Assembly: GCF_024806835.1 (NCBI RefSeq)
Contig: NZ_JANTYU010000001.1
Span: forward strand, 1,364,001 to 1,428,000
Direction: 5' to 3'
DNA: 64,000 nucleotides
Source of the DNA: Xanthomonas sp. 3793
Lineage (GTDB): Bacteria > Pseudomonadota > Gammaproteobacteria > Xanthomonadales > Xanthomonadaceae
Under the pieces are notes generated by a model. That model worked only from the letters and a program-made list of their open reading frames with translations, did no database searches and was not told where the DNA came from. A program made the position numbers and the translations under genes. Shown piece after piece: positions 1-64,000 of this stretch. How positions within the stretch are numbered: position 1 is the stretch's first letter; every line of letters starts with the position of its first letter.

Positions 1-51
1 TTACACGCACTTCACCGCTGCGTCCTTCATCCCCTTTGAGCCTCGATTCCC

Positions 52-2451
52 ATGCACACCTCCAACGCACTCTCGCTGGCGATTTCAGTCGCACTCACCG
101 TCTGTTCCTTCGCTGCCAGTGCGCAGTCGCAACCGACCCAGCCGCAGAAAACCCTGGACACCCTGATCGTCACCGGTACGCGCGTCAGCGACCGCACCGT
201 GGCCGAATCCGAATCGCCGATCGACATCATCACCGAGCAATCGTTGCAGGCCACCGGCGCCACCGACATCGCCACGGCGCTGGGCAAGCTGCTGCCGTCG
301 CTGAATTTCCCGCGTCCGGCCATCTCCGACGGCAATGACGCCGCACGCCCGGCCACGCTGCGCGGGCTGTCGCCGGACGCGGTGCTGGTGCTGGTCGATG
401 GCAAGCGCTACCACACCTCTTCGCTGATCAACTACAACCCGTACGTGGGTCGCGGCTCGGCGCCGGCCGATCTGAACTCGCTGCCGATGTCGGCGATCGC
501 GCGGATCGAAGTGCTGCGCGATGGCGCCTCGGCCCAATACGGCTCAGATGCGATCGCCGGCGTGGTCAATATCGTGCTCAAGCACGGCGCCGCTGCGGGC
601 AGCAACAGCATCTCGGTCAACGGCGGCATCATGGACAAGGGCGATGGCGAGCAGAACGGCATCGACGGGTCGGTCGGCCTGGCCTTCGGCGGCAGCGGCG
701 GCGACACCGCGCCGGGCTGGGTGCGGCTGTCGTGGAACTACCAGAACACCATGAGCACCAATCGCGGCGAAAACACCAACCGCGCCACCACCGTGCCCGG
801 CACACCCAATCCGGGCGGGGTGCCGTACCAGCGCCACGGCGACCCGGCGTCCAACTTCTATCAGGGCCTGGCCGCATTCGGCTACGAGTTCTCGCCCAAT
901 GTGGAGCTGTACGGCCACCTGAGCATGAGCCGTCGCGAAGTCACCTCCAACGGCTACTACCGCGCCGCCGACAACACCGCGCGCAACGTGCAGGCGATCT
1001 ATCCCAACGGCTTCCTGCCGCAGATCTACAACCCCACCAACGACCGCTCGGCCGTGTTGGGCCTCAAGGGCAGCACCGAAAGCGAGTGGAACTGGGACGT
1101 GTCGGCCACCTATGGCAAGAACGACATGACCTTCAACATCCTCAACAGCATCAACACCAATCTGTACTACAGCACCGGCAGCTCGCCGACCGACTTCAAC
1201 TCCGGCGGCTTCGAGACCGAGCAGGGCACGGTCAATGTCGACATCAACAAGTCCTTCGACTGGGGCCTGGCGTATCCGGTCAATGTGGCCTTCGGCGCCG
1301 AGCACCGCCAGGACCGCTACGAGATCACCGCCGGCTCGCCGGCCTCGTACTTCTTCGACCCCAACACCATCAATCCCGACACCGGCGCGCCCTACCCCGG
1401 CGGCGCGCAGGTGTTCTCCGGCCTGGAGCCGTCGGTTGCCGGCGGGTTCGGCCGTCATAGCAACGCGGTCTACGCCAACCTGGAAGCGGACATCACCGAC
1501 AAGCTCTCCGGCGGCATCGCCGGGCGCTTCGAAAACTACAGCGATGCCGGCTCCACGCGCTCGGGCAAGCTGTCGGCGCGTTACGCCTTCACCGATACGT
1601 TCGCGTTGCGCGGCACCATCTCCAACGGCTTCCGCGCCCCGTCGCTGGCGCAGCAGAACTACGCCTCGGTGGTGACGCTGATCCAGGACGGCGAGCTGGT
1701 GCAGGTCGGTACCTACCGCACCTCCGACCCGGTGGCCGTCGCCTTGGGCGCGCGCCCGCTGAGCCCGGAGAAATCCACCAACTACGGCCTGGGCGGCGTG
1801 TGGCAGCCGACTGCCAACTTCACCTCCAGCCTGGACGTCTACCAGATCCGCATCTGGGACCAGATCCTGTATTCGGACCAGCTGCAGCTGGCGCAGCCGA
1901 TCGGCCAGGTGGCGGCGGTGCAGTTCTTCGTCAACGGCGCCACCAGCCGCACCCGTGGCGTGGACTGGATCAACAGCTACCTCGCCGATCTGGGCAGCTA
2001 CGGCAAGCTCAACCTCAGCGCCAGCGCCAACTACAACAAGACCACCATTCTGGAACTGTCCAACCCCAACTTCGGCCGCGCCAGCCAGGGCCTGCTCACC
2101 GATGCCACGCCGCGCACCAAGTACATGGCCGCTGCGGACTGGTCGATCGGCGGATTTGCGCTGAACTTCAACGCCACCCGCTACGGATCGATCAAGCGCA
2201 TCAGCGACCCGGCCGATGGCAGCCAGGACCAGACCTACGACGCGCGCTGGCTGTTGAACCTGGCCGCAAGCCAGACCTGGGACGCGTTCACCTTCACCGT
2301 GGGTGCGGACAACATCACCAACCAGTACCCGACCAAGGCGCAGCTGACCACCGCCTACGACGACCGCGCCGGCGGCCTGCAGTATTCGTCGTTGTCGCCG
2401 TTCGGCTTCAACGGCCGCTACTGGTATGGCCGGGTGACCTACCGGTTCTGA
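52..2451 (+). CDS. TonB-dependent outer-membrane receptor
   Basis: This 799-residue protein is an outer-membrane TonB-dependent receptor of unknown substrate. It begins with a signal peptide (about residues 1-25, ending near ASAQS), followed by a TonB-box-like stretch around TLDTLIVTGTR (about residues 35-45). A plug domain follows, with the typical RIEVLRDGASAQYGSDAIAG block near residue 160, and then a long beta-barrel ending in aromatic YWYGRVTYRF, the usual outer-membrane C-terminal signature. Length fits the family. It is a paralogue of the receptor at 51211-53646, sharing the VTGTR, SDRTV, RGLSPD and YWYGRV blocks. The Shine-Dalgarno signal before the chosen ATG is weak, but the signal peptide supports this start. 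No pathway genes adjoin it, so the ligand cannot be inferred. Confidence 0.93.
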   Translation: MHTSNALSLAISVALTVCSFAASAQSQPTQPQKTLDTLIVTGTRVSDRTVAESESPIDIITEQSLQATGATDIATALGKLLPSLNFPRPAISDGNDAARPATLRGLSPDAVLVLVDGKRYHTSSLINYNPYVGRGSAPADLNSLPMSAIARIEVLRDGASAQYGSDAIAGVVNIVLKHGAAAGSNSISVNGGIMDKGDGEQNGIDGSVGLAFGGSGGDTAPGWVRLSWNYQNTMSTNRGENTNRATTVPGTPNPGGVPYQRHGDPASNFYQGLAAFGYEFSPNVELYGHLSMSRREVTSNGYYRAADNTARNVQAIYPNGFLPQIYNPTNDRSAVLGLKGSTESEWNWDVSATYGKNDMTFNILNSINTNLYYSTGSSPTDFNSGGFETEQGTVNVDINKSFDWGLAYPVNVAFGAEHRQDRYEITAGSPASYFFDPNTINPDTGAPYPGGAQVFSGLEPSVAGGFGRHSNAVYANLEADITDKLSGGIAGRFENYSDAGSTRSGKLSARYAFTDTFALRGTISNGFRAPSLAQQNYASVVTLIQDGELVQVGTYRTSDPVAVALGARPLSPEKSTNYGLGGVWQPTANFTSSLDVYQIRIWDQILYSDQLQLAQPIGQVAAVQFFVNGATSRTRGVDWINSYLADLGSYGKLNLSASANYNKTTILELSNPNFGRASQGLLTDATPRTKYMAAADWSIGGFALNFNATRYGSIKRISDPADGSQDQTYDARWLLNLAASQTWDAFTFTVGADNITNQYPTKAQLTTAYDDRAGGLQYSSLSPFGFNGRYWYGRVTYRF

Positions 2452-2477
2452 TGGCCGAGGTGCGTTGACTGGTGGGC

Positions 2478-2512
2478 GCCTGCGCTGATCGAAGACGAGG
2501 ATCAGCGCAGGC
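2478..2512. terminator. Convergent-gene hairpin
   Basis: A perfect 13-bp inverted repeat (arms 2478-2490 and 2500-2512, 9-nt loop) lies between the end of the TonB receptor and the convergent end of the P450 gene. There is no clear T-run, so it could be a bidirectional terminator or an mRNA end-stabilising stem. Confidence 0.5.
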
Positions 2513-2617
2513 GTGGTGCAGGTAGCGTCGCTCGGCCGGCGCTGCCTGTTGCCGTGTTTGCGACGATGCGTGTCTGGGTTTTGGCCGTGTGGCGCATGCA
2601 GGGCGACATCCGTCGCA

Positions 2618-3811
2618 TCACCAGGACGCCGGCAAGGCATCCACGCCGCGTAGATTGGCGCGGTCGTTCCAGGTGAGCGTCTCACGCTGCTCCAGGCGCA
2701 ATGCCGGCAGCTGTTCCAGCAGTGCGGCAAGCGCTGCCTCCATCTCGATCAAGGCCAGCCGGTTGCCCAGGCAGTGGTGGATCCCACCACCGAACGACAG
2801 CGCGCGGCCCTGCTGCCGGCGGATATCCAGTACCTGCGGGTCGTTGAACTGCACCGGGTCGTGATTGGCCGCACCCAGCATCAGATACACCATCTCGCCT
2901 TCGTGCAACACGCTCCCGGCGATCTCGAAATCCTGCAAGACCGTGCGCGTGGCCATCTGCACCGAGCTGTCGTAGCGCAGGCATTCGAGCACTGCATTCG
3001 GCAGCAACGCTGGGTTCCCCTGCAGCAGCGCCAACTGCTCGGGATGCCGATGCAGGGCGACCAGGGCATTGCAGATCATGTTGGAAGTGGTTTCGTGGCC
3101 GGCGAAGAACAGCAGGATCACATTGGAGACGATCTCATCGCTGCTCAGCCGGTGACATTCGTCTTCTGCGCGGATGAAGCGGGAGATCAGATCGTCGCCG
3201 TCGCTGCTTCGACGCGCCTCGATCACGGCATGGAAATAGCGTTCCAGCTGTAGGTACGCCGCGCTGGTGGCCTCCAGCTCGTCGCGCGTCATCATCGGGT
3301 CGAACACCTTGGCCAGCGCGCTGGTCGCAGCGCCGACCGTGGTGGCATCGGCAGGGTCGATGTCCAGCATGCGGCAGATGATGCGGATGGGCAGCGGAAA
3401 GGCGAAGTCACGCAGCACATCGCAGTGCCCGTGTGCGCGAAAGGTCGCAATCAACGCCGCCGCGGTGTCGCTGGCCACCTGGCGCATGGACTCCATCTGC
3501 CGCGCACCGAATGCCTGGGTCATCAGCCCGCGCAGGCGCGTGTGCATTGGCGGATTGACCAGCAGGAACATGCGGCTCATGCCTTGAAACAGCGGCATCT
3601 CCACGGCGGCCTCGCCGTAGCGCAAACGGATGCTCTGCAGATAGTCGCGGCCGACGCGCCGGTCGCTGAGCAGGCTGTCGACCACTGCGTAGTGGCCGCT
3701 CATCAAGCGACGTTCTGCAACCTCCACCAGCGGCCCTTCGGCGCGCAGGCGTGCGTAGGTCGGATACGGATCCTGGCGAAACTGTTCTGTTGCGAAGTCG
3801 CTGAGGCGCAT
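2618..3811 (-). CDS. Cytochrome P450
   Basis: This is a soluble bacterial-type cytochrome P450 monooxygenase of 397 residues. The I-helix oxygen-activation motif AGHETT is at residues 237-242, the K-helix ExxR motif (ECLR) at 276-279, and the heme-ligand block FGGGIHHCLG places the axial cysteine at residue 347. There is no transmembrane anchor, as expected of class I bacterial P450s. The reading frame stays open 49 codons further upstream, but those residues are basic and unlike any P450 N-terminus, so I chose the ATG at 3811 (MRLSDFATEQF). No ferredoxin or reductase gene lies next to it, so it must borrow electron-transfer partners from elsewhere. The substrate cannot be inferred from sequence or context. 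Confidence 0.9.
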   Translation of the reverse strand: MRLSDFATEQFRQDPYPTYARLRAEGPLVEVAERRLMSGHYAVVDSLLSDRRVGRDYLQSIRLRYGEAAVEMPLFQGMSRMFLLVNPPMHTRLRGLMTQAFGARQMESMRQVASDTAAALIATFRAHGHCDVLRDFAFPLPIRIICRMLDIDPADATTVGAATSALAKVFDPMMTRDELEATSAAYLQLERYFHAVIEARRSSDGDDLISRFIRAEDECHRLSSDEIVSNVILLFFAGHETTSNMICNALVALHRHPEQLALLQGNPALLPNAVLECLRYDSSVQMATRTVLQDFEIAGSVLHEGEMVYLMLGAANHDPVQFNDPQVLDIRRQQGRALSFGGGIHHCLGNRLALIEMEAALAALLEQLPALRLEQRETLTWNDRANLRGVDALPASW

Positions 3812-4561
3812 GACCGGGGCTCGTGGGCTTGATCGCGGGATGCGCGATGGGGGCGTAGGGAAAAAGTGCCGACCGCTTGCATGAAGCGACGCCCGAATTG
3901 TCGGTTGTCGTCGCTCACCCGCCTTGCGCAGGCACGAAGCCTTGTCGTCAAACGACAAGCGCTCTGCATCGGCGTAGCTGCGTCAGCGGCTGCGCAGGCC
4001 GATGACAGTGCGTCACCGCTTGCGTTCTCGCCTGCGCACCGGTACGCGCATCGCGCAGTGCGAAAAACGAGCACAGCCATGTGGCGCTTCATCGCGTGCG
4101 CTGCAGCGGGAAACCGCAGATGGCGTACACACGCAGACCGTCGCCAGCGCCGGTCACTCGGCAACATGCCGCACGGCATGGCCATGCGGCGGTGCCCCTC
4201 TCCAATGCCATTTCGCCCTGCAGCGCCGTCGCAGTGTGCCGTCGATGGCAGCCACTTGGGCTGCCATGCCGCGGGATGTCGCAACCGTCCAAGTCTGTCA
4301 GTCGGCATTGCTGACGCATCGCGGCGACCTGCACGCAACCGCCTACGGCTTGCCCAACCTGCCTGCATGCGCTGCGTGTCGCATCGCGTTAATCATGCGC
4401 TGTGTACTATGGGCGTCCGGCCAACCGGACCGCCTTGCGGCCCTGTTCTCCCGCGCCGGATTCCAGCACTTCATTCGCGATGCCCGCAGGCGCTGCCCGG
4501 CGCAGTTCGCTTGGCTGGTCACGCCGTTTCATCACCTCGGACACTCACACAACGGATTGGA
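3812..4561. other. Divergent intergenic region, P450/ybaL
   Basis: This 750-bp stretch between divergently transcribed genes holds no convincing gene. It must carry the promoters of both neighbours. The only structure I noted is a 12-bp perfect palindrome, gcatggccatgc at 4176-4187. Open frames here have atypical, arginine-rich composition. Confidence 0.5.
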
Positions 4562-6256
4562 ATGCACCACGACACCAGCCTCATCGACATCATCGCCGTC
4601 GGCCTCGCGGTCGCCTTCATCCTTGGCACGCTCGCGCAGAAGGTGAAGCTCTCGCCGCTGGTCGGCTACTTGTTGGCTGGCGTGTGCGTTGGGCCGTTTA
4701 CACCGGGATTCGTGGCCGATCAGACCATGGCCAATCAGCTGTCCGAGCTGGGTGTGATGTTGCTGATGTTCGGGGTGGGCCTGCACTTCTCGCTCGAAGA
4801 CCTGATGGAAGTGAAGTGGATCGCGGTGCCCGGTGCGCTGGCGCAGATCGTGGTGGCGACGCTGCTCGGCTGGGCATTGGCCTGGAGCATGGGCTGGCCG
4901 TTGATTCATGGCCTGGTGTTCGGGCTGGCACTGTCGGTGGCCAGTACCGTGGTGCTGTTGCGCGCCCTGGAAGAACGTCGCTTGCTGGACACCCAGCGCG
5001 GCCGTATCGCAGTGGGCTGGCTGATCGTCGAAGACCTGGTGATGGTGTTGGCCCTGGTGTTGCTGCCGGCGCTGGCGGATGCGCTCGGTACCGGTACGCC
5101 AACCGCGCATGCAGGCGAGTCCAGCTCTTTACTGGCAGCGCTCGGGCTGACCTTGCTGAAGATGGTGGCGTTTGTCGCCGCGATGCTGGTGATCGGCCGG
5201 CGGGTGATCCCGTGGTCGCTGGAAAAAGTGGCCGCCACCGGCTCGCGCGAGCTGTTCACCCTGGCCGTGCTCGGCATCGCACTCGGTGTGGCCTTCGTGT
5301 CGGCCACCCTGTTCGGCGTGTCGTTTGCACTGGGCGCGTTCTTTGCCGGCATGCTGCTCAAGGAATCGGAACTCAGCCACAAGGCCGCCAGCGACTCGCT
5401 GCCATTGCGCGATGCGTTTGCGGTGCTGTTCTTCGTGTCGGTGGGCATGTTGTTCGACCCGATGATCCTGATCGCGCATCCGTGGCAGGTGCTGGCCACC
5501 TTCCTGACCATCACCTTGGGCAAGTCGCTGGCGGCGTTTGTGATCGTGCGCGCATTCGGCCACCCCACCGGGACGGCGCTGACCATTTCCACCAGCCTGG
5601 CGCAGATTGGTGAATTTTCTTTCATCCTGGCCGGGCTGGGCGTCCAGTTGGCGATCCTGCCGGAGACCGGGCGCGATCTGATCCTGGCCGGCGCGTTGTT
5701 GTCGATCGTGGCCAACCCGTTCCTGTTCTCGTGGCTGGACCGTTGGCAGGCCAGACAGGCGCAGGACGCACCGGCCGCCGTGGAGCCGGAACTGCCGCCT
5801 GGCCCGCCATTGCCGGCGGATGGGCATGCCATCGTCATCGGCTACGGCCGCGTGGGCAGCGCGCTGGCGCAGCTGCTGCGCAGCCGCGGCGTCCCGGTGC
5901 TGGTGATCGACGATAACGGCGACCACGTGGCCAAGGCGCATGCGGCCGGCATCCCGGGCATCCGCGGCAGTGCGGCGGCAGACCGGGTGCTGGCCGAGGC
6001 ACGGCCCGAGCACGCCAAGATCGCGATCCTGGCGATCCCGCAACCGCTGGAGGCCGGCGAAGCGCTGGCCAAGCTACGCGCGATCAATCCGTCGCTGACC
6101 CTGCTGGCGCGCGCGCATAGCGATACCGAGGTCAAACATCTGCTCGAACACGGCGCCGACGGCGCGGTACTGGCCGAGCGTGAACTGGCCTACTCGCTGG
6201 CCGAAATGGTGATGTCCACGCCGCCGTACCGTGCGTTGAACGTGCCGGCGTCGTAA
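4562..6256 (+). CDS. ybaL: YbaL-type K+/H+ antiporter with TrkA-N domain
   Basis: This 564-residue inner-membrane protein is a monovalent cation:proton antiporter of the CPA2/Kef family, closest to E. coli YbaL (about 558 residues). The N-terminus MHHDTSLIDIIAVGL and the following block SPLVGYLLAG-VGPFTPGFVAD match YbaL strongly and fix the start at 4562, although the frame is open much further upstream. About a dozen hydrophobic segments occupy residues 1-390. The C-terminal part (about residues 415-540) is a RCK/TrkA-N nucleotide-binding domain starting at HAIVIGYGRVGSAL, a Rossmann GxGxxG-like loop. Expected role is K+ efflux and pH homeostasis, gated by nucleotide or glutathione. It is monocistronic and ends at a rho-independent terminator. 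Confidence 0.93.
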   Translation: MHHDTSLIDIIAVGLAVAFILGTLAQKVKLSPLVGYLLAGVCVGPFTPGFVADQTMANQLSELGVMLLMFGVGLHFSLEDLMEVKWIAVPGALAQIVVATLLGWALAWSMGWPLIHGLVFGLALSVASTVVLLRALEERRLLDTQRGRIAVGWLIVEDLVMVLALVLLPALADALGTGTPTAHAGESSSLLAALGLTLLKMVAFVAAMLVIGRRVIPWSLEKVAATGSRELFTLAVLGIALGVAFVSATLFGVSFALGAFFAGMLLKESELSHKAASDSLPLRDAFAVLFFVSVGMLFDPMILIAHPWQVLATFLTITLGKSLAAFVIVRAFGHPTGTALTISTSLAQIGEFSFILAGLGVQLAILPETGRDLILAGALLSIVANPFLFSWLDRWQARQAQDAPAAVEPELPPGPPLPADGHAIVIGYGRVGSALAQLLRSRGVPVLVIDDNGDHVAKAHAAGIPGIRGSAAADRVLAEARPEHAKIAILAIPQPLEAGEALAKLRAINPSLTLLARAHSDTEVKHLLEHGADGAVLAERELAYSLAEMVMSTPPYRALNVPAS

Positions 6257-6291
6257 CTGCAAGGCGGGGTGACGCAGCGCTGCAAGACACG

Positions 6292-6320
6292 AACCCGCCG
6301 GCAGTGCCTGCGGGTTTTTT
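6292..6320 (+). terminator. Rho-independent terminator of ybaL
   Basis: Arms aacccgc (6292-6298) and gcgggtt (6310-6316), with an additional inner ggca/tgcc pairing, are followed by a run of six T (6315-6320). It lies 36 bp after the ybaL stop codon. Confidence 0.8.
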
Positions 6321-6412
6321 GTTGCCCGCAGGTGGTTTAGGGCGGAACGGCTCGCACCCGTGCATTGATCAAACTGCGACCAGGGCACGGAAAACTGCCC
6401 ACTAAACCCACT

Positions 6413-6427
6413 TGATAATCATTCCCA
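6413..6427. promoter_or_regulatory. Fur box of the siderophore operon
   Basis: TGATAATCATTCCCA matches the 7-1-7 Fur consensus TGATAATnATTATCA at 13 of 15 positions. It lies just upstream of a good Shine-Dalgarno (ggagcagg, 6431-6438) and immediately before the first gene of the xsu/xss operon. Fur-Fe(II) bound here would repress the siderophore genes under iron sufficiency. Confidence 0.75.
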
Positions 6428-6454
6428 TCCGGAGCAGGATGAGCGCCCGTTCCC

Positions 6455-7231
6455 TTGGCGGCCTCATCCATGGCGTTTGCGGTTGGCGTTCTCAATGCGT
6501 TGCCCAGCGTGCAGTTGTGCGAACTGCTGGGCCGCATCGGCTACGGCTTTGTGATGCTCGATCTGGAACACGCGCTGCGCGCGCCGGACGAACTGGAACA
6601 CGCCATCCGCGCCTGCGAGCTGTCCGGCTGCGAGGCCTGGGTGCGGGTGCCGGAGGTGGACGAAAAACTGATCGGCCGGGTGCTGGATGCCGGCGCGCGC
6701 GGCATCGTGGTGCCGCGTGCCGAATCGGCGCAGCAGATCGCGCGTGCCGTCGCCGCCGCGCGCTTCCCACCGCTTGGTCGGCGCGGGATCACCGGTGGCC
6801 GCGTCACCGGCTTCGGCAACCTCGATCTGCCCAGCTACATCGCCCAGGCCAATCGCGATATCCGCATCGTGCCAATGATCGAAAGCGCGGCCGGCGTCGC
6901 TGCGCTACCCGAGATTCTCGCTGAGCCGGGCGTGGCCCTGGTGATGGAAGGCGCGCTGGACCTGGCGCTGGATCTGGGCCTGGGCCCGCAGCCCACCCAT
7001 GCGCAGGTGTGGGAGTCGCTGCTGCAACTGCACGCGCACTGCCGCGCCGCCGATGTGCCGTTCTGCCCCAATCCACGCACCGATGCGCAACGCGCGTACT
7101 GGCTGCAACAACCGGATCTGCGCTGGCTGCTCGCCGGCGAAGACCGCGCCCTGATTCAACGCGCGCTGCGCGGCCATCTGGCCAGCTTCGACGCGCCCGC
7201 CCCCCTACCCGCCTGCAGGAGCACGCCGTAG
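6455..7231 (+). CDS. HpcH/HpaI-family aldolase, SbnG-like (citrate supply?)
   Basis: This is a class II HpcH/HpaI aldolase-fold protein of up to 258 residues. Hallmarks seen are LDLEHA (catalytic His), VRVP (substrate Arg), IVPMIES with a metal-ligand Glu, and MEGALDLALDLG at the position of the usual GPxDLS metal-ligand Asp. Staphylococcal SbnG (about 259 residues) is a citrate synthase of this fold encoded in the staphyloferrin B operon. By analogy this protein could make citrate for the citrate-containing vibrioferrin-type siderophore; that is inference. The start is problematic: the best Shine-Dalgarno and ATG (6439) are out of frame with the body, and in-frame choices are TTG 6455 or ATG 6470 without a good ribosome site. 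A 2-nt loss near 6474 would explain this. The stop abuts the xsuA ATG. Confidence 0.75.
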   Translation: MAASSMAFAVGVLNALPSVQLCELLGRIGYGFVMLDLEHALRAPDELEHAIRACELSGCEAWVRVPEVDEKLIGRVLDAGARGIVVPRAESAQQIARAVAAARFPPLGRRGITGGRVTGFGNLDLPSYIAQANRDIRIVPMIESAAGVAALPEILAEPGVALVMEGALDLALDLGLGPQPTHAQVWESLLQLHAHCRAADVPFCPNPRTDAQRAYWLQQPDLRWLLAGEDRALIQRALRGHLASFDAPAPLPACRSTP

Positions 7232-9373
7232 ATGTCGCCGATCCGTTTGCACACCCTGACCCTCGCCATCGCTGCGGCCTGTTGCGGCCTGTCGCAGGTG
7301 GCGCTTGCCAGCGATCCTCCGGCTGACACTGAGACCACTGTCGCCGAGGGCGATACACCGATCCGTGCACTGGATGCGATCCAGGTGCAGGGCAGCCTGC
7401 TCGGGCGTTCCAAACCCGACGATGTGCAGCGTTATGCCGGTAGCCGCCAGGTGATCGATCGCGAGCAGCTGCGCACTGGCGGCAACCGCTCGCTCGACGA
7501 TGCGCTGCAACGTGTGCCCGGTATCAAGATCTTCGATGAAACCGGCACCGGCGCGTTGCCGCAGCTCATGTTGCGCGGCCTGTACGAAAGCCGCAGCGGC
7601 CGCGTACAGGTGCTGGAAGACGGCATCCCGCTGGCGCTGGCCCCCTATGGGCAGACCAGCCTGTCGTTATTCCCGGTAGGGCTGAACCAGATCGATCGCA
7701 TCGACATCGTGCGCGGCGGCGCGGCCGTGCAATACGGGCCGAACAACGTGGGCGGGGTGATCAATCTGGTCAGCAAGGAGATTCCCAGCGACTGGAGCAC
7801 TACGCTGGCGCACAAGGTCACCGCCGGCGGCCAGGGCCAGTTCCTGCAGGACAGCGCGCTGAGCAGCGGCGGCTATCTCTCCGACAACTTCGGCATGCAG
7901 GTCGATGCCAATCGCACCTGGGGCGAGTACTGGCGCGCGCACAGCGATACCGACATCAGCAATCTGCGCATGCGTGCGGAGTGGTGGCTGGACGACACCA
8001 AGCTGCTCAAGGCCAGCGTGCAGCGGTATCTGGTGGACATGGATCTGGCCGGCGCGCTCAGCCCGGACGATTACCGGCGCGACCCGCGTCAGTCCACGCG
8101 CCCGCTGGATACCTTCAACGGCCGTACCACGCGTGCATCGTTGAGCTATGAGCAGTTGTTTGGAGACTGGGGCCCGCTGAAGGATGTTCGGTTGTCTTGG
8201 ACCAATTTCAGCGCGCGCAGCAGCCGCAACTTCATCGTCGGCATGCGCCAGGCCACCACCGAAACCTGGCGTTCGGATCTGCCGCCGCAATTGCGCCAGA
8301 CCGCACCGCGCGACTTCCGTGTGGCAGGCAGCGAGCCACGCCTGACCTGGAGCATGGGCGATGCCGGCGGGGTGCGTCAGCAGTGGACCGCCGGCGTGCG
8401 CGCGGTGCGCGAGGACATCGATTTTCTGGTGGGCAATCTACGCCTGCGCGATGGCTTGTTCACCAGCGTGCGCGATTGGCAGTTCGAAGACCGCGCACTG
8501 GCCGCCTACGTCAGCAATGCGATCACCTTGCCGGACGAGCGCATCACCATCACCCCCGGGTTGCGCTACGAGCGCCTGGATTCGCGCTATTTCAACCGTA
8601 CCACCGGAATGAGCACGCTCAACCAGACGCGCGATGTGCTGCCCGGCCTGACGGTCGGCTTCCAGGCCAACGCGCAATGGTTCTTCTATGCGGACGGGCA
8701 GCGCTCGATGCGCGCGCCGCAGGTCACCCAGATCATCTTCGGCAACAATCTGGATGCCGAGCTGGCGTGGAATTACGAAGCCGGCACGCGCTACCAACCC
8801 AACGACCGTACCCGCATCCAGGTCGGTGGCTACCTGATCGACTTCGATCAGCAGATCCAGCTGGACAACACCACCCGCGTGTTCCGCAATCTGGGCAAGA
8901 CCCGTCATCAAGGTGGCGAGGTGGAGCTGCAATGGAGCCCGGAACAGCTGCGTGCGCTGACCCTCAACGCGGGCTACGCGTATCTGGATGCCAGCCAGGA
9001 ATCAGGCGCGTTCCGCGGCTTCCGCGTACCGTACACCTCGCGCAATCAGATCACCCTGGGCGGCAACTACGCGCTCGGTCATACCACTGTCGCGCTCTCC
9101 GGCTACTACTTCAGCAAGGCCTTCAGCGATGCGGCCAACACCGTGCAGGAGAACGCCATCGCCTCGGTGGGCCAGTTGCCGGCCTACATGGTCTGGAACA
9201 CCCAGGTGAGCCATACCTTGTTCGAACGCGATGGACAGAAATTCAGCGCATCGCTGGCGATCAACAATCTGTTCGACCGGCAGTACTGGTTCCGCGGCGT
9301 GGACACCAGCCCGTGGGGCCGCCAGGCCGCACCCGGACGGACCTTCACTGCAGGCCTGGAGTACACGTTCTAA
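7232..9373 (+). CDS. xsuA: TonB-dependent ferric-siderophore receptor XsuA
   Basis: This 713-residue outer-membrane receptor presumably imports the ferric form of the siderophore made by the downstream genes. A signal peptide (about residues 1-27, ending VALAS) precedes a plug domain with the blocks LMLRGLYESRSGRVQVLEDG and RIDIVRGGAAVQYGPNNVGG. The barrel ends in FTAGLEYTF. The fold and length resemble PvuA/FecA-like receptors for citrate-type siderophores. The ATG starts directly after the stop codon of the aldolase gene, with a Shine-Dalgarno caggag at 7216-7221 inside that gene, implying translational coupling. The symbol follows published Xanthomonas usage (xsuA beside xssABCDE). Expression should be Fur-controlled from the box at 6413. 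Confidence 0.88.
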   Translation: MSPIRLHTLTLAIAAACCGLSQVALASDPPADTETTVAEGDTPIRALDAIQVQGSLLGRSKPDDVQRYAGSRQVIDREQLRTGGNRSLDDALQRVPGIKIFDETGTGALPQLMLRGLYESRSGRVQVLEDGIPLALAPYGQTSLSLFPVGLNQIDRIDIVRGGAAVQYGPNNVGGVINLVSKEIPSDWSTTLAHKVTAGGQGQFLQDSALSSGGYLSDNFGMQVDANRTWGEYWRAHSDTDISNLRMRAEWWLDDTKLLKASVQRYLVDMDLAGALSPDDYRRDPRQSTRPLDTFNGRTTRASLSYEQLFGDWGPLKDVRLSWTNFSARSSRNFIVGMRQATTETWRSDLPPQLRQTAPRDFRVAGSEPRLTWSMGDAGGVRQQWTAGVRAVREDIDFLVGNLRLRDGLFTSVRDWQFEDRALAAYVSNAITLPDERITITPGLRYERLDSRYFNRTTGMSTLNQTRDVLPGLTVGFQANAQWFFYADGQRSMRAPQVTQIIFGNNLDAELAWNYEAGTRYQPNDRTRIQVGGYLIDFDQQIQLDNTTRVFRNLGKTRHQGGEVELQWSPEQLRALTLNAGYAYLDASQESGAFRGFRVPYTSRNQITLGGNYALGHTTVALSGYYFSKAFSDAANTVQENAIASVGQLPAYMVWNTQVSHTLFERDGQKFSASLAINNLFDRQYWFRGVDTSPWGRQAAPGRTFTAGLEYTF

Positions 9374-9718
9374 GCGCGTTTCGCGTTTGGCGGTAGCAAC
9401 CAGCAATGCAACCAGTGCAATCGGGATTGCTCGCCACCACCACGCGCACCCGATCAAGGCTTGCACCGTTTTCCCAGCGTCATGCTGCACGGAGCAGCAG
9501 CGCCACACGACCGATGGACAGGGGCATCGGTCGCCCACGGCGGCAACGGCGCTCACGCCGTTGCCGGCGCCGGAACCATTGCGTGCATGAGGCACGCATC
9601 AGCGCCGCAGCACGCGGCATTGCGATCGATGCATCGCAGGCCACCCAACGCCGATCGCGGCGCCAGGCAGCCCGTTTCAGTACCGGTTTTCCCACCGCCC
9701 TGTCGAACGAGAGCTGCC
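9374..9718 (+). other. Long intra-operon gap between xsuA and xssA
   Basis: This 345-bp interval contains no gene I can support. It carries strong RNA-hairpin potential: an 11-bp perfect stem at 9541-9566 and a smaller stem, gcgtgc/gcacgc, at 9581-9597. It is the only long gap in an operon whose other junctions abut or overlap. Confidence 0.6.
9541..9566 (+). promoter_or_regulatory. Strong RNA hairpin inside siderophore operon
   Basis: Arms cggcaacggcg (9541-9551) and cgccgttgccg (9556-9566) pair perfectly around a ctca tetraloop. No T-run follows, so it is not a classical terminator. It may be an mRNA-processing or stability element that sets different levels of receptor and biosynthetic mRNA. 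Confidence 0.5.
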
Positions 9719-10945
9719 ATGACTGCGACATCCGCTGCACCGTTGGTGATCCTCACCCATGTCTGCCACCCGGCCATCACCGACGGCTTCCTGCCGGCCG
9801 CGCACGCGCAAGGCGTCCCGGTGTGGCTGCTGACCGACCATCGCCTCGATCACCTTGCCTACTTCCACGACCATCCGGCGCATGCGCCACAGCGGGTGAT
9901 CGAATGCGACGTGTTCAATCCGCTGGGGGTGCTCGATGCGCTGCACGACACCGGCGTGCAACCGCGCGCGGTGTTCAGCAACAGCGATCATCTGCAGACC
10001 AGCACTGCGCTGGTCGCCGCGGGTCTTGGCCTGCCCGGCAAGGATTGGCAGGTCTGCTACGCGGCCAAGAACAAGGCGGCGATGCGTCAGCGCCTGCGCG
10101 CGCGCGCACTGCCATCGCCGTGGTTCTGCACGCTGGCGCCGGGCGCTGCATTGCCAGCAGACATTCCGTGGCCGGTGGTGGCAAAACCGCGCGAGGGCGT
10201 GGCCAGTCTGGACGTGCGCCACTGCGCCGATGACGCGCAGTTGCAGGCCTATCTGCACGATCTATGGCAGCGCAACCCACAGCGCACCGTGCTGCTGGAA
10301 GGCATGTTGCACGGCCCGCTGTTCACCCTGGAGACCCTTGGCGACGGCAACGCGCTGCACGCCATCGGTGGCTTCAAGGTGCGGCTGTCGCCGCCGCCGC
10401 ACTTCGTCGAATGCGAGGCGCAGTGGGATGCGCAGGTGCATACCCCGGTGATTGCACAGGCCCTGCAGCAGCTGCGCGCCTTCGGTGTCGGGTTCGGGCT
10501 GTGCCATAGCGAATTCGTCCTCACCGCCGACGGCCCGGTGCTGGTGGAGATCAACTATCGCAGCATCGGCGACCGCCGCGAATTCCTGCTCGATGGCATG
10601 TTCGGCGGGCAATGGTTTTCCGCCGCGCTGGCGCCGCACCTGGGCCAGCCGTTGCCGCAGCTGCGCAGCGACCGCGCGCATGCGCTGCTGCGCTACTACG
10701 TGGCCGAGCGCGACGGCGAGCTGGTCACCGCCAGCGAAGACCGCCGTCATCACGATGCGCACAGCGATGTGCACTACCGGCGCATGCGTGCACCGGGCGA
10801 GCGCATCCAGCTGAGCCATTCCAACAAGGATTACCTGGGCGTGTTGAGCGCCGTGGCCAGCGATGCGCAGACGCTGCAACAGGCCGTGGTGCATGCCGAA
10901 GCGGGCCTGCACTGGCGCATCGACAGCGCGCAGGTGCGCGCATGA
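9719..10945 (+). CDS. xssA: ATP-grasp ligase of siderophore biosynthesis (PvsA-like)
   Basis: This 408-residue protein has the layout of an ATP-grasp carboxylate-amine ligase: an N-terminal Rossmann-like domain, an ATP-grasp core with VVAKPREGVAS (about residues 158-168) and the metal-binding segment VEINYRS (about residue 277). Its position as first biosynthetic gene matches V. parahaemolyticus PvsA, which couples an amino acid during vibrioferrin assembly. The start ATG at 9719 follows an AG-rich Shine-Dalgarno (aacgagag). The frame is open upstream to 9461, but those residues are low-complexity, basic and unlike the family. The stop overlaps the next gene by ATGA (10942-10945). Confidence 0.85.
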   Translation: MTATSAAPLVILTHVCHPAITDGFLPAAHAQGVPVWLLTDHRLDHLAYFHDHPAHAPQRVIECDVFNPLGVLDALHDTGVQPRAVFSNSDHLQTSTALVAAGLGLPGKDWQVCYAAKNKAAMRQRLRARALPSPWFCTLAPGAALPADIPWPVVAKPREGVASLDVRHCADDAQLQAYLHDLWQRNPQRTVLLEGMLHGPLFTLETLGDGNALHAIGGFKVRLSPPPHFVECEAQWDAQVHTPVIAQALQQLRAFGVGFGLCHSEFVLTADGPVLVEINYRSIGDRREFLLDGMFGGQWFSAALAPHLGQPLPQLRSDRAHALLRYYVAERDGELVTASEDRRHHDAHSDVHYRRMRAPGERIQLSHSNKDYLGVLSAVASDAQTLQQAVVHAEAGLHWRIDSAQVRA

Positions 10946-12750
10946 GCAGCGCCGCCGATCAGCGCTACATCACCACCCGCATCATCGATGCCTGCCTGCG
11001 CGAGGACCTGCGCGCGATCGTCAGCCGTGGCACGCCCGCCACGCCCGCCCCCGGCGTGTTGGCCGCGTGGAGCGACCCCACCCCGGTGGAAGGCTGGTGG
11101 CGCATCGCGCATCTGCCAAACGGAACGCTATGGCTGCCGATCCATCGACACGGCGTGCTGCAGTACATCAGCGCCTGCGGCGATCGCTGGATCGTGCAGA
11201 CCGCCGACGCTGCGCAGGTCGAACACGGCGCGCATGCGTGGCTGCACCGCATGAGTGCCGAGTTGGATGCGCAAACCCGGCAACTGCATCGCGCCTATGC
11301 CGACGAAGCCGACTGCGCCGCCGCGCACCGCGGTCTTGCGCAACAGGCGTATGCCGCGCAGGCACCGGCCTTGGCGCATGCGCTACAGCACGAAGAGGCG
11401 GCCGAGCGCGCATACCGCTGCGACCAGCTGGCCAGCTACCGCGATCATCCGTTCTACCCCACTGCACGCGCAAAGGCAGGGCTGGAAGCAGACGAACTGC
11501 GCCACTATGCACCGGAATTTGCGCCCACCTTCGCGCTGCGTTGGCTGGCGATTCCGCGCACACTGGCCAGTTGCACCAGCGCGCCGCCGGACGCGTTATG
11601 GCCGGACTTGGCCACCCTGGGGCTGCCGCCCGCGCTTGCCACGACGCACATCGCCTGGCCGGTGCATCCGCTGGTCTGGGAACGCCTGGAGCAACCAGGC
11701 TTTGCGCTTCCACCCGGCACGCTGCGCGCACCGCAGGCCTGGCTGGAAGTCCGCCCCACCTTGTCGGTGCGCACGCTGGTGCCGCTGCGGCATCCGCACC
11801 TGCATCTCAAGCTGCCGATCCCGATGCGCACGCTGGGCGCATTGAACCTGCGCCTGATCAAACCCTCCACGTTGTACGACGGGCACTGGCTGGAGCGCGC
11901 GCTACGCCGTATCGACGCGCACGATGGCGCATTGCAGGGACGTTGCGTGTTCGTGGACGAGTCGCATGGCGGGCATGTCGGCGACACCCGGCACCTGGCC
12001 TATCTGGTGCGACGCTATCCCCCGCTGGATGACACCACGCTGGTCCCGGTGGCCGCGCTGTGCGCGCCGATGCCCGATGGCCGGCCGATGGCGCTGCATC
12101 TGGCCGAACGCTTCGCGCACGGCGACGTGCAGGCCTGGTGGCGCGAGTACACCGAGTTGCTGCTCGCGGTGCATCTGCGGCTGTGGCTGCGCTACGGCAT
12201 TGCGCTGGAAGCCAATCAACAGAACAGCGTGCTGGTCTATGCGCACGGTCAACGCACGCGTCTGTTGATGAAGGACAACGACGCCGCGCGCATCGCCATG
12301 CCGCAATTGCGTGCGCAGCTGCCGGATATCGACACGCTGGGTGCGCTGCAGGACCCACGGATCGCAGTGGACGATGCACACGCGCTGGCGCAGATGTTCT
12401 GCACCATCGTGCTGCAGCTGGACCTGCAGGCGGTCCTGGACGGCCTGGCCGACTGGCAACCAGCCTTGCGCGCGCCGCTGGCGGCGCAACTGCAGGACCA
12501 GGTCGCGCCGACGCTGGCAGCGCTGGATGCCGATGGCATCGATACCGCGCCCGCGCGGCGCCTGCTGGCCGCGCCGCGGTTGCCGGTGAAATACCTGCTC
12601 AGCGCCGGCAGCCTGCTCAGCAAGCAGCTCACCGGCGCCTCCGACATCAACAAATTCTACGGCGACAGTGCGCCCAATCCGTTCGGCACGGCGTTTGTCC
12701 AGGCACAGACACAACCGCAGCCGCGTCGCCACGCCGGTGGTCAGCGATGA
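10942..12750 (+). CDS. xssB: NIS siderophore synthetase, IucA/IucC family (PvsB-like)
   Basis: This 602-residue cytoplasmic enzyme belongs to the NRPS-independent siderophore (NIS) synthetases, which adenylate a citrate carboxylate and condense it with an amine or alcohol. Visible family blocks are YRDHPFYPTARAKAG (the HPxxPxxKxR-like phosphate-binding loop, about residues 168-182), the central LKLPIPMRTLGALN segment and the EANQQNSVLVY motif (about residue 423), in which the usual ExHxQN reads EANQQN. The C-terminal region corresponds to the FhuF-like portion. Gene order equates it to PvsB of the vibrioferrin pathway. It overlaps its neighbours by 4 nt at both ends, so the block is translated as a coupled unit. 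Confidence 0.88.
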   Translation: MSSAADQRYITTRIIDACLREDLRAIVSRGTPATPAPGVLAAWSDPTPVEGWWRIAHLPNGTLWLPIHRHGVLQYISACGDRWIVQTADAAQVEHGAHAWLHRMSAELDAQTRQLHRAYADEADCAAAHRGLAQQAYAAQAPALAHALQHEEAAERAYRCDQLASYRDHPFYPTARAKAGLEADELRHYAPEFAPTFALRWLAIPRTLASCTSAPPDALWPDLATLGLPPALATTHIAWPVHPLVWERLEQPGFALPPGTLRAPQAWLEVRPTLSVRTLVPLRHPHLHLKLPIPMRTLGALNLRLIKPSTLYDGHWLERALRRIDAHDGALQGRCVFVDESHGGHVGDTRHLAYLVRRYPPLDDTTLVPVAALCAPMPDGRPMALHLAERFAHGDVQAWWREYTELLLAVHLRLWLRYGIALEANQQNSVLVYAHGQRTRLLMKDNDAARIAMPQLRAQLPDIDTLGALQDPRIAVDDAHALAQMFCTIVLQLDLQAVLDGLADWQPALRAPLAAQLQDQVAPTLAALDADGIDTAPARRLLAAPRLPVKYLLSAGSLLSKQLTGASDINKFYGDSAPNPFGTAFVQAQTQPQPRRHAGGQR

Positions 12751-13931
12751 AGCGCGTCCTCGGCCCGGTGCTGGCCGCCCACTATCTGGCGGCCTTCACC
12801 GCCCTGGGCATGCCGCTGTTCTTGCCGCAGGTCTTGGCGGAGCTGGCGCCGAGCGCAGCAATCGGCTGGAGCGGCGTGCTCTACGTCTTGCCCACCTTGT
12901 GCACTGCGTTGACGGCAAGCAGCTGGGGCAGGCTGGCCGATCGCTATGGACGCAAACGCTCGCTGCTGCGCGCGCAACTGGGGCTGGCGCTGGGCTTTGC
13001 GATTGCCGGCTTTGCACCGTCGCTGAGCTGGCTGGTGCTCGGCCTGATCGTGCAAGGTACCTGCGGCGGCTCGCTGGCGGCGGCCAATGCGTATCTGGCC
13101 AGCCAACCGCAGGCCGGCCCGCTGGCGCGCGCGCTGGACTGGACGCAGTATTCGGCGCGGCTGGCGATGGTCAGCGCACCGGCGTTGCTGGGGCTGGCGC
13201 TTACCCTGGGCCCGGCGCAATCGCTTTACCGCGCGCTCGCACTCCTGCCATTACTGGCCTTCGCGTTGACGTGGCGGTTGCCGGCGGATCAGCCCATCAG
13301 ACGTCCAGGCCCGAAAGCGCAATCGTCGTCGGGCACCGAACCTGCAACACGTCCACCGGCCTCCACCGCATCGTTGTGGCCGGCCTTGTTGATCGCGCAG
13401 TTTCTGTTCTGCTTTGCGATGGTGGTGACGTTTCCGTATTTCATTCCCTACGCACTCGAACGCGGTGCCGGGCACGACGCGCTGGCCGGCCTGCTCTACA
13501 GCCTGCCGCATCTGGTCTACCTGGTGGTATTGCCGTGGTGGCGGCGCGGCGCTGGCGAGGCGTGGCTGATCCCGGGGTTGCTGATGTTTGCGCTGGCCTG
13601 CCTGTGGCAGGCGCTGTTGCACGACGCCATCGGGCTGGCGGTGGCGCGGCTGTTGTTCGGCGTCGGCATGTTGTTCGGCCTGCGCGGGCTCAATCGCAGC
13701 CTGGCCCTGGCCGCCAGCGGCCACGATGCCGGCCGCCTGTTCGGCCGTTTCGATGCCTGCGGCAAGTGGGCCGGCGTGGCCGCTGGCGCCGCCGCCGGTG
13801 CGCTGGCCCAGGCGGCCGGCCCCGCACTCCCTTTCCTGGCCGCCGCCGTCGCTGCGGCTGGCGCTGCGCTCACCGTTGCGGTGCGCTTTCCCTCGAGGAG
13901 AACTGCCGATGTCGCTGCACACGATGCATGA
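12747..13931 (+). CDS. xssC: MFS siderophore exporter (PvsC-like)
   Basis: This 394-residue inner-membrane protein of the major facilitator superfamily has about twelve hydrophobic segments. The loop 2-3 signature GRLADRYGRKRSLL lies near residues 63-76. By operon position it corresponds to PvsC, the vibrioferrin exporter, so it probably moves the finished siderophore from cytoplasm to periplasm. It starts with an ATGA overlap on xssB and its own end overlaps the start of xssD by 23 nt. Specificity is inferred from context only. Confidence 0.85.
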   Translation: MKRVLGPVLAAHYLAAFTALGMPLFLPQVLAELAPSAAIGWSGVLYVLPTLCTALTASSWGRLADRYGRKRSLLRAQLGLALGFAIAGFAPSLSWLVLGLIVQGTCGGSLAAANAYLASQPQAGPLARALDWTQYSARLAMVSAPALLGLALTLGPAQSLYRALALLPLLAFALTWRLPADQPIRRPGPKAQSSSGTEPATRPPASTASLWPALLIAQFLFCFAMVVTFPYFIPYALERGAGHDALAGLLYSLPHLVYLVVLPWWRRGAGEAWLIPGLLMFALACLWQALLHDAIGLAVARLLFGVGMLFGLRGLNRSLALAASGHDAGRLFGRFDACGKWAGVAAGAAAGALAQAAGPALPFLAAAVAAAGAALTVAVRFPSRRTADVAAHDA

Positions 13932-15678
13932 CCCCTGGTACGACAGCATGGCCGACGCGCAGGCCTGCAGTTGCTGGTTGAACTGCTACCTGCGCGAGTT
14001 CGCCATCCCGCAACGCGCAGTCGATTTCGATTACCGCGGGCTGGATCGCCCCGGGCCGCGCGTGGCCGAGCAGCGTTGGCTGCGCATCGATCTCGGCGAT
14101 AGCGGCGCGATCTGCGTGCGCATCGCCTACGCAGACCGCTTGGGACGTTGCCGCTTCGCCTCCACGCCGTTTCTCAAAGGCGCCGGGCAAGCGTGGCAGG
14201 CGCTCGATGCGCATGCGCTGGCGCGCTGCCTGTTGCAGTCGCTGGGCAGCACGCAGGCGGTCAACCCGGAGTTGCTTACGCAAAGCGCCAACAGCGTGGC
14301 AATCACCGCAGCGATCCTGCGCAAGGCGCAGCGCGGCGCACCCACCGGCGATGCGATGATCGATGCCGAGCAATCGATGCTGTGGGGTCATGCCCTGCAC
14401 CCCACACCGAAGAGCCGCGAAGGCATCGCGCTCGAGCACGTACTCGCCTGCGCACCGGAAGCGCGTGCGGCGTTCCAGTTGTTCTGGTTCCGCATCGACC
14501 CACGGCTGCTGCGCGTGCAAGGCAAGGACGTGCGCGCCAGCCTGAGGCAGCTGTCCGGCAGCGACGATCTCTACCCCTGCCATCCGTGGGAGGCGCAACG
14601 GCTGCTCGACGATCCGCTGCTGCGCACCTTGCAGGCACGCGGTTGGATCACGCCGGTCGGCCTGCGCGGCGATGCACTGCGGCCCACCTCATCGGTGCGG
14701 ACGCTGTACCACCCGCAGCTGGATTACTTTCTCAAATGTTCCGTGCATGTGCGGCTGACCAATTGCGTCCGCAAGAATGCCTGGTACGAACTGGAAAGTG
14801 CGGTGGCGCTCACCAACCTGCTGGCGCCGAGCTGGCAGGCACTGGCAGCGCAGGTCCCTGGCTTCGACGTGATGCTGGAGCCGGCGGCCACCTCGCTGGA
14901 CGTCGCGCAGGTCGACCGCGCCCTGCACGATGCCGATCCGCAGGCAGCACGCGCATTGTCCGAAAGCTTCGGCATCCTGTATCGCACGACCATTCCTGCC
15001 ACGCAACGCGCACGTTGGCAGCCACAGGTGGCCGCCGCCCTGTTTACCTGCGATGCACAGGGCAACAGCGTCTGCGCCCAGCGATTGCAGAGGCTGGGCA
15101 GCATGCAGCTGGACCGCCACACGACCACGTTACGGTGGTTCCGCGCCTATGCGGGCCTGTTGCTGGATGGGGTGTGGAGCGCGCTGTTCCAGCATGGCAT
15201 CGCGCTGGAGCCGCATCTGCAGAACACCGTGATCGGCTTTGCCGACGGCTGGCCGACTCGCGTATGGATCCGCGATCTGGAAGGCACCAAATTGCTGGCC
15301 CACCACTGGCCGGAAGCTCGCCTGCGCGGCGTGGGCGAACGTGCGCGACAATCGCTGTACTACACGCCGGAGCAGGGCTGGAACCGCGTCGCCTACTGCG
15401 CCCTGGTGAACAACCTGGCCGAAGCCATCTTCCATCTGACCGAAGGCGACGGCGTGCTGGAAATGCGGCTGTGGCAGTGCGTGGGCGAGCTCGCCGCCGG
15501 TTGGCAACAACGCCACAGCGCACAACCGGCGCTGCAGGGCCTGATCGACGGCGCCCCGCTGCCGGGCAAGAACAATCTCGGTACGCGCCTGCTGCAACGG
15601 GCCGATCGTCAATCCGACTACACGCCATTGCCCAACCCGATTGCGCACATCACCACGGCACGACAGGTGGCCGCATGA
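13909..15678 (+). CDS. xssD: NIS siderophore synthetase, IucA/IucC family (PvsD-like)
   Basis: This is the second NIS synthetase of the operon, 589 residues. Family blocks visible are the HPTPKSREG phosphate-binding loop (about residues 164-172), PCHPWEAQRL (about 223-232), TSSVRTLYHP (about 261-270), LKCSVHVRLTNCVRKN (about 278-293) and the EPHLQNTVIGF motif (about 434-444), which has the canonical ExHxQN. The short N-terminal part contains a cysteine-rich ACSCWLNC stretch. A Shine-Dalgarno cgaggag sits 8 nt before the ATG. The enzyme corresponds to PvsD, which joins a second building block to citrate. It ends in an ATGA overlap with xssE. Confidence 0.9.
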   Translation: MSLHTMHDPWYDSMADAQACSCWLNCYLREFAIPQRAVDFDYRGLDRPGPRVAEQRWLRIDLGDSGAICVRIAYADRLGRCRFASTPFLKGAGQAWQALDAHALARCLLQSLGSTQAVNPELLTQSANSVAITAAILRKAQRGAPTGDAMIDAEQSMLWGHALHPTPKSREGIALEHVLACAPEARAAFQLFWFRIDPRLLRVQGKDVRASLRQLSGSDDLYPCHPWEAQRLLDDPLLRTLQARGWITPVGLRGDALRPTSSVRTLYHPQLDYFLKCSVHVRLTNCVRKNAWYELESAVALTNLLAPSWQALAAQVPGFDVMLEPAATSLDVAQVDRALHDADPQAARALSESFGILYRTTIPATQRARWQPQVAAALFTCDAQGNSVCAQRLQRLGSMQLDRHTTTLRWFRAYAGLLLDGVWSALFQHGIALEPHLQNTVIGFADGWPTRVWIRDLEGTKLLAHHWPEARLRGVGERARQSLYYTPEQGWNRVAYCALVNNLAEAIFHLTEGDGVLEMRLWQCVGELAAGWQQRHSAQPALQGLIDGAPLPGKNNLGTRLLQRADRQSDYTPLPNPIAHITTARQVAA

Positions 15679-16871
15679 GCCTGCGTATCGACACCGCCGC
15701 GGTCATCCACGCATTGCCGCAGCTGCGTGCGGGCAGCGATGGCCCGCTCTGTGCGTATCTCTACGATCTGGAGGCACTGCACGCGCATGCGGCATGGATG
15801 CGCGCGCAGCTGCCGGCGCAGTGCGAGCTGTTCTATGCGGCCAAAGCCAATGCGGAACCGCAGATCCTGCAGACGCTTGCGCCGCACGTGGATGGATTTG
15901 AAGCCGCCTCCGGCGGCGAACTGGCCTGGCTGCATGCGCAGCAACCGCAGGCAGCGCTGCTGTTCGGCGGGCCGGGAAAACTCGACAGCGAGCTGGCCCA
16001 GGCCGCCGCGCTGCCCGACTGCACCGTGCACGTGGAAAGCATCGGCGAGCTGCAACGGCTGGCCACCATTGCGGCACACGCCGGCCGCCGCGTCCCGGTG
16101 TTCTTGCGCATGAACATCGACGTGCCCGGCGCACAGAGCACGCGATTGATGATGGGCGGGCAGCCCTCGCCGTTCGGTCTGGACCCGCAGGACCTGGACG
16201 CTGCCATGCAGCTGCTGCGTGCCAGCCCGTCGCTGCGGCTGGAGGGATTTCATTTCCATCTGATGTCGCATCAACGCGATGCCGGTGCGCAGCTGCATCT
16301 GGTTGCCGCGTACCTGCGCATCGTCCAGCAATGGCGGCAGACCTATGCGCTTGGGCCGCTGTGGGTCAATGCGGGCGGTGGCTTCGGCGTGGACTATCTG
16401 GCGCCGCAGTCCTCGTTCGACTGGGCCGGCTTCTGCGCCGGGTTGCCAGCGCTGCTGCGCGAGCACGGCAGTGCGTTGCGCCTGCGGCTGGAGCCCGGCC
16501 GCTATGTCAGCGCCAGCTGCGGCTGGTACCTGATGGAGGTGCTGGATATCAAGCGCAGCCACGGCCAGTGGTTCGCGATCGCACGCGGCGGCACCCACCA
16601 TTTCCGCACCCCGGCCGCGCAGGCCCACGACCACCCCTTCCGCGTGCTGCGCGGCACCTGCGCTCCGGTGATCACCGACACGCAGGTCACCCTGGTCGGC
16701 CAGCTGTGTACGCCCAAGGACGTGCTGTCACGCCAGCAACCGGTGGCCGCGCTCGCACCCGGCGATTGTCTGGCCTTCCCGCTGGCCGGCGCCTATGCGT
16801 GGAATATTTCGCACCAGCAGTTCCTGATGCACCCGCCGCCGCAGCGGGTGTTTCTAAAGGAGGGGCATTGA
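15675..16871 (+). CDS. xssE: PLP-dependent decarboxylase of siderophore biosynthesis (PvsE-like)
   Basis: This 398-residue fold-type III PLP enzyme belongs to the alanine racemase/diaminopimelate decarboxylase class. The PLP lysine is K57 in FYAAKANAEP; other blocks are GGGFGVDYL and LEPGRYVSASCGWYL (pyrophosphate-binding and dimer-interface regions). In the vibrioferrin pathway the homologue PvsE decarboxylates a serine-derived unit to an ethanolamine moiety. This is the last operon gene, with ATGA overlap on xssD. Its extreme C-terminus (after PPPQRVFL) differs from that of the second, truncated copy at 19995-20574, and the sequence just beyond the stop drops in G+C, so this end is one edge of a rearrangement. 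Confidence 0.88.
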   Translation: MSLRIDTAAVIHALPQLRAGSDGPLCAYLYDLEALHAHAAWMRAQLPAQCELFYAAKANAEPQILQTLAPHVDGFEAASGGELAWLHAQQPQAALLFGGPGKLDSELAQAAALPDCTVHVESIGELQRLATIAAHAGRRVPVFLRMNIDVPGAQSTRLMMGGQPSPFGLDPQDLDAAMQLLRASPSLRLEGFHFHLMSHQRDAGAQLHLVAAYLRIVQQWRQTYALGPLWVNAGGGFGVDYLAPQSSFDWAGFCAGLPALLREHGSALRLRLEPGRYVSASCGWYLMEVLDIKRSHGQWFAIARGGTHHFRTPAAQAHDHPFRVLRGTCAPVITDTQVTLVGQLCTPKDVLSRQQPVAALAPGDCLAFPLAGAYAWNISHQQFLMHPPPQRVFLKEGH

Positions 16872-17254
16872 CTTACCGATTGCGGACGAACAAAGCTTAA
16901 GCCTGGGTCAGCAGGCTCACATGCAGATGTGCTGTTGCCGTAAATTCCTGAGGTGACTTGAATTAGCTGTGGAGAAATTTCGTAGAAGTTAGCCAAGCGG
17001 ATCTCTGCCCATTGGCAATTCTCCTAGGGAAGGTCTGAATAACCCACCAAACCTCTCAAATTCCAGACTTTGCATGTCAGTGACGAGCAACATGTCGCGT
17101 TTGGGGCGATTTCTGCCACTTTCTAGCGGCTTTAGCTGCCGCCAGGCAGCATTACCCCGGGCCGGCAGCAGTTGCCGGCGCACCATCCATCAGTTGGCCT
17201 CTGGCTCGGCTCTTGCCTGTGCCCTCAGACCCCGGCCAAGGATGAGATCGCGGC

Positions 17255-17494
17255 ATGACTGAGTTAGACCCGCACCATCGTATAGGTCTGACCGGCCCTC
17301 GGGCCGGTTCTATTTCCTCGGTGATCGCCTGATCACTCCCCGAAGGTTGCGAGCTGCTCCCGGAAGATTTGGCCTGGCTGTCGCTCACCGCCTGCCAAGC
17401 GCAGGAATGGCGCCGGATGCCGGAAGCTGCACGCTCGGAACCGTTGCTCAACCGCGCCGCGCTTGAACTCGGCACTGAACTTCCTATGCTTTGA
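17255..17494 (+). pseudogene. Short decayed coding fragment
   Basis: One frame reads MTELDPHHRIGLTG, hits an in-frame TGA at 17330-17332, then continues for about 53 codons with protein-like composition (EDLAWLSLTACQAQEWRRM) to TGA at 17492-17494. The parent family is not recognised. The call rests only on frame and composition and is weak. Confidence 0.25.
17291..17308 (+). terminator. GC-rich hairpin, possible terminator
   Basis: Arms accggccc (17291-17298) and gggccggt (17301-17308) are complementary and are followed by the T-rich tctattt. This may be a terminator for read-through from the siderophore operon. It overlaps the decayed fragment. Confidence 0.4.
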
Positions 17495-17669
17495 CACGAA
17501 TACTCATCATGGCCTGAATCGACCTTCTTGTCAGTTTCCGTGAAAACGGGGTAGAACCCCACTGCAATCCTGGAAGGCTAAGCTATGGCCCGTAGCCGCT
17601 TGCATAGGGTCACGACAAGAATTGCACGAAACCGTATGTCAAGGACCAACGAATGGAGAACGATTTCAG

Positions 17670-18236
17670 ATGAAGAATTGGCTGATCGGCTTAGTAGTCA
17701 CCATGGCATGGACTAGCCCCTGCGTTGCTCAAATCGCCCCTGAGTTGCTCGGAGGCGCGGATCCGGATAAGCCGATGTTCAGCGAATCCTTCTACAAAGG
17801 GGTTGAGGGTAATTGGGTGCTGGTACGCGAACCCGTCAACACCGGTTACCACTGCTCGGTTAATTTCATCACGCCAGATTCCACCTTGTCGCTTCGCGGT
17901 CCCGCCGACGCCGGGATGGCGAAAAAGGGTCATGGCAGTCTTTGGCTCATCAGCGAGGCAATCCCCCCGGTGACAAAGGCCGAGATCGCTCCGATCACGT
18001 TGTTATCTACCAACCACCCTACGCAGAATGTTCAGGCCGCCCATGTGAGCATGCCTGGCCAGAGCAATGGGGCGTTACTGCTGACCATCGACGTGCAGAA
18101 ATCGGTGCAGGAAAAGCCGGACAGTAATGAGCTCGCCATCCAGCTTCAGGGGAAAGAGGTATTCCGGTCAAAAGTTGTCCAGTTGCAACTGGCGTATCGC
18201 CAGCTTTCGGCTTGCATGAGCGCGGCTCGAAAATAG
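17670..18236 (+). CDS. Small secreted protein of unknown function
   Basis: This 188-residue protein is predicted to be exported. It has a Sec signal peptide (MKNWLIGLVV, cleavage near CVAQ at about residue 21) and a mature domain with no transmembrane segment. Features seen are GNWVLVREPVNTGYHCSVNF (about 49-68) and a C-terminal RQLSACMSAARK; the two cysteines could form a disulfide. I do not recognise a family. I chose ATG 17670 because the signal peptide starts there and a ggag Shine-Dalgarno lies about 11 nt upstream. G+C is lower than the flanking operons. It converges with the next gene, with 9 bp between stop codons, and the pair sits between two partial copies of xssE, suggesting a transferred or allelic cassette. 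Confidence 0.7.
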   Translation: MKNWLIGLVVTMAWTSPCVAQIAPELLGGADPDKPMFSESFYKGVEGNWVLVREPVNTGYHCSVNFITPDSTLSLRGPADAGMAKKGHGSLWLISEAIPPVTKAEIAPITLLSTNHPTQNVQAAHVSMPGQSNGALLLTIDVQKSVQEKPDSNELAIQLQGKEVFRSKVVQLQLAYRQLSACMSAARK

Positions 18237-18245
18237 ACCATGGTT

Positions 18246-19421
18246 TCAGCCGTTTGGCACGTTCAAGATGTCGGTGCAGGCGCGACGCATCCCTCTTGTG
18301 TCGCCACTTGACTCAACGAAGATATTCACATCGGCAACCCTCAGCATCCCGGCGCTGTCCGGGATCAGCACATAGCGGACGTTGCAACTTTTATAACCGC
18401 CGCCATCGTAAGTCGCGCCGGTCACGAGATTCTGCCACATGACGCGATTGTCAAAAGCCTGCCCATAAGAGAGCGTCCGCGCGATCCCGGCCTGACGGAC
18501 AGCCGGGTTGCCGTTCGCGGCGACGACCTCTTGCTCAGTCTTACCCACCCACACCTGGATCAGGAGCGATTCACTACGCGTTAAACGCCTTTTTTCACGG
18601 TATTCAGCGGCGATCTGAATAAAATCCTGATCGGCCTTCATCGCCGCCAGATTGCCCTGCACCGTCCCCTGCGCTTCGGTTACTTGTTGCTGCATTTGGG
18701 CCAATTTTGCCGTGAGCGCTGCCGATTCTGCTGGCGTCAGCTTGCGGCCGCCATTGATCGCGGGCTTCGGCACGTCAGACCACAGCGTTTCCCAGGTAAA
18801 ATCGGCAAGCGAACTCATCGACAGTCCGGCGGGGACCAGTTCCAGTCCATTCAAGCCACTGGCTGCCAGTTTCGCTCGCAATGTATCGGACTTAACCACA
18901 CGATCGACCGCCGCAGCTTGTTTGGCATCGCCAATGCTGGCACTGTTGCAGGCTACATTCCATGCCTGTCGCATCGTGTAGCTGGTCGTGCTTTGCCAAT
19001 CGGTGGGCTGGAGATCAATGATCGCCGGATCCTGTTTCATGGTCTTTGCGCCGCTGGCCACCCGGAATTCTACGGAATCCGGCGTGTCCAATATGCCGGT
19101 TGAATCAGCCTTGTGCTTTGGTGCGCCACGGCCGCGCCGAATCGACTTGGGGCATTTGAACTGAAGTTGATATTCCAACCATAGGGGTTGGTCGACCGCT
19201 TCATAGACCATCGTCAAATCAATCTGAATGACACGGTTTGAGTCAGGATTTGCGAGATCATCATTGATCGGTGTGTAGTCCATAATTGCGTCACTGGCGT
19301 AGACGTTGACACGCTTTCCGGCTGCACCTTGCATATCGATCAGAAACTTGCTGGCCCCGACTTGCGTTGCGATGGCCATAATGCCCGCGCCGATTACGAG
19401 TTTTGTGATTTGTCGTGTCAT
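18246..19421 (-). CDS. Secreted protein with C-terminal BamE/OmlA-like segment, unknown function
   Basis: This 391-residue exported protein has a signal peptide (MTRQITKLVIGAG, cleavage near QVGAS at about residue 23). The N-terminal half carries paired cysteines (FKCPKS, WNVACNS). A polar helical stretch, probably coiled-coil (about residues 225-275, rich in Q, A and E), follows. The C-terminal part contains WVGKTEQEVVAANGNPAV, then an aromatic strand and a hydrophobic strand segment, reminiscent of the small BamE/SmpA/OmlA fold. A good Shine-Dalgarno (aagga) precedes ATG 19421; an upstream in-frame ATG lacks a signal peptide. It converges with the preceding secreted-protein gene and shares its lower G+C. 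Function unknown; the BamE-like reading is tentative. Confidence 0.7.
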   Translation of the reverse strand: MTRQITKLVIGAGIMAIATQVGASKFLIDMQGAAGKRVNVYASDAIMDYTPINDDLANPDSNRVIQIDLTMVYEAVDQPLWLEYQLQFKCPKSIRRGRGAPKHKADSTGILDTPDSVEFRVASGAKTMKQDPAIIDLQPTDWQSTTSYTMRQAWNVACNSASIGDAKQAAAVDRVVKSDTLRAKLAASGLNGLELVPAGLSMSSLADFTWETLWSDVPKPAINGGRKLTPAESAALTAKLAQMQQQVTEAQGTVQGNLAAMKADQDFIQIAAEYREKRRLTRSESLLIQVWVGKTEQEVVAANGNPAVRQAGIARTLSYGQAFDNRVMWQNLVTGATYDGGGYKSCNVRYVLIPDSAGMLRVADVNIFVESSGDTRGMRRACTDILNVPNG

Positions 19422-19813
19422 GAGCGCTTCCTTACCCGTTATGTCAACTCGCGCTCTACCGCGCACGTATGTTACTGATATCAAGACGTTCTCAAAATTT
19501 GAGTACGCAATTTTGAAGCTTCTTCCGGAACCAGCCGCCTCCAGGTCGATTGTGCTGCAGCGACATCGGAAATGCTAAGCCTTGTTGCGGAACGCCCTCG
19601 TTAGGCTTGTGGACCAAGCGCGGAACGTCTCTAACTGCCGGGAAGCCACGAGCGACACCGGTGTTGCACCTGCGCCGGAGAACGCAGCAGGCAACGCACG
19701 CTGGCGGATGCCGATGGTCGCAGCGCCCACGGCCGCTGCGCAGGCGCAGACGATGCGCGGGCCGGGGTCCATCCGTCGGGAGGACGATTGCGTCAGCTGC
19801 AGCGCCTGCCTGT
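19422..19813. other. Intergenic, upstream of the secreted-protein gene
   Basis: The right part of this 392-bp stretch returns to high G+C. It must carry the minus-strand promoter of the gene ending at 18246 and the sequence downstream of the cobS remnant. I see no gene in it. Long open frames crossing it are chimeras produced by the adjoining remnants. Confidence 0.5.
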
Positions 19814-19993
19814 TCAACCCGACCACAGCGCCAGAGCCACCAGCAGCGCAGCTTCGGTCAGTTCCACTAGTGCGCCGCAGGTATCGCCCGTCATGCCGCC
19901 CAGCCGCTGCAGGCAGGCGCGGCGCCAGAGTGCGAACACCAGTGCGGAGATGCCGACGCACAACGCCGCGGTGGCCAGCCCGGCAACGATGCA
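19814..19993 (-). pseudogene. 3' remnant of a second, diverged cobS
   Basis: The minus strand encodes about 59 residues and a stop (19814-19816) that match the C-terminus of the intact CobS (21694-22428), including ALWRRACLQRLGGM and TGDTCGALVELTEAALL. Identity is high near the stop and falls upstream, so this is a diverged copy rather than a recent duplicate. It is cut abruptly at about 19993, where sequence switches to an xssE fragment on the opposite strand. With only the last quarter of the gene and no start it cannot be functional. Confidence 0.85.
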
Positions 19994-19994
19994 C

Positions 19995-20574
19995 GCTGCA
20001 TCTGGTTGCCGCGTACCTGCGCATCGTCCAGCAATGGCGGCAGACCTATGCGCTTGGGCCGCTGCGGGTAAACGCGGGCGGCGGCTTCGGCGTGGATTAT
20101 CTGGCGCCGCAGTCCTCGTTCGACTGGGCCGCCTTCTGCGCCGGGCTGCCCGCGCTGCTGCGCGAGCACGGCAGTGCGTTACGCCTGCGCCTGGAGCCGG
20201 GCCGCTACGTCAGCGCCAGCTGCGGCTGGTACCTGATGGAGGTGCTGGATATCAAGCGCAGCCACGGCCAGTGGTTCGCGATCGCACGCGGCGGCACCCA
20301 CCATTTCCGCACCCCGGCCGCGCAGGCCCACGACCACCCCTTCCGCGTGCTGCGCGGCACCCGCGCTCCGGTGATCAGCGACACGCCGGTGACGCTGGTC
20401 GGCCAGTTATGCACCCCCAAGGACGTGCTGGCGCGCAACCAGCCCGTCGCCGCACTGGCAGCAGGCGACTGCATCGCCTTCCCGCTGGCCGGTGCGTACG
20501 CATGGAATATTTCGCACCAGCAGTTTTTGATGCATCCGCCGCCGCAGAAGATGTTTTTGCCGGTGATCGACTGA
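19995..20574 (+). pseudogene. 3' remnant of a second, diverged xssE
   Basis: About 193 codons match the C-terminal half of XssE (from LHLVAAYLRIVQQWRQ to the stop). Roughly 8% of bases differ from 16292-16871 by eye, mostly at third codon positions, but a stretch of about 150 bp in the middle is identical, suggesting gene conversion. The C-terminus ends QKMFLPVID instead of QRVFLKEGH. The N-terminal half with the PLP lysine is missing, so it is not functional. An open frame runs into it from 19582, but that frame reads antisense through the cobS remnant and is a chimera. Confidence 0.88.
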
Positions 20575-20692
20575 AGACGACCTCACGAAGGCATCGATGT
20601 TGCGCTTGCAGCTGTTCCACGCGCAGGCAACAGCTTGCACAACCGCTCCGCACGCTCGCAGATCAGCCGCGCGCGGCGCGGCATGCGTACCC

Positions 20693-21595
20693 TCAACCAC
20701 GCGTTTCGATCGCCACTACCGGCACCCGGATATCGGCGCGCAGGATCGCCTCGGGCGTTTCTTCCGGGTCGTCCAGATACAGGTAATGCAGCGGTGCATC
20801 GCGCAGCACATAACCGCTGTCGGGCAGCCAGGCGGCCAGCAGCTGGTCCAGCGCATCTTCCAGCCCGGCATACGAACCGACATGGCGCAGGACGGCGTGC
20901 GGCCCGCCATCCAGACGACGCAGCTGCAAGGGCGCTGCGGGCGTGACCGCCACGTCGAAGCCCACGCCGCATTCGAACAGATGCGCGTGCGCGGGAACGT
21001 CACGGTGATCGCTCAGCGGCAATCCCACCAGGGACTGCAGGCTGTCGACGATGCCGGTGTGCGCCGCCCAGGCTACGATCCGGCCGAAGCCGCGATCCAG
21101 ATCGTCGAACGCGCCGCGCTTGTGCAGTACCACCAGTTCGAACGGCTCCAGCGTCTGCACGCTGACCTGCAGCGGCGCTGACGGACGCTGTGCCCCGGCT
21201 GCCGGCGCAGATAACTGCTGCAACTTGCTGGCCCGCAATGCCGGTGTCGAGCGCAAGACGGTGGGACTGGCCTGCAGCGCGCTGCGGCAGGCACGCGCCA
21301 GCGCCTGTGGCGTCTGGTAACCGACCGCGAGTGCAACCGCAGTCACCGACGCCTCTGCGCTGCCCAACAAATGCAGGGCCTGGCTCAACCGCAAGCGCGC
21401 CACGGTCTGGCCCACGGTCTCACCGGTCAGGGCGCGATAGACCCGATGAAAGTGATACGGCGATTGATGCGCGATGGCGGCCAACTCGGCCAGATCCGGC
21501 AAGGCAGCGCCGTTGCGAATGCTGGCCTGCAGATGCGCAATGACGCGCTCCACGCCCCGTTGCCAACTGGTGACTGCTGAGTCTGCTGCATGCAT
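20693..21595 (-). CDS. AraC-family regulator with GyrI-like ligand domain
   Basis: This 300-residue transcription factor has an N-terminal AraC/XylS double helix-turn-helix (about residues 15-115; HQSPYHFHRVYRALTGETVG is the second recognition region) and a C-terminal GyrI/BmrR-like small-molecule-binding domain (about residues 140-300). This is the SoxS/Rob-like order, DNA-binding domain first. A Shine-Dalgarno agggag lies 9 nt before the ATG. It is 98 bp downstream of cobS on the same strand, so it could be the last gene of the cobalamin transcript or have its own promoter. The effector is unknown; a role in cobalamin control is not shown by the sequence. Confidence 0.88.
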   Translation of the reverse strand: MHAADSAVTSWQRGVERVIAHLQASIRNGAALPDLAELAAIAHQSPYHFHRVYRALTGETVGQTVARLRLSQALHLLGSAEASVTAVALAVGYQTPQALARACRSALQASPTVLRSTPALRASKLQQLSAPAAGAQRPSAPLQVSVQTLEPFELVVLHKRGAFDDLDRGFGRIVAWAAHTGIVDSLQSLVGLPLSDHRDVPAHAHLFECGVGFDVAVTPAAPLQLRRLDGGPHAVLRHVGSYAGLEDALDQLLAAWLPDSGYVLRDAPLHYLYLDDPEETPEAILRADIRVPVVAIETRG

Positions 21596-21693
21596 GGTCT
21601 TGGCTCCCTGGTGACGGCATCAGCATCGCCTGCATCGGCTGCCGGCGCGGTCCCGATCTTGCGCAATGGTGCATCCATTGCACCGCGTGCGAC

Positions 21694-22428
21694 TCAGCCC
21701 GGCCACACCGCCAACGTCACCAGCAGCGCAGCTTCGGTCAGTTCCACCAGTGCGCCGCAGGTATCGCCCGTCATGCCGTCCAGGCGCTGCATGCAGGCGC
21801 GGCGCCACAGAACGAACACCACTGCGGCACTGCCGAGGCAGGCAGCCGCGATCGTGGTGCCGGCAGCCATGCAGACCACGACCGCCAGTAACAACGCCAG
21901 CCACAAGCCCCCACGCGGTGCGGCGACCAGCGCGCTGCCGATGCCGGCGGGGCGCACATATGGCGTGGTCAAAAAGGCCGCCACCACCGCGGCGCGTGCC
22001 AGCAAGGGCGCCAGCCACAACGCACCCGCTGCATGCGGCAGCAGCGTGGCCAATGCAGCGCATTTGAGCAGCAACACCAGCACCAGCGCAGTCACCGCCA
22101 TCGGGCCGCTGCTGGGGTCTTGCATGATCGCCAGCGTGCGTGCGCGGTCGCCCATGCCGCCGACCCAGGCGTCGGTCGTGTCGGCCAGCCCATCCAGGTG
22201 CAGGGCGCCGGTCAGCCAGGTCCATGCGCCCAGCAGCACTGCCGCGCCAAGCAGTGGCGCCACATCGCGCAGGCACCATGCCAGGCCACACAGTAGCGCA
22301 CCGAGCAGCAGGCCGACCGCCGGATACCACGGCAGCGAACGCGCCTGCGCGCCCGGCCGGGCGAACACCGCGCCGGGCACCGGAATGCGGGTCAGGAAGC
22401 CGATCGCCGCGAGCAGCCCATCGATCAT
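21694..22428 (-). CDS. cobS: Adenosylcobinamide-GDP ribazoletransferase
   Basis: CobS (cobalamin synthase) joins adenosylcobinamide-GDP to alpha-ribazole (phosphate), the last assembly step of the nucleotide loop. This 244-residue integral membrane protein has about six hydrophobic segments. Family signatures are the N-terminal FLTRIPVP (about residues 11-18), the HLDGLADTTDAWVGG block (about 78-92) and TGDTCGALVELTEAALL near the C-terminus. Length is usual. It overlaps cobC by 4 nt. A diverged remnant of its 3' end lies at 19814-19993. Confidence 0.95.
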   Translation of the reverse strand: MIDGLLAAIGFLTRIPVPGAVFARPGAQARSLPWYPAVGLLLGALLCGLAWCLRDVAPLLGAAVLLGAWTWLTGALHLDGLADTTDAWVGGMGDRARTLAIMQDPSSGPMAVTALVLVLLLKCAALATLLPHAAGALWLAPLLARAAVVAAFLTTPYVRPAGIGSALVAAPRGGLWLALLLAVVVCMAAGTTIAAACLGSAAVVFVLWRRACMQRLDGMTGDTCGALVELTEAALLVTLAVWPG

Positions 22429-23027
22429 CCGGCGTCGCGTGCCGACTGCGGCTCCGACGGCAGCGCCGCGGCGACGCCGTTGGCCGGCGGCCAGGCCAGC
22501 GGATGCAGCGAGGCATGCGGCACCGCCAGTTCGGTCATGCGGGCAAATCCCTTGCCTGCCACCATGCAGCGCAGCGCGCGGATCGCACCGCCGTGGGTGA
22601 CCACCAGGACACGTCGGTTCGGATGGGCGCCAACGATAGCGTCGAGCGCGGCCGACAGGCGCGCGCAGAAATCGGCAAACGGCTCGGCCTGCGGCGGCGG
22701 GTAGCGCAGCGGGTCGGCCCAGAAGCGACCGAGCGCCTCGCCTTCATCGCGATCGATCTCGGCCACCGGCACGCCCTGCCAGCGGCCGAAGTGATATTCG
22801 CGCAGCCGTGCGTCCAGCTGCAGCGGCAACCCACGCGCGCCGGCCAGTTCGGTGGCGAAGGCCGCGCAGCGCTGCAAGCTGGACGACACCACCACGTCCC
22901 ATTCGCCTGCGGCGGTGGCTGCGCGCAATTGCTGCCAACCCAACGCGGTGAGCGGGTCGTCGAGCTGGCCGCGGTAGCTGCGCTGGCCGGTGTCGCCATG
23001 CCGCAACAAGCTGATCTGCGCGCTCAT
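22425..23027 (-). CDS. cobC: Alpha-ribazole phosphatase (histidine phosphatase)
   Basis: This 200-residue histidine phosphatase carries the catalytic RHG motif at about residues 9-11 (SLLRHGDT), the second-half [11 protein letters not shown] histidine (about residue 144), and the active-site [10 protein letters not shown] block. Among cobalamin genes it is expected to remove the 5'-phosphate in nucleotide-loop assembly (CobC). The proline-rich tail after residue 175 is longer than in many homologues. It overlaps cobT by 4 nt upstream and cobS by 4 nt downstream, fitting a coupled operon. Confidence 0.9.
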
Positions 23028-24070
23028 GCGTCCGACACCCCGGCTTCAGCAAAGGTGGCCATGCCGTTGTGCAACGCGCACGCGCTACGCAACAAGGGAA
23101 TCGCCACCGCCGCGCCGCTGGCTTCGCCCAGGCGCAGGTCCAGTTGCAGCAGCGGCTCGGCATCCAGGGCGCGCAACAACGCGGCGTGGCCGCGCTCCTG
23201 CGAGCGGTGCCCGAACAACAGCCATTCGCGCACGCCGGGATTCAGGCGGGTGGCCACCAGCGCTGCAGCGGTGGTGATGAAGCCATCCACCAGCACCGGA
23301 ATGCCGGCCTGCGCGGCGGCGATATACGCCCCGACCAGGGCGGCGATCTCGAACCCGCCGAGCCGGCGCAGCCGTTCCAGCGGGGTGGCGGCATCGGCAT
23401 GCAAGGCCAGCGCGCGGCTGATCACCGTCGCCTTGTGCGCGATGCCCTCGGCGTCCAGCCCGGTGCCGGCGCCGGCCATCGCCTGCGGAAACTGCGACAA
23501 CAGCGCGCAGCCCAGTGCGGCGGCGGCGGTGGTGTTGCCGATGCCCATCTCGCCGCCGACGAACAGCTGCGTGTCGCAACTCCTGGCCTGCGCGATGCTC
23601 TGCGCGCCGGCGGCCAGTGCGTCGCGCAACTGGCCGGGCGTCATCGCCGGCTGTTCGCAGATGTTGGCGCTGGACGGGGCGATCCAGGCGCGACGCACGC
23701 GCGGCAGATCGCCGGGGTCGTTGACCACGCCCAGGTTCACCACTTCCAGCCGCGCGCCCAGTTCGCGCGCCAGCACTGCGATGGCCGCACCGCCGCGTGC
23801 GAAGTTGCGCACCATCTCACCGGTGACCGCCTGCGGAAACGCCGACACGCCTTCGGCGGCGACGCCATGATCGGCGGCATACACCGCAATCCAGACGCGC
23901 TGCACTGTCGGCTGCTCATTGCGTTGCCAGGCCGCCAACTGCACGGCCAGCTGCTCCAGCCGGCCCAACGCGCCGGGGGGTTTGGTCAGTTGTTCCTGCC
24001 GTGCCAGCGCAGCCGCGCGCACGCGCGCATCCGGCACCGCGCATGCGGCAAAGATCCAGTCGCTACTCAC
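23024..24070 (-). CDS. cobT: Nicotinate-nucleotide--DMB phosphoribosyltransferase
   Basis: CobT activates the lower-ligand base (for example dimethylbenzimidazole) to alpha-ribazole phosphate. The 348-residue protein shows the N-terminal [15 protein letters not shown] block, the [17 protein letters not shown] region, [15 protein letters not shown], and the C-terminal catalytic-glutamate region GEASGAAVA. The start is taken as GTG 24070, preceded by gggagaacg; upstream in-frame sequence is non-coding in character. GTGA overlaps the cobU stop by 4 nt. Confidence 0.93.
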
Positions 24071-24588
24071 AGCCGTTCTCCCTTCAGCACCATCGGCAAA
24101 CCTGCCACGACAAACACCACACGCTCGCACTGTAGCGCCAATGCCTGATGCAGCCGGCCGGCCTCGTCCACAAACCGACGCGTGAGTTTGCCCAACGGCA
24201 CGATGCCCTGCCCCACCTCGTTGCTGACCAGCACGATCTGCCCGGGCAACTGCGGCAGCGTTGCGAGCAGTGCGTCGCGTTCGCGCGCAAATGCACCCGC
24301 ATCCGGGTGGCCGAGCAGGTTGCTCAGCCACAGCGTCAGGCAATCGACCAACACGCAGCGATCGGGCGCGGCCTGCGCCTGCAGCGTGGCGGCCAGCGCG
24401 ACGGGTTCTTCCACGCAGTGCCAGTGCGGCGGGCGCTGGCTGCGGTGATGCGCGATGCGCTGGCGCATCTCGTCATCGAATGCCTGCGCGGTGGCCACAT
24501 AGTGCACCTGCCCTGCCGCGTCGGCGGCGAGGCGTTCGGCCAGTGCGCTCTTGCCCGAGCGCGCGCCCCCCAGGATCAACTGCCGCAT
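24067..24588 (-). CDS. cobU: Adenosylcobinamide kinase / guanylyltransferase
   Basis: CobU phosphorylates adenosylcobinamide and then transfers GMP to it. This 173-residue protein starts [14 protein letters not shown], with the P-loop at residues 7-14. [11 protein letters not shown] (Walker-B-like, about 82-92) and [11 protein letters not shown] are the standard CobU blocks. Size is normal. The ATG at 24588 overlaps the end of cbiP by 13 nt, and its stop overlaps cobT. Confidence 0.95.
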
Positions 24589-26051
24589 GCCGGCTCCTTG
24601 CTGGTGAGCCGCAGCAGCGCAGCGGTATCCAGATGCGTGTGCACTGCATCGGCAAGACGGTCGAATGTGGCCTCGCGCAACGCCGCCAGATCCAGCGGCG
24701 TTGCCTGCGCCAGGCCGGCCCATGCAAGCAGCGCGGCCAGTGCCTGCGGGTGATCGAAGATGCCGTGCAGATAGGTGCCCAGCACCTGGCCGTCGTCGGA
24801 CATGGCGCCATCGCTGCGGCCATCGTCCAGCTGCAGCAGCGGCCGCGCCAGGGCATCGCCGGTGCTGATGCCGCAGTGGATTTCATAGCCGACGGCCACC
24901 GCATCGCCCAGCGCCAGGCGCCCTTGCACGCGATGCAACTGCTTGTGCGGATGCAGCTGCGTTTCCAGCGCCAGCCAGCCCAACCCGGTACTGCTGCCGG
25001 CAGGGCCTTCGATGCCATCGGGGTCGTGGATCTGCTCGCCCAGCATCTGCAGGCCGCCGCAGATCCCGAGCAGCTTGCCGCCGTAACGCAGATGACGTGC
25101 GATGGCGGTGTCCCAGCCGTGCGTGCGCAGCCACTGCAGATCCTGGCGCGTCGCCTTGCTGCCCGGCAGCACGATCAGCTCGCAGGCCGGCGGTGTCTGG
25201 CCCGGGACGACCAGGTGCACATCCACCTGCGGATGCGCCCGCAAGGCATCGACATCGGTGTGATTGCTGATCCGCGGCAGCACAGGCACCACCACGCGCA
25301 GCTGCGCCTGCGGCTTGTGCAGCGCCTGCCGCGGCAGCGCGTCTTCGGCTTCCAGCTGCAGGCCATGCAGATACGGCAACACACCGAGCACCGGCTTGCC
25401 GGTCTCGCGTTCCAGCCAGTCCAGGCCCGGTTGCAACAACGCCAGATCGCCACGAAACCGGTTGATCACAAACCCGGCGATCCGTGCGCGTTCGCTCTCC
25501 GACAGCAAGGCCAAGGTGCCGACCAGATGCGCGAACACGCCGCCGCGGTCGATGTCGGCGATCAGGATCACCGCGCAATCCACCGCCTCGGCATAGCCCA
25601 TGTTGGCGATATCGTTGGCGCGCAGGTTGATCTCCGCCGGGCTGCCGGCGCCTTCCACCAGCACGACATCGAAACGCTCGACCAGCCGTGCGTGCGAGGC
25701 CAGCACCGCAGTGCGCGCAGTGGCCTTGTAGGCGTGATAGCCCACCGCATCCAGCGTGGCGACCGGGTGACCATGCACGATCACCTGCGCCCCGGTGTCG
25801 CTGGCGGGCTTGAGCAGCACCGGGTTGAAATCGACCTGCGGCTCCAGCCCGCAGGCCTGCGCCTGCACCGCCTGCGCGCGGCCGATCTCGCCACCGTCGA
25901 CGGTGACGGCCGAGTTCAGCGCCATGTTCTGCGGCTTGAACGGCGCCACTGCCACGCCCCGGCGATGCAGCCAGCGGCACAGCGCGGCCACCAGCGTGCT
26001 CTTGCCGGCGTCGGAGGTGCAGCCCTGCACCATCAACACGCGTGCGCTCAT
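24576..26051 (-). CDS. cbiP: Adenosylcobyric acid synthase (glutamine-hydrolysing)
   Basis: CbiP/CobQ amidates four side chains of the corrin ring using glutamine and ATP. The 491-residue protein has an N-terminal dethiobiotin-synthetase-like ATPase domain ([11 protein letters not shown], residues 9-19; [11 protein letters not shown]) and a C-terminal triad glutaminase domain with the nucleophile cysteine in [11 protein letters not shown] and the histidine in GTYLHGIF. No early corrin-ring genes are in the window, so here it may serve salvage of incomplete corrinoids or a pathway completed elsewhere. The ATG overlaps the upstream cobD stop by 4 nt. Confidence 0.95.
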
Positions 26052-27031
26052 GCCACCACCTCGCCCAACGCGACATCCAGGCGCGCTTCGGCGGTCGCAT
26101 CGGGCGGCAGACCGAAGCGCAGACTGGCCGGGGTATCGAACAGGCGGGTCAGGATGCCGCGTTGCGCCAGCGCTGCATGCAACGCCGCCGCATCGTCGCG
26201 CCGACACCACTGGAAAAACGCAGTGCCTGCGGTGGGCGCAATCGCATGGCGGCGCAACAGCTGCGCAAGCCGTTGCGATGCCGCGTGCAGGCGTTCGCGC
26301 GCCTGCGCGTGCCACTGGGTATCTGCCAATGCCTGCTGCAGCGCCCAGCGGGTGGGGCCGCTCACGGCCCATGGCCCCAACTGCTCGCGCAGCGCGTCCA
26401 GCAGCTGCGGCTGCGCGCAGACGAACCCGGCCCGCGCACCGGCCATACCGAAGAACTTGCCGACCGAACGCAGCACGATCAAGCCCGGCTGTGGCGTCTG
26501 CGCGCACACGCTATCGGAGGGCGTGGCATCCATGAAGGCTTCGTCGATCACCAACCAACCGCCGCGTGCCGCAAGACGCGCATGCAGCTGCAACAGGACT
26601 TCGCGATCGAACCTGTCTGCACCCGGGTTATTGGGATGGATCAGCACCACCGCGTCGAAAGTGTCCGCCGCCTGCAACAACGGACCGGCCGGCAGCGGCA
26701 CGACGGTATGGCCGGCACGTCGCCACGCGTGCGCGTGTTCGGCATAGCCCGGCACCAGCACGCCCACACGGCTGCGGCTGCGCAACAGCGGCAAGGCCTG
26801 AATCGCCGCCTGCGAACCGGCGACCGGCAAGACGTGCGGCGCGCCGTAATAGGCCGCAGCGCTGTCGGCCAGGCCATCGTCGTCTTCCGGCAGGCGCTGC
26901 CACACCTGCCCGGGGATGGCAGGCACCGGCCAGGCGAACGGGCTCACCCCGGTGGACAGATCCAGCCAGTGCGGCAGCGCAATGCCGTAGGCCTGCGCGG
27001 CGCGGCGCAAGCGGCCTCCGTGTTCAAGCAT
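26048..27031 (-). CDS. cobD: L-threonine-O-3-phosphate decarboxylase (CobD/CobC)
   Basis: This 327-residue fold-type I PLP enzyme of the histidinol-phosphate aminotransferase class makes (R)-1-aminopropan-2-ol phosphate, the linker of the nucleotide loop. The start [16 protein letters not shown] is characteristic of the CobC/CobD family. The HPNNPGA block is at about 132-138, the VIDEAFMD block at about 161-168, and the PLP lysine is K192 in [10 protein letters not shown]. It is named cobC in the Pseudomonas scheme. It works with CbiB, encoded 84 bp upstream, which attaches this linker to cobyric acid. Confidence 0.93.
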
Positions 27032-27115
27032 GAGCGGCTCCAGATGATGCTGCGTGACTGCACGCAGGTTGCCGATGGTCGGCGCAGCGCCTGCGCGCGA
27101 AGGGGGTGCGGCCCG

Positions 27116-28030
27116 TCATGGGGTCGGCAGCGCCAATGCCAGTGCGCCGAGCAATACCCACAGCAGCACCCCGGCACGTACCAGCACCAGCGCGCGACGC
27201 ACGCTGCCAGCGCTGGCCGGCAAGCCCTCGCCCAGCGGCGGCCGTATCTGCCAGTGGCCGTGGTACGGCGCCGGCCCACCCAGCTGCACCTGCAGCGCGC
27301 CGGCACCGGCCGCCATCACCGGACCGGCGTTGGGGCTCTTCCAGCCGCGTCCCTGCCGCCAGGCGCAGCGCATGCCGGCACGGCTGTGGCCGAGCAGCGC
27401 ATAGGTCGCGGCGGTGCAGCGCGCGGGCAGCCAATTGAGCACATCGTCGATGCGCGCAGCAGCCCAGCCGAAGTTGGCGTAGCGCGGCGTGCGATAGCCC
27501 CACATCGCATCCAGCGTATTGGACAGTCGATACAGCACCGCACCCGGCGCGCCAAGCAGCACGCCCCAGAACAGCGCGGCGAACACCGCATCGCTGCCGT
27601 TTTCCAGTACCGACTCGGTGGCCGCGGCGGCGACCTGGGTGGCATCGAGCGCAGCGGTGTCGCGGCTGACGATGCGACCCACGGCCAGACGCGCCGCGGC
27701 CAGGTCGTCGGCCTGCAACGCGTCGATCACCGGCTGCGCATGCTCGCCCAGGCTGCGCAATCCCAGTGCCAGATACAACAGCACGGCGGCAAAGGCGGTT
27801 GCCGCCCATACCGACCACCACCACAGCAGTGTTTGCAGCGCTGCGGCCAGCAGCGTCCATGGCACCACCGTCGCGCACCATGCGTACATTCCTGCGCCGC
27901 GATGATCGCGGTACAGGCGCGCTTCCACGCGCTGCGCCCACTGGCCGAACAGCACCAACGGGTGCGCGCGTCGCGGCTCGCCCAGCAGCAGGTCCAGCAG
28001 CACGGCGGCAACGGCAATCACCAGCGTCAT
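27116..28030 (-). CDS. cbiB: Adenosylcobinamide-phosphate synthase CbiB
   Basis: CbiB, an integral membrane protein, joins the aminopropanol linker to adenosylcobyric acid. The 304-residue sequence has several hydrophobic segments and the family blocks [19 protein letters not shown] (about 9-27), [29 protein letters not shown] (about 138-157) and [22 protein letters not shown] selected ATG 28030 ([15 protein letters not shown]), which begins with the first membrane helix. It precedes cobD in the operon and follows cobO by 72 bp. Confidence 0.93.
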
Positions 28031-28102
28031 GGCACGCAGCCCTGGATCATTGCAGGCAACACGCCGATGCAATTGCAAGCCCTGGCAGGTGCGTGGCCAT
28101 GC

Positions 28103-28714
28103 CTACAACTCGATACCGAGCTGCGCCTTGATGCCGGCGTCGAAGGCATGCTTGATCAGGCGCATCTCGGTGACGGTGTCGGCGACGTCGATCAACCCGG
28201 CCGGCGCACCGCGCCCGGTGATCACCACATGCTGCCCCGGCGGACGCGCGGCCACTGCCGCAAGCACCTCATCCAGCGCGATGTAATCCTTGACCAGGGC
28301 AATATTGAGTTCGTCCAGCAGCACGAAGTCGTAGCGCGGATCGGCCAGCATGCCGCGCGCCAGTTGCCACGCCGCCTGTGCAGCGGCGATATCGCGTGCG
28401 CGGTCCTGGGTTTCCCAGGTAAAGCCTTCGCCCATCACGTGATAGTCGAGCAGATCCGGAAAGCGGCGGAAGAAGGCTTCTTCGCCGGTGGAAAAGGTGC
28501 CCTTGATGAATTGCACCACGCCGCAGTACAGGCCATGTCCGAGCGAGCGCGCCAGCATCCCGAAGCCGGACGAGCTCTTGCCCTTGCCGTTGCCGGTATT
28601 GACCAGCAGCACGCCGCGATCGATGACCGCCCGCGCGATGCGCCGGTCCACCAGTTCCTTCTTGCGCTGCGCGCGTTGCCGGTAATGCGCGTCGTCGTGT
28701 TCGGGGGGGCTCAT
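28103..28714 (-). CDS. cobO: Corrinoid adenosyltransferase
   Basis: CobO (CobA type) transfers the adenosyl group of ATP to reduced corrinoids, making the coenzyme form. The 203-residue protein has the family P-loop GNGKGKSS at residues 41-48, preceded by the basic N-terminal segment that covers the corrinoid site. FVLLDELNIALVKDYI is the Walker-B region, and HVVITGRGAP is also typical. The ATG at 28714 overlaps the stop of the upstream BtuM-like gene, placing uptake and adenosylation in one translational unit. Confidence 0.95.
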   Translation of the reverse strand: MSPPEHDDAHYRQRAQRKKELVDRRIARAVIDRGVLLVNTGNGKGKSSSGFGMLARSLGHGLYCGVVQFIKGTFSTGEEAFFRRFPDLLDYHVMGEGFTWETQDRARDIAAAQAAWQLARGMLADPRYDFVLLDELNIALVKDYIALDEVLAAVAARPPGQHVVITGRGAPAGLIDVADTVTEMRLIKHAFDAGIKAQLGIEL

Positions 28715-29322
28715 GCACGTGCTCCGATCGGTGGACGCGCGGCGATGCCACGCAGTGCTGCCAGCAGCACGAAGGCGATGCCGACATAGCCTGACAGCGT
28801 GCCGAGTGCATGCGGATAATAGTCCGGCACGCGAGCGACAAAACCGCTCAGCGTGGCCAGCGGATAACGGCCGGAGAGGAAGTAGAAGCCGCCCTTGGAG
28901 AGCAGATACGCCAGGCTGCCGCTGAGCAGCACGGCGCACAGCAGGCGGGCTGCATCGCGCCAGGCGTCGGCATGCAACTGCAGGGCGTACACGCGCCCAC
29001 CCAGCCACAGGACCGCATACGCCAACGCCAGCGCCCAGTAGGCCGGCGACAGGCACCAATCGCTGATGCTGCCAGAGACCAGCCCAATCAGATCCAGCGC
29101 AGATGCCACCCCGAACAGCAGCGGCAGCATCCATCGCGGGCGCAGCAAGGCCCCGGCCAGAAAGAACACCGCCCAGGATGCGCTGGGCAATGCATCCACG
29201 CTGGCGAAATGCTCGCCGCGGGTGCACACCATCAGCAACACCAACGCGCTACCGCAGACCCATGCTGCAGCGCCTTGCAGTGGCGCACGCGCCGGCGTGC
29301 CGGTTCGTCGCGCAACCGTCAC
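28711..29322 (-). CDS. BtuM-like cobalamin transport membrane protein, copy 2
   Basis: This 203-residue integral membrane protein has about six hydrophobic segments. Blocks ALPSASWAVFFLAG (about 45-58) and SDWCLSPAYWALALAY (about 87-102) resemble the BtuM family of small S-component-like vitamin B12 transporters, in which a conserved cysteine binds and decyanates cobalamin; the cysteine here would be C90. It is a paralogue of the gene immediately upstream. The start is taken as GTG 29322, preceded by ggag, and overlaps the upstream stop as GTGA. It lies between btuB and cobO behind a B12 riboswitch, so a role in moving corrinoid across the inner membrane is a good inference. No btuCDF genes are in the window. 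Confidence 0.68.
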   Translation of the reverse strand: MTVARRTGTPARAPLQGAAAWVCGSALVLLMVCTRGEHFASVDALPSASWAVFFLAGALLRPRWMLPLLFGVASALDLIGLVSGSISDWCLSPAYWALALAYAVLWLGGRVYALQLHADAWRDAARLLCAVLLSGSLAYLLSKGGFYFLSGRYPLATLSGFVARVPDYYPHALGTLSGYVGIAFVLLAALRGIAARPPIGARA

Positions 29323-29912
29323 GACAGCTCCAGCGGGGCCGACAGCGGCGCCGCAGCGCGCGCGGTACGCCAGCGCACCACGCACCACGCAGCGGCAAGC
29401 GCAACCGCCAGATACAGCGCGGTGGTGCGCACGAACAATGGACCCCACTGCGCTGCGCGCTGCAGATACTGCGCCCAATGCGGCTCGGCATAGCGCCCAC
29501 CCCACCAGTAGAACGCGCCATTGGAGATCAGGAACGACATCACCGCGGCCAGGCTGCCCAGCCCCCACGCAAGCCACAGCGACCTGGCGTCCGGGCGCAG
29601 GCGCGCGTGATACGCACGGCCGGCGTACCACAGCACCCCGTAGGCCAGCGGCAGCGCCGCATAGGCGGCGGTGATGCAGAAGTCGCTGACGCCGGCCAGC
29701 GTGACCGCGGCCCAATCGATGGCCACCGACAACCCCAGCAGGGCAACGAAGAACACGTGCCGTCGCACTGCCAGACCGCCCAGAAAAAACACCGCCATCG
29801 ATGCATCCGGCAGATGCAGCCAGTCGCTGACGTGATGAAAGCGGGTGGCGGTCATCACCAGCATCAAGGCGATGAAGACCGTGCGTTGGGCGGGACGGGA
29901 GAGTGGGGTCAT
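29319..29912 (-). CDS. BtuM-like cobalamin transport membrane protein, copy 1
   Basis: This 197-residue multi-spanning protein shares with its neighbour the blocks LPDASMAVFFLGG (about 34-46) and SDFCITAAYAALPLAY (about 76-91). The cysteine C79 falls at the place of the cobalamin-binding cysteine described for Thiobacillus BtuM. I chose ATG 29912, which has the Shine-Dalgarno aaggga; the frame extends 28 codons further, but that part looks non-coding. It is the first gene after btuB on the minus strand, 239 bp away, so it could carry corrinoid delivered to the periplasm by BtuB into the cytoplasm. Family assignment is from motif memory. Confidence 0.68.
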   Translation of the reverse strand: MTPLSRPAQRTVFIALMLVMTATRFHHVSDWLHLPDASMAVFFLGGLAVRRHVFFVALLGLSVAIDWAAVTLAGVSDFCITAAYAALPLAYGVLWYAGRAYHARLRPDARSLWLAWGLGSLAAVMSFLISNGAFYWWGGRYAEPHWAQYLQRAAQWGPLFVRTTALYLAVALAAAWCVVRWRTARAAAPLSAPLELS

Positions 29913-30070
29913 CGGTGTTCCCTTGAAGACAGACGCAGACGCGCTAGCAATGGAGACAGTTAACCGGGTCGATGCTGCAGTGTACGAGTAGCGCATGACT
30001 GCCGATGTTGCCGGGCCGCTGGCAGCACCGCTGCAGCGGTCTGCTCACTGGTGCTACAGGACAACCCATT

Positions 30071-30111
30071 GCCGCCGGTACGGGGAACTGCGCGATGTTG
30101 CCACCGGCGGC
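30071..30111. other. Inverted repeat between btuB and BtuM-like gene
   Basis: Arms gccgccggt (30071-30079) and accggcggc (30103-30111) are complementary around a 23-nt loop in the 239-bp btuB/BtuM-like gap. There is no T-run. It may modulate read-through or mRNA stability in the operon. Confidence 0.35.
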
Positions 30112-30151
30112 GTGCATCCCACCATCGCACAGTTCATCGGCTACCTCCGCG

Positions 30152-32029
30152 TTACTGCGCCGCCTGGTAGCGGAAGGTCAGCAGATAATTGCGCCCCGGC
30201 TGCGCGTACCAGCGTGCGGTCTCGTACTGGCGGTCGAAGACGTTGTTTGCGGTGAACTGCACCTTCCAGTCTGCGGTGATCGCATAGCTCACGCGCAGAT
30301 CCAGCAGGCCATAGCCGGCCAGCCGCTCGGTGTTGGCAAGATCGTCGTAACGCTTGCCGGAACCGAACAGGCTGGCCCCGACACCGAAGGCGCCGAAACT
30401 GCGGTCGGCATCGATGCGCCCGCTCTGCCGCGCCCGGCGCGGCAACCAGTTGCCATGGTTGACCTCTCCATCGGCCTGCGGCTGCAGCCAGGTCAGCGCG
30501 CTGCGCAGGGTCCAGCCGGCCAGGTCGGTGTCGTAGCCGGCTTCCACGCCGCGGATGCGCGCCTTGTCGATGTTGTTCGGCTGGCCGAAGGGGTGCGCCG
30601 CATCCACCAGCGCAGCGTCGTAGGCGATCAGATCGTCGATGCGGGTCTGGAAGGCGCTGAGCGTCCAGGTCCCCCAGGCGTAGGTGCCGCGCAGGCCCAG
30701 CTCGGCACTCTTGGAGGTCTCCGGTCCCAGCAGCGGGTTGCCGTAATCCGGGTAGTACAGCTCGTTGAAGGTGGGCGCCTTGAACGCGGTACCGTAGCTG
30801 GCGGTCAGCCGCAGATGCTCGGCAACATCCCAGCCCCACAGCAGGCTGCCGGTGGTCTTGCCGCCGAACTGGCTGTTGTCGTTGCGGCGCAGGCTGGCCT
30901 GCAACGACTGGCTGCCGAAGCCCTGCTGCCACTGCGCGAAGGCGGCGCGGTCGATGCGGCTGTCGGCGTCGTAGGTGTCGCTGCTGGCGATGGCGTCGCG
31001 CTGCCAGTCGAAGCCGACCGTAAGCAGGCCCGGCCCGGTGTTGACGTCGGCCTGCAGCGAGCCCTGCTTGCGACGCGTGTCGTAGCTGGACAGGTACGCA
31101 CCCTCGTAATACGCATCGCTGAAATCGGCGCTGCTGCCCAGGCTGGCGGTGAATTTCAGCGCATCGCTCGGCGCATAGCGCACGCGGCCGCCCACGGCCT
31201 GCTGCACCCCCTTGGACAGATTGCCGCCGAAGGCCGAGCCGTCGTATTCGTTGCGGCTCTGCGCACGCAAGGCGTGCACATCGGCATCCCACTGGCGATT
31301 GAAGCGCCATCCGCCCTGCATGCTCAACGAATCGTTGCGATAGCCGTCGCGGTCCGGGTCGTAGGCGCTGGAACTGGTATCCAGATACGCATTGATGCCA
31401 TCGGTTTCGTCGTGCACCGCGTTCACTGCGTACCAGCCGCCGGCCTCGCTCAGATCGCCCTGGCTGCGCCCGGCGACACCGGCGCCATAACGGCGCGCAT
31501 TGTCGCTGCCGGCCGCCACGCTCAGCGTGGGCACGAAGCTGCCTTGCGGGCGACGGGTGAAGATCTGGATCACCCCGCCCAGCGCCTCGGAGCCGTACAG
31601 GCTGGAAAACGGCCCGCGCACGATCTCGATGCGCTCGATCTGCTCGATCGGCAGATCCTGCAGTGCCGCGCCGCCGGCAGTAGCCGATCCGATGCGCACG
31701 CCGTCGATCAATATCACCAGATGATCCGATTCGGTGCCGCGCAGGAACAGCGAGGTCTGCTTGCCGGGACCTCCGTTATTGGCCAGCGACACACCGGCCT
31801 CGCCACGCAGCAGGTCCTGCAACGAATTGACCTGGCGGCGCTCGATCTGCGCGCGGTCGATCACGGTGACCGGCGCCAGTGTCTGGTCCTGAGTCTGCGC
31901 GGTGCGCGAGGCGGTCACCACCACTTCGTCCAGATCGATGGCGGCCTCGGCCTGGGCCAGGTTGGCCAGGCACAGCGACAATCCCGCGGCCAACACGGCG
32001 CGACATGGCAAAACGGAAGAAACGGACAT
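30152..32029 (-). CDS. btuB: TonB-dependent vitamin B12 receptor BtuB
   Basis: This 625-residue outer-membrane cobalamin receptor has a signal peptide ending near NLAQA (about residue 27), a TonB box around DEVVVTASR (about 34-42), a plug with DLLRGEAGVSLANNGG and RIEIVRGPFSSLYGSEALGG, and a barrel ending LLTFRYQAAQ. Size fits BtuB (about 600 residues). A clear Shine-Dalgarno (aggag) precedes the ATG. The 5' leader contains a cobalamin riboswitch at about 32162-32345, so translation or transcription should fall when adenosylcobalamin is plentiful. It heads the cobalamin transport and assembly operon. Confidence 0.95.
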   Translation of the reverse strand: MSVSSVLPCRAVLAAGLSLCLANLAQAEAAIDLDEVVVTASRTAQTQDQTLAPVTVIDRAQIERRQVNSLQDLLRGEAGVSLANNGGPGKQTSLFLRGTESDHLVILIDGVRIGSATAGGAALQDLPIEQIERIEIVRGPFSSLYGSEALGGVIQIFTRRPQGSFVPTLSVAAGSDNARRYGAGVAGRSQGDLSEAGGWYAVNAVHDETDGINAYLDTSSSAYDPDRDGYRNDSLSMQGGWRFNRQWDADVHALRAQSRNEYDGSAFGGNLSKGVQQAVGGRVRYAPSDALKFTASLGSSADFSDAYYEGAYLSSYDTRRKQGSLQADVNTGPGLLTVGFDWQRDAIASSDTYDADSRIDRAAFAQWQQGFGSQSLQASLRRNDNSQFGGKTTGSLLWGWDVAEHLRLTASYGTAFKAPTFNELYYPDYGNPLLGPETSKSAELGLRGTYAWGTWTLSAFQTRIDDLIAYDAALVDAAHPFGQPNNIDKARIRGVEAGYDTDLAGWTLRSALTWLQPQADGEVNHGNWLPRRARQSGRIDADRSFGAFGVGASLFGSGKRYDDLANTERLAGYGLLDLRVSYAITADWKVQFTANNVFDRQYETARWYAQPGRNYLLTFRYQAAQ

Positions 32030-32161
32030 CGACTGCTGCTCCTGGAACCGCGCCTACCCGCGCGGGGGCAATGGGGGTCGGCAGGCAGCAACGGGCCAGG
32101 CATCCGGCGCGCAAGCACCAGATGCACAGGGCCACGCCCACCGCGTGCCGGATCAATCCCT

Positions 32162-32345
32162 CAGGCCGGTCTCCGGGCTTGCGAGCGGAAGCGGTCGCTT
32201 CCCGGATCCACGCCTTCCCATGCACAGCACAGTGGCTTTACCTGCGGACCCTTGTCTCGCCCACCGTTGCGGGGGCAGCTCCGGACTTGCGCATCGCCCA
32301 AGGCGATGCGCGCACCGGATTCCCGTTTAAACCACCGGCCAGCCG
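32162..32345 (-). ncRNA. Cobalamin (B12) riboswitch
   Basis: On the minus strand the btuB leader carries the hallmarks of the B12 element in order: a 5' P1-proximal segment, gggaatccggtg, the B12-box core gctgcccccgcaacggt (plus-strand region about 32263-32279), gccactgtgc, and the 3' ggagaccggcct box (about 32163-32174). It lies about 130 nt upstream of the btuB ATG. Ligand binding should repress btuB and probably the downstream transport and cob genes. Boundaries are approximate. Confidence 0.95.
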
Positions 32346-32589
32346 GCAGTCACCTCAGGGGCGCGCATGGTAGCAGGCGCCTCCACGGTCTGCGACCACC
32401 GGCCAAGCCAAGCCAAGCGCGTCGCCACGCGCCGGAATGGTGAATGCCGATGCCTTCTCCCCGGACATTGCCCTGTTTCATGAGCAACAAGCTGCCCCGA
32501 AGGATCGGATGAGGGGACGGAGCGCAGCCTCATGCAGCGTAGGGAAGTAGCAGGTCGGGCAGATCCGCTGACGAGCTTCATCGCGCACA

Positions 32590-32800
32590 GACGTATGCGC
32601 TTTGTCCCCGTACCCTCACCCCAACCCCTCGCTCCGCGCCCCCGCCCGCGCCGGCGGCGCTCCGAGGCACGCGCGCCAATGGCGCGCAAGCCATACCTCA
32701 TCGCCCCGCGGGGAGAGGGGCTTGTTCCCTTCTCATATCGAAAGCCTGTTCCTTCTCCCATCGGGAGAAGCTGGCGCGCAGCGCCGGATGAGGATGCGAG
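32590..32800. repeat. Intergenic repeat of the 'gggagaagg' family
   Basis: This stretch between the riboswitch and metY contains ccttctccca/tcgggagaag-type palindromic modules and ggatgagg motifs related to those at 57826-57990. The interval 32346-32818 holds no gene; it must include the promoter of the btuB operon. Confidence 0.5.
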
Positions 32801-32818
32801 CGAAGCCTTATGTGCATC

Positions 32819-34105
32819 TCACGCTCCCTGCAGCGCCTGCTCCAGATCGGCCAGCAGATCATCGATATGCTCGATCCCGATCGACAGCCGCACGGTGTCT
32901 TCGCTCACGCCGGCATGCTCCAGTTCGGCTGGACCGAGCTGGCGATGGGTGGTGGACGCCGGGTGCGTCGCCAGTGACTTGGCATCGCCGATATTCACCA
33001 GCCGGGTGAACAGCTGCAACGCATCCAGAAACCGCGCACCGGCCGCGCGTCCGCCCGGCAAGCCGAAGGTCAGCACGCCCGAACCATGCCCGCCCAGATA
33101 CTTCTGCGCCAACGCATGTTCCGGATGGTCCGGCAGCGCGGCGTAATTGACCCAGGCAACGCGCGCATGCTGCTGCAGGTAGCGAGCAATCGCCAACGTG
33201 TTGGCGTTGATGCGCTCCATGCGCAGCGGCAAGGTTTCAATCCCTTGCAGTATCAGAAACGCATTGAACGGCGACAACGCCGCGCCGGTATTGCGCAGCG
33301 GCACCACGCGCGCGCGGCCGATGTAGGCGGCCTCGCCCAGCGCGTCGGTATATACCACGCCGTGGTAGCTGACATCCGGCTCGTTGAGGCGCGGGAAGCG
33401 CGCCTTGTGTGCGGCCCACGGAAAGCGCCCGCTGTCCACGATCGCACCACCGATGCTGTTGCCGTGACCACCCAGGTACTTGGTCAACGAATGCACCACG
33501 ATGTCGGCACCGAAGTCGATTGGCCGCAGTAGCGACGGCGTGGCCACGGTGTTGTCCACGATCAACGGCACGCCGTGCGCATGCGCTACCGCGGCAACAG
33601 CTTCGATGTCGGTGATGTTGCCGCGCGGATTGCCGATCGACTCGACGAACACCGCCTTGGTGCGCTCATCGATCAATCCGGCAAACGCCTGCGGATCGCG
33701 ATAATCGGCAAAGCGCGTGCCGATGCCGAACTGCGGCAAGGTATGCGCGAACAGATTGTAGGTGCCGCCATACAAGGCACTGGAGGAGACGATGTTGTCG
33801 CCAGCCTCGGCGATGGTCTGGATCGCATAGGTCACCGCCGCCTGCCCCGACGCCAGCGCCAACGCGCCGATGCCGCCTTCCAGCGCCGCCACGCGCTGCT
33901 CCAGCACGTCGTTGGTCGGGTTCATGATGCGACTGTAGATATTGCCCTGCACCTTGAGGTCGAACAGGTCCGCGCCATGCTGGGTATCGTCGAAGGCATA
34001 GGCAACGGTCTGGTAGATCGGCACCGCCACCGCGCGCGTGGTCGGATCGGGACGATAGCCCCCGTGCACGGCGATGGTTTCGGGCTTCCACTGCGGATCG
34101 GTCAT
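32819..34105 (-). CDS. metY: O-acetylhomoserine aminocarboxypropyltransferase (sulfhydrylase)
   Basis: This 428-residue Cys/Met-metabolism PLP enzyme makes homocysteine from O-acetylhomoserine and sulfide in direct-sulfhydrylation methionine synthesis. Characteristic are ETIAVHGGYRPDPTTRAVAVP at the N-terminus, YSRIMNPTNDVLEQRVAALEGG (about 58-79) and the PLP lysine K209 in HSLTKYLGGHG. The length near 430 favours MetY over cystathionine gamma-synthase (about 390). The start ATG 34105 (MTDPQWKPET) fits the family; upstream in-frame residues do not. The Shine-Dalgarno is weak. It lies beside a sulfonate-acquisition operon on the same strand, but the clpB gene and a terminator separate them. 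Confidence 0.93.
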   Translation of the reverse strand: MTDPQWKPETIAVHGGYRPDPTTRAVAVPIYQTVAYAFDDTQHGADLFDLKVQGNIYSRIMNPTNDVLEQRVAALEGGIGALALASGQAAVTYAIQTIAEAGDNIVSSSALYGGTYNLFAHTLPQFGIGTRFADYRDPQAFAGLIDERTKAVFVESIGNPRGNITDIEAVAAVAHAHGVPLIVDNTVATPSLLRPIDFGADIVVHSLTKYLGGHGNSIGGAIVDSGRFPWAAHKARFPRLNEPDVSYHGVVYTDALGEAAYIGRARVVPLRNTGAALSPFNAFLILQGIETLPLRMERINANTLAIARYLQQHARVAWVNYAALPDHPEHALAQKYLGGHGSGVLTFGLPGGRAAGARFLDALQLFTRLVNIGDAKSLATHPASTTHRQLGPAELEHAGVSEDTVRLSIGIEHIDDLLADLEQALQGA

Positions 34106-34240
34106 GGCGCGGCTCGCTCTCGGAAAGAGTGCCGACCATAGCCGGGACTGCAGGTGCGTTTGCAAACCAGCGGGAATGACCTCATGCCGCCGCGTTGTGA
34201 GCGCCAACGAATGCCCCGCATGCGCCATCCATTTACGCAA

Positions 34241-34266
34241 ACGGGCACTGCCTGCGCAGTGCCCGT
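34241..34266 (-). terminator. Terminator of clpB
   Basis: Arms acgggcactg (34241-34250) and cagtgcccgt (34257-34266) form a perfect 10-bp stem about 45 bp beyond the clpB stop. On the minus strand it is followed by a short T-rich stretch. It separates clpB from metY. Confidence 0.6.
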
Positions 34267-34309
34267 TGCTTGCTTCAAGTTCTACCAGCGCTGCGGCCGG
34301 CGCCGCGTC

Positions 34310-36895
34310 TCAGCCCTTGGTGAACAGCAGCCGCCCACCTTCTGCACGCACGCGCACGGTGTCGCCGCTGAGATAGTGGCCGGAGAGGATCTGCTGGGCC
34401 AGCGGGTTCTCCACCTGCGACTGGATCGCGCGCTTGAGCGGGCGCGCGCCGTACACCGGATCGAAACCAACATTGCCGAGCAATTCCAGCGCTGCATCGT
34501 CCAGGTCCAGCTTGAGGCCGCGCTCGGACAGGCGTTTTTCCAGCCCATGCAACTGGATGCGCGCGATCGACTTGATCTGCGCCTTGTCCAGCGGGTGGAA
34601 CACAACGATGTCATCCAGCCGGTTGATGAACTCCGGGCGGAAATGCGCCTGCACCACGCCCATCACCGCCGCCTTCATCTGCGTATAGGCCTCGGCGCTG
34701 CCGTCGCCGGACAGCTCCTGGATCTGGTGCGAGCCCAGGTTGGAGGTCATCACGATGACGGTGTTGCGGAAGTCCACCGTGCGGCCCTGGCCATCGGTGA
34801 GGCGGCCGTCGTCGAGCACCTGCAGCAGGATGTTGAAGACATCGGCGTGCGCCTTTTCCACCTCGTCCAGCAGGATCAGCGAATACGGACGACGACGCAC
34901 CGCCTCGGTCAGATAGCCGCCCTCCTCGTAGCCCACATAACCCGGAGGCGCACCGATCAGCCGCGAGACCGAATGCTTCTCCATGAACTCGCTCATGTCG
35001 ATGCGGATCATCGCCTCGGTGCTGTCGAACAGGAAGTCCGCCAGCGCCTTGCACAACTCGGTCTTGCCCACGCCGGTGGGACCCAGGAATAGGAACGAAC
35101 CGCTCGGACGATTGGGATCGGACAGGCCGGCGCGCGAACGCCGCACCGCATCGGAGACGACTTTGATCGCCTCGTTCTGGCCGACCACGCGCTGGTGCAG
35201 CTCGTCTTCCATGCGCAACAATTTGTCGCGCTCGCCTTCGAGCATCTTGTTGACCGGGATGCCGGTCCAGCGCGACACCACCTCGGCGATTTCCTCGGCG
35301 GTCACGCGGTCCTGCACCAGCTTGAAGTCGTGATGTTCGACCTCGTTGGCCAGCAGCATCTGCTTTTCCAGCTGCGGCAGCACGCCGTACTGGATCTCGC
35401 TCATCTTGGCGTAGTCCTGGCGCCGTTGCGCGGCTTCCAGTTCCAGCTTGGCGTGCTCGATCTGCTCCTTGACCTTGGTGGTGCCCTGCAGCGCAGCCTT
35501 CTCCGACGTCCACAACTCGTTGAGGTCGTAGAACTCGCGTTCGAGCTTGTCGATGTCGGTTTCCAGATCGGCCAGGCGCTGACGCGAGGCCTCGTCCTTT
35601 TCCTTCTTCAGCATCTCGCGCTGGATCTTGAGCTGGATCAGGCGGCGCTCCAGGCGATCGAGTTCCTCCGGCTTGGAGTCGATCTCCATGCGGATGCGCG
35701 ATGCCGCCTCGTCTATCAGATCGATCGCCTTGTCCGGCAGCTGGCGGTCGGTGATGTAGCGGTTGGACAAGGTAGCGGCGGCGACGATGGCCGGGTCGGT
35801 GATCTCCACGCCGTGATGCACCGCGTAGCGTTCCTTCAATCCGCGCAGGATCGCGATGGTGTCTTCCACCGTCGGCTCGCCCACGAATACCTTCTGGAAG
35901 CGACGCTCCAGCGCGGCGTCCTTTTCGATGTACTTGCGGTATTCGTCCAGCGTGGTGGCGCCGATGCAGTGCAGCTCGCCACGCGCCAGCGCCGGCTTGA
36001 GCATGTTGCCGGCGTCCATCGCGCCATCGGCCTTGCCGGCGCCCACCATGGTGTGCAGCTCGTCGATGAACAGGATGATCTGGCCTTCGTTCTTGGACAG
36101 GTCGCTGAGCACGGCTTTGAGGCGTTCTTCGAACTCGCCGCGGAACTTGGCACCGGCGATCAGCGCGCCCATGTCCAGCGACAGCACGCGCTTGCCGCGC
36201 AGGCCTTCGGGCACTTCGCCGTTGATGATGCGCTGGGCCAGGCCCTCGACAATGGCAGTCTTGCCCACGCCGGGTTCGCCGATCAGCACCGGGTTGTTCT
36301 TGGTGCGCCGCTGCAACACCTGGATGGTGCGGCGGATTTCTTCGTCGCGGCCGATCACCGGATCGAGCTTGCCGCTCTCCGCACGCGCGGTCAGGTCGAT
36401 GGTGTATTTCTCCAGCGCCTGGCGTTGTTCCTCGGCGTTTTCCGATTGCACGGTCTCGCCGCCGCGCAGCTTGTCGATGGCCGCTTCGATCTTCTTCTTG
36501 TCGCCGCCGGCCGCGCGCAGGGCCACACCCAGCGGGCTGGCATCGTCAGCGGCCGCCAGTACGAACCACTCGCTGGCGATGAAGGCATCGCCGTGCTGCT
36601 GGGCCAGCTTGTCGGTCTGGTTGAGCAGGCGGTTGAGATCGTTGCCGATCGACAGGTTGCCTTCCTGCCCCGACACCTTGGGCAGCGTGTCCAGCGCCTC
36701 GCCCAGCCGCTCGCGCAGCAGCGGCACGTTGACGCCGGCCTGCGACAGCAGCGGGCGCGTGCTGCCACCGCTCTGGTCGAGCAGCGCGGCCAGCACGTGC
36801 ACCGGCTCGATGATGTTGTGGTCGCGGCCCACGGCCAGCGACTGTGCGTCGGCCAGTGCCTGCTGGAACCGCGAGGTGAGCTTGTCCATCCGCAT
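34310..36895 (-). CDS. clpB: ATP-dependent disaggregase chaperone ClpB
   Basis: ClpB extracts and refolds proteins from aggregates together with DnaK. The 861-residue sequence has the Clp N-domain (1-145), AAA+ module 1 with Walker A GEPGVGKT at 206-213, the long coiled-coil middle domain (about 405-525, typical of ClpB rather than ClpA), and AAA+ module 2 with Walker A GPTGVGKT near 605. It has no ClpP-binding IGF/L loop that I can see. The start [20 protein letters not shown] matches E. coli ClpB; agagga is the Shine-Dalgarno. A sigma-32 type promoter lies 45-75 bp upstream, and a terminator follows. Confidence 0.97.
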
Positions 36896-36941
36896 GGGAA
36901 ATCCTCTGAACGGGTGGCCGGCAACGCCGGCGATACCGTGC

Positions 36942-36969
36942 AGATGCGGTTGCTGTGCGGGGTTTCAAG
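36942..36969 (-). promoter_or_regulatory. Sigma-32 heat-shock promoter of clpB
   Basis: Read on the minus strand, CTTGAAA (36963-36969) is followed after a 14-nt spacer by CCGCATCT (36942-36949). This fits the RpoH consensus CTTGAA-N13-17-CCCCATnT with one mismatch in the -10. It predicts a leader of about 40 nt before the clpB ATG. Confidence 0.7.
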
Positions 36970-37043
36970 GTGTGGCCGATGCCGCAAGTGCAGATGCGGG
37001 GCACCAAGCCCGGCGCACGCTGCCTGCTGTGGGGCTGCGCAAT

Positions 37044-37082
37044 GTTGGCTTTGCGCGTTGGCTCTGCGCGTTGGCTCTGCGC
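37044..37082. repeat. 13-bp tandem repeat x3
   Basis: Three direct 13-bp units (gttggctttgcgc, then gttggctctgcgc twice) run without gaps and decay into gttggcattggc repeats to about 37100. They lie between ssuB and the clpB promoter. Likely a slippage-prone minisatellite. Confidence 0.8.
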
Positions 37083-37132
37083 GTTGGCATTGGCATTGGC
37101 TTGGGGGCGGACCCAGGCCGACGACCCGCCCG

Positions 37133-37969
37133 CTAGACGATCCGCCGCAGCGGCACAGTGGCGTGCGTCGCACCGCCCTGCCCCGCACCGGCGTCCTCTG
37201 CGTCCTCGGCATCTTCAGTGGCCGCCGGCGCCGGCAGCTGTGCGGTCCCCAGCAGACGCGACAGCACCTGCCCCTGGATCGCGGCGAGCGCCGGCAAGCC
37301 GGGAGTGCGCGGGTGCGCTACCGGCACTGCCACATCCAGGCCGACCTGGCCGTGCTCGATCACCACGATGCGGTCGGCCAGCGCGCTGGCTTCGGCGACG
37401 TCATGGGTGACCAGCACCAGGGTGAAGCCATGCTGCCGCCACAGCTGCACGATCAGCTGCTGCATCTCGATGCGGGTCAGCGCATCCAGTGCGCCCAGCG
37501 GCTCGTCCAGCAGCAACAGCCGCGGCCGATGCACCAATGCGCGCGCCAGCGCCACGCGTTGCCGCTGCCCGCCGGACAGCGCCGCAGGCCAGTCACCGCC
37601 GCGCGTGCCCAGCCCCACCGCATCCAGCGCTGCCTGTGCCTGCGCGCGCCCGGCACGGCCCAGGCCGAGCGCCACATTGTCGATCACCCGTTTCCATGGC
37701 AGCAGCCGCGCATCCTGAAACATCAGCCGCACCGCATCGCGCCGGCGCGCCAGCGGCGCATCGCCACTGTCCAGGCGTCCGGCATCGGCACTTTCGAGAC
37801 CGGCGATGACTCGCAACAGCGTGCTCTTGCCGCAGCCGCTGCGACCGACCACGGCCACGCAGCTGCCTGCTGCAATCTCCAGATCGATGCCGCGCAATAC
37901 ATCGCTGCCGCCATAGCGCTTGACGATGCCACGCAGGCTCAGCGGCAGGCCGTTGCCTGGTGTGGTCAT
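37133..37969 (-). CDS. ssuB: Sulfonate ABC transporter ATP-binding protein
   Basis: This 278-residue ABC ATPase energises uptake of aliphatic sulfonates. Walker [10 protein letters not shown] is at residues 42-50, the signature LSGGQ at 131-135, Walker B LLLLDEP at 151-157, and the switch histidine in VTHD near 187. A run of acidic residues ([11 protein letters not shown], about 252-262) precedes the C-terminus and lengthens it relative to typical SsuB. It is the last gene of the operon and its ATG overlaps the ssuC stop by 4 nt. Confidence 0.9.
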
Positions 37970-38760
37970 CGCGACACCTGCGCGCGCCGTTGCTGAGCCG
38001 GATGCCAGCCCAGCCACCAGGCCTCGAGCCCGCGTGCGGCCAGATCGGCAAGCTTGCCGAGCAGTGCATACAGCACGATCGCCACCACCACGATGTCGGT
38101 CTGCAGGAACTCGCGCGCATTGGTTGCCAGGTAGCCGATGCCGGAACTGGCCGAGATGGTTTCGGCCACGATCAAGGTCAGCCACATCAGTCCCAAGGCA
38201 AAGCGCAGCCCGACCAGAATCGATGGCAGTGCGCCGGGCAGCAAGACATCGATGAACAACTGCGGCCCACGCAATCCGTAATTGCGCGCCATCTCGATCA
38301 ACGCCGGGTCCACGCTGCGGATGCCGTGGTAGGTATTGAGATAGATCGGAAAAAAGGTACCCAGCGCCACCAGAAACAACTTGGCGCCCTCATCGATGCC
38401 GAACCACAGGATCACCAGCGGAATCAACGCCAGGTGCGGCACGTTGCGCAGCATCTGCAGGCTGCTGTCGAGTACGCGTTCGGCCACGCGCGACACGCCG
38501 GTCAACAGGCCCAACACCAGGCCGAGGCTGCCGCCGATGACCAGGCCCACGGCGGCGCGCCAACTGCTGATTGCCAGGTGCTGCCACAGCTCTCCGCTTT
38601 GCACGAGCGTGGCCGCCGCACGCAGCACCGCGTCCGGCGCCGGCAGGATGCGCTGCGGCAGCCAACCGATCGATGCCGCGCCCTGCCATGCGGCCAGCAC
38701 CGTCAATGGCAACAGCCACGGCAACAGCCGGTTGCCCCACCGCCATGCACGGGCGCTCAT
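37966..38760 (-). CDS. ssuC: Sulfonate ABC transporter permease
   Basis: This 264-residue inner-membrane permease of the SsuC/TauC/NrtB class has about six membrane helices and the ATPase-contact EAA loop around [25 protein letters not shown] (residues about 158-182). The start ATG 38760 gives [17 protein letters not shown], entering the first helix. It lies 49 bp downstream of ssuA and overlaps ssuB by 4 nt. Together the three products form a complete sulfonate importer; the substrate type is inferred from the binding protein and the monooxygenase upstream. Confidence 0.9.
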
Positions 38761-38809
38761 TGCATCGCCCCCGTGGTGGCGGTGCGCATCTGCGACGCAG
38801 CCACCCGCA

Positions 38810-39778
38810 TCACTTGCGTGCCGCTTGCGCGGCAACCGCGGCCGGCGCACGCCACACCGCCGGTGCCACCAGCACGCGCCTGGGCAATAATCGCTGCGCG
38901 TAGAACAGATCGGCAGTGGCCTGCTGCGCCTTGATGACCTCGGCGCTGAGCGGCTGCACGCTGGCAGGCGGGCGATGCGCCAAGGTGCGCTCGACCACCG
39001 CAGGCGACAGCCCGCTCACCTGCGCCAGCACCTTGATGCTGCCGGCGCGGTCGCGTTCCAGCAGGCCGTCGGCCTGGTTGAGCGTGCCCATCACTTGCTG
39101 CACGAACGGACCCCACGCCGTGGCATAGCGGCGCGAGGACAGAAAGAACCCGCCGGTCAACCCCAACCCCTCGCCGTTGGCGAGCAGGCGCGCACTGCCA
39201 TCCAGCGTCAAGGCCGAATACCACGGGTCCCAGATCGCCCACGCGTCCACCTGGCCGGCTGCAAACGCGGCGCGCGCATTGGCCGGCGACAGGTACAGCG
39301 GCGTGATGTCGCGCAGACTCAGGCCGGACCTGGCCAACAACCGCAACAGCAGATTATGCGCGCTGGACCCTTTTTGAAACGCGACCCGCTTGCCCTTGAG
39401 ATCGGCCACGCGCCGCAGCGTGCTCTTGGCCGGCACCAGAACGGTCTCGGCCTTCGGCGTCGGCGGCACCCAGCCCACGTACAGCAGGTCGGCACCGGCC
39501 GCCTGCGCGAACAACGGCGGAATATCGCCAGCCCCGCCCAGATCGACGCTGCCCACGTTCAGGGCTTCCAGCAGTTGCGGCCCTGCGGGAAACTCCACCC
39601 AGCTGATCTTGGTGCGCGGGAAGCGCTGCTCCAGCAGGCGATGCTGCTTGGCCAGCACCATGCTCGACACCGCTTTTTGGTAGCCGATGCGCAACTGTGC
39701 AGGCTCGGCCGCAGACGCGCACGGCAACCACGCGACACTCATCATCAGCATCAGCGCCCAGGCAATCAGCATGCGCAT
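38810..39778 (-). CDS. ssuA: Periplasmic aliphatic-sulfonate-binding protein
   Basis: This 322-residue protein has a signal peptide (about 1-24, ending CASAAE) and the NMT1/SsuA-type binding fold: LRIGYQKAVSSMVLAK at the mature N-terminus, VEFPAGPQLLEALNVGSVDLGG, and VDAWAIWDPW around residue 184, all usual in SsuA. I prefer ATG 39778, which has gaggag 7-8 nt upstream; an upstream in-frame ATG overlaps that ribosome site. It starts 11 bp after the aldo-keto reductase stop. Confidence 0.92.
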   Translation of the reverse strand: MRMLIAWALMLMMSVAWLPCASAAEPAQLRIGYQKAVSSMVLAKQHRLLEQRFPRTKISWVEFPAGPQLLEALNVGSVDLGGAGDIPPLFAQAAGADLLYVGWVPPTPKAETVLVPAKSTLRRVADLKGKRVAFQKGSSAHNLLLRLLARSGLSLRDITPLYLSPANARAAFAAGQVDAWAIWDPWYSALTLDGSARLLANGEGLGLTGGFFLSSRRYATAWGPFVQQVMGTLNQADGLLERDRAGSIKVLAQVSGLSPAVVERTLAHRPPASVQPLSAEVIKAQQATADLFYAQRLLPRRVLVAPAVWRAPAAVAAQAARK

Positions 39779-39789
39779 CGACGATCTCC

Positions 39790-40830
39790 TCATTGCCAAT
39801 CGGTTGACGGTTTTTCCCAAAGGTTGATGCCGCCCTCGACCGCAAAACGATCGATCTCGGCCAACTCTTCCGGGCTGAAACTCAGGTTCTGCAGTGCCGC
39901 GACGTTCTCGACCAATTGCTCCGGCCGGCTGGCACCCAGCAACGCCGAACTCACGCGCGCATCGCGCAGCACCCAGGCCAGTGCCAGCTGTGCAAGGCTT
40001 TGCCCGCGCTTCCGTGCAATGGCATGCAACCCACGTGCGCGTTGCAGGTTGTCGTCGGACAGATGCTCTGGCCGCAGCGATTGCCCACCGGGGCGATTGA
40101 CGCGCGCATCGGCCGGCACGCCATCGAGATACTTGCCGGTGAGCAGACCCTGCGCCAGCGGCGTGAATGCAATCACGCCGGCACCGATGTCTGCGGTAGT
40201 CTCCAGCAGCTCCTGCTCCGGCCAACGGTTGAACAAGTTGTAGGCCGGTTGATGGATCAACAACGGCACCTTCCACTCGCGCAGCAGTGCCGCGATCTCG
40301 CGGGTGCGCGCCGCCGAATACGACGACACGCCCACGTACAGCGCCTTGCCCTGCTGCACCGCACTGGCCAGTGCGCCGGCGGTTTCTTCCAGCGGCGTGT
40401 CCGCATCGAAACGGTGCGAGTAGAAGATGTCCACATAGTCCACGCCCAGCCGTTGCAGGCTCTGGTCCAGGCTGGACAACAGGTATTTGCGCGAGCTGCC
40501 GCCCTGCCCGTACGGGCCCGGCCACATGTCCCAGCCGGCCTTGGTGGAAATGATCAATTCATCGCGATACGGTTTGAAATCCTCGCGCAGCAAGCGGCCG
40601 AAGTTCAGCTCAGCGCTGCCATACGGCGGGCCGTAGTTGTTGGCCAGATCGAAATGGGTGATGCCCAGATCGAAGGCGGTGCGCAGCAAGTCGCGCTGCG
40701 TCTGGATCGGCGTGCTGTCGCCGAAGTTGTGCCACAGGCCCAGCGACAGCGCCGGCAGCACAAGGCCGCTGCGGCCGACACGGCGGTAGGCGATACGGTC
40801 GTAACGATCGGGATGTGCGAGATAAGTCAT
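39790..40830 (-). CDS. Aldo-keto reductase, YghZ-like
   Basis: This 346-residue NADPH-dependent oxidoreductase belongs to the aldo-keto reductase superfamily, with a TIM barrel. Length and the opening YRRVGRSGLVLPALSLGLWHNFG match E. coli YghZ (346 residues), an aldehyde/methylglyoxal and glyceraldehyde-3-phosphate reductase. The catalytic tetrad is visible as D-ANNYGPPYG-SAE (Asp, Tyr), ISTKAG (Lys) and YSHR (His). In this operon it may reduce the aldehyde left after a flavin monooxygenase cleaves a C-S bond. It starts 16 bp after the monooxygenase gene. Confidence 0.88.
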   Translation of the reverse strand: MTYLAHPDRYDRIAYRRVGRSGLVLPALSLGLWHNFGDSTPIQTQRDLLRTAFDLGITHFDLANNYGPPYGSAELNFGRLLREDFKPYRDELIISTKAGWDMWPGPYGQGGSSRKYLLSSLDQSLQRLGVDYVDIFYSHRFDADTPLEETAGALASAVQQGKALYVGVSSYSAARTREIAALLREWKVPLLIHQPAYNLFNRWPEQELLETTADIGAGVIAFTPLAQGLLTGKYLDGVPADARVNRPGGQSLRPEHLSDDNLQRARGLHAIARKRGQSLAQLALAWVLRDARVSSALLGASRPEQLVENVAALQNLSFSPEELAEIDRFAVEGGINLWEKPSTDWQ

Positions 40831-40846
40831 GGGTCTGTCCGGTAGA

Positions 40847-42175
40847 TCAGCGGGCGCTGAAGCGATTGACGGGGCGTGCCAGCCCCAGATGATCGCGCAA
40901 GGTACGCCCTGCATAGTCACGTCGGAACAGGCCGCGTCGCTGCAGCTCCGGCACCACGTGCGTCGCCACATCGACCAGGCCGCCGGGCAGGTGCGGTACC
41001 AGCACGTTGAAGCCATCGGCGGCGCCCTGCTCGAACCACGCCTGCAACTCGTCGGCGATCTGGGTTGGCGTGCCGATCAGGCTGTAATGGCCGCGCCCAC
41101 CGGCGATGCGGCGGCCGAGCTGGGCAATGCTCAACTGCTCCTGCCCGGCCAGTTCGGTGAACAACTGCTGGCGGCTGCGCTGCCCGGTTTCGGTGAGCGG
41201 CAACTCCGGCAACGGGCCATCGGGCGGATAGCCGGACAGGTCGAAGTTTCCCAGCATGCGCGACAGCAGCGCGATACCCACCTCCGGCTCCACCAACTGC
41301 TGGAACTGCTCGAATTTGTCCTGCGCTTCGGCCTGGCTTTGCCCCACCACGATGAACACGCCAGGCAGTACCTTCAGCGCATCGCGCGAGCGGCCAAACT
41401 GCTCCAGCCGCCCCTTGATGTCTGCATAGAACGCCTGTGCCTTGGCCAGCGACGATTGCGCGGTGAACACTACCTCGGCCGTTTCCGCCGCCAGCGCACG
41501 CCCGGGCTCGGACGAGCCGGCCTGCACCAGCACCGGGTGCCCTTGCGGCGCGCGCGCGATATTGAGCGGCCCGCGCACCTGGAAATGCGTCCCGCGATGA
41601 TCGAGCACATGCGCACGCGCCGGGTCGTGATGCAGGCCGGCGGCCTTGTCGACGATGAACGCGTCGTCGTCCCAACTGTCCCACAGGCCGGCGACCACCT
41701 GCTGGAACTCGCGCGCTCGCGCATAGCGCTCGGCGTGCACGTAATGCGCATCGCGATTGAAGTTGAGCGCCTCGTCGGCGGCGTCGGAGGTGACCAGATT
41801 CCACCCGGCCCGGCCGCCGGACAGATGGTCCAGCGAGGCGAACTTGCGCGCCACGTGATACGGCTCGTTATAGCTGGTGGTCATGGTGGCGATCAGGCCG
41901 ATGCGCTCGCTGACCGCCGCCAATGCGCTGAGCAGCGTCAGCGGCTCGAACAGGCTGGAACGCGCCATCCGCGGTGCGATCGGCCCACCGGCTGCGGCCA
42001 AACTGTCGGCGACGAAGACTGCATCGAACTTGGCGGCCTCGGCGATGCGCACCATTTCGCGGTAGTGCGCAAAGTCCAGCGTGTCCGCGCTCGCCTGCGG
42101 GTGCCGCCAGGCCGCGACGTGGTGGCCGGTCGCCATCAGGAACGCGCCCAGCGACAGCTGCCGTGGCGCGCTCAT
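40847..42175 (-). CDS. FMNH2-dependent monooxygenase, NtaA/SnaA/DszA family
   Basis: This 442-residue luciferase-like flavin monooxygenase belongs to the NtaA/SnaA/DszA(SoxA) branch, recognisable from GAFLMATGHHVAAWRHP, YREMVRIAEAAKFDAVFVAD, the LDHLSGGRAGWNLVTS block and VLVQAGSSEPGRALAAETAEVVF. DszA acts on sulfones, and other members on nitrilotriacetate or organosulfur compounds, so the placement between a TonB receptor and ssuACB points to oxidative desulfurisation of a sulfone or sulfonate. Such enzymes need reduced FMN from a separate reductase; none is encoded nearby. It is distinct from SsuD (about 380 residues). Confidence 0.88.
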   Translation of the reverse strand: MSAPRQLSLGAFLMATGHHVAAWRHPQASADTLDFAHYREMVRIAEAAKFDAVFVADSLAAAGGPIAPRMARSSLFEPLTLLSALAAVSERIGLIATMTTSYNEPYHVARKFASLDHLSGGRAGWNLVTSDAADEALNFNRDAHYVHAERYARAREFQQVVAGLWDSWDDDAFIVDKAAGLHHDPARAHVLDHRGTHFQVRGPLNIARAPQGHPVLVQAGSSEPGRALAAETAEVVFTAQSSLAKAQAFYADIKGRLEQFGRSRDALKVLPGVFIVVGQSQAEAQDKFEQFQQLVEPEVGIALLSRMLGNFDLSGYPPDGPLPELPLTETGQRSRQQLFTELAGQEQLSIAQLGRRIAGGRGHYSLIGTPTQIADELQAWFEQGAADGFNVLVPHLPGGLVDVATHVVPELQRRGLFRRDYAGRTLRDHLGLARPVNRFSAR

Positions 42176-42242
42176 CGCCTAACACCCGACATGATGCCCT
42201 GGCGGTCCTTGCACCCACTGTTGAAACCCATCGACTGCATCC

Positions 42243-44498
42243 TCAAAAATCCTTGTGCACTTGCAGGCCGAGATAGCGGCGATCATCGCGCGGTACCAGC
42301 CGGTAGACGTTGCCGGTGGCATTGGCCAACAACGGCGCATACGCGCGGTCGCCGAGATTGCGGCCCAGCACCGCCACCCGCCAGCCGTGCACGTCATCGG
42401 CCAGCGCGATGCTGGCATTCCAGATCGCATATGGGCCCTGGAGGGTTTGCGCGGTCTGGCTGAGGTCGTACTGCACGCTGTCCTGCCAGCTCACGTCGCC
42501 GTTGAACTCCAGCGCCAGGCTGCCAAGTAGCGGCACGCGGTAGCCGGCACGCAGGTTACCCTTCCAGTCCGGCGAAAACGGCAACGGCTTGCCGTCGACA
42601 TTGCAGTTGGCCGCCGCTGCCGCCGGGCACGCGAAGCGCTGGATACGCGCCTGCGTATACGCCAGCGATGCGGCCAGACTAAGTCGCTCGGTCGGCCGGT
42701 AATCCAGGTCCAGCTCCAAGCCCTGCGTACGCACCTGTCCGGCATTGATCAGGCGTGTCACCACCTGCCCAGCCACGGTGTCGAAGAAGTTGGCCTGGTA
42801 ATCGGAATAGTCGGTATGGAACAGCGCCACGTTCGCACTGAGCCGGTCGTCCAGCGCGCGTGTCTTCAGCCCCAGCTCCCAGGCGTTGGAGGTCTCCGGC
42901 TTCAACGCCGGCGTGTCGCGCGGCTGCATGTTGAAGAACACGTTATAGGCCGGGCCTTTGTAACCGCGCGAATAGGTCAGGTAGCCGGTGGTCTGCGCAT
43001 CGATGTCGTATTGCAGGCCGGTGCGGCCGGACACGCCGTTTTCCGCAGTGCTGCCACTGCTTGCGGTGGACGGCTGAATACCGGTGACCGGTGCGGCCGA
43101 GCTGGATACGCGCTGATGCCGATACTCGAGCGTGTCGCGGGTAAAGCGCGCACCCAGCAGCGCACGCAGATCCGGGCGCCAATGCCAGGTGGCCTCGCCG
43201 AACACCGCATAGGTCTGCGCGCGGGTGGCGTAATCGGCCACGCCCACGTTGCTGGCGGTGGGCGTCGTCACCGTGCGGCGATAGGTTTCGTCGCTGCGGG
43301 CATGCAGGTAATACAGACCGGCGACCGCTTCCACCGCGCGGTCGCGTGGGGTCTGCACGCGCAATTCCTGCGAATACTGCGTGTAACCCAGCTCGCCGCG
43401 ATCATGCGATGCGGGAAACGTCGCGCTGCGTTGCGCGGTGCGGTCGCCATCCTGGAATTGGGTGTTGTCCCACTGCCGCCATGCGCTGATCGAGGTCAAC
43501 AGCGCATCGCCGAGGTGCTGATCCAGCTGCAGCGAGGCGCCCTTGTTGATGTCGTCCAGATGCGTGTGGTAATCGCTGTTGATCTGCCGGTTGTCGGCAC
43601 TGGCAACCACTGGTGCCAGCGCCGCAGCGAAGTCCGCACGTGTGCTGGCCACGACCACGCCGCTGGGCGCGTCGCTGCTCGATTGCAGGTAGTCGGCGAG
43701 CAGCGTTGCGTTCAAGCTGGGGTTCGGCGTGAGATCCAGCCGCAGCCGCGCGCCGGCGCGCCGGTAGCCATTGACGGTCTGCCCGTCGGCCACATTGCGC
43801 ACGTTGCCGCCATATTCGGCCCACAACGCAGACACGCTGGCCTTGAGCACCTCGGGCACCAGCGCACCGCCGATGCTGGCACGCATGCGGTCTTCGTCGC
43901 CGCCGCCGAAGTGGGAATAATCCACATAGCCGCCGAACACCTCAGGCGCCGGCTTGCTGACGATACTGAGCACGCCGGCCGAGGCGTTCTTGCCGAACAA
44001 GGTGCCCTGCGGCCCGCGCAGCACTTCGATGCGTTCGACATCGAGCAGGTCCAGCGTGGCCTGGCCCGGACGCCCCAGCACCACCCCGTCGATCACCGTG
44101 GCCACGCTGGGCTCGACCCCTGGCGAGGTGGAGATGGTGCCCACGCCACGCAGGAACAATGAGGTGTCCTTGTTGGAGGCACCGTTGCGAAAGGTCAGGC
44201 TGGGCACCAGCGCCGGCAGGTCGGCCACGCTGTTGCGGTTTTCGCGCTCCAGTGTCTCGCCCTGCACCACCGACACCGCCACCGGCACTTGCTGCAAGGT
44301 GGTTTCGCGACGCGTAGCGGTCACCGTCACTGCGCCCAGGGTCTGCGCGGCACGCTCCGGCGTGGCAGCAGTCTCGCCTACTTCATCGGCCAGCGCTGGC
44401 GTACATGCCCACGCCAGGCTCCACGCCAAGACCTGCGGTTTGGCCAACCATCTGGAAGCAGCAAAGATCCCCGCCGGGGTCCGGTGTTGCGCAGGCAT
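42243..44498 (-). CDS. TonB-dependent receptor of the organosulfur operon
   Basis: This 751-residue outer-membrane receptor has an N-terminal signal (cleavage near PALAD, about residue 38), a TonB box near LGAVTVTATRRE, a plug with SLFLRGVGTISTSPGVEPSVA and RIEVLRGPQGTLFGKNASAG, and a barrel ending YLGLQVHKDF. The plug resembles the large Sphingomonad/Xanthomonad class often annotated as pesticin or Fyu-like receptors. It heads the minus-strand operon with monooxygenase, reductase and ssuACB, 67 bp upstream of the monooxygenase, so I infer an organosulfur ligand. ATG 44498 has an aaagga Shine-Dalgarno; 40 codons of upstream open frame are discarded. A palindrome lies 155-180 bp upstream. Confidence 0.9.
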   Translation of the reverse strand: MPAQHRTPAGIFAASRWLAKPQVLAWSLAWACTPALADEVGETAATPERAAQTLGAVTVTATRRETTLQQVPVAVSVVQGETLERENRNSVADLPALVPSLTFRNGASNKDTSLFLRGVGTISTSPGVEPSVATVIDGVVLGRPGQATLDLLDVERIEVLRGPQGTLFGKNASAGVLSIVSKPAPEVFGGYVDYSHFGGGDEDRMRASIGGALVPEVLKASVSALWAEYGGNVRNVADGQTVNGYRRAGARLRLDLTPNPSLNATLLADYLQSSSDAPSGVVVASTRADFAAALAPVVASADNRQINSDYHTHLDDINKGASLQLDQHLGDALLTSISAWRQWDNTQFQDGDRTAQRSATFPASHDRGELGYTQYSQELRVQTPRDRAVEAVAGLYYLHARSDETYRRTVTTPTASNVGVADYATRAQTYAVFGEATWHWRPDLRALLGARFTRDTLEYRHQRVSSSAAPVTGIQPSTASSGSTAENGVSGRTGLQYDIDAQTTGYLTYSRGYKGPAYNVFFNMQPRDTPALKPETSNAWELGLKTRALDDRLSANVALFHTDYSDYQANFFDTVAGQVVTRLINAGQVRTQGLELDLDYRPTERLSLAASLAYTQARIQRFACPAAAAANCNVDGKPLPFSPDWKGNLRAGYRVPLLGSLALEFNGDVSWQDSVQYDLSQTAQTLQGPYAIWNASIALADDVHGWRVAVLGRNLGDRAYAPLLANATGNVYRLVPRDDRRYLGLQVHKDF

Positions 44499-44652
44499 GT
44501 ACGTCCTTTCGTGGCGTCGGCTGTCGTGTAGCAGCGTTGGTGAAGTTGGTTGTCCGGCAGCGCGATCAACGCGCAGCGAAGCTGGCGCAGCGCAGGCCGG
44601 GAAGGCGGTGCAGTGCAATAGCGCATGCTGTTTGCAGCTGCCACGAGCGTCA

Positions 44653-44677
44653 AATAACCAATGTTTAGGTGGTTATT
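44653..44677. promoter_or_regulatory. Perfect palindrome, candidate LysR-type operator
   Basis: AATAACCA (44653-44660), a 9-nt spacer, then TGGTTATT (44670-44677) form a perfect 8-bp inverted repeat in an AT-rich patch. It lies 155 bp upstream of the organosulfur TonB receptor and 91 bp upstream of the divergent GIY-YIG gene. Spacing and symmetry suit a dimeric regulator such as CysB/Cbl. Confidence 0.5.
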
Positions 44678-44767
44678 CACTCACGCCCTGCAGCGCCTGC
44701 AGACCACCGGTGAGCGCTGTGGAAGAGGCCCAATGCACAACGCCGGCCCTGTGGCGATAATGGCGAC

Positions 44768-45079
44768 ATGGATGTATCCACCAAGCCCTGGCACCTCTAC
44801 CTGCTGCTGTGTCGCAACGGCAGCTATTACGCCGGCATCACCAACGATCTGGAGCGCCGCTTTCACGCGCATGTGCGTGGCACCGGCGCGCGCTACACAC
44901 GCGCAAATCCGCCACTAAAAGTGCTCGCCAGTCACCCGTATCCCGACCGCGCCGCTGCCTCGCGTGCCGAGTGGCAGCTCAAGCAGCAACCCCGCACGCG
45001 CAAGCTGGCCTGGCTGCTGGCGCAGCCGCCCTGCAGCGCCGGGTCACACCCTTCTGACACCCCGATCACGCCCGCCTAG
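44768..45079 (+). CDS. GIY-YIG domain protein (UPF0213-like)
   Basis: This 103-residue small protein is built of a single GIY-YIG nuclease domain. The motif halves are [19 protein letters not shown] (about 9-27), where the GIY reads LYL and the YIG reads YAG, followed by [18 protein letters not shown]. The YhbQ/UPF0213 family has this size and layout. A role in DNA repair or tidying is assumed for the family but not proven. The tail PSDTPITPA beyond residue 90 is extra. It is followed 44 bp later by a GST gene on the same strand. Confidence 0.88.
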
Positions 45080-45123
45080 CCGCCCGCTTCCTACGCTGCG
45101 CCATTCCGACACCGGAGCAGCGC

Positions 45124-45831
45124 ATGCACTATCAGCTCTATTACTGGACCGGCCTGCAGGGTCGCGGCGAATTCGTCCGCCTGGCACTGGAAGACGCCGG
45201 CGCCAGCTACACCGACGTGGCGCGCATCGACGGCGACGAGGTCATGACCGCCTTCCTGGAAGGCAAGCACGCGGGTGCACACCCATTCGCACCGCCGTTT
45301 CTGCGTGCGGGCGAGGTGGTGATCGCGCAGGTGGCAGCCATCCTGCATGCGATTGGCCCGCAATTGCAGCTGGTGCCCGCCGCCGAGGCGCAGCGCCTGC
45401 AGGCACTGCAGTTGCAGCTGACCATCGCCGACCTGGTGGCCGAAGTGCACGACACCCATCACCCCATCGGCGTGGGGCTGTACTACGAAGATCAGACAGC
45501 CGAAGCGGCCAAACGTGCCCAGGATCTGCGCGACAACCGGCTACCCAAGTTCCTCGGCTATTTCGAGCATGTACTGCAGCAGGCAGGCGGTACGCACGCG
45601 CTTGGCACCCATTCGTACGTGGATCTGTCGCTGTTTCAGCTGGTCAGTGGATTGGAATACATGTTCCCCAAGCGCATGACGACGTTGTCCAAGGAGTTGC
45701 CGGGGCTGAAGTCGCTGCAGCAGCGCGTGGCCGGGCGCCCGCGCATTGCCGCTTACCTCGCATCCGAGCGCCGCGTGGCGTTCAACACCAACGGCATCTT
45801 CCGCCACTACCCGGAGCTTGATGCGGCGTAG
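45124..45831 (+). CDS. Glutathione S-transferase family protein
   Basis: This 235-residue cytosolic GST-fold protein has a thioredoxin-like N-terminal domain (YQLYYWTGLQGRGEFVRLALEDAG, with the tyrosines where catalytic Tyr is expected) and an all-alpha C-terminal domain (about 85-225; SYVDLSLFQLVSGLEYMFP holds the N-capping region). The FAPPFLRAG cis-proline loop is present. The layout resembles the sigma/GSTS-like bacterial class. Substrate unknown. A Shine-Dalgarno ggag is 8 nt before the ATG, and a bidirectional hairpin terminator lies between it and the next, convergent gene. Confidence 0.9.
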   Translation: MHYQLYYWTGLQGRGEFVRLALEDAGASYTDVARIDGDEVMTAFLEGKHAGAHPFAPPFLRAGEVVIAQVAAILHAIGPQLQLVPAAEAQRLQALQLQLTIADLVAEVHDTHHPIGVGLYYEDQTAEAAKRAQDLRDNRLPKFLGYFEHVLQQAGGTHALGTHSYVDLSLFQLVSGLEYMFPKRMTTLSKELPGLKSLQQRVAGRPRIAAYLASERRVAFNTNGIFRHYPELDAA

Positions 45832-45992
45832 GCGCCGTACCGGCATCAGACGGCGGGCGGCGGGCGCCTAGTGATACGACGTGCTCACTGCGCAGCTGAT
45901 GCTTGCGATTGGCCTGTGCTGCGCGTTCGATCCTGTCGTTACCGTTCCCGCGTGATCGGGCACCGCCATATGTTGCCTGATATCGCAAGTGC

Positions 45993-46014
45993 AAGGCCGC
46001 ACGGATGCGGCCTT
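45993..46014. terminator. Bidirectional terminator, GST/DUF3014 gene
   Basis: Arms aaggccgca (45993-46001) and tgcggcctt (46006-46014) pair perfectly around a cgga tetraloop, between two converging genes. The downstream T-content is modest on both sides. Confidence 0.65.
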
Positions 46015-46042
46015 TACTCTTGATGCAGCCGAACCGACAGCC

Positions 46043-46861
46043 TCAGCCGCCCTGCAACAACGCCGCACGGATGGCCTGCAGTTGCACCTTTACTGCGGCG
46101 GCCTGGGTCGGCCCCAGCCGCAGCAATGCCTTCTGCCCGACCGACGCAGATTCCAGCGCAGGATCGGCAAAGAGATAACGGCCACGCGCGTCGCGCACGA
46201 CGGCGATCGGCTGGCTTGGCTCCGGCGTGCGCAGCAGATGGTCGATCACATCGATCACGCGGTCGTTGAAGTAACGGTCCGGCGCGCCCAGGTTCGCATA
46301 GGCCTGCTGAAACAATGGGTAGAAGCGCACATAGCTCCGCACCAGGGCGTGCGCATCCACGTTGGTGAACGCGGCGACGTAGGGCGCATAGCGCGCAGCG
46401 TTGGCCTGGTCGATCACGCTGCGCTCGGCGGCGTTGGACACCTGCAGCTCGCCCGGCACCGGCTGCAGCACCGATGCGCGACGACTCATGCTGGGCTGGG
46501 TGAGGTTGTCCACCATCACCACCACGCGTTCGATCAGATGCGCGCGCAGCACGATCGACAGCGCGTCGTCGTGTTGCACAAGGTCCAGCAACGCCTGCCA
46601 TGCGGCATCGTCGCTCTGTGCCAACGCAGGAATCGCTGCATCGGCTGCATCGGCCGATGGCGTCTGCACCGGATGACGCGGCGCGGCCGGCGCTGGCGGT
46701 GACGGGGTAACAGCGGCAGCCACCGCGCTCGCGGTCTGGCTGATCGGCGCGGGCAACGCGCCCGATGGATCGGAGGGCCCGCGGAACAGCCACCAGGCGG
46801 CGCCGGCAATGAGCGGCACGGCCAACAGCCACGGCCAGCGCGAGGACTTGGTTTGCATCAT
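46043..46861 (-). CDS. DUF3014 domain protein, membrane-anchored
   Basis: This 272-residue protein has one N-terminal membrane helix (WPWLLAVPLIAGAAWWLF, about 9-26), a proline/alanine-rich linker (about 30-75) and a conserved DUF3014 domain (about 80-270; RYAPYVAAFTNVDAHALVRSYVRFYPLFQQAY is its most recognisable block). It probably faces the periplasm. Two ATGs are adjacent; the first (46861) has aggag 7 nt upstream. No function is known for the family, and nothing nearby suggests one. Confidence 0.85.
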   Translation of the reverse strand: MMQTKSSRWPWLLAVPLIAGAAWWLFRGPSDPSGALPAPISQTASAVAAAVTPSPPAPAAPRHPVQTPSADAADAAIPALAQSDDAAWQALLDLVQHDDALSIVLRAHLIERVVVMVDNLTQPSMSRRASVLQPVPGELQVSNAAERSVIDQANAARYAPYVAAFTNVDAHALVRSYVRFYPLFQQAYANLGAPDRYFNDRVIDVIDHLLRTPEPSQPIAVVRDARGRYLFADPALESASVGQKALLRLGPTQAAAVKVQLQAIRAALLQGG

Positions 46862-47108
46862 GGAACTCCTGACATCGACAACATCCAGGGTGTGACCATG
46901 AGATGGTGCGGTGGTTCCATCGATGTGAGGTGGCCGCGCATTCATCAATTGCGCGCATACATGGCCAGGCGAGGCTTTGGCATGCGCACGCAGCGCGAAC
47001 ACGCTATCTGCGCGTCATGCACCAGGCGGTCGACGCGAGGTCGGGCGCGAACGACCAACGACGAACCGCCGACGCCAAAAACGAGGCGTCATGCGCGACA
47101 AACCGCGT

Positions 47109-48278
47109 TCAATTGGCGAAGTTCAACCGCGCATTCACCCAGGCCGCCACGATTGCCGCTGCCACCTGATCGGCCTGTCTTGCAGGCAGCTGTTTTTCAC
47201 GCACCAGCCACGCAGCGGTGTCTGCGCGCACCTTGGGCAACAGTGCGCGCACCGCCTTGCGATCTGCCGCCGGCCACTGGCTGCCATCGCCGTCCCAGGC
47301 CGCAATCGCCTTGTCCGGATCGTCGCCATAGCGCTTGCGCAATGCCGGTTGCAGGTACAGCAGCGGCGACACCGATGCGCGCAGCGCAATCACGCCCCAC
47401 TCGGCGTAGCTGGCATAGCGGATGGTGCCGGCGTCCTTGCTCAGGGCGTCGATCAGGGGATCGAACCCATCGTCCAGCTGCTTCCAGCTGGCCAGCGCAA
47501 ACAAGCCGCCCGGCGGCTTGCACACCGGCGCGAACGAGTCGCGTGTGGAAGCATACAGCGGCCCGAATGCCTCGTACGCTGGCTCACCTACCGCCGCGAA
47601 AATGAAGCAATGCACATAGGGCCGGTTCCCGCTGTCGTCTCGCTCGATCCACATGCGCAGCAGCATGAGCACGCGTTCGTGCTGCGGCGTTGCAGGCGTG
47701 CCGGCAGCGTCATCCAGCAACGATGCCGCAAAGTCATCGGTCTTGCGCAGGGCCTTGCGCGCACTCTCGAACCGCGTATTCGCCAATGCGGCGTCCACAC
47801 CGGCGGCAGGGACGAACTGATGCAGATACGCCAGCCATGCCGATGCCAGCGGTGCGTCGTACGTCTGCAGCTGCCGCGCAGCCTCGGCAGGCTTGCCGGG
47901 GATGCTGGCGATGATGCGGTCCAGCGCCTGCTGCTGCACGGTGAGTGTCTTGGCCAGCACATCGGCCCTGGCGGTGAGGCTGTGCCGCAGGCAGTCGTCC
48001 GGCCTGGCGTCCTGCGCGCAGGCGTTGCGCTGCCGTAGCCACGCACGTTGTTGCTCGCGCACGCCGGCCACCGCAGCGCGCGGCGTCGTTTGCACCAGCG
48101 CCTGGTAGCTTGCGTCCAGCTGCTCGTCCAGCGCACCGAGTGCGGGCACTGCACAGAGGCGCTTTTCGACCGGCGTACCGGCCTGTTTGCAGTCGAACGA
48201 GGCCGCCCACGCACCGCCGGCGCTCAGCACCAGCGCGCTGCCAAGCAGCAATCGGGCCACACGCGTGTGGTGTTTCAC
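47109..48278 (-). CDS. Secreted LprI/DUF1311-like protein
   Basis: This 389-residue exported protein has a signal peptide (about 1-25, ending GGAWAA) and then a domain related to the lysozyme-inhibitor LprI N-terminal family (DUF1311): FDCKQAGTPVEKRLCAVPALGALDEQL with CxxxxxxxExxLC, and a second cysteine pair NACAQDARPDDCLR. The remaining 270 residues are unassigned. The start is GTG 48278 with an excellent Shine-Dalgarno (aaggagg), and it overlaps the permease stop as GTGA. Coupling of an LprI-like protein to a purine-type permease is unusual; lysozyme inhibition is only a family-level guess. Confidence 0.75.
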   Translation of the reverse strand: MKHHTRVARLLLGSALVLSAGGAWAASFDCKQAGTPVEKRLCAVPALGALDEQLDASYQALVQTTPRAAVAGVREQQRAWLRQRNACAQDARPDDCLRHSLTARADVLAKTLTVQQQALDRIIASIPGKPAEAARQLQTYDAPLASAWLAYLHQFVPAAGVDAALANTRFESARKALRKTDDFAASLLDDAAGTPATPQHERVLMLLRMWIERDDSGNRPYVHCFIFAAVGEPAYEAFGPLYASTRDSFAPVCKPPGGLFALASWKQLDDGFDPLIDALSKDAGTIRYASYAEWGVIALRASVSPLLYLQPALRKRYGDDPDKAIAAWDGDGSQWPAADRKAVRALLPKVRADTAAWLVREKQLPARQADQVAAAIVAAWVNARLNFAN

Positions 48279-49876
48279 TGCATCGCCTCCTTGCGTGCCG
48301 GCAGCAGCGACAACAACAGCAACGTCACCGCCAGCGCCACATAGGCCCCGACGAACTGCCAGCTGATCACCCGTGCCAGACCCTGCAGCGACCAGGGCAG
48401 GTAGATGCCGCCGCGCGGGTCCACCGAGTGGATCAGGCCGAACAGCGTCAGGCCCGCAGCGACCAGCAAGAACACCGCACCGCGACGCAGCCGGCCATCG
48501 ATCATCGCCGCCACCGTGGCGATCCACAGCATCGCAGTGATGATGAAGCCATTGCCGAGCGCAAAGATCACCGCCAGTTCCGGCAGGCCGTGGCCATCCA
48601 CCTTCGTGGTCAGCGCAACCAGTTGCTCCGGCGCGAGCCAACCCGGCGCCTTGATCGTCAGCAGGTACGCCACCGATGGCAGAAACCCCAGCACCATCGC
48701 GCCGGCATGTTGTTTGGGCGTGGCCTGGAACGCCTGCTTGGTGATGTCGATCGACACGTACACGATGATCGGCGCCAGCACCGCCAGCGGCAGCCACTGC
48801 ACCAACCCGGAGATCACACCCAGCATGCCGCCGATGCCGACGAACACGCCGGTCAACAACGTGTAACCGGAGCGCGCGCCCATGTGCTTGTAGGCCGGCT
48901 GGCCGATGTACGGCGTGGTCTGCGCCACCCCGCCGCAGACGCCGGCCACCAGCGTGGCCAGGGCCTCCACCAGCAGGATGTCGCGGGTGCGGTAGTCATC
49001 GCCAGCGGCACGTGCGCTCTCGCTGACATTGATGCCGCCCACCACCATCAACAAGCCGAACGGCAGCAGCAATGGCAGGTACGCCACCGTGGCCGGCAAT
49101 CCTTCGATAAAGCCCAGGTTCGGTAGCGGCAGCACGATCTGCGGTGGAGTCCACGCCGGCACGCTGAAGCCCGGCGCGCCCAACCCGGCCAGCCCCAGCC
49201 CGTAGTACAGCGCCGTGCCGATCACGAACGCCACCAGCACGCCCGGCAATTTGGTCGGCAGGCGGCCCTTGGCCAGCAGCACATACAGCAGCAGGCCCAA
49301 CGTGACGAATCCAGCCACCGGCGAACGCAGGGTTTCCAGCAGCGGCAGCAGGCCCATCAGCACCAGCGCGATGCCGGCGATGGAACCGAGCAAAGCTGCG
49401 CGCGGCAGCGCGCGCGTGACCGCCTCGCCAACGAACGACAGCACCAGCTTGAGCAGGCCCATCACCACCAGCGAGGCCATGCCGAGTTTCCAGGTGGCGA
49501 TGGCGGCCGCCTGCGGGTCCAGCCCCTGCGCCTTGAAGCCGACGAATGCCGGGCCCAGCACCAACAGCGCCATGCCGATGCTGGTCGGCGCATCCAGGCC
49601 CAGCGGCATCGCGGTGACGTCGTCGCGCCCGCTGCGTGCGGCCAGCCGCCGCGCCATCAAGGTGTAGAGCAGGTTGCCCACCAGCACGCCGAACGCGGTG
49701 CCGGGAAACATGCGCCCGAACACCACCTCGGCCGGGAACTGGAACATCCCGACCAACGCCATCGCGATGAAGCCGAGGATGGAGAGATTGTCGACGACCA
49801 GGCCGAAGAAGCCATTGAGGTCGCCGGCGACGAACCAGCGCGGCGATGCCGCAGTACGCGAGGAAGGGGCCGACAT
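48275..49876 (-). CDS. NCS2-family (xanthine/uracil-type) permease
   Basis: This 533-residue inner-membrane transporter has 12-14 hydrophobic segments. The signature MPLGLDAPTSIGMALLVLG (about 90-108) and the GGINVSESARAAGDDYRTRDIL block (about 284-305) place it with the nucleobase-cation symporter-2/AzgA-like permeases. Substrate (purine, urate or other) cannot be fixed by eye. It is the first gene of a two-gene unit with the LprI-like secreted protein. Upstream is a 552-bp gap with only remnants. Confidence 0.85.
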   Translation of the reverse strand: MSAPSSRTAASPRWFVAGDLNGFFGLVVDNLSILGFIAMALVGMFQFPAEVVFGRMFPGTAFGVLVGNLLYTLMARRLAARSGRDDVTAMPLGLDAPTSIGMALLVLGPAFVGFKAQGLDPQAAAIATWKLGMASLVVMGLLKLVLSFVGEAVTRALPRAALLGSIAGIALVLMGLLPLLETLRSPVAGFVTLGLLLYVLLAKGRLPTKLPGVLVAFVIGTALYYGLGLAGLGAPGFSVPAWTPPQIVLPLPNLGFIEGLPATVAYLPLLLPFGLLMVVGGINVSESARAAGDDYRTRDILLVEALATLVAGVCGGVAQTTPYIGQPAYKHMGARSGYTLLTGVFVGIGGMLGVISGLVQWLPLAVLAPIIVYVSIDITKQAFQATPKQHAGAMVLGFLPSVAYLLTIKAPGWLAPEQLVALTTKVDGHGLPELAVIFALGNGFIITAMLWIATVAAMIDGRLRRGAVFLLVAAGLTLFGLIHSVDPRGGIYLPWSLQGLARVISWQFVGAYVALAVTLLLLSLLPARKEAMQ

Positions 49877-50428
49877 GGGAGCCAGGAAGCGTGGGGATCG
49901 GCCGATGGTAGCCGCTGCTCATCACGCGCGACAGCGCCGCGGTGGATCAGACCGTGTCGCCGCGACTGCGCCCGCCAGTCCTGCGTGCGGCGACCTTGAG
50001 GTGGCGACGCTACGCTACTTCATCGCCGCCTCGACCTCGATCCAGCCGACGATGTGGCCACGGTTGGCGCTGCGCTAGCGCACCGGCACCGGCGTGGTAT
50101 CGGTGCCGACATCCAGCGCGGTGGCACGCCGGTGCGTGCCGATCGTCACCTCGCACTGGTATCTCGGGCCACCACCGCGCATGACAGCCCGCCAAGTGCG
50201 GCAGACAACGCCACGCGTGCAGCGCTCACGCGCATTCGGTGCAGCGTTTCAACGCGCATGCTCACCAGAGCCGGCAGATGACCCTGCACAGCGTTGCTCG
50301 CTGGATGGGCGCAACTGAGGCGTATCACTGCAACGTACGCGCAGCACAGACAGATGCCGATTCGAGCGCCGCCTGTGCACGCGCTACCGACACACAACCG
50401 CGCTGGCAGCTGCTCCGATCGACACCTC
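49877..50428. other. Intergenic gap with degenerate minus-strand coding trace
   Basis: This 552-bp stretch holds no intact gene. The minus strand reads a signal-peptide-like stretch (VSAARVALSAALGGLSCAVVA, about 50165-50235), then a stop at about 50146. In another frame YQCEVTIGTHRRATALDVG follows, then further stops. This could be a frameshifted small secreted-protein gene, but the evidence is thin. Confidence 0.3.
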
Positions 50429-50905
50429 TCAGAACGACACCTCCACCGCCTGCCGCGACCACAGCACCGACTGGTGGCCGGTGGCCTGCTTCCAGGCCAG
50501 CCGGATCGCTTCGATGTCGCGGCGCCGCTGCGGGGTGTCCTCGTGCAAGATCACCAGCACCTTGGTACCCAGGCGGTTCGGCTCCTTGGCGCCGCGGAAC
50601 AGCCACTGGCCGTAGGCATCCAACACGGTCAGCCCATCGGGGAAGCGCGGGGTCACTTCCTTGTCCAGAAACGCGCGCCATTGCGTCTGGTCGATGGTGC
50701 GGGTCTGCGGGCGATCGGCCGGGCCGGTCTCCTCGCCCACGCCAAAGTAGAGCTCGCTGCGTATCCAGCCATGCGCATCGCCGGGACGTTGCGTATCGCC
50801 CTGCATGCTGGCGGTGGCCGCCGCCGCGGGCGCCTTGCCCGGTGTGGTGGCGCAACCAGACAACGCCAGCACGGCGGCGATCAACACGGATGGCAGCAAC
50901 TTCAT
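50429..50905 (-). CDS. DUF3574 lipoprotein
   Basis: This 158-residue lipoprotein has a lipobox LALSGC with the lipidated cysteine near residue 18, followed by an alanine-rich linker. The mature domain has the DUF3574 blocks RSELYFGVG (about 49-57), TQWRAFLDKEVTPRFPDGLTVLDAYGQW (about 73-100) and HQSVLW near the C-terminus. ATG 50905 has ggag 8 nt upstream; an in-frame ATG four codons earlier overlaps it. It probably sits in the periplasm attached to a membrane. Function unknown. It is divergent from the TonB receptor at 51211. Confidence 0.88.
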   Translation of the reverse strand: MKLLPSVLIAAVLALSGCATTPGKAPAAAATASMQGDTQRPGDAHGWIRSELYFGVGEETGPADRPQTRTIDQTQWRAFLDKEVTPRFPDGLTVLDAYGQWLFRGAKEPNRLGTKVLVILHEDTPQRRRDIEAIRLAWKQATGHQSVLWSRQAVEVSF

Positions 50906-51210
50906 CGATTTCTCCAACGTTTTCGGGGGCTAAGAACGCCGATGCACACCGGCGCGGCCAGCGCGTACAAACGACCGGCGCAAGGGCGCAAGTGTACGAG
51001 CGGCACTGCTGCAGCGTTATGCCAGTCGTGCCAGCGCTCATGCGGCCGCACCATCAGCTCATGCACGCGTGCGCACCGCGTCATCTCGCGCAGGCCTGAA
51101 CAACGCGATAATATCTCTCCATCCGGATGAATGTAGGACAGTCCGACCCTTGCGCACCAGCCGGCCGGACGCCGACCCCGCTGCGCGTTTGCAGTTGCAG
51201 GAGAGAGAGC
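50906..51210. other. Divergent promoter region, DUF3574 gene/TonB receptor
   Basis: This 305-bp intergenic region must carry promoters for both divergent genes. An AT-rich gataatatc patch at about 51104-51112 could be a -10 region for the receptor, but no partner -35 is clear. No Fur-box-like sequence was found. Confidence 0.4.
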
Positions 51211-53646
51211 ATGACCCGCCCCACCCTTTCGGCCATCGGCCTGGCCGTCGCCGCCGTGTTGAGCGCCACTGCACAGGCCCAGCAGGCCGCCCCCGGCGCC
51301 ACCACGCTGGACACCGTGATCGTCACCGGCACCCGCGCCAGCGACCGCACCGTGCTGGAATCGACCGTGCCGGTGGACGTGCTCACCGCCGAAGACATCC
51401 GCAAGGCCGGCGTGGTCAATGGTGAGCTGGGCAGCGCGCTGCAGGCGCTGCTGCCCTCGTTCAACTTCCCGCGTCAGTCCAACTCCGGCGGCGCCGACCA
51501 TATCCGCGCCGCGCAGCTGCGTGGGCTCTCGCCCGACCAGGTGCTGGTGCTGGTCAACGGCAAGCGCCGCCACACCTCGGCGCTGGTCAATACCGACAGC
51601 AAGATCGGCAAGGGCACCACGCCGGTGGATTTCAATTCCATCCCGATCAATGCGATCAAGCGCATCGAAGTGCTGCGTGACGGCGCCGGCGCGCAGTACG
51701 GCTCGGACGCGATCGCCGGCGTCATCAACGTGATCCTGGACGACAACCCCGAGCGCGGCGAGCTGGAAGCCAGCTTCGGCGCCTACAACACCGACGTGGA
51801 GCCGATCGATCGCCGTGTCACCGATGGCCAGACCAGCTATGCCAGCGCCAAGGTCGGCTCGCTGCTCGGCGATGACGGCGGCTTTTTCAAGGTCGGCCTG
51901 GAGCTGAAGAATCGCGAAGCGACCAATCGCGCCGGCTTCGACCAGATTCCATCGTTCGAAGAACAGACCCCGGCCAACCTGGCCCTGGCCGGCCGGCGCA
52001 ACTACGTGCTCGGCGACGGCGCCACCAAGGGCCTGAACGCCTGGCTCAACACCAAGATTCCGTTCAGCGCCAACGGCGAGTTCTACGCCTTCGGCACCTA
52101 CAACCAGCGCGACACCGAAGGCGCCAACTACTTCCGCTACCCGGACGGCAGCGCCAACTGGCGCGAGATCTACCCCAACGGCTACCGGCCTATTTCCGAA
52201 GGCGAGAATCGCGACCTGCAACTCGTCGCCGGCGCGCGTGGACAGCTCGGCGACTGGGACTACGACGCCAGCGTCAACTACGGCCGCAACGACTTCACCT
52301 ACCGCCTGCGCAACTCGCTCAATGCCTCGCTTGGGCCGGGCAGCACCACGCGCTTCAAGACCGGCGATTTCGCGTTTGCGCAGACCGTGGGCAATCTGGA
52401 TCTGACCCGCGTGTTCGATGCGGCCGGCGCCACCCATACCTTCGGCACCGGTGCCGAGTTCCGCCGCGAGCAATACCGCACCCATGCCGGCGACCCGGCC
52501 AGCTATGCGGCCGGACCGTTCACCGATCGCCCCACCGGCTCGCAGGCCGGCGGCGGGCTCACTCCGCAGGATGAGGCCGACCTGTCGCGCAATGTGGCCA
52601 GCGCCTATGCCAACGTCTCCAGCCAGTTCGGCGACAAGTTCTCCACCGACCTGGCCGGCCGCTACGAGCATTACCAGGATTTCGGCAGCCAGTGGACCGG
52701 CAAGCTTGCCGCACGCTACGCGTTCGCGCCGGCATTCGCGCTGCGTGGCGCCATCTCCAACAACGTGCGTGCGCCCTCGCTGAGCCAGATCGGTTACGAA
52801 GCCACGTCCACCGGTTACGACGCCGCCGGCCGGCTGACCCAGGGCCGCCTGCTGTCGGTCAACAACCCGATCGCCCGCGCGCTCGGCGCCACCGATCTGA
52901 AGCCGGAGAAGTCGGTCAACTACAGCCTGGGTTTCACCAGCAAGCTGGGCGACCACTTCGACCTGTCGCTGGATTTCTTCCAGATCGACATCGACGACCG
53001 CATCGCCTTGTCCGAAGACATCACCGGCGACACGCTGACCGATTTTGTGCAGCAGAACTTCGGCGTCGCCGGCGTGCAGAGCGCCAGCTATTTCCTCAAC
53101 GCCGCCGACACCCGCACCCGCGGCGCCGAGCTGGTGGCCAACTGGCGCCAATACGCCTTCGGTGGCGATCTGCTGCTGACCGGCACCTACAGCTACGCCA
53201 AGACCGAGCTGGAGAACATCATCGCAACGCCCGGGCAGTTGCTGGCATTGAACCCGGACTACGTGCTGTTCGGCGTGGAAGAGAGCAATACGCTCACCGA
53301 CGCCGCACCGCGCACGCGTGCCGCACTGGCCGCCAACTGGACCAACGAACGCTGGAACCTGCAGACGCGCGTGAACCGCTACGGCAGCGCCACCCGCGTG
53401 TTCGACTTCGGCAGCGGCTTCGTGCCACGCCAGACCTATGGCGCCGAGTGGCAGCTGGATCTGGAAGCCGAGTATCACCTGGGCACGCAGTGGACGCTGG
53501 CCATCGGCGGCCAGAACATCCTGGACAATTACTCCGATCGCTCCATCGACGACATCGCCTACTTCGGCAACCTGCCCTACGACGTGCTGTCGCCGATCGG
53601 CAGCAACGGCGCGTATTGGTATGGACGGGTGCGGTATTCGTTTTAA
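51211..53646 (+). CDS. TonB-dependent outer-membrane receptor
   Basis: This 811-residue receptor has a signal peptide (about 1-24, ending AQAQQ), a TonB box at TLDTVIVTGTR, a plug with LRGLSPDQVLVLVNGKRRHT and RIEVLRDGAGAQYGSDAIAG, and a barrel ending YWYGRVRYSF. It is a clear paralogue of the receptor at 52-2451 and of the same length class. The start ATG 51211 directly follows caggagagagagc, a strong Shine-Dalgarno; 28 codons of open frame upstream are discarded. No metabolic operon is attached, though the trehalose cluster follows 227 bp later on the same strand behind repeat elements. Ligand unknown. Confidence 0.93.
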   Translation: MTRPTLSAIGLAVAAVLSATAQAQQAAPGATTLDTVIVTGTRASDRTVLESTVPVDVLTAEDIRKAGVVNGELGSALQALLPSFNFPRQSNSGGADHIRAAQLRGLSPDQVLVLVNGKRRHTSALVNTDSKIGKGTTPVDFNSIPINAIKRIEVLRDGAGAQYGSDAIAGVINVILDDNPERGELEASFGAYNTDVEPIDRRVTDGQTSYASAKVGSLLGDDGGFFKVGLELKNREATNRAGFDQIPSFEEQTPANLALAGRRNYVLGDGATKGLNAWLNTKIPFSANGEFYAFGTYNQRDTEGANYFRYPDGSANWREIYPNGYRPISEGENRDLQLVAGARGQLGDWDYDASVNYGRNDFTYRLRNSLNASLGPGSTTRFKTGDFAFAQTVGNLDLTRVFDAAGATHTFGTGAEFRREQYRTHAGDPASYAAGPFTDRPTGSQAGGGLTPQDEADLSRNVASAYANVSSQFGDKFSTDLAGRYEHYQDFGSQWTGKLAARYAFAPAFALRGAISNNVRAPSLSQIGYEATSTGYDAAGRLTQGRLLSVNNPIARALGATDLKPEKSVNYSLGFTSKLGDHFDLSLDFFQIDIDDRIALSEDITGDTLTDFVQQNFGVAGVQSASYFLNAADTRTRGAELVANWRQYAFGGDLLLTGTYSYAKTELENIIATPGQLLALNPDYVLFGVEESNTLTDAAPRTRAALAANWTNERWNLQTRVNRYGSATRVFDFGSGFVPRQTYGAEWQLDLEAEYHLGTQWTLAIGGQNILDNYSDRSIDDIAYFGNLPYDVLSPIGSNGAYWYGRVRYSF

Positions 53647-53649
53647 GCC

Positions 53650-53828
53650 GGGATCGGGAAATCGGGGGTTGGGATTTGCAAGAGCAGCATCGCTGCGAAT
53701 CCCGGACCCAGATTCGCCTTGTCCGCACTACCTCATCGTCTAGCCAGTCGGCAGTTGTCGGAACTGGGGATGTGGGATTGGCAAGCGCGGCTGCAGCGAA
53801 TCCCTAATCCCGACTCCCCAATCCCCGC
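53650..53828. repeat. Two imperfect palindromic intergenic repeats
   Basis: Two related units, about 53650-53712 and 53760-53828, each carry gggattgg/ttggcaag...cgctgc..gaatccc type arms able to fold back. They lie between the TonB receptor and otsB and have the look of REP-type elements dispersed between genes. The first may double as a terminator for the receptor. Confidence 0.55.
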
Positions 53829-53873
53829 CGTTCCATAACCTGAATCTCACACCGGTTTGCGCACACTAGCGCA

Positions 53874-54638
53874 ATGGCAGACGCGCATTCCCCCCTTCCG
53901 TCGCCGCCATTGCTGGACGATGCCTGCGCATTGTTCCTGGACGTGGACGGCACCCTGATCGACTTTGCCCACAGCCCCGAGGCCGTGCGGCTCCTGCCCG
54001 AGGTACGCGAGGCCATTGGTCGCCTCAGCGATCGCCTGCAGGGCGCCATCGCATTGGTGAGCGGGCGCCCGCTCGCACAGCTCGATGCATTGTTCGCGCC
54101 GCTGCTGCTGCCGGCCGCCGGCCTGCACGGGCACGAACTCCGCAGCGACATCGCCGCACGCGCCGCCATGCCGCAGGACACCTCTGACTTCCTGCATGGC
54201 CTGCATCAGCGCGCTGCGGCACTGACGCACAAACACGCAGGCGTACTGGTCGAAGACAAGGGCGTCGGCGTGGCGCTGCACTGGCGCGCCCAACCGGACG
54301 CCGGACCGGACGTGTTGGCCTTCGCCCAGGATGAAATCGCCCAGCTCCCCGGCTATCGCCTGCAACCGGGCGACCATGTGGTCGAATTCGTCCCCGAAGG
54401 CAGCAACAAGGGGCTGGCCGTCGAGCAGCTGATGCAGACCGCCGCGTTTGCAGGCCGCACGCCGGTGTTCGTCGGTGACGACCTCACCGACGAATTCGGT
54501 TTCGACGCGGCCAATCGTTTGGGCGGCTGGAGCATCCTGGTCGGCGATCGCGCGCAGACCAGCGCACGTTTTCGCCTCGACGGCACCGCCGCTGTGCATG
54601 CGTGGCTCCACCACAACGCGCGCAACGCATCACCGTAG
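53874..54638 (+). CDS. otsB: Trehalose-6-phosphate phosphatase
   Basis: OtsB dephosphorylates trehalose 6-phosphate to trehalose. The 254-residue HAD-superfamily protein has motif I DVDGT at residues 23-27, motif II in VSGRP, the conserved AGLHGHELR block, a lysine in PEGSNKGLAV, and motif IV GDDLTDE near residue 203. Size is normal. It opens a three-gene cluster with a GH15 hydrolase and otsA, so synthesis and a putative breakdown enzyme are co-encoded. The Shine-Dalgarno is weak. Confidence 0.95.
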   Translation: MADAHSPLPSPPLLDDACALFLDVDGTLIDFAHSPEAVRLLPEVREAIGRLSDRLQGAIALVSGRPLAQLDALFAPLLLPAAGLHGHELRSDIAARAAMPQDTSDFLHGLHQRAAALTHKHAGVLVEDKGVGVALHWRAQPDAGPDVLAFAQDEIAQLPGYRLQPGDHVVEFVPEGSNKGLAVEQLMQTAAFAGRTPVFVGDDLTDEFGFDAANRLGGWSILVGDRAQTSARFRLDGTAAVHAWLHHNARNASP

Positions 54639-54678
54639 GCGCGCCTCCTCTCGTTACTTACAGGATCGTTTGCACCTC

Positions 54679-56457
54679 ATGACCGAGCCAAACCTGGATC
54701 TGGGCGTCATCGGCAATTGCAGCTTTGGCGCACTGGTCGATCGACAGGCACGCGTAGTGTGGAGCTGTCTGCCCGCCTTCGACGGCGACCCGGCTTTTTG
54801 CAGCCTGCTATCGCCCAAGACCGAAGGCGGCGACTTTGCCGTCGAGCTGGAAGACTTCGTCAGCAGCGAGCAGCATTACCTGCCCAACACGGCCGTGCTG
54901 CGCACCGTATTGCGCGATAGCCACGGCGGCGAGGTGGAAGTCATCGACTTCGCACCGCGCTGGCGCAATAACGGCCGCTTTTATCGGCCTGTCAGCATCA
55001 TCCGCCAGATCCGCCCGCTCGCCGGCAACCCGCGCATCATCGTGCGTGCGCGCCCGCTGGCCGACTGGGGTGGCCGCACCCCCGATACCACCTGGGGCAG
55101 CAACCATATCCGCTGGGTGTTGCCGGAATTCACCTTGCGCCTGACCACCGACGTGCCGGTGCGCTTCGTGCGCGACGGCTTGCCGTTCGTGCTCAGCCAT
55201 CCGGTGAGCCTGGTGCTGGGCGTGGACGAATCGCTGACCCGCTCGCTCACCGGCTATGTGCAGGAAGCGCAGGAACGCACCGAGGAATATTGGCGCGAGT
55301 GGGTGCGTTATCTGTCCATTCCGCTCGACTGGCAGGAGGCGGTGATCCGCAGCGCGATCACGCTCAAGCTGTGCCAGTACGAAGACAGCGGCGCCATCAT
55401 CGCCGCGATGACCACCTCGATTCCGGAAGCGCCCAATACCCCGCGCAACTGGGACTACCGCTACTGCTGGCTGCGCGACGCCGCCTTCGTGGTGCGCGCG
55501 CTCAACCGGCTTGGCGCCACCCGCACGATGGAGCAGTTCATCGGCTACATCTTCAACATCGCCACCAGCGACGGCACCCTGCAGCCGCTGTACGGCATCG
55601 GCTTCGAGTCGCAGCTGGAAGAGCATGAAGTCGACACGATGGAAGGCTACCGCGGCATGGGTCCGGTGCGGCGCGGCAATCTGGCGTGGATTCAAAAACA
55701 GCACGATGTCTATGGCAGCGTCGTGCTGGCCTCGACGCAACTGTTCTTCGACCTGCGCCTGAAGGATCAGGGCGACGCCGATACGTTCCGCCGTCTCGAA
55801 CCGCTGGGCGAGCGCGCTTACGCGCTGCACAACGTGCCCGACGCCGGCCTGTGGGAGTTCCGCGGCCGCGCCGAGGTGCACACCTATACCGCCGCAATGT
55901 GCTGGGCCGCCTGCGATCGCCTGTCCAAGATCGCCGATCGCCTGGCATTGCCCGAGCGCAGCGTGTATTGGCGACAGCGCGCCGACAGCATCCGCGAGCG
56001 CGTCCTGCACGAAGCCTGGAGCGAAGAACGCGGCTACTTCACCGACACGCTCGGCGGCCACCGTCTGGATGCGTCGCTGCTCTTGCTGGCCGACATCGGC
56101 ATCGTGGATGCCGACGACAGCCGGTTCGTACGCACGGTCGAGGCAGTCGGCCGCGTGCTCAAGCATGGCGATGCACTGTATCGCTACATCGCGCCTGACG
56201 ACTTCGGCGAGCCGGAAACCAGCTTCACCATCTGCACGTTCTGGTACATCGACGCGCTGGCCGCCATCGGCCGCAAGGACGAAGCGCGGGAATTGTTCGA
56301 GCGCATCCTGGCGCGTCGCAATCACCTGGGCTTGCTCTCGGAAGACCTATCGTTCGAAGACGGCGAAGCCTGGGGGAATTTCCCGCAGACCTATTCGCAC
56401 GTCGGTTTGATCATCGCAGCGATGCGCTTGTCGCGGAGCTGGCAGGAGGCGTCATGA
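54679..56457 (+). CDS. Glycoside hydrolase family 15 (glucoamylase/trehalase-like)
   Basis: This 592-residue cytoplasmic GH15 protein has an N-terminal beta-sandwich domain (about 1-220) and an (alpha/alpha)6 barrel. Conserved blocks are PNTPRNWDYRYCWLRDAAF (about 254-272), DTMEGYRGMGPVRRGN, GLWEFRGRAEVHTYTAAMCWAA and a C-terminal EDGEAWGNFPQTYSHVGLI. GLWEF is at the place of the general-acid glutamate region, and the C-terminal EAWGN...YSH block is usual in the family. Some bacterial GH15 enzymes of this type are trehalases, and its place between otsB and otsA makes trehalose or a related glucoside a plausible substrate. It ends with an ATGA overlap on otsA. Confidence 0.88.
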   Translation: MTEPNLDLGVIGNCSFGALVDRQARVVWSCLPAFDGDPAFCSLLSPKTEGGDFAVELEDFVSSEQHYLPNTAVLRTVLRDSHGGEVEVIDFAPRWRNNGRFYRPVSIIRQIRPLAGNPRIIVRARPLADWGGRTPDTTWGSNHIRWVLPEFTLRLTTDVPVRFVRDGLPFVLSHPVSLVLGVDESLTRSLTGYVQEAQERTEEYWREWVRYLSIPLDWQEAVIRSAITLKLCQYEDSGAIIAAMTTSIPEAPNTPRNWDYRYCWLRDAAFVVRALNRLGATRTMEQFIGYIFNIATSDGTLQPLYGIGFESQLEEHEVDTMEGYRGMGPVRRGNLAWIQKQHDVYGSVVLASTQLFFDLRLKDQGDADTFRRLEPLGERAYALHNVPDAGLWEFRGRAEVHTYTAAMCWAACDRLSKIADRLALPERSVYWRQRADSIRERVLHEAWSEERGYFTDTLGGHRLDASLLLLADIGIVDADDSRFVRTVEAVGRVLKHGDALYRYIAPDDFGEPETSFTICTFWYIDALAAIGRKDEARELFERILARRNHLGLLSEDLSFEDGEAWGNFPQTYSHVGLIIAAMRLSRSWQEAS

Positions 56458-57821
56458 GTCGTTTGGTGGTGGTATCCAATCGTGTTGCAGTGCCCGGCGA
56501 AACCCGGGCCGGCGGCCTGGCGGTCGGGTTGCTGGCGGCGCTCAAGGAGCGCGGCGGCATGTGGTTCGGCTGGAGCGGAAAGACCGCGCGCGGCGAGAGC
56601 GGCGGCATGCACGAGCAGACCGAAGGCGACATCACCTTCGTCACCATGGACCTCAACAAGCGCGATATCGATTCGTACTACAACGGCTTCGCCAATCGCA
56701 CGTTGTGGCCGTTGCTGCACTTCCGCCTGGACCTGGTCGATTACGACCGCGCCAAGCGCGAAGGCTATCTGCGCGTCAATCGCCTGTTCGCGGAAAAGCT
56801 CGCACCGTTGCTGAAAGACAGCGACACCTTGTGGATCCACGATTACCACATGATCCCGCTGGGCGCGATGCTGCGCGAGCTGGGGGTGGGCTGCAAGATG
56901 GGCTTCTTTCTGCACGTGCCGATGCCCTCGGCCGATCTGGTGCAGGCAATGCCCGATCACGCGCGCCTGTTCAGTACCTTCTACGCCTACGATCTGGTGG
57001 GCTTCCAGACCCAACGCGACGCCGAACGTTTCAAGGCATATGTGCGCCTGTTCGGTGGCGGCCGCATTCTCGAAGGCGATCTGGTCGAAGGTCCGGGCGG
57101 GCGGCGCTTCACGGCTTCCTCGTTCCCCATCGGCATCGACACCGATCTGATTGCCAACCAGGCAAAGGCGTCTGTCAGCAAGCAGGCGGTACGCGATCTG
57201 CGCGAGAGTCTGCGCGGGCGGCAGCTGGCGATCGGTGTGGACCGTCTGGATTATTCCAAGGGCCTGCCGGAACGTTTCCAGGGGTTCGAGCGCTATCTGG
57301 AGCGTTACCCGGATCAATCCGGCAGCCTCACCTATCTGCAGATCGCCCCGGTATCGCGCGGCGATGTCACCGAATACCGTCAATTGCGCGGGCAGCTGGA
57401 GCAGATCGCCGGCCATATCAATGGTGGGCATGCGGGGCCGGACTGGACGCCGTTGCGCTATGTCAACCAGAACTTCAGCCACGCAACCTTGACCGGTTTC
57501 TATCGCGCTGCATCGGTGGGCCTGGTGACGCCGCTGCGCGATGGCATGAACCTGGTCGCCAAGGAATTCGTCGCCGCGCAGGACCCTGAAAATCCGGGAG
57601 TACTGGTGCTTTCATTGCTGGCCGGCGCGGCCGACGAAATGAAGGAGGCGCTGCTGGTCAATCCGCATGATCTGGACGGCGTGGCCGATGCAATCGCAAC
57701 GGCAGCGAGCATGCCGCTGGCAACGCGCATTGAGCGGTGGCGGGCAATGATGGATCACCTGCGCAAGAACAACGTCAATCACTGGCGCCAGCGCTATCTG
57801 CAGGCACTTGCAGACGTCTGA
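56454..57821 (+). CDS. otsA: Trehalose-6-phosphate synthase
   Basis: OtsA (GT20) joins UDP-glucose and glucose 6-phosphate. The 455-residue protein shows SNRVAVP and the glycine-rich GGLAVGL loop near the N-terminus, [27 protein letters not shown] (about 126-141), FFLHVPMPS, the [13 protein letters not shown] phosphate-binding block (about 262-274) and the acidic [14 protein letters not shown] block that contacts the sugar nucleotide (about 363-376). It is slightly shorter than E. coli OtsA (474). It overlaps the GH15 gene by 4 nt, so the cluster is probably one transcript. Confidence 0.96.
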
Positions 57822-57825
57822 TCCT

Positions 57826-57990
57826 GCTCCGGTTCGGAGAAGGCGCCCGAACTCGCTGCAAGCTTTTCCTTCTCCTTCCCAACGAACAAGCCTTTCTTTC
57901 TCCCTCCGAAAGAAGATGCCCAAGCGGGCCGCGAGCTTTTCCTTCTCCCTCCGGGAGAAGGTGCCCGAAGGGCGGATGAGGGTACGGCTG
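57826..57990. repeat. Intergenic repeat cluster ('ccttctccc/gggagaagg' family)
   Basis: Three degenerate modules follow otsA, each with ccttctcc...ggagaagg-type palindromes and a gtgcccgaagggcggatgagg-like tail. The last and best module is at about 57942-57978. They match the modules at 32590-32800 in the opposite orientation. The rest of the gap to 58417 holds no gene and must include the gcd promoter. Confidence 0.65.
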
Positions 57991-58417
57991 CCAGCGCTTT
58001 CCAACAGGTGCCTGCACGTGGCTGCGGTGCTCGGCTTGCTGTAAGGCAAATGAGCGAGACCAAGGCAAGCGCCAAGCGAAGCAAGGCACACAGCAATTCG
58101 ACAGCGACAGCGATTCTTGCCTGCACACCCTTCAGCTGTCATCGCGCATCAGCTCACGTGCCATCGCCCTTCACCGCGCTGCTCGACTTCTCCGTAGATT
58201 CGGCGCATCCGAGCGGCAGGTTGGAACGGTGGTTCCTATTCCGTCACGGACAGGCGGTGCTCAGAGGTCTAAAATATTCGCATGATTAGCGCTGAGGACC
58301 CTGGGAGGGGCTGCGCGTTCATATCCAAGGTCGCCGGCAGCCTGTGCCAACGGGCGACCTCTCTCCCTCCACGACTTGTCGCCCATGGCGGCCCCAAGTC
58401 CTTCCTGATATCTCAAA

Positions 58418-60895
58418 ATGACTGATCAATCCTCAAAACGTGGGCTAGGCACCTGGTTGCTGGTGGCCTATGCAGCGGTGATCGCCGTGCTCGGCGCGGT
58501 GCTCGCCTATGAAGGCGGCCGCCTGGTGGCCGTTGGTGGTTCCTGGTACTACCTGCTCGCAGGTATCGCGCTGCTGCTTGCCGGCGTGTTGCTGGCGCTG
58601 GGCAAGCGTGCCGGCCTGTGGCTGTTTGGCGCCACGCTGGCCGCCACGATCGCCTGGGCACTGTGGGAAGTGGGCCTGGATGGCTGGGGCCTGGTCCCGC
58701 GTCTGGCCTGGATCTCCGTGTTGGGCCTGGTGCTGCTGCCGTTCTGGGGCGTGGCGCGTCGGCGCATGCAGCCGCTGTCCGGCGCCGGCTATGTCGTGGT
58801 GACCGGCGTGCTGCCGATCCTGGGCGCCGCCCTGATCCTGTGGCCGCTGTTTGTGCCGCGCAACGTGGAACTGGCCGATGCATCCACGCAGCCGGCCGCC
58901 AACGCTGCCGCCTTCAGCCGCGCCACTGTGCCCAGCCCTGACGGCAACGTCGCTGCCAATCACGACGCCAGCAACTGGACCGCCTATGCCGGCTCCAACC
59001 TGTCCAACCACTACACGCCCGGTGCGCAGATCACCCCGGACAACGTCAAGAACCTCAAGGTGGCCTGGGAATTCCATACCGGCGATCTGAAACCGGCCGG
59101 CTCCAAGCTGGGCTACGCCTTCCAGAACACCCCGCTCAAGGTCGGCGAGCTGCTCTACATCTGCACGCCTACCCAGAAGGTGATCGCGGTGGAAGCGGCC
59201 AACGGCAAGGAGCGCTGGCGCTTCGACCCGCAGACCAACCCGAAGGCGATGGCCGGCGTTGCCGCCACCACCTGCCGCGGCGTGTCGTACTACCAGGCGC
59301 CGGAAGGCACCGCCGAGTGCCCGACCCGAATCTTCTGGCCGATGGTCGACGGCCGCCTCGGCGCGCTGGACGCGCAGACCGGCAAGCTGTGCGCCAGCTT
59401 CGGCAATAACGGCTACGTGGACCTCAATGCCGGTACCGGCAACACCAAGCCGGGCTTCGTCGGCCCGACCTCGCCGCCGGTGGTGATGCGCGGCGTGGTG
59501 ATCCAGCCCACCGGCCAGGTCCGCGATGGCCAGGAAGGCGATGCGCCGTCCGGCGTGGTGCGCGGTTTCGATGCGCTCACCGGCCAGCTGCGTTGGGCCT
59601 GGGACCTGGGCAACCCGGCGATCACCGCCGAGCCGCCGGCCGGGCAGACCTATACCCGTTCGACCCCGAACGTGTGGTCGCTGATGGCTGCAGACGATGA
59701 GCTGGGGCTGGTCTATCTGCCCACCGGCAATGCCTCGGGCGACTTCTTCGGCAAGGGCCGCACCCCGCAGGATGAGGAATACACCGCAGCGCTGGTCGCC
59801 GTGGATGCGGCCACCGGCAAGGAGCGTTGGCACTTCCGCACCGTCAACCACGACCTGTGGGATTACGACATCGGCCCGCAGCCGAACCTGGTCGATTGGC
59901 CGGTGGCTGGTGGCGGCACGCGTCCTGCGGTGATCCAGGCCACCAAGTCCGGCCAGGTGTTCGTGCTGGATCGCGCCACTGGCGCACCGCTGATGCCGGT
60001 CAAGCAGATCGCCGTGCCGCAGGGCACCGATCATGGCGACTGGACCGCTGCCACCCAGCCGATCTCGCCGGGCATGCCCAATACCGTGGGCGCACCGAGC
60101 CGCGAATACGAGACCATCATCGAATCCGATGCCTGGGGCATGACCCCGTTCGACCAGCTGGCCTGCCGCATCCAGTTCAAGCAGCTGCGCTACGAAGGCA
60201 TGTTCACCCCGCCGACCCTGCAAGGCTCGCTGGCCTTCACCGGCAACCACGGCGGCATCAACTGGGGCGGCGTCTCTGTCGATCTGCAGCGCGGCATCAT
60301 GGTGATGAACAGCAATCGCCTGCCCTACACCCTGCAGGTCTATACCCGCGAAAAGATGAATGAGCTGGGCGTGGTGTCGGTGTTCGACGGCAAGAGCAAG
60401 ACGCCCGGCTACATGGCGCAGAAGGGCCTGGCCTACGGCGCCCGCAAGGAGCCGTGGATGTCGCCGCTCAACACGCCGTGCGTGGCACCGCCGTGGGGCT
60501 ACATCTCCGGCGTGGACCTGCGCACCCAGCAGGTACTCTGGCGCCGTCCGCTGGGCACCGGCTACGACCAGGGCCCGATGGGTATCCCGTCCAAGACCAA
60601 GTTCGAGATCGGCACGCCCAACAACAGCGGCTCGCTGGCCACCGCCGGCGGCGTGACCTTCATCGGCGCGACCCTGGACGACTTCATGCGCGGCTTCGAC
60701 ACCCGCACCGGCAAGCAGGTCTGGGAGACCCGCGTGCCGGCCGGCCCGCAGGCCGCCCCGCTGAGCTACACCATCGACGGCAAGCAGTACATCGTGGCCG
60801 CCGTGGGCGGACACGACCGCATGGAAACCAAGTCGGGCGACAGCGTGATCGCCTGGGCACTGCCGGACGATGCGCAGGCCACGCCGGCGAAGTAA
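58418..60895 (+). CDS. gcd: Membrane-bound PQQ-dependent glucose/quinate dehydrogenase
   Basis: This 825-residue periplasmic-facing quinoprotein dehydrogenase oxidises glucose (or quinate/shikimate) and passes electrons to ubiquinone. The first about 140 residues hold five membrane helices, as in E. coli Gcd (796 residues). The rest is the eight-bladed PQQ propeller, starting at NWTAYAGSNLSNHYTPG, with blocks LYICTPTQKVIAVEAANGKERW, the active-site HDLWDYDIGPQPNLVDWP (catalytic Asp region), TGNHGGINWGG and SGVDLRTQQVLWRRPLG. No PQQ biosynthesis genes are in the window. A strong terminator follows 31 bp after the stop. Confidence 0.95.
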   Translation: MTDQSSKRGLGTWLLVAYAAVIAVLGAVLAYEGGRLVAVGGSWYYLLAGIALLLAGVLLALGKRAGLWLFGATLAATIAWALWEVGLDGWGLVPRLAWISVLGLVLLPFWGVARRRMQPLSGAGYVVVTGVLPILGAALILWPLFVPRNVELADASTQPAANAAAFSRATVPSPDGNVAANHDASNWTAYAGSNLSNHYTPGAQITPDNVKNLKVAWEFHTGDLKPAGSKLGYAFQNTPLKVGELLYICTPTQKVIAVEAANGKERWRFDPQTNPKAMAGVAATTCRGVSYYQAPEGTAECPTRIFWPMVDGRLGALDAQTGKLCASFGNNGYVDLNAGTGNTKPGFVGPTSPPVVMRGVVIQPTGQVRDGQEGDAPSGVVRGFDALTGQLRWAWDLGNPAITAEPPAGQTYTRSTPNVWSLMAADDELGLVYLPTGNASGDFFGKGRTPQDEEYTAALVAVDAATGKERWHFRTVNHDLWDYDIGPQPNLVDWPVAGGGTRPAVIQATKSGQVFVLDRATGAPLMPVKQIAVPQGTDHGDWTAATQPISPGMPNTVGAPSREYETIIESDAWGMTPFDQLACRIQFKQLRYEGMFTPPTLQGSLAFTGNHGGINWGGVSVDLQRGIMVMNSNRLPYTLQVYTREKMNELGVVSVFDGKSKTPGYMAQKGLAYGARKEPWMSPLNTPCVAPPWGYISGVDLRTQQVLWRRPLGTGYDQGPMGIPSKTKFEIGTPNNSGSLATAGGVTFIGATLDDFMRGFDTRTGKQVWETRVPAGPQAAPLSYTIDGKQYIVAAVGGHDRMETKSGDSVIAWALPDDAQATPAK

Positions 60896-60926
60896 TCGCC
60901 GGCGCGCTCGCGCAGTGACACAACAG

Positions 60927-60957
60927 ACCGGCCGTCGCGAGACGGCCGGTTTTTTTT
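60927..60957 (+). terminator. Strong rho-independent terminator of gcd
   Basis: Arms accggccgtc (60927-60936) and gacggccggt (60941-60950) form a perfect 10-bp stem with a gcga tetraloop, followed by a run of eight T (60950-60957). Confidence 0.95.
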
Positions 60958-61623
60958 GTGGGCGCGGCCTGCCGATTGAGCAGAGTGACGCTGCGCGGCT
61001 GGGGTGGAGCCATGGCGTGCGGTCGGACTCCGTGGCTGCAGCAGCAGGTCTCAACTGCACATCGTTGCGCCCGCCGATGACAGCTGTGCCGGAACCGCGG
61101 CTTGACGGCCGGGGCATCTGCATCGCCCTGACCTCTCCTCGGATTGCCGTTTTTTCCGACGGTCCTGGATCACCGCGCGCGACGTTCTGCTGCTGCGATT
61201 TCCCGATGCCCAGGGCAACGTCATGGCGTCGCTGTGTACCGACGCTGACGTCAGCGCGGAACCTGGCGACCGGCAGACCTGCACAGCGAACCGGTCACCG
61301 CTACCAGGCCGCTGAGAGACAGGCCGCCCAGGTGCAGTCCATCGGAGTGCGGACTGCCTCAACCGCGGCGCCCGAAATTCACACGGAATTTACAAATACA
61401 GGTATCGATTTCGCACGCCGGCCGACCGCTGGGAGCTTGCACACGCTCACTGAAACCGCTTCCAAATCAACCACATCGGCTGTTTCCCGGCTCGGCGGCA
61501 CGCATTCCGACAAACGGTCCGTTCACACCATCATGATTCAGACCCAGCCGCCGATACCCCATTGCAGCCTACTCCTGCTGCACACCGTTCCCCCTTTCCC
61601 AGAACACACGTTGGACTCAGCCT
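60958..61623. other. Intergenic region before the chemoreceptor
   Basis: This 666-bp region has no gene I can support. One plus-strand frame (about 61160-61320) reads DVLLLRFPDAQGNVMASLCTD, which looks protein-like but has no start or family. The right part, from about 61380, is less G+C-rich and probably holds the promoter of the chemoreceptor; I could not recognise a sigma-28 sequence in it. Confidence 0.4.
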
Positions 61624-63492
61624 ATGTTGCCTTCACACGATGCCGCACCCGTTACCCGCCCAACAGCGGGCGCAAACGTTGCGCGTACGACTTGGACTGC
61701 ATGGATGCCCGCTGCCGCACACCTCGGGCTGCTGGCCTTGCTGACGTTCTACGCCGCCACGCTGATGCCCGGCGGCGTCGGTAGCGCCCTTGCGAAGCTG
61801 TTCCCGGCCCTGCTGGTGCTCGGCGCGGCCAGTGTCGGCCTGTGGTGGTGGGCGCGTCATCGCAACAGTGCGCAGCTGCAGCAGGCGATGAATGCGGTCG
61901 CTGCGCTGGGCGAAGGCCGCTTTGAGCGCCTGGACCTGCGCAACGTTTCCGGTGAACTCGCACCGCTGCTGAAGACCTTGCAGGCGAGCCAGGACAAGCT
62001 GGCCATCCGCATCGACGTGATGGAGCAAGGCCTGCGCCATGGGCAGTTCGTGATCAAGGCACTCGACGATCTGGACACCATGATCCGCATCGCCGACGAC
62101 GACGGCCAGGTGCTGTTCGCCAACCGCAAACTGCTGGCGATGCTCAAGCTGATCGAGCCGGATGTGCAGAGCTTCCGCCCCAGCTTCCATGCCGAAGGCT
62201 TCGTCGGCGGCAGCATCGGCGACATCTATCCGGACAGCCAGGCCGCCATCGACCGCATGCGCGCGTTGAATGCCTCCAAGGCCGTGCGCGCCCCGTTCTT
62301 CGGCCGCCAGATCGACTTCGTCTACAGCCCGATCATCGCCGCCGACGGCACCAAGCTGGGCACCATCGCGCAGTGGGTCGACGTCACCGCGCAGGTCAAC
62401 GCCGAGCAGGCGCTGATCCAGATCATCGACGCCGCATCGGCCGGAGATTTCAGCCGCCGCATGCAGCTCGACGGCATGGACGGCGTGCTGCTGTCGTTGG
62501 CACAAGGCATCAACCGCATCTACGACTCGGTGGAGACCCACCTTGCCGCACTGGCGCGCGTGATCGGCGCACTGGCCGAAGGCGACCTCACCCAGCGCGT
62601 GGACGGCGATGCGCACGGCATCTTTGCGCGTCTGCGCGACGACACCAACCAGACCGTGGACCGCCTGACCGAAATCATCGGCGGCATCCAGACCGCCTCC
62701 GACACCATTCGCCAGGCAGCAGTGGAAATCGCTGCCGGCAATACCGATCTGTCCGAGCGCACCGAGCAGCAGGCCGCCAACCTGGAAGAAACCGCAAGCT
62801 CGATGGAAGAACTCACCTCCACCGTGAAGCAGAACGCCGACAGCGCACTGCAGGCCAACCGTCTGGTGGTGGGCACCGGCGAAGTGGCGCAGAGCGGCGG
62901 CCAGGTCATGGACGACGTGGTCGCCACCATGAGCCAGATCAGCACCGCCTCGCGCAAGATCGGCGAGATCATCGGCGTCATCGACGGCATCGCCTTCCAG
63001 ACCAATATCCTGGCGCTCAACGCCGCGGTGGAAGCCGCGCGCGCCGGCGAACAGGGCCGCGGTTTTGCGGTGGTGGCCTCGGAGGTGCGCGCACTGGCGC
63101 GCCGCTCGGCCGACGCCGCCAAGGAGATCAAGACGCTGATCGCCGATTCGACCGACAAGGTGGAACTGGGCTCGGGGCTGGTGCACCGCGCCGGCGCGAC
63201 CATGCGCGAGATCGTCGGCTCGGTGAAGCATGTCACCGACATCATGAGCGAGATCACCTCGGCCAGCGCCGAGCAATCCAGCGGCATCGAACAGGTCAAT
63301 CGCACTGTCGCGCAGCTGGACGAGGTCACCCAGCGCAACGCCGCGCTGGTGGAAGAAGCCACCGCCGCCGCACGCAGCCTGGAAGAACAGGCGGTGGAAC
63401 TGGCCGATGCGGTATCGATCTTCCGCCTGCAGCCTGCGCACGGCGGCAACGCGAATGTCGTGCGCGCAAGTTTCAACAGCGCGGCGGCCTAA
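61624..63492 (+). CDS. Methyl-accepting chemotaxis protein with PAS domain
   Basis: This 622-residue chemoreceptor has two closely spaced N-terminal membrane helices (about 30-48 and 58-76) with almost no periplasmic loop, so sensing must be membrane- or cytoplasm-side. A PAS-like domain follows (about 130-265, [22 protein letters not shown]), then HAMP-like segments (about 270-365) and the MA signalling domain with the conserved hairpin tip [24 protein letters not shown] (split near residue 465) and methylation-type Gln/Glu helices. No C-terminal NWETF-like CheR-binding pentapeptide is present. It probably mediates energy or redox taxis. It is monocistronic in this window; tandem repeats follow it. 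Confidence 0.92.
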
Positions 63493-63520
63493 GCCGCCAG
63501 CACAGCGCATCGCACAATCA

Positions 63521-64000
63521 CCGTAGGAGCGCCCTCGGGCGCGACCGAGCATTGCCGGTAACGCCACCTCGCGCCCAGGTGCGCTCCTACGCAGAGCAAG
63601 CGTGCCTGCCCGCCATGCTGATTTGAAACACGCCGCAGAACGACAAGCCGCACCGCAGGCCATCGCGCAAATCCCCGGATCACCGTAGGAGCGCACCCGG
63701 GCGCAACCAAGCATTGCCGGTAACGCCACCTCGCGCCCAGGTGCGCTCCTACGCGGAGCAAGCGTGCCTGCCCGCCATGCTTGATCCGAAACACGCCGCA
63801 GAACGACAAGCCGTACCGCAGGCCATCGCGCAAATCCCCGGACCACCGTAGGAGCGCACCCGGGCGCGACCAAGCATTGCCGGTAACGCCACCGCGCCCA
63901 GGTGCGCTCCTACGCGGATCAAGCGTGCCTGCCCGCCATGCTTGATCCGAAACACGCCGCAGAACGACAAGCCGCACCGCAGGCCATCGCGCAAATCCCC
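63521..64000. repeat. Tandem 163-bp repeat with internal hairpin, three units
   Basis: Three near-identical units start at ccgtagga: 63521-63682, 63683-63845 and 63846-64000 (cut by the window edge). Each contains an inverted repeat with arms such as gtaggagcgcac/gtgcgctcctac (63685-63696 with 63741-63752; 63848-63859 with 63902-63913), with a further gcgcga/tcgcgc pairing inside. The gtaggagcgc palindrome is of the REP type found between genes in related bacteria; tandem amplification of a longer unit is less usual. No gene lies here. Confidence 0.9.

Follow-up and report, generated by a model that had tools for sequence, protein, structure and literature searches.

How does a bacterial chromosome come to hold two versions of one locus side by side, with gene fragments lying between them? 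Allele exchange in bacteria is usually read as replacement. The stretch of DNA analyzed here (64,000 nucleotides of Xanthomonas sp. 3793, contig NZ_JANTYU010000001.1, positions 1,364,001 to 1,428,000; hereafter the window) contains a composite locus, in which a version of the xssE-cobS interval bearing a pair of cassette genes stands beside the resident version bearing araC, with gene remnants in between.

The locus begins with an intact xssE on the plus strand, which encodes the expected Orn/DAP/Arg decarboxylase domain and divides by ancestry into a resident-species part (15675-16658; resident to about 16500, and nearest to strain G006) and a tail of pair-type ancestry (16659-16871). An apparently imported intergenic stretch (16872-17669) leads to two convergent cassette genes, gene A (17670-18236, plus strand, 188 aa) and gene B (18249-19421, minus strand, 391 aa counted from the ATG of a reading frame open to 19484). 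Beyond them lie the downstream flank of a pair-type cobS (19653-19813), found behind araC in genome G034 as well, and then two remnants: the final 180 bases of a foreign cobS (cobS', 19814-19993, minus strand) and the final 580 bases of xssE (xssE', 19995-20574, plus strand), whose frame is open and has no start. The joint between them falls at 19994-19997. The resident AraC/GyrI regulator (20693-21595, minus strand; GyrI-like and AraC HTH domains) and the intact resident cobS (21694-22428, minus strand; CobS domain) complete the locus. This order and these coordinates are the ones given in an earlier note on this DNA.

The same note had described the two remnants as 3' ends of second gene copies, which the comparisons bear out. 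cobS' is 83% identical to the intact gene over 180 bases (21694-21873), and xssE' is 92% identical overall and 96% identical over its first 300 bases (19995-20294 against 16292-16591). The two xssE tails share an orientation and start at 16292 and 19995, a spacing of 3,703 bases. Searching the window's own whole genome with 19700-20700 returned both partners far beyond chance (xssE, 562 bases, 92%, E 6e-234; cobS, 180 bases, 83%, E 5e-47) and reported no further ones among the 40 of 273 first-look candidates that were scored. Pairing with the genome's own copy was rejected both for the xssE tails (lnL -74.6, p-AU 1e-46) and for cobS' (p-AU 0.002). We consider a simple local duplication followed by divergence, or alternatively an insertion-sequence or integrase event, highly improbable. 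For the latter speak two pieces of the intergenic stretch (17024-17189 and 17445-17565) that have many copies in other Xanthomonas genomes and are probably insertion-sequence ends; against it, the joint carries no element, and the window's own genome had no further reported copy of either 16872-17669 or 19485-19813.

Among 34 other Xanthomonas loci, four had the pair without araC, 23 lacked the pair but had araC, intact or fragmented, six had neither, and a single one, in Leaf148, had both. The prediction that xssE-pair-cobS and xssE-araC-cobS occur as alternatives in relatives was thus confirmed in 4 and 23 of these loci, respectively. In pair-bearing Xanthomonas, the DNA of genes A and B was 92-97% identical to the window (in X. 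cissicola, part of gene B only), whereas the flanks (xssE 5' and cobS 5') were 77-93% identical; the pair version therefore appears to move between species. None of the sampled donors matched the whole insert: the xssE tail was nearest to X. prunicola, gene A to Leaf148, and cobS' to X. phaseoli. Over its 180 bases, cobS' differed from phaseoli at 15 positions, from cissicola at 16, from G034 at 18, from prunicola at 20, from codiaei at 22, and from the window's own cobS at 31. G034 is without the pair and still lies as close to cobS' as the pair types do, and the tree leaves the exact placement of cobS' unsettled.

The resident state was read from G006, the one other strain that made up the same-species sample. 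G006 has a plain xssE-araC-cobS locus and is colinear with window positions 1-63758, small indels apart, except for 3,703 bases that are extra in the window. Its alignments cover 1-16853 and 19995-63758, with the two repeats joining at one and the same base. Taking G006 as the empty site, no resident DNA is missing at the locus.

How the extra DNA entered can be followed in the two xssE copies. The intact gene differs from G006 at 15 of 617 positions in 15675-16291. In the tree of 16292-16505, it groups with G006 (98/93), and xssE' stands just outside (99/94). In the tree of 16659-16871, it is xssE' that groups with G006 (100/97), while the intact gene groups with X. prunicola and codiaei (96/93); the corresponding differences are 4 of 213 between xssE' and G006 and 6 of 213 between the intact gene and X. 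prunicola. The intact gene is thus resident to the left of about 16500 and xssE' is resident to the right of 16659. Since the copies switch ancestry reciprocally, the switch zone, at about 16497-16658, reads as the trace left by a single crossover within xssE, in keeping with the single-crossover integration suggested earlier. On this sequence evidence, the tail of xssE' is the resident one, and the imported DNA appears to comprise the terminal ~213 bases of the intact gene, the pair, and cobS'. The earlier view that both remnants are foreign accordingly stands for cobS', which is nearest to pair-type cobS, and fails for xssE', both ends of which belong to the window's own species.

Divergence between the copies is uneven, with 0 of 70, 12 of 144, 0 of 153, and then 44 of 213 positions (the tail) differing; the 12 differences are crowded into 144 bases between identical blocks (span test, 0.00015). 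The copies are close throughout 16292-16658, unlike in the tail. This pattern bears on a direct, one-pass insertion or a template switch, in which resident xssE would have been copied into donor DNA, with a return to the cell's own xssE upstream. To the left of the switch, both copies would then be the same resident allele, a reading we also hold to be very unlikely, as we do the mechanism as a whole. That both belong with G006 in 16292-16505 (99/94) and share identical blocks of 70 and 153 bases speaks for it, but to explain the 12 crowded differences, a mere gene remnant would have to have undergone conversion afterwards.

Several sites do not fit G006 as an exact stand-in for the recipient. 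Three are clustered at 16362-16370 and one lies at 16505; in the tail, at 16758, 16770, and 16790, it is the intact gene and not xssE' that equals G006. The stretch 16506-16658, identical in both copies, is nearest to X. floridensis (4 of 153 differences, against 10 for G006), and within it the block 16547-16625, common to both, holds the 10 sites that differ from G006. Strain variation of the ordinary kind, a conversion tract, or mutation would have to account for these contrary sites.

At the joint, cobS passes straight into xssE with no element between them; cobS-derived sequence runs to 19994 (to 19996 against X. cissicola), and xssE-derived sequence starts at 19995. The overlap amounts to 0 bases against four of the five sampled donors (prunicola, phaseoli, codiaei, and G034) and to 2 bases against the fifth (cissicola). 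It would reach 5 only if the actual donor read GCTGC. No insertion-sequence or integron insertion was seen in the joint sequence.

We put at about an even chance the proposal that the locus arose by a single homologous crossover in xssE with an end-joined fragment of the pair version. The donor molecule would have been a 3.7 kb piece that began at xssE base 618, spanned the pair, and ended with the final 180 bases of cobS; its two ends would have been joined to each other with slight microhomology at most, and one crossover in the shared xssE tail would have brought it in. Integration would have duplicated the xssE tail (580 bases) and lost nothing; a relative's version would then likely have joined the resident one side by side, without replacing it. 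Because the 5' part of the insert's xssE (16292-16505) is that of the window's species, the pair version probably came from a further strain of this species, or from a very close relative, in which it was already present. The model thus postulates a conspecific strain with the simple pair version. Recombination between the xssE tails would be expected to delete 3,703 bases and restore an araC-only locus, and G006 could be such a revertant and not the ancestral state. Neither a circular nor a tandem intermediate was seen in the one other strain of the species, and the circle is deduced from its product. There is precedent in E. coli, where PCR on 60 selected clones gave, in 56 of them, the product expected of a partial duplication at the homologous locus, and the 14 duplications sequenced measured 109-950 bases; the authors explain them by a trimmed, re-circularized molecule entering by single crossover (PMC3240628).

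The earlier note had instead envisaged two full versions in tandem, formed by single-crossover integration of a larger donor piece and later trimmed by a deletion from inside cobS' to inside xssE'. The full tandem and the later deletion are not needed, because a pre-joined fragment gives the same product in one step. Although this route yields the same gene order and the same reciprocal switch, it calls for one event beyond need, and the tandem is absent from the 34 loci and among the matches listed in 35 genus genomes; we judge it quite unlikely.

Under homology-facilitated illegitimate recombination, an araC-version fragment from a sister strain would have entered a simple-pair strain. Homology would have anchored its cobS side, and a non-homologous joint would have linked it to the resident cobS', which would be left as a scar. 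We regard this as unlikely, though it fits the ancestry map without extra conversion, the xssE copies being two alleles of one species. The process usually yields an insertion together with a deletion (PMC3240628), and a similar build-up of leftover genes has been proposed for T6SS arrays of V. cholerae (PMC5361080). However, two imports are required, the reciprocal switch relative to G006 is not predicted, and the coupled deletion of resident DNA is not found against G006, a comparison that a pair-only starting strain would change. In the E. coli test, this kind made up just 4 of 60 clones, and the usual microhomology is 3-10 bases, against 0-2 here with five sampled donors, though three of those four clones likewise had none (PMC3240628).

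Genes A and B are predicted to be secreted, as judged by eye from the sequence (for gene A, from a hydrophobic N-terminus). Neither matched a Pfam or NCBIfam family at E <= 0.001 or a PADLOC family at E <= 1. In scans at E <= 5, gene A had no Pfam match, and gene B and its relatives had only weak, scattered ones (best, 0.028). Structure predictions were unusable, with mean pLDDT values of 36.7 for gene A (one sequence) and 35.1 for gene B (five sequences). Both genes adjoin in three other genera, and further genomes yielded just one of them; inspection of gene order around their relatives gave no functional clue.

If the end-joined fragment model is true, a rival gene set was added, both sets were kept, and the newcomer can be dropped through the duplicated gene end. 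The locus would be a naturally preserved case in which exchange was most likely additive, with no mobile element at the joint; an insert-free conspecific, relatives bearing the donor's version, the zone of crossing over, and the joint itself are each visible at sequence level. The locus suggests a sign to search for in other genomes, namely a foreign-tailed gene followed by foreign cargo, a foreign stub of the neighboring gene, and the resident tail; it also gives rise to the testable prediction that loci of this type can revert. That ordinary chromosomal genes spread between species in general as short-lived, end-joined circles, by one crossover in a flanking gene, is a tentative and rather doubtful extension. 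Literature searches, whose coverage of print was not exhaustive, found nothing joining Xanthomonas, cobS, recombination, and siderophore, and three papers that mention both Xanthomonas and homology-facilitated illegitimate recombination, though not in a title or abstract.

The class of event, insertion-duplication, is already known, and the locus is a well-resolved further case. As in Campbell-type insertion-duplication, direct partial copies of the target flank the insert, nothing is lost, the two copies form a reciprocal mosaic, and the partial duplicate measures a few hundred bases; the present case differs in lying on a natural chromosome, between alternative versions of a single locus, in involving neither plasmid nor marker, and in that the circle is deduced (PMC3240628). 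Homology-facilitated illegitimate recombination shares the single homologous side, the one non-homologous joint, and the trapped foreign DNA, but it usually deletes resident DNA, whereas nothing is missing here relative to G006 (PMC3240628). The T6SS immunity arrays of V. cholerae are alike in that a module is added while remains of the old arrangement persist; there, whole orphan immunity genes pile up and the effector is displaced, while here both cargos are whole and just gene ends are left (PMC5361080). Finally, in the merodiploids formed by transformation of S. pneumoniae, import likewise yields duplication and not replacement. Most of those arise through repeats and span about 100-900 kb, with one 3.3 kb duplication without flanking repeats also reported, whereas in the present case the duplicated piece is a gene end of 580 bases around a non-homologous joint (PMC3784515).

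The interval contains, in order, xssE (15675-16871, forward strand), gene A (17670-18236, forward) and gene B (18249-19421, reverse) of a convergent pair, a partial cobS (cobS', 19814-19993, reverse), a partial xssE (xssE', 19995-20574, forward), the AraC/GyrI regulator gene araC (20693-21595, reverse) and the intact cobS (21694-22428, reverse). This order, with its coordinates, had been claimed in the earlier note and is indeed present in the sequence; we keep that note's designations, xssE and xss operon, which presumably apply here. cobS' corresponds to the final 180 bases of a cobS (83% identical to the intact cobS) and xssE' to the final 580 bases of an xssE, each oriented as its intact copy, and the two xssE tails start 3,703 bases apart (start to start). 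A search of the window's genome, in which 40 of 273 candidates were scored, reported no further copies of cobS' or xssE'. The proteins of genes A and B are predicted to be secreted, according to our reading of their N-termini.

In G006, a strain marked as the same species, xssE is followed directly by araC and cobS. G006 aligns to 1-16853 of the window at 98.1% and to 19995-63758 at 98.6%, with small indels, and the last ~240 bases align irregularly. Because both alignments overlap, in G006, across the duplicated xssE tail, the window is 3,703 bases longer with nothing missing. Separately, a short tract at 12600-13000 is ~85% identical to G006 amid 92-99% (200-base bins) and is probably a separate import into the siderophore operon; 33001-33500, at 90.8%, is similar.

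The ancestry of the two xssE copies changes along their length. Across the 213 positions of 16659-16871 there are 6 differences between intact xssE and X. prunicola, 44 between intact xssE and the window's xssE', and 4 between xssE' and G006. The tree of this segment joined xssE' with G006 (100/97) and intact xssE with X. prunicola (88/70) and X. codiaei (96/93); forcing both window copies together cost 74.6 log units (p-AU 1e-46). In the tree of 16292-16505, intact xssE grouped with G006 (98/93), with xssE' just outside (99/94). Across 16506-16658 the copies are identical, nearest to X. floridensis (4 of 153 differences), then X. codiaei (8), X. cucurbitae and G006 (10 each). xssE' had been proposed to be foreign; it is instead the resident's at both ends, grouping with or next to G006. 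Per 180 bases, cobS' shows 15-22 differences to pair-type cobS, 18 to the Xanthomonas genome G034 and 31 to the resident cobS, with which its grouping was rejected (p-AU 0.002). The cobS' tree gave no resolution among pair types, G034 and X. melonis; monophyly of cobS' and three pair types was simply not rejected (p-AU 0.22). Based on these xssE and cobS' differences and trees, we take the imported DNA to be the tail of intact xssE, the pair, its downstream flank and cobS'. The donor lineage was not found among the sampled genomes.

Relative to G006, the xssE copies exchange roles at 16497-16658, the resident being the intact copy to the left and xssE' to the right. An incoming molecule that itself ran from cobS' into xssE' would have produced this swap in one step, by a single crossover with the resident xssE. 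Several sites fit less neatly: at three sites in 16362-16370 and at 16505, xssE' and not the intact copy has the G006 state; at 16310, 16321, 16406 and ten sites in 16547-16625, both copies agree and differ from G006; and in the tail, xssE' alone differs at 16758, 16770 and 16790, with 16752 common to both. All of these can be put down to mutation, a conversion tract or ordinary strain-to-strain variation, since G006 represents a single strain. A plain resident duplication left of 16659 is disfavoured, as the 12 inter-copy differences there are concentrated within 144 of the 367 positions (span test 0.00015). Position 19995, at the joint, is a G that the window shares with xssE; X. prunicola, X. 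phaseoli, X. codiaei and G034 carry A, and X. cissicola matches two bases. The overlap with the sampled donors is therefore 0-2 bases, and it would reach 5 only with a donor that had GCTGC. Conceivably, a strain carrying only the pair took up an araC fragment, the comparison resting on one sister strain, and G006 may be a revertant instead of the ancestral state.

Turning from the proposed single-crossover import to relatives, an xssE protein search yielded 47 loci in named genomes, of which the 32 from Xanthomonas were tallied and the 15 from other genera set aside; adding the same-species G006 and G034 gave 34, several belonging to one species complex (e.g., X. arboricola). Some loci stop early on their contig (e.g., X. 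populi, X. cucurbitae), and absences hold only up to the contig end. The pair occurs without araC in four loci (X. prunicola, X. phaseoli, X. cissicola with a gene B piece only, and X. codiaei) and together with araC in one (Xanthomonas sp. Leaf148); 23 have araC, intact or fragmented, and lack the pair, and six carry neither. No cobS was found downstream in four of these six (NCPPB 1128, F10, X. albilineans, GPE 39). Of 35 genus genomes searched separately, the window's own among them, 6 contained gene B and 5 contained gene A. In X. dyei, a 307-aa reading frame between xssE and araC (L004 11431-12354) is a third kind of cargo at this site.

At the DNA level, genes A and B of the window share 92-97% identity with those of other pair-bearing Xanthomonas (481 bases of gene B for X. 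cissicola), and in the same species xssE 5' and cobS 5' are only 77-93% identical to the window. The pair's 90-91% identity in a genome of another genus, G335 (L127 5913-7866), where its surroundings are different, points to wide horizontal spread, judging by sequence comparison. Among 345 sampled genomes, two further genera of the family contain distant convergent pairs. In X. phaseoli (L009 11968-12533) gene A is split into two overlapping pieces, and X. cissicola (L011 11878-12421) lacks gene A and retains only a portion of gene B; the pair thus appears to be undergoing decay in certain species.

Window pieces 17024-17189 and 17445-17565 are present at high copy number in several other genomes of Xanthomonas, and 19581-19652 recurs at one place in the Xanthomonas genome G022; all three are likely insertion-sequence ends flanking the pair on both sides. 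In addition, 17163-17197 matches (86% over 35 bases) the transposase end of an insertion sequence in Leaf148; this match and the multicopy pieces make it probable that the pair was adjacent to insertion sequences when it first arrived. In Leaf148, that element (L035 14056-15242), which has a 329-aa transposase and matching inverted ends, separates the pair from araC. Together with ~160 further bases of other sequence, it occupies the place of the window's cobS' and xssE', so a composite, either this one or one of independent origin, may once have existed in Leaf148. In G034, araC is followed directly by the pair-type cobS flank (window 19653-19813) and then cobS (L082 6950-7341, 90% to window 19653-19999). 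The position of this flank probably marks the end of the imported block, and the arrangement is either recombinant or an older state that lacked the pair.

An E. coli conjugation study (PMC3240628) describes 60 clones of one selected class. A partial-duplication PCR product was obtained in 56 of the 60, and 14 were sequenced (109-950 bases); its authors explain these duplications by molecules that re-circularised and then underwent a single crossover. Homology-facilitated illegitimate recombination with deletions accounted for 4 of the 60, three of which had joints lacking homology. Set against these clones, the structure of the xssE-cobS interval is of the duplication kind.
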